A stretch of DNA of 64,000 bases, from positions 1 through 64,000 of the forward strand of contig CACAEJ010000002.1 of NCBI GenBank assembly GCA_902531515.1, given 5' to 3'. The position numbers and the translations under genes were made by a program. Source of the DNA: an uncultured Pseudohongiella sp. (lineage in GTDB: Bacteria; Pseudomonadota; Gammaproteobacteria; Pseudomonadales; Pseudohongiellaceae). Below the pieces are notes generated by a model. That model saw only the letters and a program-made list of their open reading frames with translations, searched no databases and had not been told where the DNA came from. Position 1 is the stretch's first letter, and each line of letters opens with the position of its first letter. Below, in pieces: positions 1 through 64,000 of this stretch.

Positions 1-1
1 T

Positions 2-598
2 TCCAACGATACATTGGTTATTTTTACTGCAGATAACGGTTGTGCGCCTTACATAGGTGTTGAGGAAATGAATGAGAAGGGTCATTTTCCTAGTTATGTC
101 TTTCGTGGCTACAAGTCTGATATTTTTGAGGGAGGCCACAGAATACCATTCCTTGCGCGCTGGCCTAACCGAATCGAAGCGGGTAGCAGTTCCAACGAGA
201 CTATTTGTCTAACTGATCTTTTGAAAACTTGTGCTGCTATGAATAATGTGAACGTGCCTAGCTTGGCTGGGGAAGACAGTTATAATATTCTGCCCGCACT
301 CGTCGGTAGCGACTTAAACTCACCAATTCGAGAAGCCACAATATCTACTGCTGGGAATGGAGCTTTTTCAGTTCGTCAAGGTAGATGGAAATTAGAACTA
401 ACTGGAAGCACAGGTGGGTATGGCAATATTTCTCAAGAGGAGGTTGCTGCTCAAGGCTTACCTCCTGTCCAATTGTATGACCTAGAAAATGATATTGGTG
501 AAACCAATAATGTATATGCTGAGTACCCCGACGTAGTAAGTCGGTTGACTTCGCTTTTAGAATCGTACAGGGGAAATGATCGGAGTACCCCGATATAG
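2..598 (+). CDS. Sulfatase, C-terminal fragment (cut by window edge)
   Basis: Open reading frame already running at the left edge. The first visible residues SNDTLVIFTADNG match the late sulfatase/alkaline-phosphatase-superfamily motif in which Asp and Asn bind the active-site metal. FEGGHRIPFLARWP follows, the usual loop before the C-terminal subdomain, and the protein ends with VQLYDLENDIGETNNV, the sulfatase tail strand. The TTG at 14 chosen by the ORF track lies inside this motif and is not the true start. The N-terminal Cys/Ser-x-Pro-x-Arg formylglycine site is outside the window, so activity and substrate cannot be judged. Class (arylsulfatase-like) is confident. Confidence 0.9.
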   Translation, partial: SNDTLVIFTADNGCAPYIGVEEMNEKGHFPSYVFRGYKSDIFEGGHRIPFLARWPNRIEAGSSSNETICLTDLLKTCAAMNNVNVPSLAGEDSYNILPALVGSDLNSPIREATISTAGNGAFSVRQGRWKLELTGSTGGYGNISQEEVAAQGLPPVQLYDLENDIGETNNVYAEYPDVVSRLTSLLESYRGNDRSTPI

Positions 599-647
599 AG
601 TGCTTATTGAAACGCATTAACGGATTTAGAGACGGATAATTACGGTT

Positions 648-1133
648 ATGAAAAATTTGCTTACTATAGAATCAAATTTTAGAGGGATGCTTTTAATTAC
701 AGTGTTAATTATCACTCTTTATTTAAGCATTAGTATGGATGGACCTTCGGCTCAACAAGTTACTCAACCATTGGCCGTAAATTTGGACGAGCTAGATTGG
801 GGACCGCCTGGTGGCGGTAACGGATCACCCGCTGGCTTGAGGACTGCCCGACAAGGGGTAGACCCTAAAACTGGTGGACAAACCTATTACGCGATGTTTC
901 CAGCCGGTTCACATTTTGATTTGCACTGGCACACTTATGATGAGCATGTTGTGGTTGTAAAAGGAGAGTTGACAATAGAACTTGGTGACGAGGTTTATGA
1001 ATTGAGCACAGGGAGTTATATAGTCATTCCCGGAAAGCTGAATCACTCGTGGGATGTGCCTGAGGGCGGAGATGAGGCAGTCATTTTAGTCAGGCGAGCA
1101 GGGCCGGCTGATTTTCACTACGTCACTGACTGA
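648..1133 (+). CDS. Exported cupin-domain protein
   Basis: 161 residues. A hydrophobic N-terminus (roughly residues 12-36, ending near SAQQ) looks like a signal peptide or anchor, so the cupin probably acts outside the cytoplasm. The single cupin core has motif 1 as HWHTYDEHVVVVKGE (two His, Glu, His) and motif 2 as GSYIVIPGKLNHSW with the last metal-ligand His, so a mononuclear metal site appears complete. An internal ATG at 687 would give a shorter signal peptide; neither start has a clear Shine-Dalgarno. Substrate is not predictable. Confidence 0.8.
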   Translation: MKNLLTIESNFRGMLLITVLIITLYLSISMDGPSAQQVTQPLAVNLDELDWGPPGGGNGSPAGLRTARQGVDPKTGGQTYYAMFPAGSHFDLHWHTYDEHVVVVKGELTIELGDEVYELSTGSYIVIPGKLNHSWDVPEGGDEAVILVRRAGPADFHYVTD

Positions 1134-1252
1134 TTTTGCTCTCATTATGGCACACAACAGCAATTACAATTTGTTGCAATTAATCAATGGTTTACGATGC
1201 TTTTGGTGTATGCTGCCGGGAATTGCGGTAGACTTTCATAGGAAGGACTTTT

Positions 1253-2452
1253 ATGATTTTAGTTTGCAAAATACGACCACTTTTTCCGGGGTTTCGAGTG
1301 ATGAAGACCACTATTAAAACGAATACAAAATTTACGTTAGGGGTATCCCTCAGCATATTGATGGCAGGATATGCCCAAAGTCAGTCAGGAGGCTTAAGCG
1401 CTGATTACCCTGAGTTGGAGCACTTATATAACGCCTTTGATGTCACTCAGGCTGGGATTTATGATGCTATCGCAGAAATTGGTGCGGACCCGGCTTCTGA
1501 GGGCGGAAGAATGGAGCTAAAAATGCACCTCGACATGATGGCTGACATGGATCATGGCGGTCATGGTGGGCATGGCGGCGGCATGATGATGGATATGGAC
1601 GGCCACTTTGGTCAGCTCGAAACCGAAGCTAGGATAGCCCTTGGTGAGTTGGTGCGAGGGAACCATTCAAAGGCGCAGGCAGAGGAGGCTTTTGGAAGTT
1701 CATCTGCTCTGACTCAAAACGCTGCGAGAGTTTTGGCGGAGGGTCGTTCTTTTGAGCGTGTTGTTTGGGATATTTTTTCAGATAATTCAACGAGCATTTA
1801 CCAAAAACAGATGGCGATCAATGAAGCTGTTCAGGAATATCAAAATAGTGAACCAAGAGCTGCTGTGTCTCTCTCACCCAAGACTGCAGACTTATACCTT
1901 GGACATATCTATGCTGATGCGTTTCGCATGGGGTATCCGAAATTAAGTGGTCTGTTGTACTCTAATCAGTGGCTGCAATTAGCGTCTCTTGAAGCAATTA
2001 TAATCGGGCAAGTTGATCCTCAATTTGGAGGACGAGTACCTCTGACGATGGAAAGGTATTGGAATAAAGTTGGTTCTGACACTGGGATGACTATGTTTCC
2101 AGCACCAACCGAAATGCCGAGTGCTCCGGCGATTTCTCCCCAGCTCTATAGTCAGGCGCCACAGGCCGCGATCATAATAGATAATCTAAACATGTTGGAG
2201 TCGGCACTAGCAGATGTTATCGCTTATCCGAACCTTCAGGATCGTGAATCTGTTATTGACCAGGTAGTAGCCCAATACACATCAGACGATATGTATTTGG
2301 CGGAAACAATGGAATATCTGCTGAATGCTTTACGTGGTGGTATTTTTAACCAGGGCGGGCCTGCAATTGGGGATTTATCTAGATCAGAGAGAAATCGATC
2401 GAGAGATGCCATGGGCATGAATCATACGATGATAATGTCTTCTCCAAATTAG
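1253..2452 (+). CDS. Exported His/Met-rich protein of unknown function
   Basis: 399 residues, not recognised. The start at 1253 has a strong AGGAAGG site 6 nt upstream; an internal ATG at 1301 would give a more typical signal peptide (MKTTIKTNTKFTLGV...AQS), so the N-terminus is ambiguous. The most striking segment, around residues 86-120, is DMDHGGHGGHGGGMMMDMDGHF, a low-complexity His/Met/Asp stretch of the kind that binds copper or nickel. The rest looks mostly helical. It is followed by a shared terminator and faces the GMC oxidoreductase gene. Metal binding is inference. Confidence 0.65.
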   Translation: MILVCKIRPLFPGFRVMKTTIKTNTKFTLGVSLSILMAGYAQSQSGGLSADYPELEHLYNAFDVTQAGIYDAIAEIGADPASEGGRMELKMHLDMMADMDHGGHGGHGGGMMMDMDGHFGQLETEARIALGELVRGNHSKAQAEEAFGSSSALTQNAARVLAEGRSFERVVWDIFSDNSTSIYQKQMAINEAVQEYQNSEPRAAVSLSPKTADLYLGHIYADAFRMGYPKLSGLLYSNQWLQLASLEAIIIGQVDPQFGGRVPLTMERYWNKVGSDTGMTMFPAPTEMPSAPAISPQLYSQAPQAAIIIDNLNMLESALADVIAYPNLQDRESVIDQVVAQYTSDDMYLAETMEYLLNALRGGIFNQGGPAIGDLSRSERNRSRDAMGMNHTMIMSSPN

Positions 2453-2472
2453 GGCCTATTTCTCTATTAAAG

Positions 2473-2505
2473 AAAACCCGATGTTCAAGGAGAGCATCGG
2501 GTTTT
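2473..2505. terminator. Bidirectional intrinsic terminator
   Basis: AACCCGATG (2475-2483) pairs perfectly with CATCGGGTT (2495-2503), flanked by A4 and T5 runs, so both strands can form hairpin plus U-tract. It separates the convergent 1253-2452 (+) and 2540-4237 (-) genes. Confidence 0.85.
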
Positions 2506-2539
2506 TATCTCCGATTTATTCGCTAAATCAGCTCGGGCA

Positions 2540-4237
2540 TTAAATCACTTTCTCTTGCATCAGTTTGACTGCGTGGTCGCATGCTCGGGCAGTGAAGGCC
2601 ATATATGAAATAGATGGATTCTGGCAGGCTGCGGAGGTCATAAAGGCACCGTCTGTCACGAAAAGGTTTGGAACATCGTGCGTCTGACACCACTTGTTTA
2701 ACACTGAATCTGACGGGTTATCGCCCATTCTGGCAGAACCCATTTCATGGATTCTGTTTCCGGGAACAGTCAAATTAACCGGATTTGAATTTATATTTGT
2801 GCATCCTGCTGCTTCTAGCATTGCAACAGCATCCTTTCTAGCTTCTTCAAGCATAATGTGTTCGTTTTCACCATAGCTTACATTGAATAAAGCAACTGGA
2901 TTACCCCACTTGTCGGTTTTAGAGGGATGCAAAGTTACGCGATTGTTTGGATTGGGCAGCTGTTCTCCAAACGCGCCTATGGATATTCGCCATGGCCCGG
3001 GTGACCGGTGAGCCTCCTTAAACTCTCGACCTATTCCTGCCATCTGACCACCAGCATTTCCCATGGGTGATGCGCTGCCTTGATAGCCAAAGCCTCGTGT
3101 ATAAGGTTTACCTTTTTCCGTAATGTTTGCATATCGAGGTATATAGATTCCGCCTGGACGACGACCAAAAACCTTTTGGGTCTCGAAGCCATGAATTATG
3201 CCGTTTGCACCTGCTCCACTGACATGGTCCATTAAGTTGCGACCGACTTGATCGGAGGTATTGGCTAGGCCGTTAGGGAATGCCTCAGATTTAGATTGAA
3301 GTAAAATCATTGCGGAGGCGATTGCTGATGCATTAAGGAAAACTAGTTGAGCAGAATAAAACCGGGGTTCCTTTGTTAGGGCATCAATTATGCGAACGCC
3401 GGTTACCCTCTTTGCCTCAGAATCGTACTCTACCGTTTGCACTATTGCATTGTGAACAATGGTCATATTGCCCGTTCGCTTTGCAGCTGGCAAGGTCGCG
3501 TGTAAGGAAGAAAAATAGGCCTTAAATGCGCATCCGAAGTGGCAGCGGTTTCGTGCTTGGCAGTTGGTTCTACCAAGGTCCCTTTGTTCGTCTGTAGCAT
3601 CCGTGAGGTGTGCGACCCTCGCTTGAATTACATTTCTTCCAGAAAACGTCGATTCTACTTTTGATTTAAATAACTTTTCTGCGTCTGTAAGTTCAAAGCC
3701 AGGCTGATAGATTCCGTCTGGTAATTGCTCTAAGCCGTCGCGATTGCCAGCCACTCCGACAAATTCTTCTACATAGTCATACCAAGGTTTTATCTCTTCG
3801 TAGCGCACAGGCCAGTCAATCGCTATTCCCTCGTCTTTGTTTGCGGTGAAATCCTGAGGACCCATTCTATACGATTGTCGGCTCCACATGATCGATCGCC
3901 CAGCTGTATGATAGCCTCGCAGCCAATCATATTTTGTGCCCTCAACGGTCTCATAGGGGTGCTCATCATCTTTCACCCAAAAATGTTTATTTGACTCTTT
4001 TACGGCGTAAGCTACACCAGGATATTGTTTGAAATAGTGCTTCTCGATTTCATCTTGAGAGATACGGTCTAAGTTCTTTTGCTCCCAGGGAGGCAGTTGA
4101 TCTACATAGTCACGCTCGGGCTTTATCTCTGGGCCCCTCTCTAATACAAGTACTTTGAGACCTCGCTCACACAATTCCTTTGCGCTCCATCCTCCACTCA
4201 TACCAGAGCCTACTACTATTGCATCAAAATCAGTCAA
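2540..4237 (-). CDS. GMC-family FAD-dependent oxidoreductase
   Basis: 565 residues. The N-terminus carries the dinucleotide motif VVGSGMSGGWSAKE followed by VLVLERG, the FAD ADP-binding fold. The C-terminal GMC domain shows HEMGSARMG with the catalytic His region and NLFVTDGAFMTSAACQNPSISYMA with the conserved Asn-Pro. The sequence resembles the flavoprotein subunit of gluconate/alcohol-type membrane dehydrogenases. The gene lies 38 nt after 4276-4794, which encodes the matching small subunit, so the two probably form one periplasmic complex. No signal peptide is visible; export with the Tat-routed partner is inferred from known family members. The sugar or alcohol substrate is unknown. Confidence 0.9.
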   Translation of the reverse strand: MTDFDAIVVGSGMSGGWSAKELCERGLKVLVLERGPEIKPERDYVDQLPPWEQKNLDRISQDEIEKHYFKQYPGVAYAVKESNKHFWVKDDEHPYETVEGTKYDWLRGYHTAGRSIMWSRQSYRMGPQDFTANKDEGIAIDWPVRYEEIKPWYDYVEEFVGVAGNRDGLEQLPDGIYQPGFELTDAEKLFKSKVESTFSGRNVIQARVAHLTDATDEQRDLGRTNCQARNRCHFGCAFKAYFSSLHATLPAAKRTGNMTIVHNAIVQTVEYDSEAKRVTGVRIIDALTKEPRFYSAQLVFLNASAIASAMILLQSKSEAFPNGLANTSDQVGRNLMDHVSGAGANGIIHGFETQKVFGRRPGGIYIPRYANITEKGKPYTRGFGYQGSASPMGNAGGQMAGIGREFKEAHRSPGPWRISIGAFGEQLPNPNNRVTLHPSKTDKWGNPVALFNVSYGENEHIMLEEARKDAVAMLEAAGCTNINSNPVNLTVPGNRIHEMGSARMGDNPSDSVLNKWCQTHDVPNLFVTDGAFMTSAACQNPSISYMAFTARACDHAVKLMQEKVI

Positions 4238-4275
4238 ACTAAATTCTCCCCGTCCCTATCTCAAAAAGTTTTTCT

Positions 4276-4794
4276 CTAGATTTCTACCCGAGGATCCCAT
4301 TTTCCGGGAACAGCCATCCACTTTTGCTCAAGCAGTGCACCGTCTTCGGAGGCGAAATAAGCTTGGGTTATTAAGCCTTTCAGAGATCTATATTCGGTAT
4401 ATTCACGGGGGCGGCCTTTGAATGCTTTGGCGTCTAGTTCAGCCAAGCGGCTAATTGCATTACCCTCGTCAAGTATTAAGTAATCAGCACCAAGCTGACT
4501 CTGGATTTTTTCTACTCCGCGGTGATGATTTTCTTTCGTTTCAGCGTTGGCCCATTCAGCCATCAAACCGTCAAGGAAACCTGGAACATTGACATCGATG
4601 GCCCCGGGCGTCTCAGTTCGGGGGATAAGTAAATCGCTAATTTTTGAAATCCAGGCACTTTCTTTTTCACTATAGAATTTTGTTATGCCATTGACGGAAT
4701 TATCTACTCTCGCAATATCACCACAGGAACTAAGTAAAGAGCCGCCTCCTATAGATACGATTAGGCCTTTCAGGACTTCACGACGCGTTTTCAT
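4276..4794 (-). CDS. Gluconate 2-dehydrogenase subunit 3 family protein (Tat lipoprotein)
   Basis: 172 residues. The N-terminus has twin arginines (TRREVLKG), a hydrophobic stretch and a lipobox ending LLSSC, so the protein is predicted to be Tat-exported and lipid-anchored. The body fits the gluconate 2-dehydrogenase subunit 3 family (WISKISDLLIPRTETPGAIDVNVPGF and a C-terminal FxGRPREYTEYRSLKGLITQAYFAS). In this family the small subunit carries the GMC flavoprotein through the Tat pathway and supports the complex. It is directly upstream of the GMC gene on the same strand. Confidence 0.85.
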   Translation of the reverse strand: MKTRREVLKGLIVSIGGGSLLSSCGDIARVDNSVNGITKFYSEKESAWISKISDLLIPRTETPGAIDVNVPGFLDGLMAEWANAETKENHHRGVEKIQSQLGADYLILDEGNAISRLAELDAKAFKGRPREYTEYRSLKGLITQAYFASEDGALLEQKWMAVPGKWDPRVEI

Positions 4795-4881
4795 AAGTTT
4801 TCTCTTTCCGTGTTTTCTCTATTGTTAAGAATAAAAAAAAATTGGGCAGAATAATAGATTGAAATCCAAAAACTTGAACAT

Positions 4882-4913
4882 AAAAAAGGCCAACTGGTAA
4901 ATCCAGTCGGCCC
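4882..4913 (-). terminator. Intrinsic terminator of the first heme-PHM gene
   Basis: GGCCAACTGG (4888-4897) pairs with CCAGTCGGCC (4903-4912) with one mismatch. The A6 run at 4882-4887 becomes the U-tract on the minus strand, 65 nt after the stop of 4978-6333. Confidence 0.8.
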
Positions 4914-4977
4914 GTTTTACGGCTTGTTTATTAGCTACGTGCTTACTATATAGTGCTACATATGCTCGGCCAGATAT

Positions 4978-6333
4978 TTAGTCCTGTCCAGCTAATGATC
5001 GCGACTCTCTCTCCTTTCTATCGGCGACAAGCTTCTCATACCCCTCGTCATCGAGATGGGTAATCGCAAGCCATGCATGAGTCATTTCATCACCTGTTCT
5101 ACTCCCTCCAACGACCCACTGGTCGGGGTCTGGATTGTTGGGATTATCTGCAGTGTTGTCATACCATTGTTTAAGGACTAAGACAGCGCCTGCTGGAATC
5201 AACGGTGCTACATCTGGGTCATAGATGTGGCTATGGTGCCATGTGGCACTCCATTTAGAAATTTGGCTGATTTGCTCGGTACGACCAGTCTCAGGATAAA
5301 ATATCTCAAGGGATGCCGCGTTCATTCTTAGGTGTCCATGAGGCTGAAAGCTATCCAAACGAATCGGATGGTCAAAAGAGTGAAAACCTTGAGTCATCTG
5401 ATAACCGTTGGGTGGTATCACTAGATCGTCTTGCTCTTCAATTCTATAAAGAGCTAAATCTTGTTTGTAGATGTTCTCATTGCTTTCATACCCTTCCTCG
5501 TGAAACCAAAGGCCTATTTCAACAACATTATCCTTTATCACTTCACCTTGGGCTGTCGCACCGACGCCCCCAGGGTACATGTGAATACTCCATGCGATTT
5601 GCGCGCCGGCGGGGATTGTTCGACAAACTCCTTCGGGAACCATTTCGCCCCACTTACCCATGGCGTATTCAGTGAGCATACCTTGTCGATCAAGCTCACC
5701 TTCCTCATTTTCGAGGAGTACAGACGAGTTAGCGTGATGAACTACTGCTGCAGCATCGCCCCGAGGTTTCACTTGTACAGCCTTTATACAGCGATCGGAA
5801 GTAATTCCAGGATCAACGATTTCGTTGCTCCATAGATCGTTACCGCTTGCTGGTATGTCGTAAGAGTTTGACGGCACGATTAAATCTGGCTGACCTAACT
5901 GAGCCGCGAAATTCCACTCAGTTGGATCTCTTAGCTGGTAGGGGGGTGGGGAAGAGTCTGGGTCACCCAGAGGAGCTCCTTGCTCTACCCATGCGACAAT
6001 CTGCTCGATTTCCTCTTGCTCCAAGCGCCAATCACCTATTAGGTGTTGAATACCAATACCTTGATCATAAGCGTATGGAGGCATCTCTCTGTTAGCGACT
6101 TTGTAAGAAATTAAAGGTGCCCAAGGTCTAACTTGGTCATAGGTCTCAAATTGCATTGGACCGATACCACCATCTTGATGGCAGACGACGCAGTTTTCGT
6201 TGATTATCTGCCCTATTTGGCCGTTGTAGGTCAACTCATGTTCGCCGTCTTGGGCATATAAACTTGTTTGTAATCCGCAGGTTACAAAAGCTGCAACCAA
6301 AATACGTGTGCTGACTCTCCAAGTGCTTTTCAT
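4978..6333 (-). CDS. Exported cytochrome c / PHM-like copper monooxygenase fusion (copy 1)
   Basis: The track ORF starts at 6462, but AAGGAGA just upstream of the ATG at 6333 and a signal peptide beginning MKSTWRVST favour a 451-residue protein, matching its neighbours (448 and 449). One heme c site (CVVCH, residues 48-52) opens the mature protein. The remainder resembles type II copper ascorbate-dependent monooxygenases: AVVHHANS and WSIHMYPGG match the three CuH histidines, FQPHGHLRMNAASL the CuM His-x-His, and RTGDEMTHAW the CuM Met. Predicted periplasmic monooxygenase or redox protein; substrate unknown. It has its own terminator and is the most divergent of three tandem copies. Confidence 0.8.
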   Translation of the reverse strand: MKSTWRVSTRILVAAFVTCGLQTSLYAQDGEHELTYNGQIGQIINENCVVCHQDGGIGPMQFETYDQVRPWAPLISYKVANREMPPYAYDQGIGIQHLIGDWRLEQEEIEQIVAWVEQGAPLGDPDSSPPPYQLRDPTEWNFAAQLGQPDLIVPSNSYDIPASGNDLWSNEIVDPGITSDRCIKAVQVKPRGDAAAVVHHANSSVLLENEEGELDRQGMLTEYAMGKWGEMVPEGVCRTIPAGAQIAWSIHMYPGGVGATAQGEVIKDNVVEIGLWFHEEGYESNENIYKQDLALYRIEEQDDLVIPPNGYQMTQGFHSFDHPIRLDSFQPHGHLRMNAASLEIFYPETGRTEQISQISKWSATWHHSHIYDPDVAPLIPAGAVLVLKQWYDNTADNPNNPDPDQWVVGGSRTGDEMTHAWLAITHLDDEGYEKLVADRKERESRSLAGQD

Positions 6334-6541
6334 CAATGTCTCCTTTATTTCAAGGTTATCCTGTTTCGTATCAAAATCTTTTTCGCCGGACCTTGGTTTT
6401 AAGCACATGAGTCTACCTTTTTTCACTTGTCTGAAAAAGACATATCTTCTAAAAAATTGCATTTTCGTAGATTAGTTAATCCTAAGAGATCATGCGATTA
6501 GACAGTCGTTAGAGGCTCTGGCTTGCAATTGGGACAGATAC

Positions 6542-6577
6542 AAAAAAGCCGGATGATTTTGTTATCACCCGGCTTTT
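6542..6577 (-). terminator. Intrinsic terminator of the second heme-PHM gene
   Basis: AAAAGCCGG-A-TGAT pairs with ATCA-C-CCGGCTTTT; the A-run at 6542-6547 supplies the minus-strand U-tract. It separates copies 1 and 2 of the tandem array. Confidence 0.8.
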
Positions 6578-6623
6578 CTTACTTACTATTTAGTTGCTTC
6601 TTTTGGACAAGTGACCGTAATTT

Positions 6624-7973
6624 CTAATCCTGTCCTGCAAGAGATCGTTGTTCTGCTTCCTTACGCTCAGCAGCTAATTTCTCATAGCCTTCATCATCCA
6701 AGTGAGTCACAGCAATCCAAGCATGAGACATTTCGTCGCCGGTTCGGCTACCACCATAAACCCATTGGTCTGGATCAGGGTTATTGGGGTTGTCTGCAGT
6801 GTTGTCATACCATTGCTTTATGACCAACACCGCTCCGACCGGCAGCAATGGTGCTACATCTGGGTCGTAAATATGGCTATGATGCCAAGTCGCACTCCAG
6901 TTAGAAATTTGACTCAACTGCTCGGTTCTTCCAGTTTCAGGGTAGAAAACCTCTAAAGAGGCAGCATTCATCCTAAGATGTCCATGTGGTTGGAAGCTAT
7001 CTATCCGAACAGGGTGATCCCAAGAATGGAAACCTTGAGTCATCGCGTAGCCATTTGGAGGCACAATCAAATTACCGTTCTCATAGCCTTCGCGTAATTG
7101 ATAGGCTTTAAGATCTTGTCGGTATGGGTTCGAAGTTTCTTCAAAGTCGTCTTCGTGAAACCAAATCCCGAGCTCGACAACATTATCCTTAACGGCTTCC
7201 CCCTGCGCAGTAGCACCAACTCCGCCCGGATACATGTGGATATCCCAGAATATACGGGAGTCGCCAGGCATTTCACGGCATACGCCTTCTGGCATTAACT
7301 CGCCCCACTTACCCATAGCGTATTCTGTAAGCTGGCTAAAATCTTCATAGTCGCCATCTTCATTCATTACTTCAATTGAAGGATTTGAGTGGTGTACAAC
7401 GGCTCTTGCATCGCCCCTTGGCTTAACTTGCATCGCCTTAATGCAGCGCTGATCGCTCAATCCCGTGTCTACGTAATGCTTGTGCCACAGGTCGTTACCG
7501 CCGGCGGGGATATCTATAGGAATGGAAGCAATAACAAGGTCTGGTTCGCCGAATTGCGGCTCAAAATTCCAAGCGTCTGATGCTGGAAGCTCTGGGGCTG
7601 TGGGGACTATATCTGCCGGCCCCATCGGTGATCCGCTGTTGACCCAAGCAACAACCGTATCGATTTCGTCTTGAGAAAGCCTCCAGTCCCCTTCTAAGTC
7701 TTGGATGCCAATACCATGATCGTAGGCGTAAGGAGGCATTTCTCTGCTTGCGACCTTAAGCTGAATCAGTGGCGCCCATGGGCGGACCTGATCATAGTTT
7801 TCAAATTGCATTGGCCCAATGCCACCTTCTCTGTGACACACGACGCAATTTTCATTGATTATCTGCGCTACATGAGTGTTGTAGGTGATTTCAGATTCTT
7901 GTGCGTTAGCAACACTAAAACCCAAAAGTGAAGCACAAGATAATAAGCCTATGATTTCCTTGATTTTTTTCAT
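6624..7973 (-). CDS. Exported cytochrome c / PHM-like copper monooxygenase fusion (copy 2)
   Basis: 449 residues with a Sec signal peptide (MKKIKEIIGLLSCASLLGFSVANAQ) and heme motif CVVCHREGGIGPMQF. The copper-ligand motifs are intact: AVVHHSNP, WDIHMYPGG, FQPHGHLRMN and TGDEMSHAW. It is close to copy 3 along its whole length, with long stretches nearly identical even at DNA level, and ends in the same ERxSLAGQD-type tail (EQRSLAGQD). Its own terminator lies downstream, so it is probably transcribed separately. By analogy with PHM, CuH would accept electrons and CuM activate oxygen; the fused heme could replace ascorbate as reductant. That role is inference. Confidence 0.82.
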   Translation of the reverse strand: MKKIKEIIGLLSCASLLGFSVANAQESEITYNTHVAQIINENCVVCHREGGIGPMQFENYDQVRPWAPLIQLKVASREMPPYAYDHGIGIQDLEGDWRLSQDEIDTVVAWVNSGSPMGPADIVPTAPELPASDAWNFEPQFGEPDLVIASIPIDIPAGGNDLWHKHYVDTGLSDQRCIKAMQVKPRGDARAVVHHSNPSIEVMNEDGDYEDFSQLTEYAMGKWGELMPEGVCREMPGDSRIFWDIHMYPGGVGATAQGEAVKDNVVELGIWFHEDDFEETSNPYRQDLKAYQLREGYENGNLIVPPNGYAMTQGFHSWDHPVRIDSFQPHGHLRMNAASLEVFYPETGRTEQLSQISNWSATWHHSHIYDPDVAPLLPVGAVLVIKQWYDNTADNPNNPDPDQWVYGGSRTGDEMSHAWIAVTHLDDEGYEKLAAERKEAEQRSLAGQD

Positions 7974-8100
7974 TTCGTTAATCCTCTTAACAAGAAAAGG
8001 GGGATTTTTACAATAGTCCCTAGTCTACACCTTTCTGAGGTTGCGAAGAAGTACTGATGGGATTCAAACGCAATAATTTGTAATTTTATTACGCACAAAT

Positions 8101-8133
8101 AAAAAGGCCCACCAGCTTTAGCTGATAGGCCTT
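8101..8133 (-). terminator. Intrinsic terminator of the third heme-PHM gene
   Basis: AAGGCC...CAGC-ttta-GCTG...GGCCTT forms an interrupted hairpin, with AAAAA on the plus strand giving the minus-strand U-tract. It lies 31 nt after the stop of 8164-9510. Confidence 0.75.
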
Positions 8134-8163
8134 ACTTATACAAAAAGTGCTTTACGCGACTGA

Positions 8164-9510
8164 CTAGTCTTGCCCAGCCAAGGATCGCTCCTCTCTTTCT
8201 TTGCGCTCAGCAGCTAACTTCTCATAGCCTTCATCATCCAAGTGAGTCACAGCAATCCAAGCATGAGACATTTCGTCGCCAGTTCGGCTACCGCCATAAA
8301 CCCATTGGTCTGGATCAGGGTTATTGGGGTTATCTGCAGTGTTGTCATACCATTGCTTGACGACCAAAACTGCCCCAACTGGGAGCAATGGTGCTAAGTC
8401 TGGGTCATAAATATGGCTATGATGCCAAGTCGCACTCCAGTTAGAAATCTGACTTATCTGCTCGGTTCTTCCAGTTTCCGGATAGAAAACCTCTAAAGAG
8501 GCAGCATTCATCCTAAGATGGCCATGCGGCTGGAAGCTATCTATCCGAACTGGGTGATCCCAAGAATGGAAACCTTGAGTCATTGCATAGCCATTTGGAG
8601 GCACAATCAAATTACCGTTCTCATAGCCTTCTCTCAAAGGGTAAAGCTTGAGATCTTGCCTATATGGGCTTTCCGCCACTTCAAATTCCTCGTCGTGGAA
8701 CCAAATACCCATTTCGACAACGTTATCTTTAACCGCTTCACCTTGCGCAGTAGCACCAACTCCGCCGGGATACATGTGGATATCCCAATATATACGGGAG
8801 TCGCCAGGCATTTCACGGCATACGCCTTCTGGCATTAACTCACCCCACTTACCCATAGCGTATTCTGTAAGCTGGCTAAACCGCTCATAGTCGCCAGTTT
8901 CCGGGTTCATGACGTCTAAAGATGGATTTGAGTGGTGTACAACGGCTCTTGCATCGCCCCTTGGCTTAACTTGCATCGCCTTAATACAGCGCTTTTCAGT
9001 CAACCCTGTATCCACATAGTGTTTGTGCCATAGGTCGTTACCGCCGGCGGGGATATCTATAGGAATGGAAGCAATAACAAGGTCTGGTTCGCCTAACTCT
9101 GGCTCAAAATTCCAAGCTTCAAGGCTTGGTAGCACAGGCTCAGGAGGCACTATATCTGCGGGTCCCATCGGTGATCCGCTGTTGACCCACGCAACAACCG
9201 TATCAATTTCGTCTTGAGAAAGTCTCCAATCCCCTTCTAATTCTTGGATACCAATACCATGATCGTAGGCGTAAGGAGGCATTTCTCTATTTGCAACCTT
9301 AAGCTGAATCAATGGCGCCCAAGGGCGGACCTGATCATAGTTTTCAAATTGCATTGGCCCAATGCCACCTTCTCTGTGGCACACGACACAGTTTTCATTT
9401 ATGATCCGCGCAACATGAGTGTTGTAGGTAACCTCGTCGCTCTGCGCCAGAACTAGGCCTGCTGAGGCCAGAGCAGCAAGGGCTGCCAAAAAACGTTGCA
9501 TTAATTTCAT
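8164..9510 (-). CDS. Exported cytochrome c / PHM-like copper monooxygenase fusion (copy 3)
   Basis: 448 residues; GGGAGAA precedes the ATG and the signal peptide ends near LVLAQ. Heme c: C41-V-V-C-H45. Copper ligands by motif comparison with animal PHM: H192 and H193 (AVVHHSNP) plus H245 (WDIHMYPGG) for CuH; H329 and H331 (QPHGHLRM) plus M414 (GDEMSHAW) for CuM. All six are present, so a coupled binuclear site is plausible. The SFQPHGH to WYDNT stretch is the C-terminal PHM subdomain. It follows the CCWTN gene on the same strand after a 219-nt gap. PGAP-like pipelines might call it simply cytochrome c or hypothetical. Confidence 0.83.
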   Translation of the reverse strand: MKLMQRFLAALAALASAGLVLAQSDEVTYNTHVARIINENCVVCHREGGIGPMQFENYDQVRPWAPLIQLKVANREMPPYAYDHGIGIQELEGDWRLSQDEIDTVVAWVNSGSPMGPADIVPPEPVLPSLEAWNFEPELGEPDLVIASIPIDIPAGGNDLWHKHYVDTGLTEKRCIKAMQVKPRGDARAVVHHSNPSLDVMNPETGDYERFSQLTEYAMGKWGELMPEGVCREMPGDSRIYWDIHMYPGGVGATAQGEAVKDNVVEMGIWFHDEEFEVAESPYRQDLKLYPLREGYENGNLIVPPNGYAMTQGFHSWDHPVRIDSFQPHGHLRMNAASLEVFYPETGRTEQISQISNWSATWHHSHIYDPDLAPLLPVGAVLVVKQWYDNTADNPNNPDPDQWVYGGSRTGDEMSHAWIAVTHLDDEGYEKLAAERKEREERSLAGQD

Positions 9511-9729
9511 GCTTTTCTCCCAAATTACAGATTTGTGGAATTCACCGAATAATACTAATTCTGGTTGGCTAAAAAGTCCATAGAATGTGTTGATTTCGTT
9601 ACGGTTTATGCAACAAATTGAAACTACACTTCACGAGTCTTAGCTAGGGTAATATTTATTTGTTTCGCTTCTGCAAGATATTGGCGGGAATATACCCGGG
9701 CAATTGCCATGATGCCGGGATTTGTCGTA

Positions 9730-10677
9730 TTACTCGACCATTACCCTTTGCCAAACGTTCGTCCAGCAGCATTGATCTCCGTTTGAACTGTCTGGGCCGC
9801 GATGAACATCTACTTTGGTCCTTATAATATATTCTCCGGGCTCAGAGAAGGTTGCATAAACTCTTCCAAGTCCTGCCGAGCCTTCGATCCTCAACTCGTT
9901 AGGATCTGGTTCCCGGAAAAAGCGGAACCTTGGATTATCCTCATCGTACGGGTTTTCCTCGACTTCAGTATCTGGGTGGCGAGTGAATTCTACGCTACCG
10001 GGGCCTTGATGTTTTTCAAAGGAGACACCCATAGGAATAGCTTCCTCAAAACGAGGATCTTCCGGGTCTCGTTCTGCTGGGTCAGTTGCATTAATAATCA
10101 GCTCCACAGGAATACCAACTTGAGCGGGGTTTCGAGGATAATCTTCCACATCGCCCACCAAGCCATAAGGGGGCCCCCGTTGTGCTCCATTCTCTCCAAT
10201 ACCAACCATCGGCTGCATTCCGCCTTGAGGACGCGGTAAAATAAAGTCTAATTCGTAAGCAGACGAACCCCTGCGTCCAGGGACTTTTAAAGTTTCACTT
10301 TCACCGGTGGTCAAATACCACCAGACATCATTGTCTTGTTGCGACTCTGGAACAGTTACCGCGAATGCGCCTACAGTTCTCCCCGCAGGGAAATATGTCG
10401 GCTGTTCGCCATCGAACTCTGCCGGCTCTATATAGTTTTCTTCGCCTAGCGGAATTTCCACAGCTTCGTCGTTACGGTTTATGATTCCAAATGAGAAACT
10501 GGTTGTGCCATCTGGGTTGGCAATCCATCCCTCTAAAACAGGAATTATTGGCATACCGCCAGGAGGTGCCAAACTTAAAAATCGGGCATTATCAGCCGAT
10601 TGCCCGTTTACGGTTAAAACCGCTGAAGAAAAAATACCTAGTATTGTTGTTGCTATGAATTTTTTATGAAGTAGCAT
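9730..10677 (-). CDS. Secreted CCWTN-motif protein (partner of heme-PHM genes)
   Basis: 315 residues, no known family recognised. It has a signal peptide (to about residue 25, VNGQ), a central beta-rich region with GEENYIEPAEFDGEQPTYFPAG, and a C-terminal Ig/PKD-like strand pattern (YATFSEPGEYIIRTKVDV) ending in DQCCWTNVWQRVMVE. A clear paralog sits at 41408-42280 and shares the NxIEPAEFDGxQPT block and the CCWTN end. Both copies neighbour heme-PHM genes, and the second overlaps one by 4 nt. This suggests a partner or accessory role, perhaps substrate or copper handling, but function is unknown. Confidence 0.7.
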   Translation of the reverse strand: MLLHKKFIATTILGIFSSAVLTVNGQSADNARFLSLAPPGGMPIIPVLEGWIANPDGTTSFSFGIINRNDEAVEIPLGEENYIEPAEFDGEQPTYFPAGRTVGAFAVTVPESQQDNDVWWYLTTGESETLKVPGRRGSSAYELDFILPRPQGGMQPMVGIGENGAQRGPPYGLVGDVEDYPRNPAQVGIPVELIINATDPAERDPEDPRFEEAIPMGVSFEKHQGPGSVEFTRHPDTEVEENPYDEDNPRFRFFREPDPNELRIEGSAGLGRVYATFSEPGEYIIRTKVDVHRGPDSSNGDQCCWTNVWQRVMVE

Positions 10678-10904
10678 TCAATGTCTCTCCCCAAAAATCG
10701 GTAAGGCTATGCCATAATTCCGATGGTAAACCACGCGAATTTTTAGTCCACGATGTAAAATTTTTATTTATCTATTGAAACCCATTAATTAGGGGCGCTA
10801 GCATAGCGACCAAATCAACTCACGTCCAGTTGCAGCACCTCGAAAATGATGGCCTTATGACTTTGTTTTTTACAAATTGTTACAGCCTGACTCTGAGAAA
10901 ACAG

Positions 10905-12581
10905 ATGATGAAATTATTAATAGCCAGCTCTATCGTTTTAGGCTCGATGTTTTCAACAGCGGTTTATTCGGCACTGGATCGGGTTATCGATTTTGCGCTC
11001 CTGGATGAAGTCGGAGTGTTCCATCAGTTAAGCAGATATGAGCATAAAGAGGCTGTCGCGCTGATGTCATTTGATCAAGCATGTGAATCGATGCCCATGA
11101 TGCTTGCCGAATATAGTTCTTTAGTGAAAGAATTTTCCAATCTTGACATTGAATTTCTTCTAATTGACTCCGCTGATTTAGGAAGGGAAGCTTTAATTAG
11201 TCTAGGTTTGAATATACCCATTTTAGAGGATGACGGGCAGCTGGTGTCTGAGTCTTTGGGAATTGAAAACGCTGGCGAAGTTTTCATACTGAACCCAGAC
11301 AGGTTATCTCTGTATTTTCGAGGGCCCGTATCGTTGGAACTGAAAGACTCGTTAAGCTCTTTGAAAACTCTCCAAGATACTCTTGAGTTAGAGTCAGGGG
11401 ACTGCAGCATCGAGTACCCTGTTAAGATGGCGCATGAGCTTAAAGCACCCGATTATGCTTCGGAGATTGCCCCTATCATTATTGAGAATTGCGTTGCTTG
11501 CCACAGTCAAGACGGTGTGGGCCCTTTCGCATTTGATAGTTACATAATGGTGCTTGGTTGGTCTCCGATGATTCGCGAGGTGCTCTTGAATAAGCGAATG
11601 CCTCCCATGCAAGTTGATCCCTATGTTGGATACTCTCATAACGCACGATATCTTGATACTAATCAGCTGCAGGCTCTTATTCACTGGATTGATGCAGGCG
11701 CACCTCAGGGAACTTCAGCAGTCGATCCTTTGGAGAGTTTTAGCCCAGAAGGAGAAAACCACTGGGCGTTGGGTGAACCAGATTACATTGTATTTACTAA
11801 GAGTCATGATGTGCCTCCTACAGGAGTTCTCGACTACATTTATGATGAGGTTGATCTGCCCTTCGAAGAGGACAAATGGCTGCGTGCGGTTGAGTTCAAA
11901 GCCGGAAACTCAGCTGTTCTTCATCATTTAATGACCTTTGTCACAGAGCCAAGTGAAGATTTTTGGGGTAAAGAAAGAAGCCAAACTTCGGCAACAAGAA
12001 GATTTGTCGAAAGCTATTCTCCTGGGAAAAGCAATGTAAAGATATTCAATAAAGGAACAGGTGTCTTTATACCAAAAGGGAATGGTTTATCAATGCAATT
12101 TCATTACGTCACAAACGGGCAGCGTACAACTGATATCTCTAGATTGGGGTTGTATTTTAGTGAGGAAAAAGACCTGCGTGAGCGACTGGTTCAGGCGGTT
12201 TCTACACGGTTTGTCTTGCCGCCAAACGAGCCGAACTTTGAATTGCGCACTGATTTTGTGTTTGAATCCCAGGTGGTGCTTACCGGTGTACGCGCAAGAA
12301 TGAACTATCGTGGGAAAAGGATGAAATTCTCAATTGAAGAACCTAGCGGAGTAGTTAAAGATATTTTCAGCATTCCTGCTTATAACTATGGCTGGCAACC
12401 TCATTACGTTTTGGATGAACCTATAACTCTTGAATCGGGTACAAAAGTGCACGTAACAGGCGCTTTAGATAATTCAATTTCCAACCCAACAAATCCAGAC
12501 CCAGAAAAAGAAGTAACTTTTGGTTTGAATAGTTGGGATGAGATGTTCACCGGGTACTTCACATTTTATAAGACACGTTAA
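10905..12581 (+). CDS. Redoxin - cytochrome c - PHM-like fusion lacking the CuM histidines
   Basis: The track ORF starts at 10830; MMKLLIASSIVLGSMFSTAVYS from 10905 is the better signal-peptide start (558 residues). Order: degenerate thioredoxin-like redoxin domain (about 25-165, one Cys in FDQACESM), heme c motif CVACHSQDGVGPF (C196-H200), then the PHM-like fold. CuH motifs remain (VLHHLMTF, MQFHYVTNG) and the late Met is present (WDEMFTGYF), but the His-x-His of the CuM site reads ARMNYRGKRMKF where relatives have a HMHxRGK-type motif. It may therefore be redox-only or inactive as a monooxygenase. It is divergent from 9730-10677 and followed after 29 nt by an MFS gene. Confidence 0.8.
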   Translation: MMKLLIASSIVLGSMFSTAVYSALDRVIDFALLDEVGVFHQLSRYEHKEAVALMSFDQACESMPMMLAEYSSLVKEFSNLDIEFLLIDSADLGREALISLGLNIPILEDDGQLVSESLGIENAGEVFILNPDRLSLYFRGPVSLELKDSLSSLKTLQDTLELESGDCSIEYPVKMAHELKAPDYASEIAPIIIENCVACHSQDGVGPFAFDSYIMVLGWSPMIREVLLNKRMPPMQVDPYVGYSHNARYLDTNQLQALIHWIDAGAPQGTSAVDPLESFSPEGENHWALGEPDYIVFTKSHDVPPTGVLDYIYDEVDLPFEEDKWLRAVEFKAGNSAVLHHLMTFVTEPSEDFWGKERSQTSATRRFVESYSPGKSNVKIFNKGTGVFIPKGNGLSMQFHYVTNGQRTTDISRLGLYFSEEKDLRERLVQAVSTRFVLPPNEPNFELRTDFVFESQVVLTGVRARMNYRGKRMKFSIEEPSGVVKDIFSIPAYNYGWQPHYVLDEPITLESGTKVHVTGALDNSISNPTNPDPEKEVTFGLNSWDEMFTGYFTFYKTR

Positions 12582-12610
12582 TTTAAGACTTTACTTAATC
12601 GATAAAATCA

Positions 12611-13864
12611 ATGCGGCGAGATACGGATAGTCAAATTTATTATGGATGGAAAATTGTTGCTGCGATATTTGTGTTGCTGACTTTCACCAGTGGTTTAAGT
12701 TTTTATAACCATGCGATTTATCTAAATGCTTTAGCGGCCCAACCTGCATTTACGGTCGGTATAGCTTCGACGTCGGTTTCAATTTTTTTTCTAACAGGAG
12801 GTGTGACCGGATTATTCGTAGCGCGTTGGGTAGAAGATTATGACCCTCGAATCTCAATAACAGCGGGAGCGGTGATGTCATTCGTATCGCTCAGTCTAAT
12901 AGCTTACGTGGAGACGACTCTTCAACTATTTTTAGTTTATGGGTTATTCGGAGCTGGTTTTTCAGCTTCATCTTTGATTCCCGCGACGACTCTAGTAACT
13001 CGATGGTTCAAAAAAAGGAGAGCGATGGCGCTTTCGATTGCGTCAACCGGACTTTCTTTGGGTGGAGTGATACTGACCCCACTTTCAATATTGATGGTTG
13101 ATTCCCTTGGCTTTAAAATTGCCGCCCCTCTGATCGGAGTAATTTATTTGCTGGGAGTTATTCCAGTCTCTTGGATATTCTTGCGGACCAGCCCCGAATC
13201 CCTTGGATTACTCCCGGACGGAGAGAAAGCAGAACCGTATTCTCAAGATAATCATTCAATTGGTATTGACTCAAAAAGTGACGGTCTAAGTTTTCGAGAA
13301 GCCTTGACGGGTCGTTTCTTCTGGGCGCTCAGCCTTGCGTATATTTTTCTTATGGCCGCGCAAGTTGGGGGGATAGCTCATCAGTATGGTCTTGTCAGGG
13401 AGCAACTGTCTGAGGCAGAAACTGCTATTGCTGTCGCGATCTTACCTGTATTCAGCATAATTGGCAGACTGATCGGAGGATGGATCGTTGAACAAATATC
13501 GATTAGAAAATTTGCGATTGTAATGATGTTCTTGCAGGCATTTTCATTAAGCCTGCTATCGATGGGTTACACCGTAGCCACTCTCTGTATTGGTTTAGCT
13601 ATTTTCGGTGCTTCGGTTGGCAATCTTTTAATGTTGCAACCACTCCTGATCGCAGAGGCTTATGGTGTAAAAGACTACGCAAAGATCTTTTCTATAAGCA
13701 ACCTAATGTCTTCGTGTGGAACTGCAATGGGGCCCGCCGTACTAGGAGTAATATATGCAGCAAGTTCAAATTTTTATCAACTACCTTATGCAGCAGCCGC
13801 TATGTCGGGCGCTATAGGTTTGAGCCTATTTATATTTGGTGGCAAAATTATTAAACAAAATTAA
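12611..13864 (+). CDS. MFS transporter (OFA/monocarboxylate-like)
   Basis: 417 residues with about twelve hydrophobic segments. The YYGWKIVAAIFVLLTFTSGLSFYNHAIYL opening is typical of the oxalate/formate antiporter and monocarboxylate-type MFS group, and WFKKRRAMALSIASTGLSLGGV is the loop between TM4 and TM5 in that group. It begins 29 nt after the redoxin-heme-PHM gene with no terminator between, so cotranscription is likely. This suggests uptake or efflux of a small organic acid linked to that gene, but the substrate is unknown. Confidence 0.85.
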   Translation: MRRDTDSQIYYGWKIVAAIFVLLTFTSGLSFYNHAIYLNALAAQPAFTVGIASTSVSIFFLTGGVTGLFVARWVEDYDPRISITAGAVMSFVSLSLIAYVETTLQLFLVYGLFGAGFSASSLIPATTLVTRWFKKRRAMALSIASTGLSLGGVILTPLSILMVDSLGFKIAAPLIGVIYLLGVIPVSWIFLRTSPESLGLLPDGEKAEPYSQDNHSIGIDSKSDGLSFREALTGRFFWALSLAYIFLMAAQVGGIAHQYGLVREQLSEAETAIAVAILPVFSIIGRLIGGWIVEQISIRKFAIVMMFLQAFSLSLLSMGYTVATLCIGLAIFGASVGNLLMLQPLLIAEAYGVKDYAKIFSISNLMSSCGTAMGPAVLGVIYAASSNFYQLPYAAAAMSGAIGLSLFIFGGKIIKQN

Positions 13865-14000
13865 AGTGTTTAGTGTTTTATCATTTGGTATTGGAAAAAG
13901 CTGAAGAATTAGCGTTTTATTTTATAGCTTTATTTGAATTTCATCCGGTGTTTGCACAAAATTTGGTTGACGCTTTGGTTTCAATAATACGTTGTAAGCA

Positions 14001-14876
14001 GTGTGGATCATTATGAGTTTGGCCCATTTAGACCCTCAGTTTCGCAGCTACCTCAGAGAACCGCCACGCATTTCCTACACGAACCCTGACGATACTTGGC
14101 TGGTAAGAAATTTTGTTTCTTCACTCGAAATTTTGTTGGGAAGAAGTCGAATTGAGGCAGTTTATAATCGTTTGAAGGGACGAGAATTCAGTATTTCAAC
14201 ATTTTTTTCAAGTGCACTTAAAGAAACTGGGATCACCGCAGAATACGAAGAAAAAAAACTTGATGCGATTCCAAAAGCTGGGCCTTTGATGTTCGTGGCA
14301 AATCATCCTTTTGGCGTTGTTGATGGAATCGTATTATGTGATATGGCTCTGAGGGTGCGCGGTGATCTGCGAATAATGCTTCACTCACTTCTTTGTCAGG
14401 ACAAAGAGCTCGCGCCATTTTTTCTCCCCATCGATTTTCATGAAACAAAGCATGCGTTAAAAACTAACATACGATCAAAACAGTTGGCGTTAGAGTTTTT
14501 GTCACAAGACGTGCCAGTTTTAATTTTTCCGTCTGGGACCGTGTCTACCGCGGATAAATTTGGCTTTGGTTCTGTCCAAGATGCTCCTTGGACTACTTTC
14601 GCCGCAAAGATAATCCGAGAGGCTCGCGCGACCGTCGTCCCAATTTTCTTCCATGGACAAAATAGCCGCAAATTCCACATCGCATCGCATATCGCAGAGC
14701 CGTTACGTATGGCAATGCTGGTCCACGAGGCTCTCAACAAGTTCGGCAAAACGGTGAAGATTGAAATAGGAGACCCTCTTTCGTGGGACCAGTTGTCAGA
14801 TAAAGGCGGTCGTCAACAACTAACAGCTTATCTGTATCGGAAAGTGCAGGCTCTGCGAGACTTGTCGAGAAATTAG
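14001..14876 (+). CDS. Lysophospholipid acyltransferase family protein
   Basis: 291 residues, cytoplasmic or membrane-associated PlsC-like acyltransferase. The catalytic block is VANHPFGVVDG, an NHPxG..D motif with His and Asp, as in the hemolysin-like branch of glycerolipid or ornithine-lipid acyltransferases. The acceptor-binding block is FPSGTVSTADKFGFG, followed by VVPIFFHGQNSRKF. The ORF starts at GTG 14001; an ATG at 14013 is equally possible and neither has a strong ribosome site. It stands alone between the MFS gene and the amidohydrolase. The acyl acceptor cannot be assigned. Confidence 0.85.
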   Translation: MWIIMSLAHLDPQFRSYLREPPRISYTNPDDTWLVRNFVSSLEILLGRSRIEAVYNRLKGREFSISTFFSSALKETGITAEYEEKKLDAIPKAGPLMFVANHPFGVVDGIVLCDMALRVRGDLRIMLHSLLCQDKELAPFFLPIDFHETKHALKTNIRSKQLALEFLSQDVPVLIFPSGTVSTADKFGFGSVQDAPWTTFAAKIIREARATVVPIFFHGQNSRKFHIASHIAEPLRMAMLVHEALNKFGKTVKIEIGDPLSWDQLSDKGGRQQLTAYLYRKVQALRDLSRN

Positions 14877-15011
14877 AATAATTCGTATTGGGTTTCGGTT
14901 AAATAGAACTCTGAATTTGCGTCAGTAATAAAATCCCTGCACACTAACCCCTGTTAGCTGAGGTTTTGGAATATAGAAGCAGAGGAAAAAGAGGCAGGAG
15001 AGAGTTTTCGA

Positions 15012-16733
15012 ATGAGCAAATCCATTTCACTGCGCCTTTTGGCATCGATTTTAGTTGTCGCATCCAGTTGTTCTCCCAAAAAAGAGTTCCAGGAATCGGC
15101 TGAAGAGCAGTTGCATCCAGCAGACTTAATTTTTGTCGGCGAAAACATTATTACGATGGAAAGCGATAATGTTGAGGCGGTTGCAGTAATTGGAGATCGC
15201 ATAGCTGCGGTTGGCGATAGGCAGCATATTATGGAAATGAAGGATGATCATACTCGGCTTATCGAGTTGGGAGACCATGCCCTTTTGCCAGGATTTATCG
15301 ACGCCCACGGCCACTTCGGAGCTGTAGCAACTTATTCAGCACTTTTAGATCTATCATCTCCCCCTGTAGGTGAGATGGGAAAAATAGATGATATCGTCGA
15401 TGCTATTGGCCAATGGATTTTGATTAATGACCTCCCCGAAGGCACTGTGGTTTACGGTGTAGGATACGACGACTCTCTCCTTTTGGAGAAACGACATCCT
15501 AACAGAGACGATTTGGATCTAGCATCCACATCTCACCCGATTGTCATTAGACATGTGTCAGGACATTTGGCTTCCGCCAACTCGCTTGCGCTTAAGACCA
15601 ACAATATCGATTCCAAAACCCCTAACCCGCCAGGGGGTGTAATCCGCAGGAGAACTGAGAGTCAGGAGCCTGATGGGGTTATGGAAGAGACGGCAATGTC
15701 ACTGTTGCCCGGCAGAGACACTTTAATCGAAGAGGAAATGGGTTGGGAGTTGCGCAGGAAAGCGGTAGAGATATACGCAAGTTACGGCATTACAACCATT
15801 CAAGAAAGTAACGTAAGCACCTCTTATATTCGGGAACTAAAACAGCAAGCGCTCAAGGAACCCTTTGCTGCAGATATTGTGACGTACGTAATGGGAAATC
15901 CACTCTCGGAAACCCAACTTTCTGCTGTAGAAGTTGATTCTGAGTATTTAGGTGGAGTTCGAAATGGCGGCGTTAAGTTCGTACTTGACGGGAGTCCTCA
16001 GGGGAGAACAGCTTGGATGTCAAACCCTTATCATCAAGGACCTCCCGATGCGAAGGCAAGTTACTCTGGCTATCCAAGTTACTTACCAGATTCATATAAG
16101 AGAAACGCGGCGAGCATGTTGCGGAACGGAATACCAATCTTAGTGCATGCAAATGGTGATGCTGCCATAGAGTTAATGATTGATGGTATTGATGAAGCTA
16201 TCTCTGATCGAGCAATTGTTGATCATAGGTCTGTAATTATTCATGCGCAATTGATCCGAGAGGATCAACTCGATAGAGTCAAAGAGCTTGGCATAGTTCC
16301 ATCTTTCTATGCAGCTCACCCATATTTTTGGGGTGATTGGCATCGACAAAGTTTTGGGGATGCTCGCGCGAGTTTCATCAGCCCGTTAAAAGCTACGATC
16401 AACAGGCAGATTCCTTTTACAATCCACAATGACTCTCCGATAGTTCCGCCGGATATAATGAGATTGGTATCTATCTCTGTTAATCGGCTAACTCGAAGTG
16501 GTCATATTTTAGGTCCGGAGCAAAGAGCATCAGTGGAGGAGGCGCTCTACGCAGTTACGCAGGGTGCTTCATATCAGTATTTTGAAGAGAATGAGAAAGG
16601 AAGTATAGCTATTGGAAAGCGAGCGGATTTTGTGGTGCTTGAAAAGAATCCAATGAAAGTAGATCCTCTTGTCCTCGCTGATGTCGCCGTTATTGAGACA
16701 TTTTCGCGTGGCAAATCAATTTATAAAAAATAG
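15012..16733 (+). CDS. Amidohydrolase family 3 lipoprotein
   Basis: 573 residues. The N-terminus MSKSISLRLLASILVVASSC ends in a lipobox, so this metal-dependent hydrolase is probably lipid-anchored outside the cytoplasm. ALLPGFIDAHGHFGAV carries the His-x-His metal ligands; LVHANGDAAIELMIDGI and TIHNDSPIVPPDIM supply later metal or catalytic residues of the YtcJ/NfdA-like amidohydrolase_3 group. An exported relative is encoded at 56011-57657. It is followed after 27 nt by the hydroxyacid dehydrogenase gene, so the two may be cotranscribed. The substrate, possibly an amide or imide, is unknown. Confidence 0.88.
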   Translation: MSKSISLRLLASILVVASSCSPKKEFQESAEEQLHPADLIFVGENIITMESDNVEAVAVIGDRIAAVGDRQHIMEMKDDHTRLIELGDHALLPGFIDAHGHFGAVATYSALLDLSSPPVGEMGKIDDIVDAIGQWILINDLPEGTVVYGVGYDDSLLLEKRHPNRDDLDLASTSHPIVIRHVSGHLASANSLALKTNNIDSKTPNPPGGVIRRRTESQEPDGVMEETAMSLLPGRDTLIEEEMGWELRRKAVEIYASYGITTIQESNVSTSYIRELKQQALKEPFAADIVTYVMGNPLSETQLSAVEVDSEYLGGVRNGGVKFVLDGSPQGRTAWMSNPYHQGPPDAKASYSGYPSYLPDSYKRNAASMLRNGIPILVHANGDAAIELMIDGIDEAISDRAIVDHRSVIIHAQLIREDQLDRVKELGIVPSFYAAHPYFWGDWHRQSFGDARASFISPLKATINRQIPFTIHNDSPIVPPDIMRLVSISVNRLTRSGHILGPEQRASVEEALYAVTQGASYQYFEENEKGSIAIGKRADFVVLEKNPMKVDPLVLADVAVIETFSRGKSIYKK

Positions 16734-16760
16734 TAACTTAACCAAAAATTGGAGTATTAG

Positions 16761-17627
16761 ATGAGAGTCGCATTTATAGGTTTAGGAGTTATGGGATATC
16801 CCATGGCAGGGCATGTTCAAAAGTCCGGAACAAGCGTATGCGTCTATAATAGGACCACAAAAAAAGCAGAAGAATGGTGTAAGGAATTCGGGGGGGAAAT
16901 GGCTGATACCCCTTCTCTTGCTGCAAAAGATTGTGATGTTGTTCTAGTCTGCGTGGGAAATGACGATGATGTGCGTCAGGTAGTCACCGGAGCCGAGGGT
17001 GCCTTGAAAGGTATGAAAGACAACGCGATATTAGTTGATCATACAACTGCCTCTGCTTCTCTTGCCCGCGAATTGCAATCAGAGTCAGCTAGTCAAGGTA
17101 AAAGATTTCTTGATGCCCCCGTATCTGGTGGGCAGGCCGGTGCTGAGAACGGAGCACTGACAGTCATGATTGGTGGGAATGAGGAAACTTATAATGCAGC
17201 AAAGCCGATTATCGATACTTATTCTAAATTCAATAAGCTTTTAGGTCCTGCAGGAAACGGTCAATTAGCAAAAGCTGCAAACCAGATCTGTATTGCGGGT
17301 GTGGTCGAGGGGCTCGCAGAGGCACTGCATTTTGCAATGAAGGCAGGCTTGAACGGAGAAGATTTGATAGAGACCATTTCAAAGGGGGCAGCAGGTTCCT
17401 GGCAGATGGAGAATCGATATCAAACAATGCTAAGTGATGAGTATGAATTTGGTTTTGCTGTTGATTGGATGAGGAAGGACCTTGGTATTGCACTCAAAGA
17501 AGCCCGAAGAAATGGTGTAGAAATGCCTCTAGTTGAAATGGTCGATGAGTTCTACTCTGAGGTGCAGAAGAGTGGAGGTGGTCGCTGGGATACCTCCAGT
17601 TTGTTGACACGTTATACTAGAGAATAA
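16761..17627 (+). CDS. NAD(P)-dependent 3-hydroxyisobutyrate dehydrogenase family protein
   Basis: 288 residues. FIGLGVMGYPMAGHVQKSG is the Rossmann dinucleotide motif of beta-hydroxyacid dehydrogenases; DAPVSGGQAGAENGALTVMIGG is the substrate-binding signature and GNGQLAKAANQICIAG contains the catalytic Lys. The length is normal for 3-hydroxyisobutyrate or tartronate-semialdehyde reductases. The ATG has a weak GGAG site (TTGGAGTATTAG). The exact substrate cannot be told from sequence; it could also be a succinic-semialdehyde or glyoxylate reductase. Confidence 0.9.
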   Translation: MRVAFIGLGVMGYPMAGHVQKSGTSVCVYNRTTKKAEEWCKEFGGEMADTPSLAAKDCDVVLVCVGNDDDVRQVVTGAEGALKGMKDNAILVDHTTASASLARELQSESASQGKRFLDAPVSGGQAGAENGALTVMIGGNEETYNAAKPIIDTYSKFNKLLGPAGNGQLAKAANQICIAGVVEGLAEALHFAMKAGLNGEDLIETISKGAAGSWQMENRYQTMLSDEYEFGFAVDWMRKDLGIALKEARRNGVEMPLVEMVDEFYSEVQKSGGGRWDTSSLLTRYTRE

Positions 17628-17652
17628 TTATCCTAAAAAAGATTTTTCAAAG

Positions 17653-17672
17653 AGCCTCCTAATTAGGGGGCT
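17653..17672 (+). terminator. Possible weak terminator or hairpin
   Basis: AGCCTCCT-aatt-AGGGGGCT is an 8-bp stem with one G-U pair, 25 nt after the hydroxyacid dehydrogenase stop. It lacks a good T-run, so termination here is uncertain. Confidence 0.3.
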
Positions 17673-17847
17673 TGGCGGTTACGATTTGTTGAAATTGTCG
17701 CCTCTATCCCAGAGACAATAATTCAATTCAACCTGAATTCAATTCATCCTGCGTCATAATTTGTCGGCAAGCTCGCTGTTTCTATTGATTATTATGGTCT
17801 AAAGATCTAAGTTACGGGCTCTGTGTGAACAATTGTTGGGGGCTGTA

Positions 17848-18891
17848 ATGAAAATCAACAAACTAATCTTAATAACATTGTTTTCGAGCCTGAGTGGTTT
17901 GGTGGCTAGCCAGTCTAATGGCGACTACGAGGTCCCCCGGACCGAATGGGGCCAGCCAGATTTGCAGGGGGTATGGAATTTCTCATCCGACATCCCAATG
18001 CAAAGACCGCAGCGTTTTGGAACTCAGGAATTTCTGACCCAAGAGGAAATTCAAGAGCGAAGGGACGCGATAATGGCGGGAAGGGCAGCTGCAGATGAGG
18101 CGGCGGCAAGATTGAATGTTCCCGATGTTCCAGACGAAGGCTCCAATCCCGGCGGATATAATGATTTCTGGTTTGAAACCGCGGGTCTTGGAGATGTAGT
18201 AAGGACATCCCATATCGTTTATCCGGAAGATGGACGTCAGCCAGACTATGTCGAAGGTGCTAACATTCAGTTTGGCGGGCTTGGTCCGGATGTTCCAGGT
18301 AATCGTCCTGTTAGATATGTAGTAGGGGGAATCGACAAGACAGGTCCTGAGGATCGGGGACTCTCTGAGCGATGCATAGTGGGCTTCAACTCTGGCCCGC
18401 CGTTTACGCCCAGTTTGTATAATAACAATCTGCAGATCATTCAAAATAAAGATACAGCAGTAATCATGACTGAGATGATACATGATGCACGAATTGTTCC
18501 TTTGACAGAGAAGCCAGCATTAGATGATGACATTCGACTGTGGTCGGGTGATTCAAGAGGTTATTGGGATGGAGATACCTTAGTTGTAGAAACTAAGAAT
18601 TTTAACGGTAGTCGCCAATCCTTTGGTGCTGCGGGTCAAAATTACGATGCTGTGCTAACGGAAAAGTTTACAAGAGTTGCTTACGATACGGTGGATTATG
18701 AATTTACCGTCGATGACCCAGGCACTTTTACCGATAAAATTACTGCCGTTGTGCCAATGATCAAGATGGCTGGGCAGATTTACGAGTATGCTTGTCATGA
18801 AGGCAACTATGGAATGATAAACACTTTAAGAGGTGCTCGGGTTGAAGAGCGACTTATCTCTGAAGGCGTTGAAATTGGTGAGCGTGATTAA
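17848..18891 (+). CDS. Exported GYWDGDTLVV/ACHEGNY-family protein (copy 1)
   Basis: The track begins at TTG 17833; the ATG at 17848 with GGGGG upstream is preferred (347 residues). A signal peptide (MKINKLILITLFSSLSGLVASQ) precedes EWGQPDLQGVWNFSS, the recurring WGxPDxxGxW opening of this family. GDSRGYWDGDTLVVETKNFNG and YEYACHEGNYGMINTLRGAR are the conserved blocks also found in 40355-41308. Related proteins are frequent in acidobacteria and some marine proteobacteria but I know no assigned function. The single His in ACHEGNY is not a CxxCH heme site. Function unknown. Confidence 0.75.
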   Translation: MKINKLILITLFSSLSGLVASQSNGDYEVPRTEWGQPDLQGVWNFSSDIPMQRPQRFGTQEFLTQEEIQERRDAIMAGRAAADEAAARLNVPDVPDEGSNPGGYNDFWFETAGLGDVVRTSHIVYPEDGRQPDYVEGANIQFGGLGPDVPGNRPVRYVVGGIDKTGPEDRGLSERCIVGFNSGPPFTPSLYNNNLQIIQNKDTAVIMTEMIHDARIVPLTEKPALDDDIRLWSGDSRGYWDGDTLVVETKNFNGSRQSFGAAGQNYDAVLTEKFTRVAYDTVDYEFTVDDPGTFTDKITAVVPMIKMAGQIYEYACHEGNYGMINTLRGARVEERLISEGVEIGERD

Positions 18892-18981
18892 TTAGCCCTA
18901 GGTTCATAAGAAAGATTGCTGAAGACTAATCGATCGAAAGCTTAAAAAAGAAAATTTTGATTATCAAATTAAGGTTTATTG

Positions 18982-19806
18982 ATGAAAATAATAGTTAAAA
19001 CTGTAATGATCCTACTAGCTTCTTTATTCATCGCTGGAACGTCTGGCGCTCAAGTATTGGATGAATTTCCGCGCACACCAGATGGAAAGCCTGACTTTAG
19101 CGGCATCTGGCAGTCAATGACCACAGCTCATTACGATGTGGAGCCTCATGCGGCAGCCTATGGACCTTATCCTCGTGAGATGGGAGCACTGTCAGCAAAA
19201 CCAGCTAGTCTCGGAATTGTCGAGGGAGGACGTATTCCCTATAACGAGGTTAGTAGAAGACAGCGAGAAGAGAATGCTCGGGATGCGATAACGAAGGATC
19301 CTCTTGCGAAGTGTTTCATGCCTGGTGTTCCTCGGGCCAACTATTTGCCGTTTCCATTTCAAATAGTGCAGTCCAGAGACGTTGTTTTGTTGGCATATGA
19401 GTTCGCAGAGTCGAATCGAATTGTGTATGTTGACCAACCCGAAATTGTTTCTCAAGTAGATGCTTGGATGGGTCACTCAAATGCTACATGGGAAGGAGAT
19501 ACGCTAGTAATAACAGTTACTGGTCAGATGGAGGATACCTGGTTTGATCGGGTTGGTAATTTCCACAGCTTTGAGATGGTAGTTGAGGAGAGGTGGACCC
19601 CGGGAGGGGCAAACCATATTAATTACTCAGCAACTATAACGGATCCTAATACTTTTACGGAGCCGTGGACCGTGAGCTTTCCTCTGTATAGACATGTTCA
19701 AGAAGATATGCAACTGCTTGAGTTCAAGTGTGTTGAGTTTGCCGAGGAGTATATGTACGGTGAGTGGCGTAAGGAGGGAACGCCTATTGGTAATCCTAAC
19801 CAATAG
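18982..19806 (+). CDS. Exported GYWDGDTLVV-family protein, divergent copy
   Basis: ATG at 18982 (the track uses the TTG one codon earlier) with AAGG 7 nt upstream; 274 residues. A signal peptide is followed by FPRTPDGKPDFSGIWQS, a divergent TPDGKPDxSGxW opening. The middle block reads NATWEGDTLVITVTGQ, and the C-terminus has LLEFKCVEFAEEYMYG in place of the ACHEGNY block, so this belongs to a second branch of the same fold. It lies 90 nt after copy 1 and ends in a strong terminator, suggesting one transcription unit of two. Function unknown. Confidence 0.72.
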   Translation: MKIIVKTVMILLASLFIAGTSGAQVLDEFPRTPDGKPDFSGIWQSMTTAHYDVEPHAAAYGPYPREMGALSAKPASLGIVEGGRIPYNEVSRRQREENARDAITKDPLAKCFMPGVPRANYLPFPFQIVQSRDVVLLAYEFAESNRIVYVDQPEIVSQVDAWMGHSNATWEGDTLVITVTGQMEDTWFDRVGNFHSFEMVVEERWTPGGANHINYSATITDPNTFTEPWTVSFPLYRHVQEDMQLLEFKCVEFAEEYMYGEWRKEGTPIGNPNQ

Positions 19807-19826
19807 AAAATTTACTGCCAGGATAG

Positions 19827-19861
19827 AAACTGGGTGCGTAGTTAGCGCTCCCAGTTTTTTT
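19827..19861 (+). terminator. Intrinsic terminator
   Basis: AAACTGGG (19827-19834) pairs with CCCAGTTT (19850-19857), followed by a T-run. It ends the 17848-19806 unit before the convergent minus-strand operon. Confidence 0.85.
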
Positions 19862-19905
19862 CGCTAAAAATAAAACGGCTGTTTCAAGATAAATAAATCT
19901 AAAAG

Positions 19906-20640
19906 TTACCAAGCGATTGGCTCCCCTTTCCAATCGGCAAACTTTATTTCTCCGTCATAAGCAAGATTGTCTAAAATTTTTATTAATTGTTTTGCAACAA
20001 AGTCAGGTTGAAAAATCGCAGTGCTAGCCACCATTTTATGAAAAGGTTGAGATAAGTAGGTGTCGGTAGTTCCGGGATGAAAAAGGAGGAAAGAGATTTC
20101 CGCAGGTTCTCTTCGAAATTCAATTGAAGCTGTTTTCATAAACATATTAAGAGCTGCTTTTGATGCGCGATAGGCGTACCATCCGCCTTTTCCGTTGTCC
20201 TGGATACTTCCTATGCGAGCACTAAAAACGGTGATGGAACATCTGCTGCTTTTTCGCAGCAAGGGTTTAAGATTTTTGACCCACACCATTGGGATGAAAG
20301 CATTAATTTTCATTATGTCTTCGAGGTTTTTAAGTTTAATGTCGTCAACTCTCTTTTCTGGTGAAAAAAAAGAACTGTGCAGTGCGCCGTTACATATGAT
20401 GACCTTATCGATAACCAATTCGCGTATCTTCAAAGAAGTAACGATTCCTTCTATTGAAGCTTCAGTGTAATCAGAGAGCAACCATTCAATTCTATCTTTG
20501 TTACTGAAAGACTGACTTTTAGGCAAAGAGCGGCTGATCGCAATAATTTTTGCTACCGTCTTTCTATCAAGGAAGTTTTGAATTAATGATCCCGCTATAG
20601 CGCTGTTTGCACCAATGATCAGAATTGATTCTTCGGGCAT
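19906..20640 (-). CDS. SDR family oxidoreductase (CsgA/C-factor-like)
   Basis: 244 residues. ILIIGANSAIAGSLIQNFL is a Rossmann GxxxxIAG motif and GWYAYRASKAALNMFMK contains the catalytic Tyr-x3-Lys; the Ser is in VFSARIGSI. The pattern fits short-chain dehydrogenases of the C-factor type. It is last in a three-gene minus-strand operon (21549 to 19906) with 5 nt to the DCC protein. Such SDR genes often sit beside photolyase genes in gammaproteobacteria; the substrate is unknown. Confidence 0.85.
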   Translation of the reverse strand: MPEESILIIGANSAIAGSLIQNFLDRKTVAKIIAISRSLPKSQSFSNKDRIEWLLSDYTEASIEGIVTSLKIRELVIDKVIICNGALHSSFFSPEKRVDDIKLKNLEDIMKINAFIPMVWVKNLKPLLRKSSRCSITVFSARIGSIQDNGKGGWYAYRASKAALNMFMKTASIEFRREPAEISFLLFHPGTTDTYLSQPFHKMVASTAIFQPDFVAKQLIKILDNLAYDGEIKFADWKGEPIAW

Positions 20641-20645
20641 GAGCT

Positions 20646-21080
20646 CTAAGGCACTCTTTGTTTAGGATTATCAAGAGGGGAATTCTTCAACTCACAACTA
20701 TCGCAGTATCGCTTTCCTGTGAGGAGCAGTGAAATAAGAGAGCGATGTCGCGCAAAGAATCGATAGGCAGCATCAGACACAATTCGAAAACCCGGTGCCC
20801 TCAAGATTCGCAACCATTTATTTTTGCCAACGATACTCCATGCTTGCACAGAAACATCAAGGCCGAAAATCATGTCTCCATTATCATAACGGCCATGAAA
20901 AGTATTTGCTGCTTTACGTTGGCTAATATCCGGGAAGCGCTCGCAAAAATCACCACTGTAGATATTCTCAAAAATCAATCGGTTCGATAAGTCTAGAGAT
21001 TCCAAGGAACGCATCTCTGATACACATAATGGGCAAGTGCTATCAAAAAAAAGGGTCAGCTTTTCATGAGATTCAGACAT
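20646..21080 (-). CDS. DCC-family thiol-disulfide oxidoreductase-like protein (DUF393)
   Basis: 144 residues. The N-terminal FFDSTCPLCVSEMRSL carries the DxxCPLC signature that names the DCC (DUF393) family, a predicted thiol-disulfide fold. A further pair, CDSC, lies near the C-terminus, which is less typical and might bind metal or form a second redox pair. It overlaps the preceding DUF3429 gene by 8 nt and is followed by the SDR gene, indicating translational coupling. Biochemical role is not established for the family. Confidence 0.88.
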   Translation of the reverse strand: MSESHEKLTLFFDSTCPLCVSEMRSLESLDLSNRLIFENIYSGDFCERFPDISQRKAANTFHGRYDNGDMIFGLDVSVQAWSIVGKNKWLRILRAPGFRIVSDAAYRFFARHRSLISLLLTGKRYCDSCELKNSPLDNPKQRVP

Positions 21081-21549
21081 GAATTATTACCATTCCAGCG
21101 TGGGCCGTGATTACAAGGTTAGTTAAAACAAATCTCAGGCGTGCATAGGCTCCATCTTGAAGCACCGCGGAATGCTTAAATAGCTTAACTTCCAAGCAAG
21201 CAATTCCCGCAAAAATTAATCCAAGAACTATTATGCTGGGGACGAGAAATTTAGCAGATGCTAGAGAGGCCGCCCAGCCAATGACAACCAAGATGTTGGT
21301 GGCTATCAATATCTTCTGGTTATTAGATGAAAATGGGATCTTCAGAACCTGACCCCACAGAGATCCCGCAAGAAAACAGAGGATTGCAAGGGAGTAGGTG
21401 GTAAAAATGGCCACGCCAGATACACCATAGATTTCATATTGATGCAGTGAGAGTGCTACCCCGATGATAAAGGGTGTCAGACCGACTATTCCGAGGCTGT
21501 ATGTGATTTTGGTGTAAGTCATATAAAAGGCTTTTAGAGTGTTCCTCAT
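21073..21549 (-). CDS. DUF3429 integral membrane protein
   Basis: 158 residues with about five transmembrane segments. YSLAILCFLAGSLWGQVL matches the DUF3429 hallmark (usually ...F.GG..WG) and ARLRFVLTNLVI the C-terminal one. The function of DUF3429 is unknown, but the gene commonly neighbours photolyase and DCC genes, as here. It is first in the minus-strand operon and divergent from the photolyase, with 90 nt between coding starts for two promoters. Confidence 0.8.
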   Translation of the reverse strand: MRNTLKAFYMTYTKITYSLGIVGLTPFIIGVALSLHQYEIYGVSGVAIFTTYSLAILCFLAGSLWGQVLKIPFSSNNQKILIATNILVVIGWAASLASAKFLVPSIIVLGLIFAGIACLEVKLFKHSAVLQDGAYARLRFVLTNLVITAHAGMVIIHV

Positions 21550-21639
21550 GAAACGTAAAACCTTAGTTTTTAGATCTTATAAGTCCGACGTACTTTACAT
21601 AGCGTATCAGCAAGTTACTAAATGAGGAGGAAGCCCTTT

Positions 21640-23196
21640 GTGGAAAGATCTTATGGTTCAATATGCTGGATTTTTGGAGATCAGTTAAATAGCGATCATT
21701 CGTGGTTCGAAATAACTGACAAGTCAAGACTCTTTGTTATTGCTGAATTGGAGCAAGAGGCGTCCTATTGCAAGCACCACGTGCAAAAAGTCGCAGCGTT
21801 TTTTGCAGCCATGGAAAACTTTGCCACTACACTGAGAGAGTCGGGACATGACGTTCTGCATTTAACCTTAGATGAGACTGCTGACTTTAAAGACCTCCAA
21901 AACCTAATTGAATACACACTTGAAAGGTTCTCGGCTACTCGCTTCTGGTATCAGCGTCCAGATGAGTATCGGCTATTAAAAGATATTAGGTCTCTTTCTT
22001 CTCAAATTAATGTAGAGATAGAGGAATTCGATACAGAACATTTTCTCTTGCCTTATGATCAAATTACAAAAGAATTCGTCGCTGGAAGATCCCATCGTAT
22101 GGAGAGCTTTTATCGGAAAATGCGCAGAAATTTTGATATTTTAATGGAGGGTGAAGAGCCAGCGGGGGGTTCTTGGAATTATGACAAGGAAAACCGAGAG
22201 AAACTTAAAAAAGATGACCTTGATTGCATACCTGCTCCAAAGATTTTCGAAAACGATGTCTCTCAGATTCTTGATCGGATTAAAAAGCACAAAATTCCTG
22301 TAATCGGTCAAGAAATGAATTCTCTAATATGGCCTGTCGGTCGAGACCAAGCCCAAGAAATTCTGGATTTTTTCTGTGAATACTGCCTGCCCTCATTCGG
22401 ACGTTTCCAAGACGCGATGACCTGCGAAACACAGCATGGGTGGAGTTTGTATCACTCGCGACTCAGCTTCGCCCTCAATGTTAAAATGCTATCTCCATTG
22501 GAAGTTATTACAAAAGCACTAAAGTGTTTTGAGAGTCGCCGGAGTGAAATTTCGCTATCCCAGATAGAGGGTTTTGTTAGACAAATACTTGGTTGGCGTG
22601 AGTTCATTAGGGCAATATATTGGGTAAACATGCCAGGCTATTCCGATAAGAATTATTTTTCCGCTGACACAAAACTACCTGACTATTTTTGGACGGGTGA
22701 TACCAAAATGAGGTGTATGCAAAATGCGATCAAGCATTCCCTAGAATACAGCTACTCTCACCATATCCATCGATTAATGGTGACAGGTAATTTTTGTATG
22801 CTGACCGGTATTGATCCCGGAGAAGTCGACGATTGGTACTTAGGTATCTATATCGATGCAGTCCAGTGGGTTGAGCTCCCTAACACGCGAGGGATGTCGC
22901 AATATGCCGATGGAGGTATAGTGGCGTCTAAGCCTTATGCGGCGAGCGGCAACTATATTTCAAAAATGAGCGATTATTGCTCTAGTTGTCACTATAAAGT
23001 TAGGGAAGTGACATCCAAGAGAGCATGTCCTTTCAACAGTCTGTATTGGTATTTCATGCATAAACACGCGGATGCACTCCGACAAAATCCTCGCACCAAT
23101 CTCGTGTTTAAGGGTTGGGATAGGAAAACAGAAAATGAACGCCGCTTGGTGCTGCAAAAGGCAAAAGAAGTGGTTGATGCTCGTGAATCACTCTGA
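21640..23196 (+). CDS. FeS-containing bacterial cryptochrome/(6-4) photolyase family protein
   Basis: The ribosome site GAGGAGG at 21624-21630 sits 9 nt before a GTG at 21640, so this start is preferred over the ATG at 21622, which overlaps it (518 residues). The N-terminus WIFGDQLN is the photolyase-related-protein Rossmann start. Cysteines expected for the 4Fe-4S cluster are visible at KMRCMQNAIKHS, YCSSCHYKV and RACPFNSLYW. DDWYLGIYIDAVQWVELPNTRGMSQYADGG is the FAD-binding core. The family repairs (6-4) photoproducts in light. It is convergent with the dipeptidase gene, 5 nt apart. Confidence 0.92.
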   Translation: MERSYGSICWIFGDQLNSDHSWFEITDKSRLFVIAELEQEASYCKHHVQKVAAFFAAMENFATTLRESGHDVLHLTLDETADFKDLQNLIEYTLERFSATRFWYQRPDEYRLLKDIRSLSSQINVEIEEFDTEHFLLPYDQITKEFVAGRSHRMESFYRKMRRNFDILMEGEEPAGGSWNYDKENREKLKKDDLDCIPAPKIFENDVSQILDRIKKHKIPVIGQEMNSLIWPVGRDQAQEILDFFCEYCLPSFGRFQDAMTCETQHGWSLYHSRLSFALNVKMLSPLEVITKALKCFESRRSEISLSQIEGFVRQILGWREFIRAIYWVNMPGYSDKNYFSADTKLPDYFWTGDTKMRCMQNAIKHSLEYSYSHHIHRLMVTGNFCMLTGIDPGEVDDWYLGIYIDAVQWVELPNTRGMSQYADGGIVASKPYAASGNYISKMSDYCSSCHYKVREVTSKRACPFNSLYWYFMHKHADALRQNPRTNLVFKGWDRKTENERRLVLQKAKEVVDARESL

Positions 23197-23201
23197 GACC
23201 T

Positions 23202-24494
23202 TTAATTAAAAGTCCCAGCTATTCTTTGTACTTCATCCAGAACCCTCAATAAGTTGCCACTCCATAGATTACTTATTTCCGCTTCCGTATATCCTCGTCT
23301 TACAAGTTCTAGAGTTATGTTGAATGTTTCCGACGCATCGTTCCAACCGCGAATGCCACCTCCTCCATCGAAATCGGAACTAATACCCACATGCTCGAGG
23401 CCAATCAGATTAATCATATATTCGATGTGATCCACAAAATCTGCAACTGTTGCCGGGGGAGCAAGATCGAACATTGCAGAATTTACTCGAGAGCGCAATC
23501 TTGTATTAAATTCTGCGATGTTAGAGTCATAAGTTTGTTTTGCCGCTATGGAAAGCGTTTCTATTTCAGAGTCAGATAAGATCTTAAAGCCAATTTCGTT
23601 TGAAATTTCTGCGTCCAAATCAGAGCGGCTTTCAATTAAAAATGCTCTTCTCTGTTCATTCACATAAGTACTAAAAGCTGTTGTTTGAACTACGCCCCCG
23701 TTTGCTTTAACGGCTTGAAGCATTTCATCGTCAAGATTGCGGCTATGGTTAGTTAGTTTTCTGGCGGAGGAATGTGAAGCAATAATTGGTGCAACGCTGA
23801 GTTTAAGAGTTTGCATAATGGAGTCTTTGGAGGGATGCGAAATGTCGATCATTATTCCCAGCCGATTCATTTCGCTGATGGCCTTCCTACCCATCTCACT
23901 CAAGCCGCCGTGAACGTAATCGTTGTTTTCCTCTCCCGTGTGTGAATCTGAAAGTTGATTGTGTCCATTATGAGCGAGCGACATATACCTTCCGCCCCTA
24001 TCATAGAACTCTTCTATCCTAGATAGGTCGTTTCCAAGTGGATAGGCGTTTTCTATGCCAATCATGGCGACTTTTTTCCCCGAGTTTACCACTCGTCGAA
24101 CATCTTCTGATGTGTAGGCAAGCTCGATTTGATCAGGTGCGATTTCCTCAGCCAGTCTATGAATGGCATCGAATTTATCAATCGCATTGGCGTAGGCAGC
24201 GGCATAGCCTTCATCATCAAGACGAGCCTGCCCGGTGTAGACAATAAACCAAGCTACATCAAGACCGCCCTCTTCCATTTTTGGTAGATTCACTTGAGTG
24301 TCAAGATCCTGAGTGTAGTTTCTCGATGCAGTGAAATTTCGTGTGTTTATATCAGCGTGAGTGTCTAAGGTAATTACTCTATCGTGAATACCTTGGGCTT
24401 TTGCGAATATTTCCTCTTCACTTTCCCTGCAGCCCCACAATTGGAGGGAGATTAGAACAGCCAAAATTGTTTTAGCAAGACCAATTTGATTCAT
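23202..24494 (-). CDS. Membrane dipeptidase (peptidase M19), lipoprotein
   Basis: 430 residues. The signal peptide ends in a lipobox (LQLWGC), so it is anchored outside the cytoplasm. Zinc-site motifs of renal-type dipeptidases are present: LDTHADIN (His-x-Asp), the bridging Glu in VAMIGIENAYPLG, MIDISHPSKDS, and IIASHSSARKL. GISSDFDGGGG closes the barrel. It hydrolyses dipeptides or related amides in this family. The divergent gene at 24777 is a gamma-glutamyltransferase, and together they could degrade glutathione-like or other peptides in the periplasm; this pairing is inference. Confidence 0.93.
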   Translation of the reverse strand: MNQIGLAKTILAVLISLQLWGCRESEEEIFAKAQGIHDRVITLDTHADINTRNFTASRNYTQDLDTQVNLPKMEEGGLDVAWFIVYTGQARLDDEGYAAAYANAIDKFDAIHRLAEEIAPDQIELAYTSEDVRRVVNSGKKVAMIGIENAYPLGNDLSRIEEFYDRGGRYMSLAHNGHNQLSDSHTGEENNDYVHGGLSEMGRKAISEMNRLGIMIDISHPSKDSIMQTLKLSVAPIIASHSSARKLTNHSRNLDDEMLQAVKANGGVVQTTAFSTYVNEQRRAFLIESRSDLDAEISNEIGFKILSDSEIETLSIAAKQTYDSNIAEFNTRLRSRVNSAMFDLAPPATVADFVDHIEYMINLIGLEHVGISSDFDGGGGIRGWNDASETFNITLELVRRGYTEAEISNLWSGNLLRVLDEVQRIAGTFN

Positions 24495-24776
24495 AAATAA
24501 AGCCTTTAAATTATCAGTCGACTCTTTAACGCTAGTGTCGTTATGCTTTTGCTATCGATTAACTTATCACTTGGATTTTGCGATTGATAGGAATTATTGG
24601 GACGAGCCCAACCGTTTTTGACTTATAGGAAGTTCTTTTCATAGACCGTGACATTGCCATATCAGAACCAACACAAGATTTGCTAACATTGTTCAGCATA
24701 GAATACTATTCGTTCTAAGGAATTATTACCTTTCGGTAAACAGAGTGCCCAGTCATTGGGACAGAGGTGAGTCGCA
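24495..24776. other. Divergent intergenic region
   Basis: 282 nt between the M19 dipeptidase and gamma-glutamyltransferase starts. It must hold both promoters, but I could not pick confident -35/-10 elements. The only clear signal is AGAGGTGA at 24763-24770, the ribosome site for the TTG start at 24777. Confidence 0.4.
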
Positions 24777-26510
24777 TTGAAAAGTAATTTAGGTCGTAAC
24801 CAATTTTATAGAGGGTCACTGATAAGGGCTCTATGTCTTATTTTAAGTATTTTTCTTTTTGCAGCTGCGTACTCAGAGGGTGGTCGTACTCCCATTCGTG
24901 CAAAAAATGGGATAGTTTCCAGTGCTTCAAGACTCGCATCAGAAACTGGCGTACAAATTTTGAAGCAGGGAGGCAATGCCGTGGACGCGGCTGTTGCAAC
25001 TGCTTTTGCGCTAGCAGTCACATGGCCAAGCGCAGGAAATATCGGGGGAGGTGGTTTCCTTGTTTATCATGGCGAGAATGGACAGGCGACCACGTTTGAC
25101 TTTCGTGAAAAAGCAGCAATCGCTGCGACGGAAGACATGTACCTCGGGCTAAATGGGCGAGTTCAAAATAATTCAAACCATATTGGGATGCTGGCAGTAG
25201 GAGTGCCGGGCACTGTAGCGGGTCTCTTTAAGGCCCATCAAGAGTTGGGCTCGCTGCCTTGGGCAGAACTTGTGGCTCCTGCCGTGGAGATGGCAAGAGA
25301 TGGAATTCCAATCAACTACTCTCTTCAAACCGGATTTGAAAGAAGTGCGAACAGGTTTAGGCAATACCCCTCGTCCGCAAAAAAGTTTTTTAAAAGTGAT
25401 GGTTCATTTTATCAGTTGGGAGAAACATGGGTTCAACCTGACCTTGCTCATACGCTCGAACTTATTCAAAGAAACGGTAGAGACGGATTTTATCTGGGGG
25501 AGAATGCGGAAAGGTTAGCAGACTTCATGGCAAATAATGGAGGGTTAATTACCGAAGAAGATTTGGCCAAGTATGAGGCGATTGAGCGTGAGCCGATTAA
25601 AGGTTCTTACAGGGGTTTTGACATTGTTAGCATGCCGCCACCGAGCTCCGGCGGCGTTGCTTTGGTCGAGATGTTAAACATACTGGAAGATTATGATCTT
25701 TCCGAAATGGGGCACAATTCCGCTGATTACTTGCATGTTTTGACAGAAACAATGAGAAGAGCTTACGCGGACCGAGCAGAGCATCTTGGAGACCCAGATT
25801 TCAATGAAGATATACCTATCTCGCGTTTGTTGGACAAAGAATATGCTGCGAAACTACGATCGACTATCAATCTGAACAAAAAGTCTGAAAGTAGTCCCTC
25901 TCAATTTGCACAAGCTTATGAAAGTGAGGAAACCACGCATTTTTCAGTGGTGGACAAAGACGGAAATATGGTGAGCCTGACTTATACTCTCGAATTCGGC
26001 TATGGCTCTGCGATAGTCGTGGAGGGAGGAGGTTACTTGTTGAACAATGAGTTGGGAGACTTCAATGCAGTGCCCGGTTTGACAGATGAGCGTGGCAATA
26101 TTGGTACGGCCCCAAACCTTGTTGCTCCCCAAAAGAGGCCTTTGTCATCCATGACCCCAACTATAGTCGCCAAAAATGGAAAACCTGTTTTTGCAACGGG
26201 TAGTCCCGGTGGTAAGACTATAATCAATACGACAATGCAGACGATTCTTAACGTAATTGACCATGGTTTTAATATAGCCGAGGCAATCGAAGCAGGGCGT
26301 ATCCACCACCAATGGTTCCCTGATATTACCAGCGTTGAAACGAACTCAATTTCAGCAGATACAATTCGACTTTATGAGGCAAAGGGACACAGAATTCGGG
26401 AAAGGAGTTCTCAGGGGGCTGCTATGGGCGTTTATCACAATCGTGATGAAGGCCTGTTTGAGGGAGCTTCAGACTCGCGTCGCGGTGATGGCGCCGCTGT
26501 CGGTTATTAA
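24777..26510 (+). CDS. ggt: Gamma-glutamyltransferase
   Basis: 577 residues. The TTG start is supported by AGAGGTGA about 6 nt upstream; a signal peptide follows (RALCLILSIFLFAAAYS). GGNAVDAAVATAFALAVTWPSAGNIGGGGF is the family opening block. The autoprocessing and nucleophile Thr lies in EETTHFSVVDKDGN, and GSPGGKTIINTTMQTILNVID is the small-subunit substrate region. The periplasmic enzyme cleaves or transfers gamma-glutamyl groups, typically from glutathione. It is followed after 23 nt by the lipocalin-like gene. Confidence 0.95.
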   Translation: MKSNLGRNQFYRGSLIRALCLILSIFLFAAAYSEGGRTPIRAKNGIVSSASRLASETGVQILKQGGNAVDAAVATAFALAVTWPSAGNIGGGGFLVYHGENGQATTFDFREKAAIAATEDMYLGLNGRVQNNSNHIGMLAVGVPGTVAGLFKAHQELGSLPWAELVAPAVEMARDGIPINYSLQTGFERSANRFRQYPSSAKKFFKSDGSFYQLGETWVQPDLAHTLELIQRNGRDGFYLGENAERLADFMANNGGLITEEDLAKYEAIEREPIKGSYRGFDIVSMPPPSSGGVALVEMLNILEDYDLSEMGHNSADYLHVLTETMRRAYADRAEHLGDPDFNEDIPISRLLDKEYAAKLRSTINLNKKSESSPSQFAQAYESEETTHFSVVDKDGNMVSLTYTLEFGYGSAIVVEGGGYLLNNELGDFNAVPGLTDERGNIGTAPNLVAPQKRPLSSMTPTIVAKNGKPVFATGSPGGKTIINTTMQTILNVIDHGFNIAEAIEAGRIHHQWFPDITSVETNSISADTIRLYEAKGHRIRERSSQGAAMGVYHNRDEGLFEGASDSRRGDGAAVGY

Positions 26511-26533
26511 CCTTTAGATCTAGGGAGAGTATT

Positions 26534-26995
26534 ATGAAATCAACACTATTAGGTTTTATTTTTCTTTCGAGTTTCTCGTTTGCAGCCCAAGATCTCGAAT
26601 CGATAAAGCAACAATTTATAGGTGACTACGAATTGGTGAGCTACGTGACTTTCTCTGAAGATGGCGCGGAGCGAGACATGGATTACATCGGGAGACTAAG
26701 TTACGACCGCTTTGGTAACATGTCCGGCCTTGGAATGCCCATAGACCTACCATCTCGGGCGGAGGAATCCTCGGAGCGAACAATAGGTGGATTTGGGTAC
26801 TGGGGAAAGGTCTCATGGGACCTCGATGTTGGGACCGTAACACATCATGTCGTCGGTTCACCCATGGTCCCTCGATGGGTGGGTGGCGATAATGTTCGCT
26901 ACTTTGAGTTTATAGAAGATGATCTTCTTGCCCTATCGATAAAGGATACGCAAGGAAGGATCACCGGAACTCTCACTTGGAGACGGCTCAAGTAA
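26534..26995 (+). CDS. Exported lipocalin-like domain protein
   Basis: 153 residues with a strong AGGGAGAG ribosome site. A signal peptide (MKSTLLGFIFLSSFSFA) is followed by FIGDYELVSYVTFSEDGAERD and GRLSYDRFGNMS, the opening strands of the lipocalin-like (Lipocalin_5) family, and it ends RITGTLTWRRLK. These small beta-barrels may bind a hydrophobic ligand; no ligand can be named. It probably shares a transcript with ggt and is convergent with the MBL gene. Confidence 0.75.
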   Translation: MKSTLLGFIFLSSFSFAAQDLESIKQQFIGDYELVSYVTFSEDGAERDMDYIGRLSYDRFGNMSGLGMPIDLPSRAEESSERTIGGFGYWGKVSWDLDVGTVTHHVVGSPMVPRWVGGDNVRYFEFIEDDLLALSIKDTQGRITGTLTWRRLK

Positions 26996-27021
26996 GATTG
27001 ATTCAGTCTCTGAATGTACTG

Positions 27022-28635
27022 TTAATCTAATATGTTAACGAAGTCTTCCCAAGTTGTTGGTTCTCCGTGGATTGGCACAATCGTCTCAACATCAAGGCCA
27101 AGGCGTTGAACGTGGTTGTAGAGGCTTCTGTTCGAATCGGAGGCATTGCCAAGATTCGGCTCAAACGAATCGAATAAATCGGCTTCGATAAGCATTTTTT
27201 GATCTGGTAGGTACGCGACTAGCATGCCTTCGACATGTGAAAGCGGGTGAACGTATGAAATCTGCATCATACGCTCGCCGTCAGTCAGCACATAGTTTTC
27301 CCGAACAACTTCGTATTGGTATCCCTCCGCGAGTTCGGTGGGTGGCCAAAGGCTAATCATATCTGGATCCAAAGTTCGTGGTGAATAGTTTAAAACGTCA
27401 CGGGTGTAAAACTCATAATTTTTCCAATGCGTGATGATTGTAGCCCCAATGTGCATATAGGTTCTGAGGCCTCCAATAGAATCGTGGTGCTGATGCGTGT
27501 TAATCAAAAATCGAATCGGTTTGTCAGGAATGCGCTTGACGATTTCATCAATAACGGCGAGATTACGATTTTCATTAAGAGGGGCTTCGATCACTGCGAT
27601 GTAGTCTTTAAATTCCACTACAACACTGTTGTGGGATCCGCCGCCGTATAAAAAGGTTCCATTACCTAGATCCTGAACTTCTACATTTTCAGAGAATTCC
27701 GCATTTGCAACGACTGAAGGCACTTCAACTTCTCCCGGGCAAACATTCGCCACTATGTTATCTTGCCTTCCCCCAAAGGCATTATGTCCGGCGTTAATGC
27801 TTTGGGCCTGATAATTATCGTCCCACCCAGTGTGGTGATGCCAAACGGTTGGAAATCTGATTCCATTGCCGATGTCGATATAGTCAGAGTTGGAAAACTC
27901 ATGCTCATAATTTGCATCGCCCAGAACCGGATCCGGCACCCAGGTGTGTATCCTCTGCAACAGATTTTGAGAATTAATTGTGGCATCGACCCGATACTTA
28001 CCCATGAGAGTTATAGACACAATTGTGACTTTCTCTGGCTTGACTGTAGCGCCGTCACGCCCCATCTCTCCCAACTCCCAACGCCAAGTAGCTACGGGGT
28101 TAGCGCCAGGTAGGCGGGCTGCCTTCAGAAACCCGTGAGGAGTAAGCCACATATCAAGCTGCCATCGTTCGGCATCGACTGGTTGGGCAGCAAGAGGGTC
28201 TCCTTCGGCGCCGTCTTGATGCCATGCGTATCTGCCGTTTAGGCTAAAAATTTGGCGCTCATTCTTTTGAACGGGTGTTCCGCTGTACCAACCCAGCCCG
28301 TACTTCCAGGACGCCGGGTTTTGTCCCGGTTCGCGATCGAATGTTTCGATCATTCGGACATTCTCCCAGTCTATTAAGCGATTATAGTTTCTCAGGGGTT
28401 TTCCTCGAGGCCAGTCGACTTCATAAGCATTTATGTATTGCTGTCCCACCATTCCTGTATAAGCGGAACCAGAGATAGAAACACAAGAGAGCCGGTCCTC
28501 TCCTATCGCGGCTGACGCTGCTAGCAGAACGGGTTTTGGGTCAATGTAGCCGGGTTCGAATTCCTGGGCTACGACAAGAAAGGGGAGTGTAATGGAAAAA
28601 ACGGTTGCGCTCGTTCGAAAAGTCATCAATGTCAC
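27022..28635 (-). CDS. Exported MBL-fold metallo-hydrolase
   Basis: 537 residues, GTG start at 28635 preceded by GAGGAG at good spacing; an ATG at 28626 is the alternative. After a signal peptide comes about 300 residues of beta-rich sequence of unknown type, then a metallo-beta-lactamase domain with INTHQHHDSIGGL (HxHxDH-like), YVHPLSHVEGM and LIEADLFDS, so the zinc ligands are mostly visible. The N-terminal extension is longer than in simple MBL hydrolases. The hydrolysed bond is unknown. Confidence 0.83.
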   Translation of the reverse strand: MTLMTFRTSATVFSITLPFLVVAQEFEPGYIDPKPVLLAASAAIGEDRLSCVSISGSAYTGMVGQQYINAYEVDWPRGKPLRNYNRLIDWENVRMIETFDREPGQNPASWKYGLGWYSGTPVQKNERQIFSLNGRYAWHQDGAEGDPLAAQPVDAERWQLDMWLTPHGFLKAARLPGANPVATWRWELGEMGRDGATVKPEKVTIVSITLMGKYRVDATINSQNLLQRIHTWVPDPVLGDANYEHEFSNSDYIDIGNGIRFPTVWHHHTGWDDNYQAQSINAGHNAFGGRQDNIVANVCPGEVEVPSVVANAEFSENVEVQDLGNGTFLYGGGSHNSVVVEFKDYIAVIEAPLNENRNLAVIDEIVKRIPDKPIRFLINTHQHHDSIGGLRTYMHIGATIITHWKNYEFYTRDVLNYSPRTLDPDMISLWPPTELAEGYQYEVVRENYVLTDGERMMQISYVHPLSHVEGMLVAYLPDQKMLIEADLFDSFEPNLGNASDSNRSLYNHVQRLGLDVETIVPIHGEPTTWEDFVNILD

Positions 28636-28809
28636 GTGATCTCCTCGTTATTGTTATTTTTGGCTAAACAGCGGTTAGATTAAAGGAGCGGGGGTACTAA
28701 TTCAATTGGGAACTCATCTTTGTGGATGTCTGAGAAGCCCATAATGAGAGTGAGACTAGTTTCTGTGGTATAAATCCCATCTTACTAGCCTAAATCAAGG
28801 CATGAGGAC

Positions 28810-31689
28810 ATGGTAAGTAACTTAACCAAACGAATTCGGAATGAAATCCAAGGGGAATATCTCTCCGATGACTTCAGTCGCGGGCGCTACAGTACAGATG
28901 CTTCGATTTATCAGCTTATGCCTGTTGGGGTAGTTGTACCAAAGAGCATTGATGACGTAGAGGCAATTATAAAGATCGCTAAAGAGGAAGGGTTACCTGT
29001 CTTACCAAGGGGGAGCGGTACCTCGCAAAACGGTCAGGCAATCGGTGAGGCGTTGCTCATCGATACCACGCGTCATTTAAATGAAGTGATAGATTTCGAT
29101 GCGGAAGCTAAAACGGTCTGCGTCCAACCCGGGCTAGTTCTTGACCAGTTGAATCGTTTCTTAAAGCCACATGGGTTGTTTTATCCCGTTGATGTTTCTA
29201 CTGCTAACCGAGCGACGCTAGGAGGAATGACGGGAAATAATAGTTGTGGGGCTCGTTCCATCCGCTACGGAAACATGGTGCATAACGTTCTTTCGGTTGA
29301 AGCAATTCTGGCGGACGGTAGCAAAGCCCACTTTAGAAGACTTGATGAGGGTGACGGTAGTATTTCGGAGGATTTGATAAGTCATCTCTTAAACCTCGGT
29401 AGGCGTGAAGCTGATGAAATCAACAAGCGTTTTCCAAAGCTTCTCCGGCGAGTAGGTGGTTACAATATTGATGAACTTACAAAAGGATCGCCGAACCTTG
29501 GAAGCTTATTGGTAGGATCAGAAGGTACATTAGGCTTCTTTCAGAAAATTCATTTAAAACTTCAAACAATTCCTAAGGAGAAGGTGTTGGGAGTCTGCCA
29601 CTTCCCAACATTTTATGAGGCAATGGAGAGCACTCAACACATTGTTAAACTTGACCCGGCGGCAGTTGAGCTGGTTGATAGGACTATGATAGATCTTGCC
29701 AGAGAAATACCGCTGTTTGCACCAACCGTTAATCGATTTGTGCAAGGTGAACCTGACGCACTGCTTCTGGTGGAATTTGCTGGAGAAGATAGGGTAGAGC
29801 AGCTTAGTAAGCTAGCAAATCTTGTTGAACTGATGGCGGATATGGGGTTTCCTGACTCAGTGGTAGAGGCCACAGATGATGAGTTTCAGCCAGCAATCTG
29901 GGAAGTTAGGAAGCAGGGATTGAATATCATGATGTCGATGAAAGGTGACGGTAAGCCTGTTTCGTTTATCGAGGATTGTGCGGTTGACCTAAAAGATTTA
30001 GCAGAATATACGCGAAGATTGACCGAAATCTTTAAAAAAAATGGGACAGCCGGCACGTTTTATGCGCATGCTTCTGTTGGAACTTTGCATGTTAGGCCAA
30101 TTTTGAACATGAAGGAGGAATCCGGCTCAACAAGAATGCGCGCTATTGTTGAGGAATGTCTGGAGATAGTTCGAGAGTATAAGGGATCTCATTCTGGAGA
30201 GCATGGTGATGGTATTTCCCGCTCAGAGTTTCATGAACCAATGTTTGGCAGAAGAATGGTTGAAAATTTTGAGGAAGTAAAGAAAGCTTTTGATCCGGGG
30301 AATTTATTCAATCCCGGTAAAATCGTGAATCCTCACAAGATGGATGATCGAAGCATCATGCGATTTGCGCCTGGTTACGAGCCGATCAAACTCGATACAA
30401 GGCTGGATTGGTCGGAGTGGAACGGATTTAACCGTGCTGTTGAAATGTGTAATAACAATGGAGCGTGTCGAAAGGCCAATGTTGGCACGATGTGTCCGTC
30501 TTATCGCATAACAAAAGACGAAAGGCACTTAACGCGAGGGCGGGCGAACACCCTAAGATTAGCCATCACCGGACAGTTAGGAGCGGACGCTTTTACATCA
30601 GAGAAGATGTACGAGACCATGGATTTTTGCGTCAGTTGTAAAGGCTGTAAACGGGAATGCCCTACTGGCGTAGATATGGCCCGGATGAAAATAGAGTTCC
30701 TGGAGAAATATCACCAACGCCATGGTGTTGGTCTCCGAGAGAAACTCTTTGCCTACCTCCCTCGTTATGCGGGTATGCTAAAAAGACTTTATTTCCTGCT
30801 TAACCTTCGTGATCAGATACCCGGCTTTGCTAAAATTTCTGAGTGGCTTTTAGGTCTGACTAGCCAGAGACCGCTACCAAAATGGCGCAGAGATCACTTT
30901 AGACGGACAGTCGATGAGGATTTCGAATTGGATTGTTCGAGGGATGTCGTTCTTCTTGTCGATACATTTAACGGATGTTTTGAAAGCGAGAATGCTTATG
31001 CAGCGCTGGATGTGCTTAAAGCAGCCGGTTATCGTGCACACCTTCCCCAAGCAAAGGATGGTGGCCGAGCACTTTGTTGTGGTCGAACTTTTCTGAGTAA
31101 CGGATTAGTTAATGAGGCTAAGCTCGAAGCTGAGAGGATGATGAAGGCGCTGAGACCGTTTGTCCAGGAAGGAATCCCCATTGTGGGTCTAGAGCCTTCC
31201 TGTTTACTAACCCTCCGAGATGAATATTTGGTTCTGTTTCCTGGGCAGGAGTCTGAGCAGCTTGCTCAGAACAGCTTTATGCTGGAAGAGTTTCTTTCTA
31301 ATGAGCTGGAAGCGGGAAAGCTGAACATAAAGTTGCGTGCCCTAGAGACGAAGAGAGCTTTGCTTCACGGACATTGCCATCAAAAAGCTTTTGCAGTGCT
31401 TTCTCCTGTTCAGAGGATCCTTGGGCTAATTCCTGATTTAGAGGTAGAGACTATCGATTCCAGTTGCTGCGGTATGGCCGGCTCTTTTGGTTATGAAAAA
31501 GAGCACTATGACGCCTCGATGTCTATGGGTTCTTTAAGTTTATTTCCGACGATAATCAATGAAGGTTCAGACTCTCTGATAATTGCTGACGGCACGAGCT
31601 GTCGGGGTCAAATTGAACATGGGACCGGACGAACTCCCCTCCATGTCGCGCGGGTACTTCAGATGGCTCTGGCGGACAGAGAGTCTTAG
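28810..31689 (+). CDS. FAD-binding and (Fe-S)-binding oxidoreductase (YdiJ/D-lactate dehydrogenase-like)
   Basis: 959 residues, a natural GlcD-GlcF type fusion. The N-terminal FAD_binding_4 domain has PRGSGTSQNGQAIG and GGMTGNNSCGARSIRYGNM; the FAD-oxidase C-terminal domain ends near residue 510 (FDPGNLFNPGKIV). Two 4Fe-4S sets follow: CNNNGACRKANVGTMCPSY and CVSCKGCKRECPTG. The cysteine-rich domains show ALCCGRTFLS, LHGHCHQKA and SSCCGMAGSFGYEKEHY. Family members oxidise D-2-hydroxyacids and pass electrons to the quinone pool. No signal peptide; cytoplasmic face of the membrane is likely. Confidence 0.93.
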   Translation: MVSNLTKRIRNEIQGEYLSDDFSRGRYSTDASIYQLMPVGVVVPKSIDDVEAIIKIAKEEGLPVLPRGSGTSQNGQAIGEALLIDTTRHLNEVIDFDAEAKTVCVQPGLVLDQLNRFLKPHGLFYPVDVSTANRATLGGMTGNNSCGARSIRYGNMVHNVLSVEAILADGSKAHFRRLDEGDGSISEDLISHLLNLGRREADEINKRFPKLLRRVGGYNIDELTKGSPNLGSLLVGSEGTLGFFQKIHLKLQTIPKEKVLGVCHFPTFYEAMESTQHIVKLDPAAVELVDRTMIDLAREIPLFAPTVNRFVQGEPDALLLVEFAGEDRVEQLSKLANLVELMADMGFPDSVVEATDDEFQPAIWEVRKQGLNIMMSMKGDGKPVSFIEDCAVDLKDLAEYTRRLTEIFKKNGTAGTFYAHASVGTLHVRPILNMKEESGSTRMRAIVEECLEIVREYKGSHSGEHGDGISRSEFHEPMFGRRMVENFEEVKKAFDPGNLFNPGKIVNPHKMDDRSIMRFAPGYEPIKLDTRLDWSEWNGFNRAVEMCNNNGACRKANVGTMCPSYRITKDERHLTRGRANTLRLAITGQLGADAFTSEKMYETMDFCVSCKGCKRECPTGVDMARMKIEFLEKYHQRHGVGLREKLFAYLPRYAGMLKRLYFLLNLRDQIPGFAKISEWLLGLTSQRPLPKWRRDHFRRTVDEDFELDCSRDVVLLVDTFNGCFESENAYAALDVLKAAGYRAHLPQAKDGGRALCCGRTFLSNGLVNEAKLEAERMMKALRPFVQEGIPIVGLEPSCLLTLRDEYLVLFPGQESEQLAQNSFMLEEFLSNELEAGKLNIKLRALETKRALLHGHCHQKAFAVLSPVQRILGLIPDLEVETIDSSCCGMAGSFGYEKEHYDASMSMGSLSLFPTIINEGSDSLIIADGTSCRGQIEHGTGRTPLHVARVLQMALADRES

Positions 31690-31857
31690 AGGCTTTCTTT
31701 CAGTCTTTTTGTCAAGAAAACTGACAGTAAAATGGGAAGTTTGGCCGATTTTAGTACCTTGAATTTCTTGAAAAAATTTGCTTTCAGAGGTATTGTTTTA
31801 ATCTACACGAAAAGTGTGTTCGGGACTAAGAATAAATTGCCCACTTCGGAGGCGAAA

Positions 31858-34488
31858 ATGCACGTAAAATCCCCGTCAGTTCGAGCATTGTTTGAAACTT
31901 TTTTTTGTTCGATGATCCTCTTTGCCGCAGTTTGCTCGCCGGCTCAACTCTGGGGGCAGTCAGATGCGGAATTCTTTTCCCACGAAATCAGACCGATAAT
32001 GGAGCGCACCTGCTGGAATTGCCATGGGGAGGCGGTTAAAAGTTCTGGTCTGGATCTGAGTACACGCGAGGCGGCGATTGAGGGCGGGAATCGAGGCCCT
32101 GCAATAGTCCCCGGCAATGCCGAGGAAAGCAGACTGTTCCGTCAGTTAGCTGGTTTGGAGGGACCTCAGATGCCTCTTGGAGTTCCGTTGGCAGAGGAAG
32201 AGATAGAGAAGTTTCGAACCTGGATCAACAATGGAGCCGTTTGGGATGCTGGCCCAGCAACCACAGTCGCTGCCAGTGAGTTTTCAGCATTTGCCACGGA
32301 GGTGCCCGCTTCAGCCCGAAGTTACTGGGCTTTTCAGTTACCTGAGAAATCTGAGATTCCTCAATTTGAAAAATTCGAGCATCCGATAGATTCTTTTCTG
32401 GAGGAAAAACGTAGAGAAGAAGGTTTAAAATTTGCGCCTCAGGCGGATAGGTTGACGCTACTTAGGAGGGCGTATTTAGATTTGGTCGGATTGCCACCGA
32501 CCGTTGAGGAAACTGAGGAATTTTTGAATGACACCAGGCCAGAGGCTTGGGAAAAACTAATCGATAAGTTACTGGCATCTTCACATTACGGTGAGCGTTG
32601 GGGTCGACACTGGCTTGATGTCGCAAGGTACGCGGATTCGGATGGCTACGAGCAGGATGTGGATAGATCAAATGCCTGGCGCTATCGAGATTACGTTGTG
32701 AACGCGTTTAACAATGATAAGCCTCATGATCAGTTCATCACAGAGCAGATTGCTGGCGATGAGCTAGATACAATAACTCATGAGTCCCGGGTTGCAACTG
32801 GATTTTTGAGAGCGGGTCCTAGAGTGAACTTCCGGGAAAAAGATAACCCGGAGCGCCGATGGGACTATCTGGATGATGTGGTTGCAACGGTTGGCCGCGG
32901 TGTCCTAGGTATGACCATACAGTGCGCACGATGTCATGACCATAAATTTGATCCTATCCTACAGAAAGATTATTACAGCATGACCTCCTCGATATTTGGT
33001 TATGTCGAGACGGACTGGCCAATGTTGCCAGATGAGCAGGCCTTGGAATATCTGTCAAAAACGGCTGAGTTTGACGATCGAGTTTCATCTGTTAGAGAGC
33101 AGATACGCGAGATCGAGCAGCCCTATTTAACAGAATTGAAACTTGATCGAATTCGAAATGAATTTCCAGCTGACATACTCGAAGCGGTGCTAATTCCAGA
33201 GGATGATCGAACCGACGGTCAGAAGTTGCTGGCAGCGCAGGTGCTAACTCTCGGTGTGCCAAGAGACAAGGTAGATGCCGCAATGTCCGCAGAAGCAAAG
33301 GCGCAACGGGAAAGTTTGCGAGAACTAATCGCCGAGGTCGAGGCGCAGAGGCCTGAAGAGCCACCTATGATTGAGGTAGTCACAGATGGTGACTACAGAT
33401 ACACGCCGGACAGAGCAGGAGATAATGTTCTCGGTTGTCCGGAATGTCGAATTAAGATGGACCAACCCGGCAGTTTTTTGCATGACGGCAAGGGCGATTA
33501 TGAAGTTCCACCTGCCCCCTTTCTAATTCGCGGAGACCCTTTTAGTGAAGGGCCTGAGCTTGAGCCAGATTTCCTAACGGTGGCCAAATACGGTAATCCG
33601 CCTGTGGAAATTCCTAGATCCAACGGTAGAACCTCTGGGCGTCGTCTTGCATTAGCGCAGTGGCTCACTTCAGAAGATAATCCGCTTACCGCACGTGTTT
33701 GGGTAAATCGGGTTTGGCATCACCATTTTGGCAGAGGTATCGTTTCTAGTTTGGACAATTTTGGTGTTGTAGGGGAGAGGCCGACTCATCCCAAATTATT
33801 GGATTGGCTTGCGGTTGAATTCATGGAGAGCGGTTGGAGCACCAAGGAGTTACACCGAACAATCATGACATCGGAGGCCTATAAGATGGCTTCAGCCTAC
33901 GAAAACGATGAAAATTCGTTGGCTGATTTGGAGAACCATCTGCTTTGGAAGTACAGACCCCAAAGACTTGAGGCTGAGGCGATCCGAGACGTAATTATGG
34001 CGACAAGTGGTGGTATTGATTTATCGGTTGGCGGTAAGCCGATATTTCCTTACATTCCCCAGGAAATTCTGGATACAGCAGTTTTGTTTGGTCGTTGGGA
34101 CAATGAGGCAGATGGTCCCGATGTATGGAGACGCAGTCTGTATGTTTATCGAAGGCGTACACTGAGTTTTCCTTTCTTTGAGACGTTTGATCTGCCAGAT
34201 CAGAATCAGACCATCAACATTCGAAACACCTCAACTGTGGCCCCCCAGGCTCTGACCCTGATGAATAACCCCTTCATATTAAACCAGGCTGAATTATTTT
34301 CAGACACTATTGAAGAAAAGGTGCCCTATGACATAGATCAGCAGGTGGCAATGGTCTACCAAACAGCGTTAACTCGACCGCCCACGCAAGAGGAAGCTGA
34401 AGTGGGGCGGCAGCTAGTTGAGCTGGGCTCCCTCGATGATCTTACTCACGTAGTGTTCAATTTGAGCGAATTCCTATACAGGAGATAG
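31858..34488 (+). CDS. Planctomycete-type cytochrome c protein with DUF1549 and DUF1553
   Basis: The track starts at 31732; GGAGG at 31848-31852 and the signal peptide MHVKSPSVRALFE... favour ATG 31858 (876 residues). Order: PSCyt1 heme-like domain with CWNCHG near the N-terminus, DUF1549 (SHYGERWGRHWLDVARYADSDGYE to IQCARCHDHKFDP), then DUF1553 (LTARVWVNRVWHHHFGRGIVSSLDNFG to LMNNPFILNQAELF). It is followed after 6 nt by a DUF1501 gene; this pair is a hallmark of planctomycetes, and of some marine proteobacteria, with unproven function, possibly in polysaccharide or sulfated-compound oxidation. Confidence 0.88.
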   Translation: MHVKSPSVRALFETFFCSMILFAAVCSPAQLWGQSDAEFFSHEIRPIMERTCWNCHGEAVKSSGLDLSTREAAIEGGNRGPAIVPGNAEESRLFRQLAGLEGPQMPLGVPLAEEEIEKFRTWINNGAVWDAGPATTVAASEFSAFATEVPASARSYWAFQLPEKSEIPQFEKFEHPIDSFLEEKRREEGLKFAPQADRLTLLRRAYLDLVGLPPTVEETEEFLNDTRPEAWEKLIDKLLASSHYGERWGRHWLDVARYADSDGYEQDVDRSNAWRYRDYVVNAFNNDKPHDQFITEQIAGDELDTITHESRVATGFLRAGPRVNFREKDNPERRWDYLDDVVATVGRGVLGMTIQCARCHDHKFDPILQKDYYSMTSSIFGYVETDWPMLPDEQALEYLSKTAEFDDRVSSVREQIREIEQPYLTELKLDRIRNEFPADILEAVLIPEDDRTDGQKLLAAQVLTLGVPRDKVDAAMSAEAKAQRESLRELIAEVEAQRPEEPPMIEVVTDGDYRYTPDRAGDNVLGCPECRIKMDQPGSFLHDGKGDYEVPPAPFLIRGDPFSEGPELEPDFLTVAKYGNPPVEIPRSNGRTSGRRLALAQWLTSEDNPLTARVWVNRVWHHHFGRGIVSSLDNFGVVGERPTHPKLLDWLAVEFMESGWSTKELHRTIMTSEAYKMASAYENDENSLADLENHLLWKYRPQRLEAEAIRDVIMATSGGIDLSVGGKPIFPYIPQEILDTAVLFGRWDNEADGPDVWRRSLYVYRRRTLSFPFFETFDLPDQNQTINIRNTSTVAPQALTLMNNPFILNQAELFSDTIEEKVPYDIDQQVAMVYQTALTRPPTQEEAEVGRQLVELGSLDDLTHVVFNLSEFLYRR

Positions 34489-34494
34489 CGAAAC

Positions 34495-35967
34495 ATGACT
34501 CATAAGCCCAAGAAAAAGATATGGTCACGCCGTGATTTCCTGATGCAATCTGGTGGAGGGATGGCCGGTTTGGCGCTAGCTACCTTGATGAATGATGACA
34601 AAGTGTTTGCCCAGGATGCCATCTTGAGTGGTGATCAATGCAGTGCTGTCTTCCCGGGAGCGTTCGAGCCAAAGTCGCCGCATTTCAAGCCGCGAGCAAA
34701 AAGCGTAATTTCCTTATTTATGAGCGGTGGTCCAAGTCAGGTGGATACCTTCGACTACAAACCTGCCCTTACGAAATACGCTGGAGTCCCGCTCGAAGAT
34801 TTAATCGGTGAAAAATTTGCCGTACGCCAGGGTATGCCGGGTCCACTAATGCCGAGTCCGTTCGAGTTTAAGCAGCACGGTGAGAGTGGTATGTGGGTGT
34901 CAGAACTTTTCCCGCACCTGGCCAAACAGGCGGATGACATTGCCTTTATCAAGTCCTTATACGGGCGTTCCAATGACCACATCCAGTCTACCTATGAAAT
35001 GCAGACCGGACAGATTAGGGTTGGTTTCCCCAGCGTTGGCTGCTGGGTGACCTACGGGCTGGGTTCCGAGAGTTCAAGTCTGCCAGGTTTTGTTGTGATG
35101 AACGACTATCGTGGAGGGCCCCTTGGTGGTCCCGCTGACTGGGGATCAGGTTTCATGCCGGCGAGTTACCAGGGAACCCTTTTTAGATCTTCAGGCGACC
35201 CGATTGTTGATCTTGAGGCTCCAGGGAATCTAACTACTGACCAACAACGAGCTAGACTTGAAGTGCTGGCTAAGCTTAATCAGATGGATATGGAAAAGTA
35301 TCCGGGTAACTCTGAGCTGGCCGCGCGGATTTCTTCCTACGAGCTTGCGTATCGTATGCAGGGATGTGCGCCTGAAGCGATAGACATCCGCTCCGAATCT
35401 GACGCAACAAAGAAGCTTTACGGAATTGATGAGGGAATTACCGAGCCGTTTGGTAAACAGTGCCTCATGGCACGCCGTCTGGTCGAGCGTGGAGTGCGTT
35501 TCGTTCAATTGTTTATGGGTGGCGTTGGCGTTCAGAACACCGATACCTGGGACGCCCACTCCAATCTTGTTGAAAATCATACACTTCATGCAAAGGAGTC
35601 AGACAAGCCGATAGCCGGTTTGATACAGGACCTTAAGGCCAGGGGATTACTCGAGGACACCTTAATTGTCTGGCACGGTGAATTTGGAAGAATGCCTATA
35701 TCCCAGCGTGGAATAGGGCGCGATCATAATCCGGGCACACAGACCGCGTTGATGATTGGCGCCGGCATTCAGGGTGGGCAGGAAATCGGCGCCTCAGACG
35801 AGTGGGGCTATAAGGCTTTCGATCAACCCATCTCCGCGCACGACATGCACGCAACGATCCTTCATCTCCTTGGGCTGGATCATGAGAAGCTGACTTACCG
35901 CTACAGTGGGCGGGACTATCGTTTGTCGGACATATCTGGCAAGCCAATCCCGCAGATCATTGCATAG
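34495..35967 (+). CDS. DUF1501 protein with Tat signal
   Basis: 490 residues. WSRRDFLMQSGGGMAGLALATLM is a twin-arginine signal. The body matches DUF1501, a sulfatase/alkaline-phosphatase-like fold (AKSVISLFMSGGPSQVDTFDYKP near the N-terminus, TWDAHSNLVENH, and LIVWHGEFGRMPISQ with GIGRDHNPGTQTALMIGAG near the C-terminus). It starts 6 nt after the DUF1549/DUF1553 gene and ends in a strong terminator, so the two form an operon. Enzymatic activity is unproven for the family. Confidence 0.9.
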   Translation: MTHKPKKKIWSRRDFLMQSGGGMAGLALATLMNDDKVFAQDAILSGDQCSAVFPGAFEPKSPHFKPRAKSVISLFMSGGPSQVDTFDYKPALTKYAGVPLEDLIGEKFAVRQGMPGPLMPSPFEFKQHGESGMWVSELFPHLAKQADDIAFIKSLYGRSNDHIQSTYEMQTGQIRVGFPSVGCWVTYGLGSESSSLPGFVVMNDYRGGPLGGPADWGSGFMPASYQGTLFRSSGDPIVDLEAPGNLTTDQQRARLEVLAKLNQMDMEKYPGNSELAARISSYELAYRMQGCAPEAIDIRSESDATKKLYGIDEGITEPFGKQCLMARRLVERGVRFVQLFMGGVGVQNTDTWDAHSNLVENHTLHAKESDKPIAGLIQDLKARGLLEDTLIVWHGEFGRMPISQRGIGRDHNPGTQTALMIGAGIQGGQEIGASDEWGYKAFDQPISAHDMHATILHLLGLDHEKLTYRYSGRDYRLSDISGKPIPQIIA

Positions 35968-35991
35968 CCCTCAGAAGCGAGGTGCAGTAAC

Positions 35992-36029
35992 AAGGGGTAG
36001 ATATTGATTTCTAATGTCTGCCCCTTTTT
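35992..36029 (+). terminator. Intrinsic terminator after DUF1501
   Basis: AAGGGGTAGATATT pairs with AATGTCTGCCCCTT with two wobbles, followed by a T-run. It lies 24 nt after the DUF1501 stop, ending the DUF1549/1553-DUF1501 operon. Confidence 0.8.
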
Positions 36030-36047
36030 AGTATTGAGAGAAAGATT

Positions 36048-38150
36048 ATGATGGGTAAAAAGTTTAGAGTTGTGACAAGAGTTTTCTGGGCGATCGGTGG
36101 TTTTCTCATCTCCAGTATTATTTATTCACAGGAAAACGTTTTCTATACGGAGTCGCAGGCATCAGCCGGGCAGCTGACATATGAGGAGCGCTGTGCGACC
36201 TGTCATGGTTATAATCTTGAGGGCTTTGAGCTGGCACCCAGCCTTGGTGGTAACCTGTTCAGTCGAAGGTTCGGTGACCGCTCTGCTGACTACCTTGCGC
36301 GCAACGTGCAGCGCATGCCTCCGAATGAAGCTGGTTTGTCTCGGGAGGAGACGGCGAACGTGCTTGCCTATCTCTTTAGCAGAAACGGGGTTGAGGCGGG
36401 CACGCAAGCATTGTCTGCCGATATTGATTTGCTCGCCGCTTATATGATACCGGCGCAGGAACTTGTGGACTCACGTTTCACTCCCAGGCTGCCAAGCTAT
36501 GCCACCAACGGCCCCTTGCAGCCGAACAGCCGGCTCAATGATCTTACTCCTGTCACTAACGATATGCTCCTTAACCCGCCAGCTAGCGACTGGCTTGTCT
36601 GGAGACGCACGCACGCAAACCTGGGACACAGCCCACTGTCCGACATCAGTAAAGAAAACGTTGATGATTTAAGGCTCGCGTGGACCTGGTCGCTGCCCCC
36701 GGGTGCAAACATGATGACCCCGATTGTTCATGACGATGTCATGTTCACGCTGAGCTCCGGAGATGTCGTTCAGGCAATTGATGCGACGACCGGTGACCTA
36801 CTCTGGGCCTATCAGCATGAGATTGACGGCGACAAGCCGTCTGAGTCAAAGAAGGGCGTAGCAATCTGGGAGGACAAAATTATTGTTGGCACCTCCGATA
36901 TCAAATTAATTGCCATCGAGGCGAAGACCGGCAGGCTTGCTTGGGAGCATGAGATCGAGACCCACGGTGAGACTGATCACCGGTTCAAGTCGGCTCCGAT
37001 GATAGTAAACGATAAGGCTATATTTGGTCTTGTCGGGCAGATGGCCGTTGAGGGCGGTAACTTTATTGTTGCCATCGACCTGAACACCCATGAAGAGGCC
37101 TGGCGCTTTTATACCATTGCACGGCCAGACGAGGCTTTTGGTAACAGCTGGAACGGACTAAGCCTAGAGGAGAGGACCGGCGGATCTGTCTGGACGCCTG
37201 GCAGCTATGACCCCGAAACCAATCTGGTTTACTTCGGGCCCGCACCGACATATGACACGGTCACCATGAGGGAATTTAGGAACGTGCCAGGTACCACTTC
37301 TGACGCGCTGTATACCAATTCGACTATAGCCCTTGATGCTGATACCGGAGAGCTGGCCTGGCATTTTCAGCACGTCAGGAATGATCTGCTTGACCTAGAC
37401 TGGGCATTTGAGCGTCAGATTATGGAGCTGCCATTTAATGGTGAGATGCGCCGGGCCGTGGTTACGGGCGGAAAGGCCGCAATCTTTGAGGCGATGGACG
37501 CGGTGACCGGTGAGTACCTGTTCTCGATTGATCTTGATATGCAGAATGTGTTCAGTGAGATTGATCCGCGCACGGGAGACAAGACCATGTTTCCCGAAGC
37601 CGTGCTGCAACCTGGGGAAGATACGCCGGGTCTTGCCAAGAATGGTGTTTGTCCGGATGCGCTTGGCGCGAGGAACATGCAGACCACTTCCTATAACCCG
37701 GATACCGGGATGCTCTACGTGCCGCTGCAGGATACCTGCATCAATAATCTGACCGGCCGGCGCTGGCAGAAATATCCGACCGTTGAGTATGAGGGGAAGT
37801 GGGGTCTGGTGAAGGCCGTGAACTTAAAAACTCGAGAGGTTGAGTGGACTACTCGTCAGTTTGCGCCGCCCGCAAGTGGCCACCTGACGACAGATTCCGG
37901 TTTGCTCTTTCGCGGGACCATAGACAGAATGTTTCAAGTCGTCGACCAGGAAAACGGTGAGGTTTTATGGGAGCAGCGGCTGGACAATGCGCCAACATCC
38001 TACCCGATCACTTACATGGCAGATGGGAGGCAGTATGTTGCGGTGGCAACCAACTCGGGTAGTTATTTTGCCAATGGCATGGAGAGAACCACCGGCATAA
38101 CCAACTCTCCTACAGGGGCATCATTATGGGTATTTGCAACTCCTAAATAA
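36048..38150 (+). CDS. Exported cytochrome c-PQQ-dependent dehydrogenase
   Basis: 700 residues. After a signal peptide, an N-terminal heme c domain (C49-ATC-H53, with the distal motif NVQRMPP) precedes an eight-blade PQQ propeller beginning NPPASDWLVWRRTHANLGHSPLSDIS, with repeated DATTGDLLWAYQH-type strands. LDLDWAFER places Asp449 and Asp451 at the active-site Asp-x-Asp position. Heme is usually C-terminal in quinohemoproteins, so the N-terminal placement is less common. It oxidises an alcohol or aldehyde in the periplasm and passes electrons through the heme. Base composition is visibly GC-richer than most of the window. Confidence 0.9.
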   Translation: MMGKKFRVVTRVFWAIGGFLISSIIYSQENVFYTESQASAGQLTYEERCATCHGYNLEGFELAPSLGGNLFSRRFGDRSADYLARNVQRMPPNEAGLSREETANVLAYLFSRNGVEAGTQALSADIDLLAAYMIPAQELVDSRFTPRLPSYATNGPLQPNSRLNDLTPVTNDMLLNPPASDWLVWRRTHANLGHSPLSDISKENVDDLRLAWTWSLPPGANMMTPIVHDDVMFTLSSGDVVQAIDATTGDLLWAYQHEIDGDKPSESKKGVAIWEDKIIVGTSDIKLIAIEAKTGRLAWEHEIETHGETDHRFKSAPMIVNDKAIFGLVGQMAVEGGNFIVAIDLNTHEEAWRFYTIARPDEAFGNSWNGLSLEERTGGSVWTPGSYDPETNLVYFGPAPTYDTVTMREFRNVPGTTSDALYTNSTIALDADTGELAWHFQHVRNDLLDLDWAFERQIMELPFNGEMRRAVVTGGKAAIFEAMDAVTGEYLFSIDLDMQNVFSEIDPRTGDKTMFPEAVLQPGEDTPGLAKNGVCPDALGARNMQTTSYNPDTGMLYVPLQDTCINNLTGRRWQKYPTVEYEGKWGLVKAVNLKTREVEWTTRQFAPPASGHLTTDSGLLFRGTIDRMFQVVDQENGEVLWEQRLDNAPTSYPITYMADGRQYVAVATNSGSYFANGMERTTGITNSPTGASLWVFATPK

Positions 38151-38188
38151 TTTCAACATGGAAGTTAGTAAAAAGATGAAAGGCTTTC

Positions 38189-38653
38189 GTGGGCTCGGAG
38201 GATCTTGAGGTTCTTGTGGATTTGGCGGTTGAGAAAGTGACATGGTTTTTTCACTGCCTTTGGGATGTCTCATACGATCCAGAGGGTATTGATCCGGCAA
38301 GATTTGATGCTGAAACAAAGGGAGTTTCAGACACCTTAACTAAGGTCGGGGAGGTCGACGATGACCTCATTACAGACCATTGCCGCGGAATAACTGAGAT
38401 GTTGTTTCTATCCCGGCAAGGAGGCCGATCGGGCACCCAGCTTACCGGCAAATTGACACCTTACCTTCGTTTGGTCTACAGAATCTTGCAGATCCAAAAC
38501 ATTTATCTGGGAGAAACCAAACGCCTTTTTCTTCGTACGGGAAACCCAAATAATTGGCCGGGCAAAGAGACTCTTGCACGTGAGAGTGATGGTCGGATTG
38601 GTGCTGCCTTGCGAGACTACTACAAAATTCTTGTTGATGAAATTCAAGCTTAA
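38189..38653 (+). CDS. Small unknown protein; 5' end possibly frameshifted
   Basis: 154 residues from a GTG with AAAGG upstream; not recognised, mostly helical and polar, no signal peptide. A TGA lies in frame at 38177. In the next frame, ATG 38158 or 38176 reads KKMKGFRG up to the start of this ORF; removing one G from the GGG at 38191-38193 would join the two as MKGFRGSEDLEVLVDLAVEK. The natural start may therefore be upstream. It follows the PQQ gene by 38 nt and is convergent with the cupin gene. Function unknown. Confidence 0.5.
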   Translation: MGSEDLEVLVDLAVEKVTWFFHCLWDVSYDPEGIDPARFDAETKGVSDTLTKVGEVDDDLITDHCRGITEMLFLSRQGGRSGTQLTGKLTPYLRLVYRILQIQNIYLGETKRLFLRTGNPNNWPGKETLARESDGRIGAALRDYYKILVDEIQA

Positions 38654-38711
38654 AATGTCAAAGGAATACAGTGACTTCGTAACTGAGCCTTTAAGGAGCG
38701 CGTTGTCTGTA

Positions 38712-39215
38712 TTACTGGTATCGGATAGGTGCGGTTGTAACTCGCACTCTCGATTCCACGTAGGTTATCGAGTCTCCGTCAATACTGCTGAACCAATGCG
38801 GCGTACCCGGTTGCAAAACCAGTATGTCACCCTCGCTTACCTCCCTGGCGAGGCCACCCTGAATCCCGTGAAGCGTTCTAATAACATCATCGCTGGTCTG
38901 CTCGGCTAGCGGAGTGATCAAAAGTCCGCCTGTTACCAATGTGCCGCTGCCTTCTAGGATTCTATAGATTTCTACACTGTAGGGGTGCATGACGGAGTAC
39001 TGCGGTAAGCCACTCATTCGGCGTCTAACTGAAATTCCGGGTGAAATACTGACTGACACGCCGGCGGCAGAGGTCGAATTGCGAGCTGCCTCGTCAAGCT
39101 CGGCGAGTATCTCCGGCCCTGGTTTATAAATTGCGGGAGGTGCACCTGATTGTTGAGCGAAGCTGTTGATAAAGAAAAAGGCAGCGGCTAATCCGAGTGC
39201 GGCTCTAATTTTCAT
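38712..39215 (-). CDS. Exported cupin-like protein
   Basis: 167 residues with a signal peptide (MKIRAALGLAAAFFFINSFAQ). HPYSVEIYRILEGSGTLVTGG is cupin motif 1 with fewer His than usual, and GDILVLQPGTPHWFSSIDGD is motif 2 with one His. The metal site may be incomplete. The start lies 8 nt after the last of three tandem small ORFs on the same strand, so the gene is probably the end of the long minus-strand cluster that begins at 43611. Function unknown. Confidence 0.7.
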   Translation of the reverse strand: MKIRAALGLAAAFFFINSFAQQSGAPPAIYKPGPEILAELDEAARNSTSAAGVSVSISPGISVRRRMSGLPQYSVMHPYSVEIYRILEGSGTLVTGGLLITPLAEQTSDDVIRTLHGIQGGLAREVSEGDILVLQPGTPHWFSSIDGDSITYVESRVRVTTAPIRYQ

Positions 39216-39223
39216 CTGAAATG

Positions 39224-39361
39224 TTAGGCTCTTGCGTTGACCATGAGGAATCCCAGCAGGGCCGTCTCGATGGCATCCGCAAACCCCGGTATAAAAATTA
39301 AACTAAACACGATTACGGCGGAAAGGATTCCGCAGAGCTTTAAATATTTTTTGTTATCCAT
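39224..39361 (-). CDS. Small hydrophobic peptide, tandem copy 3 (45 aa)
   Basis: Too short for the ORF track. ATG at 39361 with GGAGAG 10 nt upstream; encodes MDNKKYLKLCGILSAVIVFSLIFIPG then FADAIETALLGFLMVNARA. One transmembrane or signal-like helix follows KKYLKLC. It aligns without gaps through IPG to the copies at 39396-39545 and 39608-39757 (shared K-Y-L-x-L-C, I-P-G, ET, and NARA). The similarity between three consecutive ORFs with ribosome sites is the main reason to believe it is translated. Function unknown; 8 nt before the cupin gene. Confidence 0.6.
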   Translation of the reverse strand: MDNKKYLKLCGILSAVIVFSLIFIPGFADAIETALLGFLMVNARA

Positions 39362-39395
39362 TCGTTTTAACTCTCCGCTTGGTTTGAAAATGCTA

Positions 39396-39545
39396 CTAAT
39401 ACGGTCTCTCAGCCCTGGCGTTATTCCCCAGCCAGGAAAGCATTCTTGTTTCGACAGTGTCTGACAATCCAGGTATAAAAAGAATACTCATAGACGTAGC
39501 TAGCACCACAGCAGCGCAAAGCATCAGGTAATTTTTAGTTTTCAA
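39396..39545 (-). CDS. Small hydrophobic peptide, tandem copy 2 (49 aa)
   Basis: TTG start with AGAGG 7 nt upstream; 49 residues, MKTKNYLMLCAAVVLATSMS then ILFIPGLSDTVETRMLSWLGNNARA. Identical in length to copy 1 and similar across all of it. A basic N-terminus, a single hydrophobic stretch and a conserved C-terminal (S/L)xWLGxNA motif suggest a membrane-inserted or secreted microprotein. Alternative starts are unlikely because the ribosome site fits TTG. Function unknown. Confidence 0.6.
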   Translation of the reverse strand: MKTKNYLMLCAAVVLATSMSILFIPGLSDTVETRMLSWLGNNARAERPY

Positions 39546-39607
39546 ATGAAGACCTCTCTATTACTAATATCTGTAAGACTATCTTTTTCTTATCTAAGCG
39601 AAACCTT

Positions 39608-39757
39608 TTAGGTTGACATCAACTCTCCCGCATTGCTCCCCAGCCATATGAGCATTCCAGTCTCTATTGATTCAGATAGCCCGGGTATTAAAAGAATACC
39701 CATTACTGTCATAAGCGCAATAGCGGCACAAAGTTTAAGATACTTTTTAGTTTCCAA
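39608..39757 (-). CDS. Small hydrophobic peptide, tandem copy 1 (49 aa)
   Basis: TTG start; the ribosome site TGAGGAAC overlaps the stop codon of the 182-residue gene upstream, suggesting translational coupling. Encodes METKKYLKLCAAIALMTVMG then ILLIPGLSESIETGMLIWLGSNAGELMST. With copies 2 and 3 it defines a family: KxYLxLC, a hydrophobic helix, IPGL/FS/A, ET, WLGxNA. It is the first of the three, and the cluster sits between the split-barrel-like gene and a cupin. Function unknown. Confidence 0.62.
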   Translation of the reverse strand: METKKYLKLCAAIALMTVMGILLIPGLSESIETGMLIWLGSNAGELMST

Positions 39758-39768
39758 TTTCGAGTTCC

Positions 39769-40317
39769 TCAGTTAACTTCCCTGGGGACAAGCTCGAATA
39801 CCCAAGATTGTCCGGCCTCAATGCCGGCCCGTGTTCCGGCAATGGCCTGAGCGCTGGCGCTGGGGGCGCCCCCGTATTTCGTGATGAGCTTTGCAGCAAC
39901 GCCGTCAAGTATGTCTCCTTCTTTGATTCGCACTAAAGTTCTGGGATATCTGACCCCATCTACTCGCAATACTCCCTGATTGTTGCCTTCGTCGGCCTCA
40001 AACGCCCACTCCTTCCAGAGCTTTCCTAGCATCGTTGTCATGTAGCCCGAAATGATAAAGAGCCTGCCATCACTTTCTAACACGTATATTAGTCGTGAGG
40101 CCATTGGGTCATTCAACTGAAGTTCTACCAGGCGAATGTCATCGGTAAAGCTCCAGTCCGGTTCGGGTCCTGTATGCAGCCGTCCGGTGGTCATCTCCCC
40201 ACCAGGGAATAATATCGACGGACCGTCAGCGTTTCTGTTTTCGACTCTCAAGGTTGCCATACCCACTGCCGGTATTAGTATTAGTATTCCAAGTACCTGA
40301 AGGACTATCTTTTTCAT
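39769..40317 (-). CDS. Exported or anchored protein of unknown function, possibly split-barrel
   Basis: 182 residues with an N-terminal hydrophobic anchor or signal (MKKIVLQVLGILILIPAVGMA). ASRLIYVLESDGRLFIISGYM, EGNNQGVLRVDGVRYPRTLVRI and the following short helices faintly recall flavin-nucleotide split-barrel proteins, but I cannot assign the family. It starts 37 nt after the GYWDGDTLVV gene and is coupled to the small ORF behind it. Function unknown. Confidence 0.6.
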   Translation of the reverse strand: MKKIVLQVLGILILIPAVGMATLRVENRNADGPSILFPGGEMTTGRLHTGPEPDWSFTDDIRLVELQLNDPMASRLIYVLESDGRLFIISGYMTTMLGKLWKEWAFEADEGNNQGVLRVDGVRYPRTLVRIKEGDILDGVAAKLITKYGGAPSASAQAIAGTRAGIEAGQSWVFELVPREVN

Positions 40318-40354
40318 AATGTCATATCCGTGCTAAAAATTTTAAGTTTGTAAA

Positions 40355-41308
40355 TCAGTTCTCTGATGAGTTCTGCTCGAGTGCTCTCGCTTCTTCAGCG
40401 CGAGCTCCCCTTAGAATGTACGTCATTGCATAGTTCCCCTCGTGACAGGCGTACTCATACTGCTTGTAGTCGGCCAATCGAGGCATCGGCCTTATTGCAG
40501 TCCAGGGCTGCGTGTAAACAGTTGGGTCCTCAACAGTGAATGAGTAGTCGATCATGTCCTCACCGACCCGCCTGAATCTCTCGACCGCAACGGTGTTCCG
40601 GGAGGAAGGGAAACGGTGACGTGTCTTTTCGCTGAAATTAGCAGTCCGGACTACTAATGTATCTCCGTCCCAGTACCCTCGAGAATCGCCGTTCCACTGC
40701 CGAATGTTGTCGTGGAGTTGGGGTCGATCATCAATCGGAATAATCCGCACGTCATGAATCATCTCTACATGGATCGCGACAAAATTTTCATTCTGTACGA
40801 TGTGGTAGGAATTGTTGTAGCCAGACGAAACTGGCGGGACGCCATGGTAGGATATGCACCTATCCCAGTTCGTTCGATCCAGCCATGAGTCTGCATCATG
40901 ATCGCGCAAATATTCTGCCCGCTCGCGCTGGCTGGCTATAGCCGCTTCAGTAATTGGCAGGCGCCCGTTGGGTGGATCGACAATGAGAGAGGTTCTAAAA
41001 TCTGCGGAAATCTCGCCTCTGTCAAACCACTGATAGTTATAGCTCCCAACATCACCCGGCCTATCGGGAGAATCCTGTTGGGTGTTGGCGAAAATTTGGG
41101 CTGCTTCCTCGGGAGTATAGAACTCCTTATCCCCAAGACGCTCAGGTCTTTGCAAAGGGGTCAAACTAGCATATGACCACATGCCTGAAATGTCTGGATC
41201 TCCCCAGGGAGTGCGTTCGCTGTAAGAGCTGTCCGTTTGGGCAACAACGTTGCCTGCAAGTAAAATGGTTGTAACAACAACTAGCAGAGTGATTGACTTT
41301 GCTTTCAT
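40355..41308 (-). CDS. Exported GYWDGDTLVV/ACHEGNY-family protein (copy 2)
   Basis: 317 residues with a signal peptide ending near VVAQ. It has TPWGDPDISGMWSYASLTPLQRPERL, the WGxPDxxGxW opening, then GDSRGYWDGDTLVVRTANFS and YEYACHEGNYAMTYILRGAR, matching 17848-18891 closely in these blocks. It lies within the second heme-PHM cluster, 99 nt after the CCWTN gene. This places a GYWDGDTLVV protein near a heme-PHM and CCWTN pair. Function unknown. Confidence 0.75.
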   Translation of the reverse strand: MKAKSITLLVVVTTILLAGNVVAQTDSSYSERTPWGDPDISGMWSYASLTPLQRPERLGDKEFYTPEEAAQIFANTQQDSPDRPGDVGSYNYQWFDRGEISADFRTSLIVDPPNGRLPITEAAIASQRERAEYLRDHDADSWLDRTNWDRCISYHGVPPVSSGYNNSYHIVQNENFVAIHVEMIHDVRIIPIDDRPQLHDNIRQWNGDSRGYWDGDTLVVRTANFSEKTRHRFPSSRNTVAVERFRRVGEDMIDYSFTVEDPTVYTQPWTAIRPMPRLADYKQYEYACHEGNYAMTYILRGARAEEARALEQNSSEN

Positions 41309-41407
41309 TTTTATTCTCCGTCAATAGTTAGACAGGTGAGCTAAGCGTATCACAGCAGAAGGGTGTGCAAGAAGTCAGTTTCAAGGAATTTGTAACTGCT
41401 GTGGTTT

Positions 41408-42280
41408 TTACTCTGAAACGTCAACGCGAAGGAACCCGTTGGTCCAGCAGCAGTGAAATTCAAATCCATATGTAGGTTCCCTCCGTCGCTCGGTATCGTT
41501 TATTGCCTGGATTCGAAGTAGGTAACTTCCGGGCTGACTAAAGGTCGCTGTTGATTCTATAACCCCCTCAGAGACTTCAAGTCTTGCCTCAGATTCCGAG
41601 AATACGACTGCATTGGGGCCCTGATGCAGGGTCCAGTTAACCCATGTGCCAGGCTCACTATGTCGAATTCGAGCAATAAGATTGACTGGTTCTCCCACTC
41701 GGGTTCGTCTCGGACCCTCGAAGAGACCGCGTCTTCCCCGGAAACTGGGGGGGTTGTCATTCAGGCTAAGGTAGGGCGCTGAAGTATCTCTACCCGAGGT
41801 TTCTTCTTCGTCTAGCACATAAGAGGGGATTAGAGTTCCCGGAACAGACAACTTTGTGCCTTGGGTTTGTAAAGTCCATATCACGTCATTCATACCGAAA
41901 TTCTCGCTGACGATTACTGAAAAAGCGCACCAGTGTCGTCTGAATTCACGAGTTAGTTCAGGGTCAGGGATCGTGTCAAAGTGAGTTGGTTGGACGCCAT
42001 CAAATTCAGCGGGTTCTATAAAGTTTTTTGCGCCAAGGGGTACGTCAATTTCTTGTTCGAAATTCATATTGAAATATCCGAAGCAGAGAGTGAAAGAACC
42101 GTCGTCGTTGGGGAACCAGCCGTCAAAAAGAGGTACTACGTTTTGCCCGTCCGCACGGAGCGGTTCTTCGTAAATGGGGCTAAATACGTTTGAAGTCTGA
42201 GCAGTGCTCAAAGAGATGCCGCTCACAAGGACACAAAGCAGGAATCCTCTGCTTCCAACTAATCGCATCAAGATGTTCAT
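41408..42280 (-). CDS. Secreted CCWTN-motif protein, second copy
   Basis: 290 residues, signal peptide ending near STAQT. Shares with 9730-10677 the blocks VPLFDGWFPNDDGSFTLCFGYFN, GAKNFIEPAEFDGVQPTHF and the C-terminal FHCCWTNGFLRVDVSE; an Ig/PKD-like strand FSQPGSYLLRIQA precedes the end. The start overlaps the stop of the heme-PHM gene by 4 nt (ATGA), so the two are translationally coupled. That coupling is the best evidence that this family works with the heme-PHM enzyme. Function unknown. Confidence 0.75.
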   Translation of the reverse strand: MNILMRLVGSRGFLLCVLVSGISLSTAQTSNVFSPIYEEPLRADGQNVVPLFDGWFPNDDGSFTLCFGYFNMNFEQEIDVPLGAKNFIEPAEFDGVQPTHFDTIPDPELTREFRRHWCAFSVIVSENFGMNDVIWTLQTQGTKLSVPGTLIPSYVLDEEETSGRDTSAPYLSLNDNPPSFRGRRGLFEGPRRTRVGEPVNLIARIRHSEPGTWVNWTLHQGPNAVVFSESEARLEVSEGVIESTATFSQPGSYLLRIQAINDTERRREPTYGFEFHCCWTNGFLRVDVSE

Positions 42281-43611
42281 TGATCTCGCGACGCAGTCAT
42301 CCTCGCCTGACGTTTTGAGATTAGTTCTTCGTACTGTTCATCCGAGAGATAGGTAACACCAAGCCAAAGGTGCGACATTTCATCCACACCCCGTTGACCA
42401 AAAACTACCCATTGTCGCGGATCAGGATTGTGCGGATTTTGTGAGGTATTGTCCCAGGTCGAGGTAATTTTCAACATAGTGCCAGCTGGTAACAGCGGGG
42501 CCGAGTCTTCGGTAAATTCGTAATTTATTTGCCAGGAATGATCATACTTATCAACTCTCGCCAGCATTTCGCGACGACCGTCTGGGTATATAGCTTCAAG
42601 CGATTGCGCCCGACCTCGCATATGCATGTGGGGACGGAAACTGGTAATCAAAGCAGGTCGCTTCAGAACTCGGAATCCTTGTTGAGACTTCACAGAGTTT
42701 GGCGGTAGCAACAGGTCGTTTGCCCATAAACCACCGGGGCCAGAATCGGCAGCAAAGAACTGTTCACCCCGTGTTTGAAATTCAGGCTTATAACCTTTGG
42801 GATATAACCAAACAGCGGCCTCTGCCTGCTCGTTAGGCACTACTTCGCTGATGGGGAAATAGTGTAGATTCCAGTTAATAGTTCCCTCTGGGTAGATCAG
42901 CATACCCGTCCCTTCAGGGAATCGATCACCACCTTTTCCAACTCCCTGTCTGCCCACGGGGCCTGATGCTCTATTTCCGTTACCATCGTTTGATCTTAGT
43001 TGAGCGTGACCATGGTGGAGAACCTTGACGCCCAAAGGATAGGAACCTTTAAGTTCCGTCGCTCTAACATAGCGAGGTTCGTCAATCAGTCCTGCGAAAG
43101 ACGTATTACGAACCCACCATTGGTCCTGGGCATTGGCAGTAACGGTATAGGGTGGTGATTTGACTACGAAATCGGGCTCCCCCAATTCAGAGGCGAGTTG
43201 CCATTCGGACGCATCTGGCAGTTTTGGTTGAGCTGGCGTAAGTGCTGGGTCACCTTGGGGAGCCCCAGATTTAGCCCACTGAACTATTAATGAAACTTGT
43301 TCTTCTGATAGAGAGACATCGTTGTTATAGGTCTGAATTCCAACGGCTTTATCTAGATGCCAGGGCGGCATCTCTCGACGCTCTACCTTATAACTAATCA
43401 GAGGTGCCCAAGGTTGCGTTTCCTCAAAGGTAAGCAGAGACATAGGCCCAATCCCATCGGGATTATGGCAACTCACACACTTATCAAAAATTATTGTCGC
43501 AACATCCTTGCTATAGGTTACCTTCTCATCACTCGCCAAGGTGCCCTGACTTAATATCAGAGATGAAAAAAAACAATAAAAAAATGTTTTTAGCCATGTA
43601 GAGTTATTCAT
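42277..43611 (-). CDS. Exported cytochrome c / PHM-like copper monooxygenase fusion (copy 4)
   Basis: The track starts at 43749; GGAGG before the ATG at 43611 and the signal peptide MNNSTWLKTFFYCFFSS give 444 residues. Heme motif C45-VSC-H49 (CVSCHNPDGIGP). Copper motifs complete: KVLHHGHAQL, NWNLHYFPI, FRPHMHMRGRAQSL and RGVDEMSHLW. It is more divergent from copies 1-3 than they are from each other, and is an older member of the family. It heads the long minus-strand cluster and overlaps the CCWTN gene. Predicted periplasmic; substrate unknown. Confidence 0.83.
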   Translation of the reverse strand: MNNSTWLKTFFYCFFSSLILSQGTLASDEKVTYSKDVATIIFDKCVSCHNPDGIGPMSLLTFEETQPWAPLISYKVERREMPPWHLDKAVGIQTYNNDVSLSEEQVSLIVQWAKSGAPQGDPALTPAQPKLPDASEWQLASELGEPDFVVKSPPYTVTANAQDQWWVRNTSFAGLIDEPRYVRATELKGSYPLGVKVLHHGHAQLRSNDGNGNRASGPVGRQGVGKGGDRFPEGTGMLIYPEGTINWNLHYFPISEVVPNEQAEAAVWLYPKGYKPEFQTRGEQFFAADSGPGGLWANDLLLPPNSVKSQQGFRVLKRPALITSFRPHMHMRGRAQSLEAIYPDGRREMLARVDKYDHSWQINYEFTEDSAPLLPAGTMLKITSTWDNTSQNPHNPDPRQWVVFGQRGVDEMSHLWLGVTYLSDEQYEELISKRQARMTASRDQ

Positions 43612-43794
43612 TATTGCCAGCCTCCGAATCAATAGATATACAGAACTGCATCCCCCAAAAACAATGGCTTTAGCATAATTGTGCTTTTTTAAAAAGTCTA
43701 CGTTAATCATTGAATTCTGGTAATTTAGATAAGCGCTTCGATGCCTCAACGCGATAGTTGTGGAAATCCCAAAATAACGTGGTAGGATTACGCT

Positions 43795-44934
43795 ATGCTA
43801 TCTAACATTTATAAAGTCTTTCCGGTTTTGGTCATCACCATTCTCGCCGCTACCAATGTAGCGTTGGGTGCTGAGCGTGAGGCAATCGTTGTGGCGAATT
43901 TGGGGCCGCAGGTCGGGGAACAGGTGCCAGATTTTCAGCTCTCTGATCAATTCGGTGAGATTCACAATCTTGAATCGGTCATGGGGCCGAACGGAGCAAT
44001 GCTTCTCTTTCATCGATCAGCAGATTGGTGACCTTACTGTAAAGCGCAGCTCGTGGAGCTGCAAAGCCAACTAGAGACTCTCCAAGAGCAAGGCATAGGC
44101 GTAGCTGCGATAAGCTATGACTCCGTCGAGGTTGTTGCTGACTTTGCGGAAAGGCGAGGCATAACCTTTCCTTTGCTGGCTGATAGTGATTCATCTGTTA
44201 TATCGGATTTCGGCATTCTTAACACAGTCGCAGCTGAGGGAGTCGGCGATAATGCGGACGATCCTAGCGTAAAAGCAGATGTGGCAAGATATGTTTCGGC
44301 TTTTGGCGCTAACCAAATGATAGTTGGCACGCCTTATCCCGGAACGTTCATGGTAGATGGTGAGGGGAGAGTAACCTCGCGTTTTTTTGAAGAGTTCTAC
44401 CGAGAAAGGAACACAACTACAAACGTGATGCTGAAATTGGGGATGGGCCTGTCTCCAATAGCTGCCGTCGAGGGTGAAACGGCGCATCTAAAGTTTACGG
44501 CTTATCCGTCTAATACTACCGTGACTGTCGGAACTCGATTCTCCTTGGCTTTAGATGTCACACCTGGCCCTGATATGCATGTGTATGCTCCGGGCGCCGA
44601 GGAAAAAGGATATCGCGTGATCGGTTTTAATCTGGATAAACCAGAATTAGCGCGTGTTGAGCCTGTCAACTATCCCGAGTCTGAAATATATTACTTTGAA
44701 CCGCTGGACGAGCATGTTCCAGTCTACCAGGAAAAATTTACCATTCTTCAGGAAGTGGTTATGAACGGGGATGCAGAGACTGAGGAAATTATGTCGACGT
44801 TGGATGCTTTAACTTTGACGGGAACGTTGGATTACCAAGCCTGCGATGATGCAATTTGTTTCCTGCCACAATCTATTCCTGTTTCTTTCACTGTTGATCT
44901 GGAGATGCCTGATAGGCAGCGCGCCAACCGATAA
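43795..44934 (+). CDS. Selenoprotein: exported redoxin with DsbD-alpha-like domain, Sec at codon 79
   Basis: The track splits this gene at an in-frame UGA (44029-44031). Read through, it is 379 residues: signal peptide (to about residue 25), redoxin core with FHRSADW-U-PYCKAQLVELQ and AISYDSVEVVADFAERRGITFPLLAD, then a beta domain ending GTLDYQACDDAICFLPQSIPVSFTV as in the N-terminal domain of DsbD (C350, C355). Cys homologs read SADWCPYC, so UGA replaces the first redox Cys. A 7-bp hairpin lies 14 nt after UGA. The second track ORF starts at a GTG inside that hairpin, so it is not an independent gene. TAGGA precedes the ATG. Sec incorporation is strongly suggested, not proven. Confidence 0.85.
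44046..44062 (+). promoter_or_regulatory. Candidate bacterial SECIS hairpin
   Basis: GCAGCTC (44046-44052) pairs perfectly with GAGCTGC (44056-44062) around a GTG loop, 14 nt after the UGA; the loop is 21 nt from UGA and begins with G. This fits the position and G-containing apical loop expected of a bacterial SECIS for SelB. Confidence 0.7.
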
Positions 44935-45024
44935 TAGAAATCAGTAAGTGGTTTCGTATTACCTAACATCTCATCTCATAGCAATTCATTTGTGCACTTA
45001 AAATCTGTTTAAGGAGAATTCACC

Positions 45025-45909
45025 TTGAGACTGTTCTTAGCCCCCTTGTATTTATTCCTAGTAGCACTAAACCAAACAGCATTTTCACAAGGTTCGTTTA
45101 ATCAGGAGTTTGCGCCTGACTTGCCTGCCCCTGAGGGATTTAAAAAAAATCGGACTTCATACTCCGCAATAATGGATGTACTGGAATCGACAAGATCGGA
45201 AGTTACCGACGGACAGTTAGAGAGACTAAAAGAAGTACCTCTAGAGGTAATTTTTAGCGCTCTGGGGGAGTATCAACTGAACTATGCAACAGGCTTTGAG
45301 AATACGCAGCCGGGTTCGCGACTTGTGGGTCGGGCTCTAACGATGCGCTTCCTTCCACCGCGACCAGATTTAACAGAGGCCGCACTGAGTCTTGCTGAAG
45401 ATGCTAATTGGGATCGTCGCTATTACGCAAGAGCAGCTGAAGAGGCAAGACCAGGAGATGTAGTGGTAGCAGAGTTGGGAGGCATTGATGGGCACAATTT
45501 GTTTGGAGATATGGGAGCCACGGGCATTCTGCAGCGAGGAGCAGCGGGAGTCATTATAGATGGCGGAACGCGAGACTACTCGGGATTACGAGATGAACGG
45601 TTTCAAGAATTTCCAGTTTTTCACAAGTTTACCGATCCGCACACAACTTCTTGGCTTGGCGTAGAATACAACTCACCGGTGCGAATTGGTGGTGTTACTG
45701 TATTGCCCGGAGACGTTGTGGTTGGCGACAATGGGGGAGTATTTTTTTTTCCACCTTCTCTAGTTGAAAAGGTCCTCGACTACTCTGAATTGGTCGAGGA
45801 GCGGGAGAAATTTCAATTGCAGTTGCTGGAGGACAAGGAGTTTCGTTTCCGAGACATTTACCCCCTGTCCCCCGAGTTGCAGCAAGAATTTGAAAATTTG
45901 CGAAATTAA
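45025..45909 (+). CDS. RraA-family protein with signal peptide
   Basis: 294 residues; TTG start with a strong AAGGAGAA 7 nt upstream. The N-terminus RLFLAPLYLFLVALNQTAFSQG is a signal peptide, unusual for this normally cytoplasmic fold. The RraA/HMG-aldolase core is seen in GDVVVAELGGIDGHNLFGDMGATGILQRGAAGVIIDGGTRDYSGL (the G-x-R-D region binds divalent metal and keto acid) and GVTVLPGDVVVGDNGGVFFFP. It may be an aldolase or decarboxylase-like enzyme acting outside the cytoplasm. It follows the selenoprotein gene by 90 nt and is convergent with the PQQ gene. Confidence 0.8.
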   Translation: MRLFLAPLYLFLVALNQTAFSQGSFNQEFAPDLPAPEGFKKNRTSYSAIMDVLESTRSEVTDGQLERLKEVPLEVIFSALGEYQLNYATGFENTQPGSRLVGRALTMRFLPPRPDLTEAALSLAEDANWDRRYYARAAEEARPGDVVVAELGGIDGHNLFGDMGATGILQRGAAGVIIDGGTRDYSGLRDERFQEFPVFHKFTDPHTTSWLGVEYNSPVRIGGVTVLPGDVVVGDNGGVFFFPPSLVEKVLDYSELVEEREKFQLQLLEDKEFRFRDIYPLSPELQQEFENLRN

Positions 45910-45938
45910 CTGTTTGCTTTGCGCCTTTCCGTTTTATA

Positions 45939-47738
45939 TTAGTCGGGAAGAGCAAAAACGTACAAATTAGTTCCTCGACTTGGTCGTAACTCTGGAGTCA
46001 TATTGGATCCGCCACCGCCGGTGTTTACCGCAATGTATTGCTTTCCCTGGCTTGAAAAACTAATGGGGTAGCCGCTGACCGGTGATCCCAGATTAATTTC
46101 CCATAAAACTTCTCCGGTTTCATGATCAAATGCACGAAACCTACCGTTGGCATCACCTCCGAAAATCAATCCGCCTCCGGTTGCGACCACTGACATAGTC
46201 CCAGCTCGTGTTTCGAATAACCACTCGGTTCTGCCGGTTTCTGCGGAGACAGCTCTGACCGTTCCCAGGTTATCTGTGCCCGGAGTTATTTCATGTCGGG
46301 CTGCGAGTTGATAAATGGCCAGTCCTCCCTGGCCTCCCTCACCCTCGGTTAAGGCTCTCGCAGTATCACTATCAAAGTTCCCTGTGGTGAGCATATTTGC
46401 ACAAGAGTTCCTCAGAGGATAATACATAGTGTTTGTCAGCGGGCTGTATGCACCAGCCTCCCAGTCCTTACCTCCTAACCAAGTCGGGCAAACGTAGACG
46501 ATTTGCTCCGTTTCGCGAAAGATAATTTCCGGATTCTCTGTGACTTCCCCTGTTGCACCATCTATGTCCACGATAACGTTTTGTTCAACCGTGGGTGTTG
46601 CCCAAAGAAACTCGCCAGTTTCTCGATCTAGCGTATAAACGATGCCGGTCTTTCCTGGAACTCCCGTTATTACTTTTCGAGTTTCACCCGGTATAAGATT
46701 TGGATTAATCCACGTTACTTCATCGGGATCTGGGCTAACTTCTGTCTCGACAAGCAGTCTTTCAAAAGGATGGTCTAAATCCCAATGATCGTTCATATGC
46801 TGGTAGTACCAGCGAATCTCTCCGGTACCAATTTCTAAAGCAAGTGTTGAATTGTGATAGAGGTGCTTGTTTTCGGTACCACCTAAATAAAATTTTGGAG
46901 CGGGAGAGGTAACGGAGGTACCCATAATAATTAGCTCTAGCTCAGGATCATAACTAGGAACCATCCATGATCCGACGTGGTGGCGGGACTCAAACGGAAC
47001 ATCCCCCCATGTTTCATCGCCAGGTTCACCGGGAGCTGGTATGAGTCGCCTGCGCCAAACCTCCGCACCAGTACTCGCATCATGGGCTGCGATTATACAA
47101 GCATTTGGGCCACCCCACGGGCGACAGCTTCTTCCAGAGATAGCAAGCCCGTCAGCAATGATTGGCCCAGAGCTATGCGTTGCGGAATTCTCCTGGTAGT
47201 CGAGAATTTCGGTTTCCCAGACTTCTTCGCCAGTTAGTGCGTTTAGAGCAAAAATATGATTGTCATCCGATGTGTTAATGATTTTGTCTTCATAAATTGC
47301 TAGGTTGCGATTGTTACGGGCGTTACCACCGACCATTTCATATAGGTCTTCAGGAATATCTCTTCGGTATCCCCAAATGAGGTCACCCGTGACAGCATCA
47401 ACGGCTTCAATGACATCGTTTGCTTGAGGTACAAATAGCATCCCGTTGTAAGCGAGAGGTGTTATCTCCCCGGTACCAACGGCTAAGTTTCTGGTCCATA
47501 CTAGTCGGAGGTCACCGACATTTTCTTTCGAGATTTGATCGAGCGGGCTGTACCCCCAACTGTCGAGGGTTCGCCTCCACATCAGCCAGTCGCCATCAGC
47601 AGGGTTCTGCAACATTTCGTCGGTCACTGGAGGGAAATTAGTCTGCTGGGCTGAAATGTTGAATTGAAAAAGACTTACTAATGCCAGAGCACTTATTAGA
47701 ATTATTCTTGTTATTTGAGTTCCTAGCTGGAATCGCAT
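45939..47738 (-). CDS. Exported PQQ-dependent dehydrogenase
   Basis: 599 residues, signal peptide then propeller start NPADGDWLMWRRTLDSWGYSPLDQISKEN. Repeated DAVTGDLIWGYRR and DASTGAEVWRRRL strands mark the PQQ blades. HMNDHWDLDHPFER puts Asp320 and Asp322 at the active-site Asp-x-Asp; in methanol-dehydrogenase-like enzymes the second Asp is the lanthanide signature. No heme motif is seen, unlike 36048-38150. It presumably oxidises an alcohol and hands electrons to a separate cytochrome. Lanthanide dependence is inference. Confidence 0.88.
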   Translation of the reverse strand: MRFQLGTQITRIILISALALVSLFQFNISAQQTNFPPVTDEMLQNPADGDWLMWRRTLDSWGYSPLDQISKENVGDLRLVWTRNLAVGTGEITPLAYNGMLFVPQANDVIEAVDAVTGDLIWGYRRDIPEDLYEMVGGNARNNRNLAIYEDKIINTSDDNHIFALNALTGEEVWETEILDYQENSATHSSGPIIADGLAISGRSCRPWGGPNACIIAAHDASTGAEVWRRRLIPAPGEPGDETWGDVPFESRHHVGSWMVPSYDPELELIIMGTSVTSPAPKFYLGGTENKHLYHNSTLALEIGTGEIRWYYQHMNDHWDLDHPFERLLVETEVSPDPDEVTWINPNLIPGETRKVITGVPGKTGIVYTLDRETGEFLWATPTVEQNVIVDIDGATGEVTENPEIIFRETEQIVYVCPTWLGGKDWEAGAYSPLTNTMYYPLRNSCANMLTTGNFDSDTARALTEGEGGQGGLAIYQLAARHEITPGTDNLGTVRAVSAETGRTEWLFETRAGTMSVVATGGGLIFGGDANGRFRAFDHETGEVLWEINLGSPVSGYPISFSSQGKQYIAVNTGGGGSNMTPELRPSRGTNLYVFALPD

Positions 47739-47909
47739 GATGCCGCTCCTTTATAAAATAAGATCACAGATATTAGCCTGACAGAGTGTAGGATAAAACC
47801 TAAGGATACGGCAAAAGAAAAATCCGTTGCATTAACTCATTATGTAAAAACCTATTACCGAGTATTAGGTAACCGGCTTTTTGGGAAAAAGCGTTTGCGT
47901 CTAATTTTT

Positions 47910-49214
47910 CTAAATAGACAGACGACCGGTGGAGTCGCCCAAGGATTCGATAGGAGTTCCCAATTTGTCTAGCAGGCTAAGGTGCAGATTGGTCAGCGGC
48001 GTCCCTTCTGGGTATTGCAAATGATAACCCGGGTGGGCGACATCTCCAGCTAGTAGAATGGGTAAATTCCTCGAGTAGTGGGAATTGCTGTCAGCCATAC
48101 CCGCTCCATAGACTATTGTTGATGAGTCTAACAGCGATCCATTTTCATCTTCAGCGTTTTTTAAGCGCTCTAAAAATTCTGCAAAGAAAGTCACATGATA
48201 TTCGTTAATTTTGAGTAACTTTTCTAGTTTGACCGGGTCCCTTTGGTGATGTGAAATTGGATGATGCGCATCTGGGACTCCAATCTCTGCATAGGTTCGA
48301 CCGGTGATCTCTCGGCCCATCATGAAAGTGGCAACCCTAGTCATATCGGTTTCCCAAGCCAGAGCCATCATGTCGAACATCAATCGAGCATGCTCTTTAA
48401 AAGTATCTGGTATACCTGCGGGTTGCTCGACAACAGGTAACTCTCGATCGCTTTGCGCTTCCGCCATTTGAACGCGTCTTTCCACATCACGGACAGCTTC
48501 GAGATACTGAGACAACTTAGTTTTGTCGCCAGCACCCAGCTTTTTAGACATTTCGCTGGCCCTTTCGGTAACAGAATCTAGAAGGCTGGCGTCTTTGCCG
48601 AGCCGAGTTTTCCTGATAGCAGGATCTGTGCTTCCGGTGTCGCCGAACAGACGCTCGAAAATAGCCCTCGGATTATTCTCCATTGGCAGTGGTGTGGTTT
48701 CGTTTGCCCAAGAAATAGTATTTGTGTACGCGCAGCTGAAGCCCTCATCACAGGAGCCTGCAAAGTCTCGCCCATCAATTGCAAGTTCCAAGGTTGCCAG
48801 CTGTGTCTCATTGGCCAAGATTCGACCGGCGATTTGGTCCATAGAAATACCCGCTCTGAGATTCGAGCCGTTGTCTCTTGTGGATGCAACTCCGGTTAGG
48901 AATCGAGTCGATGCTCTTGCGTGGGGTCCTTCACCATCAACACCCCAGAGTCCGCTTAGGATCTGGACTTGATCTCTAAATGGCTCCATTGGTTTGAGAA
49001 TCGATGGGAACTCAAAACCGCTTCCTACCGTTGAGGGTGTCCAATGGTCCATTCTCATCCCATTTGGAACATATACAATTCCCAATCGGTGAATAGGCTT
49101 ACCGGCGGCATTGGCAAGTGCAGGGATCATGGCATCAAGTGTAGGCAAAGCCAAGGCGGCTCCTATCCCTCGCAATAGGGTACGGCGTGGTATCGCTTTC
49201 TTAGTAATTATCAT
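47910..49214 (-). CDS. DUF1552 protein with Tat signal
   Basis: 434 residues. The N-terminus AIPRRTLLRGIGAALALPTLDAM is a twin-arginine signal and the start of the DUF1552 family; PIHRLGIVYVPNGMRMDHWTP and QVQILSGLWG follow as usual. Later blocks include TRVATFMMGREITGRTYAEIGVPDAHHPISHHQ. It overlaps the DUF1592 gene by 4 nt (ATGA), the conserved order of this pair. The family resembles the DUF1501/sulfatase superfamily but no activity is established. Confidence 0.9.
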   Translation of the reverse strand: MIITKKAIPRRTLLRGIGAALALPTLDAMIPALANAAGKPIHRLGIVYVPNGMRMDHWTPSTVGSGFEFPSILKPMEPFRDQVQILSGLWGVDGEGPHARASTRFLTGVASTRDNGSNLRAGISMDQIAGRILANETQLATLELAIDGRDFAGSCDEGFSCAYTNTISWANETTPLPMENNPRAIFERLFGDTGSTDPAIRKTRLGKDASLLDSVTERASEMSKKLGAGDKTKLSQYLEAVRDVERRVQMAEAQSDRELPVVEQPAGIPDTFKEHARLMFDMMALAWETDMTRVATFMMGREITGRTYAEIGVPDAHHPISHHQRDPVKLEKLLKINEYHVTFFAEFLERLKNAEDENGSLLDSSTIVYGAGMADSNSHYSRNLPILLAGDVAHPGYHLQYPEGTPLTNLHLSLLDKLGTPIESLGDSTGRLSI

Positions 49215-51670
49215 GATTCAGTCCTCCGCGTGCGGAAAGGGGCACTTTTCACTATTTCTGTAATAATAGACGACCAGCGGTAGTTATCCAATGCTGCTGT
49301 TCGAGTAATTTCACGAATTGTTGGCTTATCAAAGTACTCTGGAGGGCGACCGATCGCGTAGGCGAACATTTTCTCTGTAATCGTGCCCACAAATTCATTA
49401 CTGCGATCTAGGAGTATTTCTCTGAGTCCATCTAAACCGTAGAACTGAGTGCCGTTGGGTAGTTGGCCGGAGGCATCGATAGGTAAATCGGCCTCGCCAG
49501 AATCCCGCCACCGACCAATTGCGTCGAAGTTTTCCAGCGCTAAGCCGAGCGGGTCCATTGGGAGATGGCAGACAGCACAATTTGGATCTTTGCGATGCTG
49601 GATCATTCGGTCTCGGATGGTAGCAGGTTGCCCATCCTCTCCTGCTTCTGGAAGATCAGGAACATCAGCTGGTGGAGGCGGTGGTGGTGTGCCCAAGATA
49701 TTCGTTAGGACCCACTTACCCCTTAGAACCGGTGATGTTCGGTTGGCGTAAGAAGTTGCCGTAAGTAGGCTGCCTTGTCCCAGAATTCCTCCACGCTGCT
49801 TCGCAGATATTCCTTCCAACTTAACTTTTCGGAAGTGACTGCCATAAATTCCGTCGATCCCATAATGGGAGGCAAGACGTTCATTCAGGAAAGTGTATCC
49901 GGCCCCTAGAAGGTCAAGCACTGACCTATCTTCTTTTATTAAGCTCTCAAAATAAAGCTCGCTCTCCTCTCTAAAAGCTGTTCGAAGATTTTCGTCGAAT
50001 TCCGGGAATTCAACGGCATCGGGCACAAGGCTAGGCAGGTTTCTAAGGTACAACCATTGTCCCGCAAAGTTTTCAACTAGTGCTTTCGACCTGGGGTCTT
50101 TGAGCATTCGGAGTGTTTGCTGCTCTAGAATTTGACTATCTTTTAACTGTCCTTGTTCTGCGAGGGTGAGTAGCTCTTCATCTGGAATGCTACTCCAAAG
50201 GAAGAAAGCCAATCTTGAGGCAAGCTCCAAGTCAGTAAGTTCATAATCTGACCCAGATTCTATATCCAGTGGATCCTGCTCCACCCGAAAAAGGAAGTCG
50301 GGAGATATCAGTATTCGCTCAATCGCTAGCTGAATGCCTGCGTCAAACTCGAATCTCCCATCGTTCCTGCCCATATGGTAGAAATTTAAAAGGGTATCTA
50401 AATCCAACTGCTGAAGTGGGCGACGATAAGCTTTATGTGCAAGGTTAGATAGAATCTCAATAGCACAAGCTTCTTCTGAACTTCCATCATTGCTGTTGGG
50501 GCTGCATACGAATATAGCGTCTCTGCTTGGAGTCGATCCGGGACCCAAGGTTTCAAAGGGTCCAGTGATTTGGGCAACTTCAATTGCTGCATCACCGTCT
50601 CGCATCTCGTTGACAGCGGCAGCAAAAACTGATTGGGGCGGTTGGAGCACTCCCTCCGGTTCAGTGAACCGTCGCACAAATGAAACTCCTAAAACGTGAG
50701 GACCAGCTTCGGCATCAAATCGAAGTCTTAGATTGGAATCGGCAAATAACATGTATTCTTCCCACTCTCGGTCGCCAAATTGATTGCCACCGTAGCTCGC
50801 CGGGGCCTGCAGAACGTCTGGTTCCTCACCGCCGACTCGAAAGGTTTCGATGAGTCTGCCGTCGAATCTAACCTCGATTTCGTGACGGGAGCCCATGCCG
50901 CGAATATAATTTACATAGTTTCTGTGGAGCCTAAGAGAGAGGTCATATTTTCCAGCCACTGGAAAGTAATGCTTCATTGCAACACCTCCCCGAGAGCCGA
51001 AAGGTAAATCATCGCTCATTCTGTCGGCCTGATTCAGCAGTATGGGCACCTCGTAAGTTTGCGATGCTGGACCGAGTGGGTTTTCTCCCACCGCCAATCT
51101 TGCTGTTTTTCTAGCAGCGGATAGGTATCTTTCCATCAGAGCCGGAGAAACTGTCAGAACATCTGCCATATTGTCGAAACCATAGGCATCTATGTCGTCC
51201 GCGGGTAGCAGCTCCTCGACATCGACCTCGATCGACAATAAATCCCTCACGGCATTGGCGTACTCTGCTCTGTTGAGACGATGAAAAGTATCTGTTCGAC
51301 CCGGGTTGGGATTGTTTGATGCTAGTGTATCTATCTCTCTTTCGAGCCATCCAACCAATTCGTCGTATGTATCTTCGGTTGGTTTAGGCATCTCCATAGG
51401 TGGCATACGCCTATTCCTCAATTGGGATAAAACCTTCTCAGGCAGGGCCCCGTGGGTGCTCACGTCCGATAGGTCGATATTCTGGAACGATACATTGGCT
51501 GTGCTTAGGGTATCGTTATGACAAGCCAAGCAGTACTGGTTTAAGGTTGCATTAAGCAACTCAGCACCTGATTGTGCGATGGATAAGCTTGATACAAGTG
51601 TTATCGTCGCAAAAGTTGAAGCGATAGTGACACTTCGGGTTGCTTTGACTTTAATTTCATTCATAATCAT
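49211..51670 (-). CDS. Planctomycete-type DUF1587/1595/1592/1588/1585 cytochrome-like protein
   Basis: 819 residues with a signal peptide. A heme-like motif YCLACHN opens the mature region; DUF1587 follows (FHRLNRAEYANAVRDLLSIEVD). Next come DUF1595 (LAHKAYRRPLQQLDLDTLLNFY), DUF1592 (YELTDLELASRLAFFLWSSIPDEELL), DUF1588 with a second CxxCH (CAVCHLPMDPLGLALENFD), and DUF1585 (TITEKMFAYAIGRPPEYFD). The gene is translationally coupled to DUF1552. Known as a frequent pair in planctomycetes; its role is uncertain, though oxidation or breakdown of complex substrates is suspected. Confidence 0.92.
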   Translation of the reverse strand: MIMNEIKVKATRSVTIASTFATITLVSSLSIAQSGAELLNATLNQYCLACHNDTLSTANVSFQNIDLSDVSTHGALPEKVLSQLRNRRMPPMEMPKPTEDTYDELVGWLEREIDTLASNNPNPGRTDTFHRLNRAEYANAVRDLLSIEVDVEELLPADDIDAYGFDNMADVLTVSPALMERYLSAARKTARLAVGENPLGPASQTYEVPILLNQADRMSDDLPFGSRGGVAMKHYFPVAGKYDLSLRLHRNYVNYIRGMGSRHEIEVRFDGRLIETFRVGGEEPDVLQAPASYGGNQFGDREWEEYMLFADSNLRLRFDAEAGPHVLGVSFVRRFTEPEGVLQPPQSVFAAAVNEMRDGDAAIEVAQITGPFETLGPGSTPSRDAIFVCSPNSNDGSSEEACAIEILSNLAHKAYRRPLQQLDLDTLLNFYHMGRNDGRFEFDAGIQLAIERILISPDFLFRVEQDPLDIESGSDYELTDLELASRLAFFLWSSIPDEELLTLAEQGQLKDSQILEQQTLRMLKDPRSKALVENFAGQWLYLRNLPSLVPDAVEFPEFDENLRTAFREESELYFESLIKEDRSVLDLLGAGYTFLNERLASHYGIDGIYGSHFRKVKLEGISAKQRGGILGQGSLLTATSYANRTSPVLRGKWVLTNILGTPPPPPPADVPDLPEAGEDGQPATIRDRMIQHRKDPNCAVCHLPMDPLGLALENFDAIGRWRDSGEADLPIDASGQLPNGTQFYGLDGLREILLDRSNEFVGTITEKMFAYAIGRPPEYFDKPTIREITRTAALDNYRWSSIITEIVKSAPFRTRRTES

Positions 51671-51782
51671 TAGGTTAGCACTTATAACTGAGTTTATTAA
51701 GTGATTGTTTTTACTTTTAATTTTACAATTTTAGTAAGTCAACAATTATAACCTACGGCGTAGAGTTTTATTCTTATTTTCA

Positions 51783-51802
51783 GTCATGGAACTTGCCATG
51801 AC
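51783..51802. promoter_or_regulatory. Inverted repeat, possible operator
   Basis: GTCATGG-aacttg-CCATGAC, 7 bp arms, in the divergent region between the DUF1592 gene and the ankyrin gene, 47 nt before the latter's ATG. No T-run, so more likely an operator or chance than a terminator. Confidence 0.3.
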
Positions 51803-51849
51803 CGAAACGGGCTGTCAATTACCCTTTGTATGACTTAGGATTCATTAGT

Positions 51850-53328
51850 ATGAATAAATCAAAAAATTACTTGGTTTCTAAATCACTGTTCTTAGCGTAT
51901 CTATTTACGCTAGTTCTCGAGTCTTTCGCTCAAGAGCCTGCGTTAATTAGTGCGATCCGAAATAACGAGCACAGCCTTGTCTCCAGTCTCTTATCGTCAG
52001 GTGCAGATCCGAATGCTAGGCAAGGTGATGGTTCAACAGCGCTGCATTGGGCGGCACATAGGAACAGTGAAGAGGTAGTCCAGTCGCTTTTGGACGCTGG
52101 AGCGAACGTCGATGCGTCCAATGAACTTGGAGCAACACCGCTTTGGTTGGCGGCATCGAATGGAAGCGAGGTCCTAGTAGAAAAGCTACTCTCGGCTGGA
52201 GCTAATCCTAATGTAAGACTGAAGATGGGAGAAACTCCTATAATGAGCGCTTCGCGTGCGGGTAATGTGAGGACAGTGGCTCTTTTATTGAACGCTGGTG
52301 GGGATGTTAATGCGTCAGAAGATGAGAGAGGTCAGACAGCGCTTATGTGGGCTGTTGCCCAAAGTCACACTCCTGTCGTCGCTTTACTATTGGAAAATGG
52401 AGCAAACCTTAATACGCATTCAAAAGTCTGGTATCAGTTGGAAAATACCGCAGGTAACACTAACCCTAGTGGAAACTTTAAGATGGCGCACGGAGGTTCC
52501 TCAGCGATAATGTTCGCGGCTCGAGTTGGTGATATCGATACTACTAGGGTTCTACTTGAAGCAGGGGCTGATGTGAATGACACAGCTGCGTCAGGGTTGA
52601 GTGTCCTCACTCAGGCCGCGCACAGTGGACACGAAGAGTTGGCAATTTACTTGTTGGAGCAAGGAGCTGACCCCAATGCTATGGCGGCTGGTTATACCCC
52701 CTTACATGCGGCGGTACTCAGAAGCGAAGTTGCTCTAGTTAGGAGTCTACTTAATCATGGAGCAATCATTGAAACTTCTGTGGAGCATGGGACGCCTGGA
52801 AGAAGGTTCAGTGCTGATTATTCTATTCGATCACAACTAATTGGTAGAGATGCTTTTTGGATGGCTGCGAAATACGGTGAGGTTGAAATACTTCAGATTC
52901 TTCTTGATGCGGGCGCCGACCCTTTAGTCGTTGATGAAAATGGAGTGACAGCATTGCAAGTGGCCATGGGTAATTCAGGTTCGTCTCTAGACTGGCGTCG
53001 AGATCGCATAGGTAACGAGGAACTTGATTCTGAGGATGAGGAGCGCAGGACTTTAGAACTTGCGAAAATCCTCATCGGTGAGGGTGTTGACGTCAATGCC
53101 GCGGATAATCGTGGTAGAAATGCTATACACCATGCGGTTTTAAAAGACTTTCCATCCGTTGTAGAATTTCTCGTTTCTGAAGGCGCTCATATTGATGTAC
53201 GCAATGATAGAGACTTGACGCCCTTGCAATTAGCAGAGACTGTTCAGGGTATTCCGGGCACTAATGGATTAAGGGGTACGCGACCCCAAGTCGCGGAGTT
53301 ATTGCGCAGACTTGGAGCAGATGAGTAA
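51850..53328 (+). CDS. Exported ankyrin-repeat protein
   Basis: The track starts at 51826; ATG 51850, with TAGGA about 10 nt upstream, begins a signal peptide (MNKSKNYLVSKSLFLAYLF...FAQ) and is preferred (492 residues). About ten ankyrin repeats follow, for example GSTALHWAAHRNSEEVVQSLLDAGANVD and GYTPLHAAVLRSEVALVRSLLNHGA. Two longer non-repeat insertions interrupt the array. It is probably a periplasmic scaffold that binds other proteins. It is convergent with the GntP gene, 11 nt apart. Confidence 0.9.
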   Translation: MNKSKNYLVSKSLFLAYLFTLVLESFAQEPALISAIRNNEHSLVSSLLSSGADPNARQGDGSTALHWAAHRNSEEVVQSLLDAGANVDASNELGATPLWLAASNGSEVLVEKLLSAGANPNVRLKMGETPIMSASRAGNVRTVALLLNAGGDVNASEDERGQTALMWAVAQSHTPVVALLLENGANLNTHSKVWYQLENTAGNTNPSGNFKMAHGGSSAIMFAARVGDIDTTRVLLEAGADVNDTAASGLSVLTQAAHSGHEELAIYLLEQGADPNAMAAGYTPLHAAVLRSEVALVRSLLNHGAIIETSVEHGTPGRRFSADYSIRSQLIGRDAFWMAAKYGEVEILQILLDAGADPLVVDENGVTALQVAMGNSGSSLDWRRDRIGNEELDSEDEERRTLELAKILIGEGVDVNAADNRGRNAIHHAVLKDFPSVVEFLVSEGAHIDVRNDRDLTPLQLAETVQGIPGTNGLRGTRPQVAELLRRLGADE

Positions 53329-53339
53329 AACGGCATCAG

Positions 53340-54713
53340 TCAGATCAAACCCACCGACCACATAGCACAAACGGTGATAAACGATACAATTCCGCCGACG
53401 AGAGTTGCGCCGCCATAACTAAATACTGCATCTGGGACACTGAGTTTGGATAGTGAAGTACAGACCCAAAAATAGCTGCTGTTTACGTATTTGATTATAA
53501 CTGAGCCGCTGGCACCGGCTAGCATGGCGGCCTCAGGAGATAAACTAAGGCTGCCCAGCATGGGTGCAACCAAGGAAGCTGCCGTTATTACACCCACGGT
53601 GGTTGAACCCGTTATCATATTTCCAATTATGCCGATCACGAACGGTAACAAGATAGTAGGCAATCCGTAATCGGTGAAAATCATGGCGATAAAGTCCACA
53701 GCCGGAGTTCCCCTCAATATTGCACTTAGTGATCCCCCTAAACCCGTGACAACCAAAATCATGGCGGAAGTTCTAAGTGCGGCCTCAACCCATGCGTCTT
53801 TTGATTTTTCACGATCTTCTGGGTTTTTAATATTTCGATAAGCCAGCCAAACGCCGATAGAAAGTGCTACCACTGGCCAACCCAGGTATGAAAAAACCGC
53901 TCTGAGCATGTGGCCCTCCGGCGCCATGAGAGAGATTACGCTTTGTGCACCGATTAACAGAATTGGTATAACAATCGGCGCATAGGAACTCAGATTACTA
54001 GGTAATTCTTTGGGGCCCTCACCGTCCAAGTCATCAATTGAAACGCCTTCAAACTCCTCACTTGCCATGGTCTTTATTTTGGGGCCTGCAAAATAAACAC
54101 CCCAAGCCCAGCACGCCAGGGAACCAAATAGACAGGCAATTCCGCCGAAGATTATTGTTCGACCGATGTCCGCGCCAACAATTGCTGCAGCTGCCAGGGG
54201 GCCGGGAGTCGGCGGTACAATTGCGTGCGTGAGCTGGAGTGCTCCAACCAATCCAGTAGACATCACCGCGATTCCTACGTTCATGGTTTTTGCCGCCGAG
54301 TGCACCAGCGGATTGAGAATTACATAAGCGACGTCCGAAAAGATTGCCACTCCAATTATGAATCCAGTGAGGGTTAGGGCAAGTGGCATACGATGGGTGC
54401 CGACGAGATTTACCATTGATTTTGTAATTACCTGAATTGCACCAGTGTGTTTCAAAGCTTCAGCTATAATTGAGCCGAGAACGATGACGACACCAATCGA
54501 ACCCAAAGTATTACCAAATCCGCTTTCGAAGGCATCAATAAAATTGTTTTGTTGAATGCCCGGTAATATGCCAAAAAAGATTATTGGAATGAGGAGTGCA
54601 AAAAATACATGCCATTTCCACTTTGCAATCAGAAACAAAAGTAAAAATATAACAATACCGAATCCGATGAGAGATATTGCTGCACTTGTGTTAACTGCTG
54701 TATTTGGATCCAT
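53340..54713 (-). CDS. GntP-family permease (gluconate/organic acid)
   Basis: 457 residues, about twelve transmembrane segments. FSDVAYVILNPLVHSAAKTMNVG and LTHAIVPPTPGPLAAAAIVGADIG are the GntP signatures. The family imports gluconate or related hydroxyacids with protons. It lies 21 nt after the class V aminotransferase gene on the same strand, so the pair probably links uptake of a hydroxy acid with glyoxylate or serine metabolism. Exact substrate unknown. Confidence 0.92.
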   Translation of the reverse strand: MDPNTAVNTSAAISLIGFGIVIFLLLFLIAKWKWHVFFALLIPIIFFGILPGIQQNNFIDAFESGFGNTLGSIGVVIVLGSIIAEALKHTGAIQVITKSMVNLVGTHRMPLALTLTGFIIGVAIFSDVAYVILNPLVHSAAKTMNVGIAVMSTGLVGALQLTHAIVPPTPGPLAAAAIVGADIGRTIIFGGIACLFGSLACWAWGVYFAGPKIKTMASEEFEGVSIDDLDGEGPKELPSNLSSYAPIVIPILLIGAQSVISLMAPEGHMLRAVFSYLGWPVVALSIGVWLAYRNIKNPEDREKSKDAWVEAALRTSAMILVVTGLGGSLSAILRGTPAVDFIAMIFTDYGLPTILLPFVIGIIGNMITGSTTVGVITAASLVAPMLGSLSLSPEAAMLAGASGSVIIKYVNSSYFWVCTSLSKLSVPDAVFSYGGATLVGGIVSFITVCAMWSVGLI

Positions 54714-54734
54714 TCTGCATCTCTTTTTCTTATT

Positions 54735-55907
54735 TTAGACAGATAAAAATTCTAAGGCTGCGTTAATTCCACCTTTCTCATGAGGAACTTCAGCAATCCG
54801 TAATCCCATTTCCACTCCGCTCAGTGTTCCGGCGAGAGATAATTCATTGAAGTCGCCGAGATGACCGATGCGAAAAATTTTCCCCTTCCCTTTGCCTAAG
54901 CCTGTGCCCAGCGACATGTTGAATTTTTCTAAAATAATTTTACGCAAGTGATCAGCATCAAAACCTTCGGGCATTAAAACTGCTGTGCAAGAATTACTAT
55001 ATTCTTTAGGATTGAGACATAAATTTTCAAGACCCCACGCGTCAACTGCTATCCTTGTGGCTTTTGCGAGTCTTGCGTGACGAGAAAAAACATTTTTTAA
55101 ACCCTCACTGTGGAGAAGTCTAAGTGCTTCTTTAAGCCCATATAGTAGATTAGTAGCAGGTGTGTAGGGGAAGAACCCATTTTCATTATTTTTGATCATC
55201 TCCTGCCACGACCAGTAATAGACTCGCGAAGAAGAAGATTTTGACGCGTCCAATGCTTTTTGACTAACCGCATTAAATCCAAGTCCAGGCGGTAACATTA
55301 AGCCTTTTTGTGAACCACCAACGGTTACGTCTACCTTCCATTCATCATGCTCATACTCACAACATGCCAGCGATGAAATAGTGTCAACCATGAGCAAAGC
55401 GGGGTGTTGAGTTTCATCAATTGCTTGTCGAATTTCTCGCACGCGGCTGGTTGTACCGGTTGATGTTTCATTGTGCACAACGCAAACAGCTTTTATAGAA
55501 TTCTTCGTATCATCGCTTAATTTTTCTTTGACTACTAAGGGGTCAACCCCCGATCGCCAGTCGCCAGTAACCCATTCGACTTCTAATCCGAGTTTTTCCG
55601 CCATCTGTTTCCACAGTGTTGCAAACCATCCTGTTTCAAAGGCTAATATTTTGTCTCCGGGTGAAAGCGCGTTAACTAAAGCTGCCTCCCAAGCTCCTGT
55701 GCCCGAGGATGGGAATATTACTATTGGGTCCTGCGTATTGAAAATGGGTTTGAGTTGCATAAGAATTTCATGAGTCAATTCAGGGAAATCTGGTCCCCTG
55801 TGGTCGATGACCGCATCTGCCATCGCTCTGAGTACGCTATCGGGTACATTTGATGGACCTGGAATTTGCAGGAAGTGTCTTCCGGCAGAATGGTTTACTT
55901 TGCTCAT
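54735..55907 (-). CDS. Class V aminotransferase (alanine/serine-glyoxylate type)
   Basis: The track uses GTG 55913, but AGAAGG fits ATG 55907 better (390 residues). GRHFLQIPGPSNVPDSVLRAM is the family opening; FPSSGTGAWEAALVNAL binds PLP phosphate, MVDTISSLACCEYEHDEW contains the ring-facing Asp, and VGGSQKGLMLPPGLGF has the Schiff-base Lys. Homologs transfer amino groups from serine or alanine to glyoxylate; related pyridoxal enzymes act on other acceptors. Cytoplasmic. Upstream of the GntP permease in the same unit. Confidence 0.9.
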   Translation of the reverse strand: MSKVNHSAGRHFLQIPGPSNVPDSVLRAMADAVIDHRGPDFPELTHEILMQLKPIFNTQDPIVIFPSSGTGAWEAALVNALSPGDKILAFETGWFATLWKQMAEKLGLEVEWVTGDWRSGVDPLVVKEKLSDDTKNSIKAVCVVHNETSTGTTSRVREIRQAIDETQHPALLMVDTISSLACCEYEHDEWKVDVTVGGSQKGLMLPPGLGFNAVSQKALDASKSSSSRVYYWSWQEMIKNNENGFFPYTPATNLLYGLKEALRLLHSEGLKNVFSRHARLAKATRIAVDAWGLENLCLNPKEYSNSCTAVLMPEGFDADHLRKIILEKFNMSLGTGLGKGKGKIFRIGHLGDFNELSLAGTLSGVEMGLRIAEVPHEKGGINAALEFLSV

Positions 55908-56010
55908 CTTCACCTTCTTGATTTTGTGAAAGCCAACCAGCAGTTATTAAGGGTTTCTGGTCGGGCGATTGGGGATAGATTATAAGCGGTCTTGTCGATC
56001 GGTTCGATAC

Positions 56011-57657
56011 TTATTCAGAGACCTTGATACCATTAACCCAAGTTTCTGTTGCTTGGGTTTTCCAAATTTCGCCTTCAGGAATCGTAAAAATATCTCTATC
56101 GAGGAAGATAAAGTCAGCTTTTTTCCCGGCTTCTAAAGAACCAATGAGGTCTTCTTGATGACCAGCATATGCGGCGTCTATCGTAAAACTAGCAAAAGCT
56201 TCTGTTACGGTCATTCGTTCCTCGGGAAACCAGCCACCAGTCGGTTCTCCGTCGCGATCTTGTCGAGTCACTGCTGCATGAAGACCCCAGAAAGGATTTG
56301 GAGATTCAACGGGAAAATCTGAGCCGTTTGCGATACGTGCTCCGGCATCAATCAATTTTCGCCAAGCGTAAGCTCCTTGAATACGTATCTCGCCGAGTCT
56401 GTTCTGTGCCATATTTTTATCGCTAGTAGCGTGGATTGCTTGCATCGAAGGTAAAATACCCAATTCACTGAATCTTTTGATGTCTTCATAACGAAGTATC
56501 TGGGCATGTTCGATGCGATGTCGTCGCAGCCTTGAACCAGTCTCATTAATAAGTCGTTCGTAATTGTCGAGGACTTTCAAATTCGCATTATCGCCGATGG
56601 CATGCGTATTTACCTGGAAATTCGAGTTCATGGCTACCCGCATTAAGAATTCGAGTCTTTCGTCGTTATAACGAAGAAGTCCTCTATTTCCTGGCTCGTC
56701 GGTATAGTCTTCAATCAGTGCGGCTCCTCTGCTACCGAGCGCGCCGTCACTGACTATCTTGACGCTATTAATTACCAATGTGTCGTCCAAACTTCTGTAA
56801 AGACCTTCATCCAGTCTATCTTGGTAAAGAGGGTCTGATGCTGAAAGCATCGCATTTATTCGAATCTGTAAATAAGATTCGGTTACTAGCTCTTTGTAGG
56901 CTCTCACTGTCTGACTATTAACTCCGGCATCATGAACACTTGTTAAGCCATATTCAGCAAGGGCCTTCATTGCTGCAGTGAGAGCTATTTTCTCATCTTC
57001 TAAGGTTGGTCGAGGAACTTGTAAACTGACGAAGTTCATTGCCGTATCTACGAGGACCCCTGTGGGAGCACCATCTTCATCGCGTATGATTTGTCCTCCT
57101 ACAGGATCGTTAGTACTTTGATCTATTCCGGCTAGTTGGAGGGCTGCTGAATTGGCCCAACCTGCATGACCATCTATTCGGGTCAGCCAGACAGGTCTGT
57201 TACTTATCAATCTATCAAGGGAGCTGGCAGCGGGAAAGTCTGTATTTTCCCAAAGGACTTGGTTCCATCCTCTACCTAATATCCAGTTGAGATCTGGATT
57301 GGCATCCGCAAATGCCTTAACTCTGAAAGCCGCTTCTTCCTCTGACATTGCCCCAACGAGATTGATGCGAAGGAGACTGAAGCCATAGCTACCGACATGG
57401 CCATGAGCATCGATCAGTCCGGGGATCAGGGTTCTGCCTTCACCATCGATAATGTCGTCTACGTCTGACAAAGAGTCCGGGTTAGATAAATACACGGCAT
57501 CTATGCGGTCGTTTGTGAACTTCAAAGCCTCGAAATTAACTAATTCACCGTCGCTGTTTAGGGTATACCCATTGATATTTCTTATTAATGTTGTATCAGC
57601 TAGGCTAGGGCTCGAAAGTACCAGGAGAACAAAAATGAAAGTGAAGGTTCTCATCAT
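56011..57657 (-). CDS. Exported amidohydrolase family 3 protein
   Basis: The track starts at 57708; the signal peptide MMRTFTFIFVLLVLSSPSLA begins at 57657, preferred (548 residues). LIPGLIDAHGHVGSYGFS holds the metal-binding His-x-His. Later blocks VNTHAIGDNANLKVLDNYE, RIEHAQILRYEDI and ANGSDFPVESPNPF complete the YtcJ-like set. It is related to 15012-16733 but that one is a lipoprotein. Substrate unknown, possibly an amide, imide or cyclic urea. Confidence 0.9.
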   Translation of the reverse strand: MMRTFTFIFVLLVLSSPSLADTTLIRNINGYTLNSDGELVNFEALKFTNDRIDAVYLSNPDSLSDVDDIIDGEGRTLIPGLIDAHGHVGSYGFSLLRINLVGAMSEEEAAFRVKAFADANPDLNWILGRGWNQVLWENTDFPAASSLDRLISNRPVWLTRIDGHAGWANSAALQLAGIDQSTNDPVGGQIIRDEDGAPTGVLVDTAMNFVSLQVPRPTLEDEKIALTAAMKALAEYGLTSVHDAGVNSQTVRAYKELVTESYLQIRINAMLSASDPLYQDRLDEGLYRSLDDTLVINSVKIVSDGALGSRGAALIEDYTDEPGNRGLLRYNDERLEFLMRVAMNSNFQVNTHAIGDNANLKVLDNYERLINETGSRLRRHRIEHAQILRYEDIKRFSELGILPSMQAIHATSDKNMAQNRLGEIRIQGAYAWRKLIDAGARIANGSDFPVESPNPFWGLHAAVTRQDRDGEPTGGWFPEERMTVTEAFASFTIDAAYAGHQEDLIGSLEAGKKADFIFLDRDIFTIPEGEIWKTQATETWVNGIKVSE

Positions 57658-58166
57658 CGGTTTGTCCGTGCTTCTTGGGTAGATAATGAGTTTATCACAG
57701 ATGTCCAAAAACGTTTGTTAAGCTGAAAAACGGGTGATTCGATGAGCAAAAAAAAGCCCGACCGCAGAGGCGGACGGGCTTAGAACAACGTTCGGCTTGG
57801 CCCTATCATGATTGCGAGAACAATCATAACCAGAACCTTTATTTTGCCAACTTTGTTCCCCCTAGGTGTTAGTACTTTTCAAACGTAGGCCTATCTTATG
57901 GGAATGGCCTTATTAAAACTTCCTAATTATTCAAATTTGAAAAATTTAAGTTAGTAACTAATACTTAAAAGAACGTTGAAATTTATAATCCAGATCACGG
58001 AAGATACTGCTCTTCAAATAAATTATCGGGAACTAAATAGACGGACCACTTGGCTAGGCTAACGATTTGGTTTTAAAATCTTGTTCTCTAGTTCATTTTT
58101 ATCAATATTCAGATAGAGTCACGATACAGGCAGAACAGATGTTTTGCTGATCATAGGGTAATATTG
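57658..58166. other. Gene-poor intergenic region with an orphan terminator
   Basis: About 500 nt without a confident gene. It holds a strong minus-strand terminator (57748-57781). Just upstream of it on that strand lies a 15-codon ORF (57780-57827, MIVLAIMIGPSRTLF) with an AAAGG-like site. The plus-strand half towards 58167 is AT-rich and probably holds the promoter of the nuclease-like gene. No other structure was recognised. Confidence 0.4.
57748..57781 (-). terminator. Strong orphan intrinsic terminator
   Basis: AAGCCCGACCGC-agag-GCGGACGGGCTT with one A-A mismatch; the A8 run at 57748-57755 gives the minus-strand U-tract. The nearest minus-strand gene upstream of it is over 1 kb away, beyond a plus-strand gene, so it may end a small RNA or peptide transcript. 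Confidence 0.8.
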
Positions 58167-58928
58167 ATGCGTATTGTTTTGAAAATTTATTTCGCTGTTT
58201 TGATCTTAACGCTTAACAATATTGCTTATGCGCAGGCATATAAGATCGGGCACTGCTACAACGGTTGTCCTGAGGGCGCAGACGACTCAAATCACTTAAT
58301 CGTGCGTCCAATTTACGCGCTTTCGTACAACACTACAACCAAATCAGCAGATTGGGTTGCCTACAAGGTTTCTGGAACCTCGATTGGAATAGCCTCGAGC
58401 TTATCTCGCGATGCAGTTCAGGATAATTATGTGAAAGATACTCTAACCGCTAAGGATTTTTTGGATTCGGAGAGAGTCGACTTGATTCGTTCGCAGTACG
58501 TATCTCTGATTGATTTTGCCGGGACCCCATTCTGGAGTGACGTGAATTATTTAACAAACAATGTCGCCAGGACTTTATCTCTTAGTCAAGGTGCTTGGTA
58601 TGGTCTTGATTGGTCAATCAGAAACTTAGTTAATCGGCAAGATGAAGTCTATGTGGTCACAGGTCCGATATTTGATATCGAGGAAAACTCTTTGGTTTTA
58701 CCAACTGATACGCCGCACCGAGTTCCTGATAGGTTCTTTAAGGTAATTGTAAATAACTTAGGACATAGTGCAGCATTTATATTAGCTCAATCTGCCGCTG
58801 TGCATGTTCATCATTGTGAGATGATTGCGACCATAGATGAGATAGAAGGCCTTACTGGTTTAGATTTATTTCCATCCCTAAACCCAAAATCAGGAGATTC
58901 TGTTTACTTAGGCCTAGGTTGCTTATAA
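58167..58928 (+). CDS. Exported NUC1-like (DNA/RNA non-specific endonuclease) fold protein, catalytic site apparently lost
   Basis: ATG 58167 (the track uses TTG one codon earlier); 253 residues. A signal peptide ends near AYAQ. LIVRPIYALSYNTTTKSADWVAYKV is the characteristic NUC1 opening, and WYGLDWSIRNLVNRQDEVYVVTGPIFD its later half. Where active enzymes have a DRGH motif and a metal-binding Asn, this protein reads RSQYVSLIDFAG and LSLSQGAW, so catalysis is doubtful. It could be a binding protein or pseudoenzyme. Convergent with the YajG-like gene. Confidence 0.75.
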   Translation: MRIVLKIYFAVLILTLNNIAYAQAYKIGHCYNGCPEGADDSNHLIVRPIYALSYNTTTKSADWVAYKVSGTSIGIASSLSRDAVQDNYVKDTLTAKDFLDSERVDLIRSQYVSLIDFAGTPFWSDVNYLTNNVARTLSLSQGAWYGLDWSIRNLVNRQDEVYVVTGPIFDIEENSLVLPTDTPHRVPDRFFKVIVNNLGHSAAFILAQSAAVHVHHCEMIATIDEIEGLTGLDLFPSLNPKSGDSVYLGLGCL

Positions 58929-58938
58929 GCGCTTACCC

Positions 58939-59478
58939 TTACTGAAGCTCGATAATAAAATAGTCATCATTTACTAACTCTCGAACCATTCTATCTAGTG
59001 ATCCGACTACTGCTGCACCGACCCCTTCTTGTGCAGGTACTGTTCCCCTGCCAAAAAGTGTGGTTTCCCAAATGGTCCTCCCTCTACCTTGCAAAGCTAC
59101 GTGAGTCCGGATCGTTAATTGAAGAGACTCTACACCAGCTCTATCGACGGTGCGAAGTTCTGAGCTAACGATCCGACCCTGGATTTGCATATCTTGATCT
59201 GACACCACCAACTCTGCGCCGCCGTGCTCTAGGCCTTGCACTAGGGCAATATGAATCATTTCACTCAGTGGAATTTCGGCTAAATATTCATCAGCTATCT
59301 GCCTCGGTTCACCGTCTCGGTCATCCAACACGTCTTCAATTTTTAAAGAAACGCTGATGTTACTAAAATCAGTGTTATGACTCCCATTATAGGAATAATT
59401 GACTACTAGCTCTTCGGCTGAGATCGGCGAAAAGCAACCAAGGCTAAATACTGTTATTAATAAATATCGGAGTTTCAT
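58939..59478 (-). CDS. YajG-like exported protein
   Basis: 179 residues with a signal peptide (MKLRYLLITVFSLGCFSPISA); the Cys is not in a clean lipobox. The pattern KIEDVLDDRDGEPRQI, MIHIALVQGLEHGGAELV, DQDMQIQGRIVSSELRTV and LTIRTHVALQGRGRTIWE, then VRELVNDDYFI, resembles YajG lipoproteins, whose role is unclear. Assignment rests on pattern rather than identity. It ends 10 nt from the nuclease-like gene. Confidence 0.55.
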   Translation of the reverse strand: MKLRYLLITVFSLGCFSPISAEELVVNYSYNGSHNTDFSNISVSLKIEDVLDDRDGEPRQIADEYLAEIPLSEMIHIALVQGLEHGGAELVVSDQDMQIQGRIVSSELRTVDRAGVESLQLTIRTHVALQGRGRTIWETTLFGRGTVPAQEGVGAAVVGSLDRMVRELVNDDYFIIELQ

Positions 59479-59612
59479 ACTTCAGACTCTCTTTAATTGT
59501 GTCAATTGAATTTAAGGTAGAATAATAAACGGCCAGTGTAGAAACAAGCCCGATCGTAATTGAGCATGTCTCTTTGCAAAAAAGTGCAGACGATTTCTAA
59601 AATTTAGAATTG

Positions 59613-60803
59613 TTAGTGTAGTTCCGAGTCAGGCCACGGGGCACCTGTCCTATGCTCACTGAGTGGTTTAAGTCCCTGGAAAAGAAACTTTTGAGCACGT
59701 TTACCCTCGTAAGTTTCAGTTGTGTATACATTACCCTCGGAATCCGTAACAATGCTGTGTGTTCCAAAAAATAACCCCGGCTGTCTCCCGCCGTCACCGA
59801 ACTCGGCAAGTACCTCTAGTGATTCTCGCTCCAGAATGTGCACTTTAAAATTTGCGCCATCTGCTACGTAAATAAACTCTTGATCTTCATCATGGGAAAA
59901 GGAAATATCCCAAGTAGACCCTGCTAACGTCAAAGGAGCCACTTGACCTTCCTTAACAAATGTTCCATCAGGTCGAAAGACTTGGATGCGATCTGCCCCG
60001 CGGTCACAAACATAAATCAAGCCGTCATTTGAGGGCTCCGCACAATGGACGGGACCCACGAATTGTTGTGGAAGCGGGGCATTGGGATCGTAGACTACTC
60101 TTTCGTCGATAGGTTCATTGCCATAAGCACCCCAAAAACGTTTAAAGGCCCCCGTTGCTACATCGACCACTGCTACGCGCTTATTTCCATAACCGTCAGC
60201 AAAGTATGCCTCGTTAGCAGAGTGATCGATTGCGATCTCGGCAACTCGCCCGAAGGACACTGTGCTCAGGCTATCAATAGGCTCCCCCGGGAGACCAATT
60301 TCCCGAACAAACTGACCGTCTCGCGTAAAAACCAGCACATGAGAGTCACCACTTCCATTGCCTCCAATCCAAACATTTCCGTCAGTGCCAACTTCGATGC
60401 CGTGATTGGATTCTGGCCATGTGTATCCCTCTCCTGGCCCACCCCATGCGTTGATTAGATTGCCTGCACTGTCAAACTCCAAGATCGGCGGCGCCGCCGT
60501 GCAGCACTCCGCGCGACCTAGATCTAAGCCTAGTTCTTGACTCATGAACATCGAGTCTTGATCTCGATGAACTACGAAAAGATGATCTCGCTCGTCTATA
60601 GCGATTCCAATAGTTCTGCCCATAATCCACTTGTTGGGTAATGGCTGCGGCCAATAGGGGTCCACTACAAACTTGGGCGCTAAACGATCGTTATTAATGG
60701 CTTCGGCTGTCTTCTGCAAAGCTTGTTGGCTAATACCGAGAATGGTGAAAACTGAAATTAGTAAACAAGAGCACAACAGAGCATTTCTTTTTCTTTTGTT
60801 CAT
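59613..60803 (-). CDS. PAL-like NHL beta-propeller (peptidyl-hydroxyglycine amidating lyase family), copy 2
   Basis: The track begins at TTG 60827; MNKRKRNALLCSC at 60803 is preferred, giving 396 residues like its neighbour. After a signal or anchor region the six-bladed NHL propeller shows blocks that align with animal PAL: FVVHRDQDS (Arg), SNHGIEVGTDGNVWIG (zinc His), YFADGYGNKRVAVVD (Tyr), GPVHCAEPSNDGLIYVCDRGADRIQVF (zinc His and Arg), and FGTHSIVTDSEGNVYTTETYEGKRAQKF (zinc His). Predicted zinc lyase acting on N-hydroxyglycine-type amides or a related bond; other NHL roles remain possible. Confidence 0.78.
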   Translation of the reverse strand: MNKRKRNALLCSCLLISVFTILGISQQALQKTAEAINNDRLAPKFVVDPYWPQPLPNKWIMGRTIGIAIDERDHLFVVHRDQDSMFMSQELGLDLGRAECCTAAPPILEFDSAGNLINAWGGPGEGYTWPESNHGIEVGTDGNVWIGGNGSGDSHVLVFTRDGQFVREIGLPGEPIDSLSTVSFGRVAEIAIDHSANEAYFADGYGNKRVAVVDVATGAFKRFWGAYGNEPIDERVVYDPNAPLPQQFVGPVHCAEPSNDGLIYVCDRGADRIQVFRPDGTFVKEGQVAPLTLAGSTWDISFSHDEDQEFIYVADGANFKVHILERESLEVLAEFGDGGRQPGLFFGTHSIVTDSEGNVYTTETYEGKRAQKFLFQGLKPLSEHRTGAPWPDSELH

Positions 60804-60961
60804 CGTTACTTTCCCATGGCAGAACAAGGCTACTTAGTGCGATAAACAGTAACACCATTTCTTGAATAGAGAAACTTTAATTGAATTAGTGATGCTTTTC
60901 GCACGTAAAATTCCCGCGGTCCAAATCTTGGTTTGGTTTTGCGTCGGAAGATCCAGATAAA

Positions 60962-60995
60962 TAAAAAGCCCAACTACCAAAGAAGCAGTTGGGCT
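60962..60995 (-). terminator. Intrinsic terminator after the first PAL-like gene
   Basis: AGCCCAACT (60967-60975) pairs with AGTTGGGCT (60987-60995); the A-run at 60963-60967 gives the minus-strand U-tract, 26 nt after the stop of 61021-62214. Confidence 0.8.
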
Positions 60996-61020
60996 CTTGT
61001 TTCAGCTCTATGAGGAGTTT

Positions 61021-62214
61021 TTACAGCTCTTCAGCTGGCCATGTTGGTGCTCTGTCACGCACTGTAACTGGCTGCATACCTTGGTACAGGAATTTTTGTA
61101 TTCGCTTGCCTTCATAGGTCTCAGTTGTGTAAATGTTACCCTGAGAGTCAGTTGCTATACTATGAGGTGCGAAAAACAATCCTGGCTGTCTACCACCATC
61201 ACCAAATGTATAAAGTACTTCTAAAGATTCGCGATCTATTATATAGATTTTGAAGTTTTGACCATCTGCTAGATAAAGAAACTCTTGATCTTCATCAGGA
61301 GAGAAGTCGATATCCCATGTAGAACCTTGCGCTAAGGTAGCAGGAGAGATAATTACTTCACGAACATAGGTACCATCGGTACGGAACACCTGAATCCTGT
61401 CGGCTCCTCTGTCACAGACATACACTAGCCCATCGTTTGATGGAATAGCGCAGTGTACTGGACCACGGAATTGCTGTGGTCCGGGCTCGCCGGGCGTATA
61501 AGTTACGTCAGCATCGTCGTCTGGTCGGTTCCCGTATGCGCCCCAGTACCTTTTGAAGGCTCCGGTCGCAAGGTCAACTACAGCGACTCGTTTATTACGA
61601 TAACCGTCAGCAAAATAGACCTCGTTATTAGCAGCATCGATTGCTATTTCAGCGACTCTACCGTAGGACGTTGTGCTGTTGCTGTCCATCTCGGCTTCGG
61701 GGACTCCGACAGTTCGAACGTATTCACCGTCTCGTGTAAAAACAAGCACGTGAGAATCTGGACCACCGTTTCCGCCGATCCAAATGTCTCCATTTGGAGC
61801 TACATCGATACCATGGTTAGACTCTGGCCAAGTGTATGGAGCTCCTTCTTCTGGTCCACCCCATGCGTTGATGAGGTTTCCTTCCAAATCGAACTCTAAA
61901 ATTGGTGGTGCTGGTGTGCAGCACTCAGATACTCCGGAATACAGCCCGATCTCTTGAATTCTCATGAACTGCGATTCCGTATTTCTGTGAACCGCGAAAA
62001 TGTGATCTCTCTCGTCTACATCTACTCCAATAGTATTTCCCTGAACCCAATGATTTGGAAGTGGCTTTGGCCACAAAGGATCCACTAGGAAATGTGGTGC
62101 CATGACGTCGTTATTAGCCGCGACGACAGGCTCTTGCAGTTGGGATTGGCCAATCTGTAGAGCCGCCAAAGCAACTAATAGACCTGCTCCTATCAACACC
62201 TTGATCTTTGTCAT
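61021..62214 (-). CDS. PAL-like NHL beta-propeller (peptidyl-hydroxyglycine amidating lyase family), copy 1
   Basis: 397 residues, GAGGAG before the ATG, signal peptide MTKIKVLIGAGLLVALAALQIGQS. The catalytic pattern of PAL is visible: FAVHRNTES, H134 in SNHGIDVAPNGDIW, DGYRNKRVAVVD with the Tyr, H254 with Arg in GPVHCAIPSNDGLVYVCDRGADRIQVF, and H351 in FAPHSIATDSQGN. These three His would bind zinc, by comparison with rat PAL recalled from memory. It has its own terminator, so the two tandem copies are probably separate units. Substrate not known. Confidence 0.8.
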   Translation of the reverse strand: MTKIKVLIGAGLLVALAALQIGQSQLQEPVVAANNDVMAPHFLVDPLWPKPLPNHWVQGNTIGVDVDERDHIFAVHRNTESQFMRIQEIGLYSGVSECCTPAPPILEFDLEGNLINAWGGPEEGAPYTWPESNHGIDVAPNGDIWIGGNGGPDSHVLVFTRDGEYVRTVGVPEAEMDSNSTTSYGRVAEIAIDAANNEVYFADGYRNKRVAVVDLATGAFKRYWGAYGNRPDDDADVTYTPGEPGPQQFRGPVHCAIPSNDGLVYVCDRGADRIQVFRTDGTYVREVIISPATLAQGSTWDIDFSPDEDQEFLYLADGQNFKIYIIDRESLEVLYTFGDGGRQPGLFFAPHSIATDSQGNIYTTETYEGKRIQKFLYQGMQPVTVRDRAPTWPAEEL

Positions 62215-62274
62215 TTTTTTTCTCCTCTACATGCCCGCAAAATGGCGAGCTTACTAACTTTCAGAGCGAGCTCC

Positions 62275-62307
62275 GAGTATACTGACTTATGCAGAGACAG
62301 TATACTC
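62275..62307. promoter_or_regulatory. Inverted repeat upstream of the PAL-like gene
   Basis: GAGTATACTG (62275-62284) and CAGTATACTC (62298-62307) form perfect 10-bp arms around a 13-nt spacer; each arm contains the palindrome AGTATACT. It sits about 60 nt before the minus-strand start at 62214, a typical operator position. No T-run. Confidence 0.45.
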
Positions 62308-62484
62308 ACTTCGAAAATTTTCGGATAAGCCTTTGTAAGAATTTGTAACAAGAAAGACGATTACTATCCATATTTGCATTACGCTACGGTTTGGTTTTTT
62401 GAGTGAGTAGTACTAACTGTTTGTATTTCATGTAAAAATATAAAAATTAAGAAATTTTTTCGGACTAAATAGACTATATCTCTT

Positions 62485-63834
62485 ATGAAAAATTCGGTAA
62501 AAACATTCTGTCTAATTCAATTAATTTGCCTTGCCGGACTTGTTCAAGCTCATGATATTCCTTCTCGTGTCACTGTAAACGCATTCGTCAAACCTGAAGG
62601 TAATGAGCTGACTGCACTAATTCGAGTCCCAATGGAGGCTCTCGGAGAAGTTAGTTTTCCTTTGCGCGGGCCGGGGTTTTTGCAATTCTCTGAAGCGCAG
62701 TTTGCTCTCGATGATGCAGCAAGAATTTACATAACCGAATCTCTTAAGTTCTATGAAAATGGTGAGGAGTTGACGGAGAAACAGCTTCGTCGAACAAGAG
62801 TGTCTTTACCTTCAAACCGGTCTTTTTCGAGTTTTGAAGTTGCTCTAGACAATATAATGAGCCCTCCGTTGGATGATAGTACAGATTTGTTTTGGAGGCA
62901 GGGAGTGCTCGATGTGCTGGTGACTTATCCAATCCAGTCGGACGAATCTGATTTTTCGGTTAACCCCGAACTTGCCACTTTATCTGATCAAACGACTACG
63001 GTGCTGCGATTTTTAGTGCCTAACGGTGCTGAAAGAGTGTTTAATTATTTAGGCAACCCAGGTGTTGTAGAGTTGGATCCGCGATGGCATCAGGCAGCGC
63101 TTAGATTTGTGACTATGGGTTTCGAGCACATTTTAGAAGGGATTGATCATCTTCTGTTTTTGTTCTGTCTAGTGATTCCCTTGCGTTCCATGCGAGGGTT
63201 AATTCCCGTAATTACCTCTTTCACTGTTGCGCATTCAATCACTCTAATAAGCGCATCTTTTGGAGTCGCGCCGAGCGCTTTATGGTTTCCCCCTCTTATC
63301 GAAACTTTGATTGCTTTATCAATTGTGTATATGGCATTTGAAAATATTGTAGGCGTTAAATTAGAGCACCGCTGGATGATAACCTTTGGCTTCGGCCTTA
63401 TTCACGGTTTTGGTTTCTCGTTTCTGTTTAGTGAAACCCTACAATTTGCGGGTGGACACTTATTTTCCTCACTTTTGGCATTTAACATCGGCGTCGAAAT
63501 TGGGCAGATATTTATTCTAATCTTGGTGATACCAGTGATAAACCTTTTGTTCAAATACTTGGTTGATGAACGGATTGGGACGATACTTTTGTCAGCTCTG
63601 TTGGCCCATAGCGCCTGGCATTGGATGATAGAGCGGGGAATCACGCTAAATTTATATCAGTTCCAAATGCCAGTGTTCGATTCTCTTTTCTGGGCTGCAT
63701 TGATGCGTTGGGGAATGATGTTCATCGTTATAATCGCTGTGCTGTGGGGTATGTATGAATTATTCCGAAAGTTTTCTCTGATCGAAGCTATTCCAGGATT
63801 CGGTAAACAAGAGAAAATTGGGTCAGATGGTTAG
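62485..63834 (+). CDS. HupE/UreJ_2-family membrane protein
   Basis: 449 residues. A signal peptide and about 180 residues of beta-rich periplasmic sequence precede the membrane domain, which begins ALRFVTMGFEHILEGIDHLLFLFCLVIPL, the HupE_UreJ_2 hallmark with conserved His and Asp. VAHSITLISASFGV and LIHGFGFSFLFSE follow, with about six further membrane segments. The family is proposed to handle nickel or other metals, but this long form is poorly studied. It is divergent from the PAL-like genes. Confidence 0.8.
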   Translation: MKNSVKTFCLIQLICLAGLVQAHDIPSRVTVNAFVKPEGNELTALIRVPMEALGEVSFPLRGPGFLQFSEAQFALDDAARIYITESLKFYENGEELTEKQLRRTRVSLPSNRSFSSFEVALDNIMSPPLDDSTDLFWRQGVLDVLVTYPIQSDESDFSVNPELATLSDQTTTVLRFLVPNGAERVFNYLGNPGVVELDPRWHQAALRFVTMGFEHILEGIDHLLFLFCLVIPLRSMRGLIPVITSFTVAHSITLISASFGVAPSALWFPPLIETLIALSIVYMAFENIVGVKLEHRWMITFGFGLIHGFGFSFLFSETLQFAGGHLFSSLLAFNIGVEIGQIFILILVIPVINLLFKYLVDERIGTILLSALLAHSAWHWMIERGITLNLYQFQMPVFDSLFWAALMRWGMMFIVIIAVLWGMYELFRKFSLIEAIPGFGKQEKIGSDG

Positions 63835-63931
63835 CAACTGGGGACACACTCTTACTTGGTATCAAAGGTCACAAGCAACTATCGTATGTCGCGCTAAGAG
63901 AAATATCTTAAGGGAGTCAGCGGGGTTGAAA

Positions 63932-64000
63932 ATGTTAGGTTGCCGCTTTTTTTGGATCGTTGCGATAGTTTCGACTGCGGCTTTGGCTGATGATACAGCA
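63932..64000 (+). CDS. Start of an exported protein, cut by the window edge
   Basis: ATG 63932, or TTG 63926 which fits the AGGGAG at 63911-63916 better. Only a signal peptide is visible (LGCRFFWIVAIVSTAALADDTA). It continues past the window, so no function can be given. Confidence 0.6.
   Translation, partial: MLGCRFFWIVAIVSTAALADDTA

Follow-up and report, generated by a model that had tools for sequence, protein, structure and literature searches.

Two PAL-like propellers beside haem-fused PHM-like genes suggest a bacterial version of two-step PHM-PAL chemistry

In animals and some other eukaryotes, the combined chemistry of PHM and PAL completes the amidation of peptide hormones. Does the locus described here, at the end of a 64,000-nucleotide stretch (the window) from an uncultured Pseudohongiella sp., encode a bacterial version of it? 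The active sites and the gene neighbourhood suggest that it may. A sequence-only reading had proposed that two PAL-like zinc propellers and PHM-like enzymes of this window form a two-step pathway, and our analysis partly supports that interpretation.

Both propeller genes were found on the minus strand where that reading had placed them. PAL1 spans 61021 to 62214 (397 aa). PAL2 (59613 to 60827; 404 aa as listed) falls in its own tree clade, and an ATG at 60803 is a likelier start than the listed one at 60827. The two proteins are 68% identical, and their genes are 193 bp apart. A terminator-like stem-loop of 15 pairs lies between them (60964 to 60998, minus strand), so PAL1 and PAL2 may not share one transcript. 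This stem is a consensus match only, and the region holds 3 such stems against 4.7 expected in shuffled sequence. Promoter-like matches in the 270-bp stretch between PAL1 and the divergent HupE/UreJ gene (62215 to 62484) did not exceed chance level. The one indication that PAL1 may be exported is a hydrophobic N-terminal helix (residues 2 to 26).

Several other neighbours recur among the 78 loci compared. They are an LptE-like protein (58939 to 59478, minus strand; 54/78), a DNA/RNA non-specific endonuclease family protein (58164 to 58928, plus strand; 39/78) and an Amidohydro_3 amidohydrolase (56011 to 57708, minus strand; 33/78). A class V aminotransferase (54735 to 55913, minus strand) has the aspartate-glyoxylate aminotransferase BhcA as its best NCBIfam match. 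Its score of 415.9 is below the cut-off of 650 and such a gene is near PAL in 11/78 loci, so we keep glyoxylate use by this enzyme just as a lead.

PAL1 and PAL2 are six-bladed NHL propellers, matched best among solved structures by rat PAL. A profile built from nine relatives aligned with rat PAL (3fvz) without a break over residues 57 to 373 (E 3.3e-18). The AlphaFold model of PAL1 (pLDDT 89.4) placed rat PAL at rank 1 both in Foldseek (E 1.1e-17) and in VIA-align 2 (Z 32.2, rmsd 2.8, 296 residues). However, the NHL domains of Thin and TRIM71, which are not enzymes, tie with rat PAL in VIA-align 2 Z. The PAL assignment therefore rests on residues and not on the fold.

These residues form a complete PAL active-site set, predicted as R77, H134, Y205, H254, R269 and H351 in PAL1 and as R88, H142, Y213, H261, R276 and H357 in PAL2. 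In the 3fvz profile alignment, rat R533, H585, Y654, R706 and H786 pair with PAL1 R77, H134, Y205, R269 and H351. Rat H690 is offset by one residue from H254 (PHS versus PVHC). We take H585, H690 and H786 to be the rat zinc histidines, and this numbering lands on His in the 3fvz chain; Arg533 is presumably a substrate contact. Among 64 relatives, R77, R269, H134 and H351 are present in all, Y205 in 63 and H254 in 63, the remaining sequence having an unknown X. This bears out the earlier claim that the zinc-ligand and catalytic positions of PAL are conserved. The histidines which that reading had assigned to its first copy, and its three motifs (VHR, DGYRNKR and CDRGADRIQ), all belong to the 61021 to 62214 protein. 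The position of rat Asp787, which we take to be part of the structural calcium site, is Ser in 58/64 relatives and Asp in 1/64, and the propellers are therefore filed as PAL-like and not as PAL itself. An NCBIfam scan named neither protein, the best match being ScyF, far under its cut-off.

The most conserved neighbour of PAL1 is a HupE/UreJ family membrane protein (Pfam HupE_UreJ_2; 62485 to 63834, plus strand). It is followed by a PHM-like gene on the same strand, PHM A, whose first codons lie in the window (63932 to 64000) and which runs to position 65692 of contig C2; its translation could also start from a TTG at 63818. PHM B (C2 65775 to 67535) and then a CstA-like gene lie beyond the window. 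The sequence-only reading had put the PHM-like genes 16 to 50 kb from the propellers and had called the link only suggestive. The nearest such gene, PHM A, is closer, its start lying about 1.7 kb away from that of the first propeller. With PHM genes directly flanking the PAL genes, there is a stronger link than had been suggested.

PHM A and PHM B each combine redoxin, cytochrome c and PHM domains in one protein. A model of a PHM B orthologue has the paired jelly-roll fold and matched rat PHM with Z 21.9 over 245 residues at 2.4 Å. In Foldseek, the E-value was 2.3e-12 against PHM and 5.2e-14 against DBH. The motifs HH, H, HxH and M, paired by motif order, are present in 46 to 47 of 47 members at each position. 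After rat PHM, we take HH and H to be CuH ligands and HxH and M to be CuM ligands. All 47 members have a CxxCH haem motif, and Pfam Cu2_monoox_C matches 44 of them at E up to 1. For the HupE-linked genes of this genome, the Pfam scores were 24.5 and 23.5 bits on DNA stretches and 20.9 and 20.7 as whole proteins, against a cut-off of 23. The position two residues before HxH, Arg240 in PHM and presumably a carboxylate anchor, is Arg in 30 members, Gly in 11, Ala in 5 and His in 1. An HMMER search of PDB sequences with the PHM profile, whole or with the PHM part alone, found no PHM chain. The PHM likeness is visible by fold comparison and Pfam only.

The window holds further PHM-like copies. One cytochrome c-PHM-like protein (42277 to 43749, minus strand) has all the Cu-ligand motifs (VLHH, LHYFP, RPHMHMRG and DEMSH), and three tandem copies lie at 4978 to 6462, 6624 to 7973 and 8164 to 9510, also on the minus strand. 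A redoxin-cytochrome c-PHM-like protein (10830 to 12581, plus strand) has lost the CuM His-x-His, with R and N instead, and is the sole HxH exception among the 47 members.

We then asked how far this arrangement extends among relatives. A PHM gene lies within 3 kb of 55/116 strong PAL ORFs, and HupE within 500 bp of 53/116. Among 44 HupE genes with enough flank, 37 are followed within 4.5 kb by a same-strand PHM, and 22 by two. In two genomes a same-strand cytochrome c-PHM follows a different PAL paralog, 42 bp (L094) and 71 bp (L098) downstream of it, and at locus L120 another cytochrome c-PHM lies 365 bp downstream of a PAL paralog. In G025, a genome in a single contig, a PHM lies within 3 kb of 6 of the 16 PAL-like genes (at least 100 bits), a count that 16 of 20,000 circular shifts reach. 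With the main cluster removed, 4 of 26 are near a PHM, equalled in 283 of 20,000 shifts. In genome G012, proximity outside the main cluster was not significant (within 3 kb, 1/3 on C2 and 0/8 on C3). Most of the synteny is a single inherited locus and not a set of independent events. Neighbour clustering around 12 PAL genes (L037 and L122 to L132) likewise found only inherited synteny common to close relatives. No ORF in loci L037 to L138 matched both the PAL and the PHM profile.

HupE-PAL pairs also occur without PHM (L038, L039, L114, L117 and L118), so PAL may have been paired with HupE earlier than with PHM. We counted L114, L117, L118 and L119 as one lineage; they carry two phylum labels, and their PALs are nearly identical. 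On Skermanella and Indioceanicola plasmids (Azospirillaceae), a HupE/UreJ gene adjoins PAL-like genes with no PHM near, and a search of the plasmid records found no PHM.

Whether PHM and PAL co-occur across genomes has an answer that depends on the scale. Within the genus the proposed co-occurrence holds, since PHM-like proteins are found in 37/37 genomes versus 0/21 from other families of the order. It fails more widely: across the phylum, the broader PAL-like family and PHM do not go together. In a phylum sample of 349 genomes, 24 have PAL-like proteins (E up to 1e-25), 3 have redoxin-PHM and 2 have Pfam PF03712. Only the window's own genome has both PAL-like proteins and redoxin-PHM. Of the other 23 genomes with PAL-like proteins, 16 supplied 17 PAL regions, which contain neither a PHM nor a HupE gene, and neither does the Methylobacterium locus L037. 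Among eight genomes chosen because they carry near relatives of the PALs, seven have full-length PHM-type proteins, including one labelled Gemmatimonadetes, and the eighth has a PHM fragment only. The co-occurrence link is without support outside the family in the phylum-wide search, and this counts against the PHM-PAL reading. Four genomes of the genus have 15 to 38 PHM-profile and 9 to 29 PAL-profile matches each.

We propose, as the probable but far from certain reading, that PAL1 and PAL2 are extracytoplasmic PAL-type lyases acting on a carbinolamide made by the adjacent redoxin-cytochrome c-PHM, in a two-step oxidative N-dealkylation. The two-copper PHM domain would hydroxylate the alpha carbon of a glycine-like group on an amide nitrogen. 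Instead of coming from ascorbate, electrons might reach its coppers by way of the fused haem, perhaps with the redoxin domain also involved. The resulting carbinolamide, resembling alpha-hydroxy-glycine, would be the substrate of PAL, presumably a zinc-dependent lyase, which would cleave the N-C bond outside the cytoplasm to give an amide and glyoxylate. Such a pathway could serve peptide amidation or catabolic N-dealkylation. A probable role of the HupE/UreJ protein is metal handling on behalf of one of these metalloenzymes.

These observations may be explained in other ways. The propellers may be PAL-type lyases that work independently of these PHMs, on carbinolamides or alpha-hydroxy compounds from other oxygenases or from uptake, the two gene types being close because both belong to islands of exported oxidoreductases. 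Proteins with the full PAL site do exist with no PHM nearby or no PHM of this kind in the genome. Moreover, the abundance of PHM-profile matches in the four genomes means that a PHM neighbour by chance is no rarity, and shared islands are left uncontrolled in the circular-shift test. However, a PHM follows most PAL-adjoining HupE genes, and a cytochrome c-PHM sits closely behind that different PAL paralog in two genomes. We regard such independence as unlikely, though a real contender.

It is less probable still that the propeller kept the PAL metal site but has no lyase activity and captures or delivers metal for the HupE/UreJ transporter. HupE is often beside PAL, including at places with no PHM in the vicinity, such as the two Azospirillaceae plasmids. 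However, the Tyr/Arg pair and second Arg of PAL are not known to be zinc ligands, and their counterparts here (Tyr205 and Arg77/Arg269) are conserved as well as the histidines; the 17 PAL regions also lack HupE. We give very little credence to a generic NHL or SMP-30/gluconolactonase-like propeller with a PAL likeness of fold only. The Thin and TRIM71 tie would fit it, and Pfam SGL scores 27.0 bits on PAL1, barely above the cut-off of 26.3 (PAL2, 20.2 bits). However, the six site residues are near-invariant, the last histidine is missing in Thin and TRIM71 (Arg or Trp in profile alignments), and Drp35 and DFPase score lower than PAL, with Z about 24.5.

Taking PAL1 and PAL2 as lyases paired with the adjacent PHMs, the locus is best read as a split, haem-fused variant of known chemistry. 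The propellers share with rat PAL the six blades, the three zinc-histidine positions, the Tyr/Arg dyad and the second Arg. In contrast to rat PAL, they are separate proteins of about 20% identity with no fused PHM, most relatives have Ser for Asp787, and 61/64 have a loop with a Cys-Cys pair (C98-C99). One report (PMC10303134) describes the dyad as catalytic in human PAL (Tyr651/Arg703). The neighbouring genes have the two-domain fold and the HH, H, HxH and M motifs of PHM and dopamine beta-hydroxylase, but they differ in their N-terminal redoxin and CxxCH cytochrome c domains. Unlike in bifunctional PAM, PHM and PAL are not in one polypeptide here. Bacterial PAL-like proteins of Priestia (L040) and Bradyrhizobium (L041) belong to the same superfamily and have the same six residues, but they are only about 25 to 32% identical, and their annotated neighbours include neither PHM nor HupE.

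Two bacterial systems offer comparisons. Methylguanidine demethylation by MdgH and MdgL (Nat Commun 2025, PMC12508155) proceeds by hydroxylation and then a hemiaminal lyase. It works like the proposed two steps but by different enzymes, a 2-oxoglutarate dioxygenase and a lyase stated to be without sequence homology to PAL. In RiPP biosynthesis, the PosC/PflC HEXXH and MovX enzymes provide an oxidative route to C-terminal amides (PMC12636437), and they are different enzymes, unrelated to the proteins of this locus. No description of a bacterial locus for PHM and PAL turned up in the literature searched, which lay mostly outside subscription journals; this is weak evidence of novelty.

The PAL and PHM folds, with full ligand and catalytic residue sets, occur in a neighbourhood conserved in one marine family of Gammaproteobacteria. 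A broader picture is tentative, and we put it slightly short of an even chance. It would be a split bacterial PHM-PAL system, expanded in the four counted genomes, in which haem/redoxin-fused copper hydroxylases and separate lyases act outside the cytoplasm and break glycine-like amides down oxidatively into an amide and glyoxylate. A second PAL class would have a His-His-Glu site in place of His-His-His, and a stand-alone bacterial arrangement of this type could have given rise to fused animal PAM. If true, the locus would offer a tractable system for electron delivery to the PHM coppers, with a fused haem replacing ascorbate, presumably the electron donor of known PHM. It would also bear on the origin of PAM, and it would give marine bacteria a route for cleaving N-alkylated or glycine-capped amides.

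The two propeller genes lie in tandem on the minus strand, as ORFs of 397 aa (PAL1, 61021 to 62214) and 404 aa (PAL2, 59613 to 60827), at exactly the positions of the sequence-only reading. The proteins are 68% identical, and the 193-bp gap between the ORFs contains a stem resembling a terminator. The source genome is 1.92 Mb (completeness, 67%; the window is C2:1-64000). Near relatives, nearly all of them MAGs, are titled OM182, Pseudohongiella, SAR86-cluster, or plain Gammaproteobacteria or Pseudomonadales. Elsewhere in the window (31732 to 38150 and 47910 to 51670) are DUF1549/DUF1553, DUF1501, DUF1592/DUF1552, and PQQ dehydrogenase-like genes; some of these Pfam names point to planctomycetes, and the host is a gammaproteobacterium.

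We took R533, H585, Y654, H690, R706, and H786 to be the active-site residues of rat PAL, the lyase half of the peptide-amidating enzyme; a chain offset of 491 in the alignment to the rat structure (3fvz) puts these numbers on the expected residue types. A nine-sequence profile matched 3fvz over positions 57 to 373 in a single unbroken alignment (E, 3.3e-18), in which the six residues align with R77, H134, Y205, H254, R269, and H351 of PAL1, with H690 offset by one residue. Among 64 relatives, R77, H134, R269, and H351 are invariant, Y205 is kept in 63, and H254 is kept in 63 with one X. The alignment and this near-invariance confirm that the zinc-ligand and catalytic positions fall on those of PAL. 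An excerpt of PMC10303134 gives the PAL catalytic dyad as a Tyr/Arg pair (human Tyr651/Arg703).

The AlphaFold model of the propeller is confident, and its top structural match is rat PAL in both Foldseek and VIA-align 2 (Z, 32.2). However, the NHL domains of Thin and TRIM71 equal rat PAL in VIA-align 2 Z score, so the fold alone is insufficient to identify PAL, and the putative assignment rests on the residue set. The family also differs from rat PAL: the calcium-site Asp787 is replaced by Ser in 58 of 64 relatives, Met784 has no counterpart kept among the 64, and a Cys-Cys pair follows R77 in a loop in 61 of 64. In PAL1 this vicinal pair is C98-C99; it is missing from the Priestia form, the Bradyrhizobium form, and locus L003.

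Of 25 weaker propeller ORFs of the same family that we examined, 10 retain R533, H585, H690, and R706 but replace Tyr654 by His and His786 by Glu. These are L004, L006, and L007 of the source genome and, in relatives, L090:7173-8324, L091:7270-8310, L097, L099, L100, L102, and L108:7250-8290. On contig C70, a cytochrome c-PHM gene is found about 0.8 kb away from the L004 propeller, and the variants of L090, L091, and L108 sit between redoxin-PHM and HupE genes. They are candidate His-His-carboxylate relatives of PAL.

PHM-like genes had been placed 16 to 50 kb from the propellers. Such genes exist: three cytochrome c-PHM proteins (4978 to 9510) and one more (42277 to 43749) have complete copper motifs, and a redoxin-cytochrome c-PHM protein (10830 to 12581) has lost the CuM His-x-His. 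However, a nearer partner adjoins the propellers. Extending the sequence 18 kb from position 62000 revealed, after a HupE/UreJ gene (62485 to 63834) divergent from PAL1, two redoxin-cytochrome c-PHM genes, the first beginning at 63932, within the window. Both encode VLHH, a lone His, R-x-HMH, and DEM. The 4978 to 9510 genes are a closely similar tandem trio adjoining a gluconate-2-dehydrogenase-subunit-3-like gene and a GMC oxidoreductase gene. In the 10830 to 12581 protein, the only such case among 47 PHM members, R and N replace the CuM His-x-His, and the CuH ligands and Met are retained.

Across the 47 aligned members, the copper ligands are kept in 46 to 47 and CxxCH in all. The predicted structure of the L092 orthologue of the HupE-linked PHM matches rat PHM (Z, 21.9; 245 residues; 2.4 Å), and its N-terminal part resembles thioredoxin-like proteins. 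Pfam Cu2_monoox_C matched 44 of the 47 (E up to 1), and for the HupE-linked PHMs its score varied with the stretch given, above the cut-off in one scan and below it in another. HMMER did not find PHM chains among PDB sequences. Predicted PHM-like proteins are greatly expanded in the source genome and in genomes G025, G012, and G029 (15, 38, 29, and 28 profile matches, respectively, some being pieces of one gene).

All 37 genus genomes have matches to both families, the PAL match being weak in three incomplete ones (G001, G008, and G015). The 21 genomes from the order's other families lack this type of PHM, and only two of them show even a marginal PAL-like match; the co-occurrence therefore belongs to one clade. 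Among 349 phylum genomes, 24 encode PAL-like proteins, 3 encode redoxin-PHM, and 2 match Pfam PF03712; the source genome is the only one to combine PAL and PHM, which argues against phylum-wide co-occurrence. PHM and HupE were absent from 17 PAL regions (16 of the 23 other PAL-bearing phylum genomes), and HupE-PAL pairs without PHM occur on Azospirillaceae plasmids and in L114, L117, and L118. Full-length PHM-type proteins were present in seven of eight genomes picked for near PAL relatives, not a random sample, with a fragment in the eighth. The proposed PHM-PAL link thus stands in part: it moves to the adjacent locus of HupE and two PHM genes, and does not hold tightly beyond the clade.

HupE homologues occur in 52 of 78 named loci and redoxin-PHM homologues in 46. 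By profile, a same-strand PHM follows within 4.5 kb in 37 of 44 judgeable HupE genes (two PHMs in 22), and not in L054, L055, L069, L080, L114, L117, and L118; eight further HupE genes lacked room to judge. Of 116 strong PAL ORFs in L037 to L138, 55 lie within 3 kb of a PHM and 73 within that distance of a HupE. Much of this synteny represents a single inherited locus. Linkage is more independent in the case of a PAL paralog outside the PAL1 clade, which has a same-strand cytochrome c-PHM 42 bp (in L094) and 71 bp (in L098) downstream, and in that of another paralog, which has one 365 bp downstream in L120. In circular-shift tests, which did not control for shared islands of exported enzymes, a PHM lay within 3 kb for 3 of 5 strong PALs of the single-contig G025 (reached in 59 of 20,000 shifts), for 6 of 16 PAL-like genes of at least 100 bits (16 of 20,000), and, minus the main cluster, for 4 of 26 (283 of 20,000). 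Proximity outside the G012 main cluster was not significant on the two contigs covered (1 of 3 on C2, 0 of 8 on C3).

Arg occupies the position of PHM Arg240, which we take to be the carboxylate anchor, in 30 of 47 members, including both HupE-adjacent genes of the source genome, and Ala occupies it in the HupE-linked PHMs of L097, L099, and L100. A carboxylate-bearing substrate is therefore plausible for at least some of these PHMs. Fusion of the PHM to haem and redoxin suggests a cytochrome chain, rather than ascorbate, as the electron source, and HupE/UreJ, judging by its family name, may move metal for the enzymes. At 54735 to 55913, 5 kb away, lies a gene for a class V aminotransferase, adjoined by one for a GntP-type permease. 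The aminotransferase is BhcA-like, well below the BhcA model cut-off, and is a possible user of glyoxylate; BhcA is an aspartate-glyoxylate aminotransferase, and the glyoxylate use is taken from that name.

As an excerpt of PMC12636437 describes the reaction, PHM makes an alpha-hydroxylated glycine that PAL converts to an amide and glyoxylate. Because both active sites are complete, the simplest reading is putative hydroxylation followed by cleavage: the haem-fused PHM would hydroxylate a glycine-like carbon attached to an amide nitrogen, after which PAL1 and PAL2 would split the product outside the cytoplasm. Pairing of a hydroxylase with a hemiaminal lyase has precedents in bacteria, according to an excerpt of PMC12508155, but these are not homologous to this locus. 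The predicted PAL and PHM activities would be a split, haem-fused form of a known chemistry.
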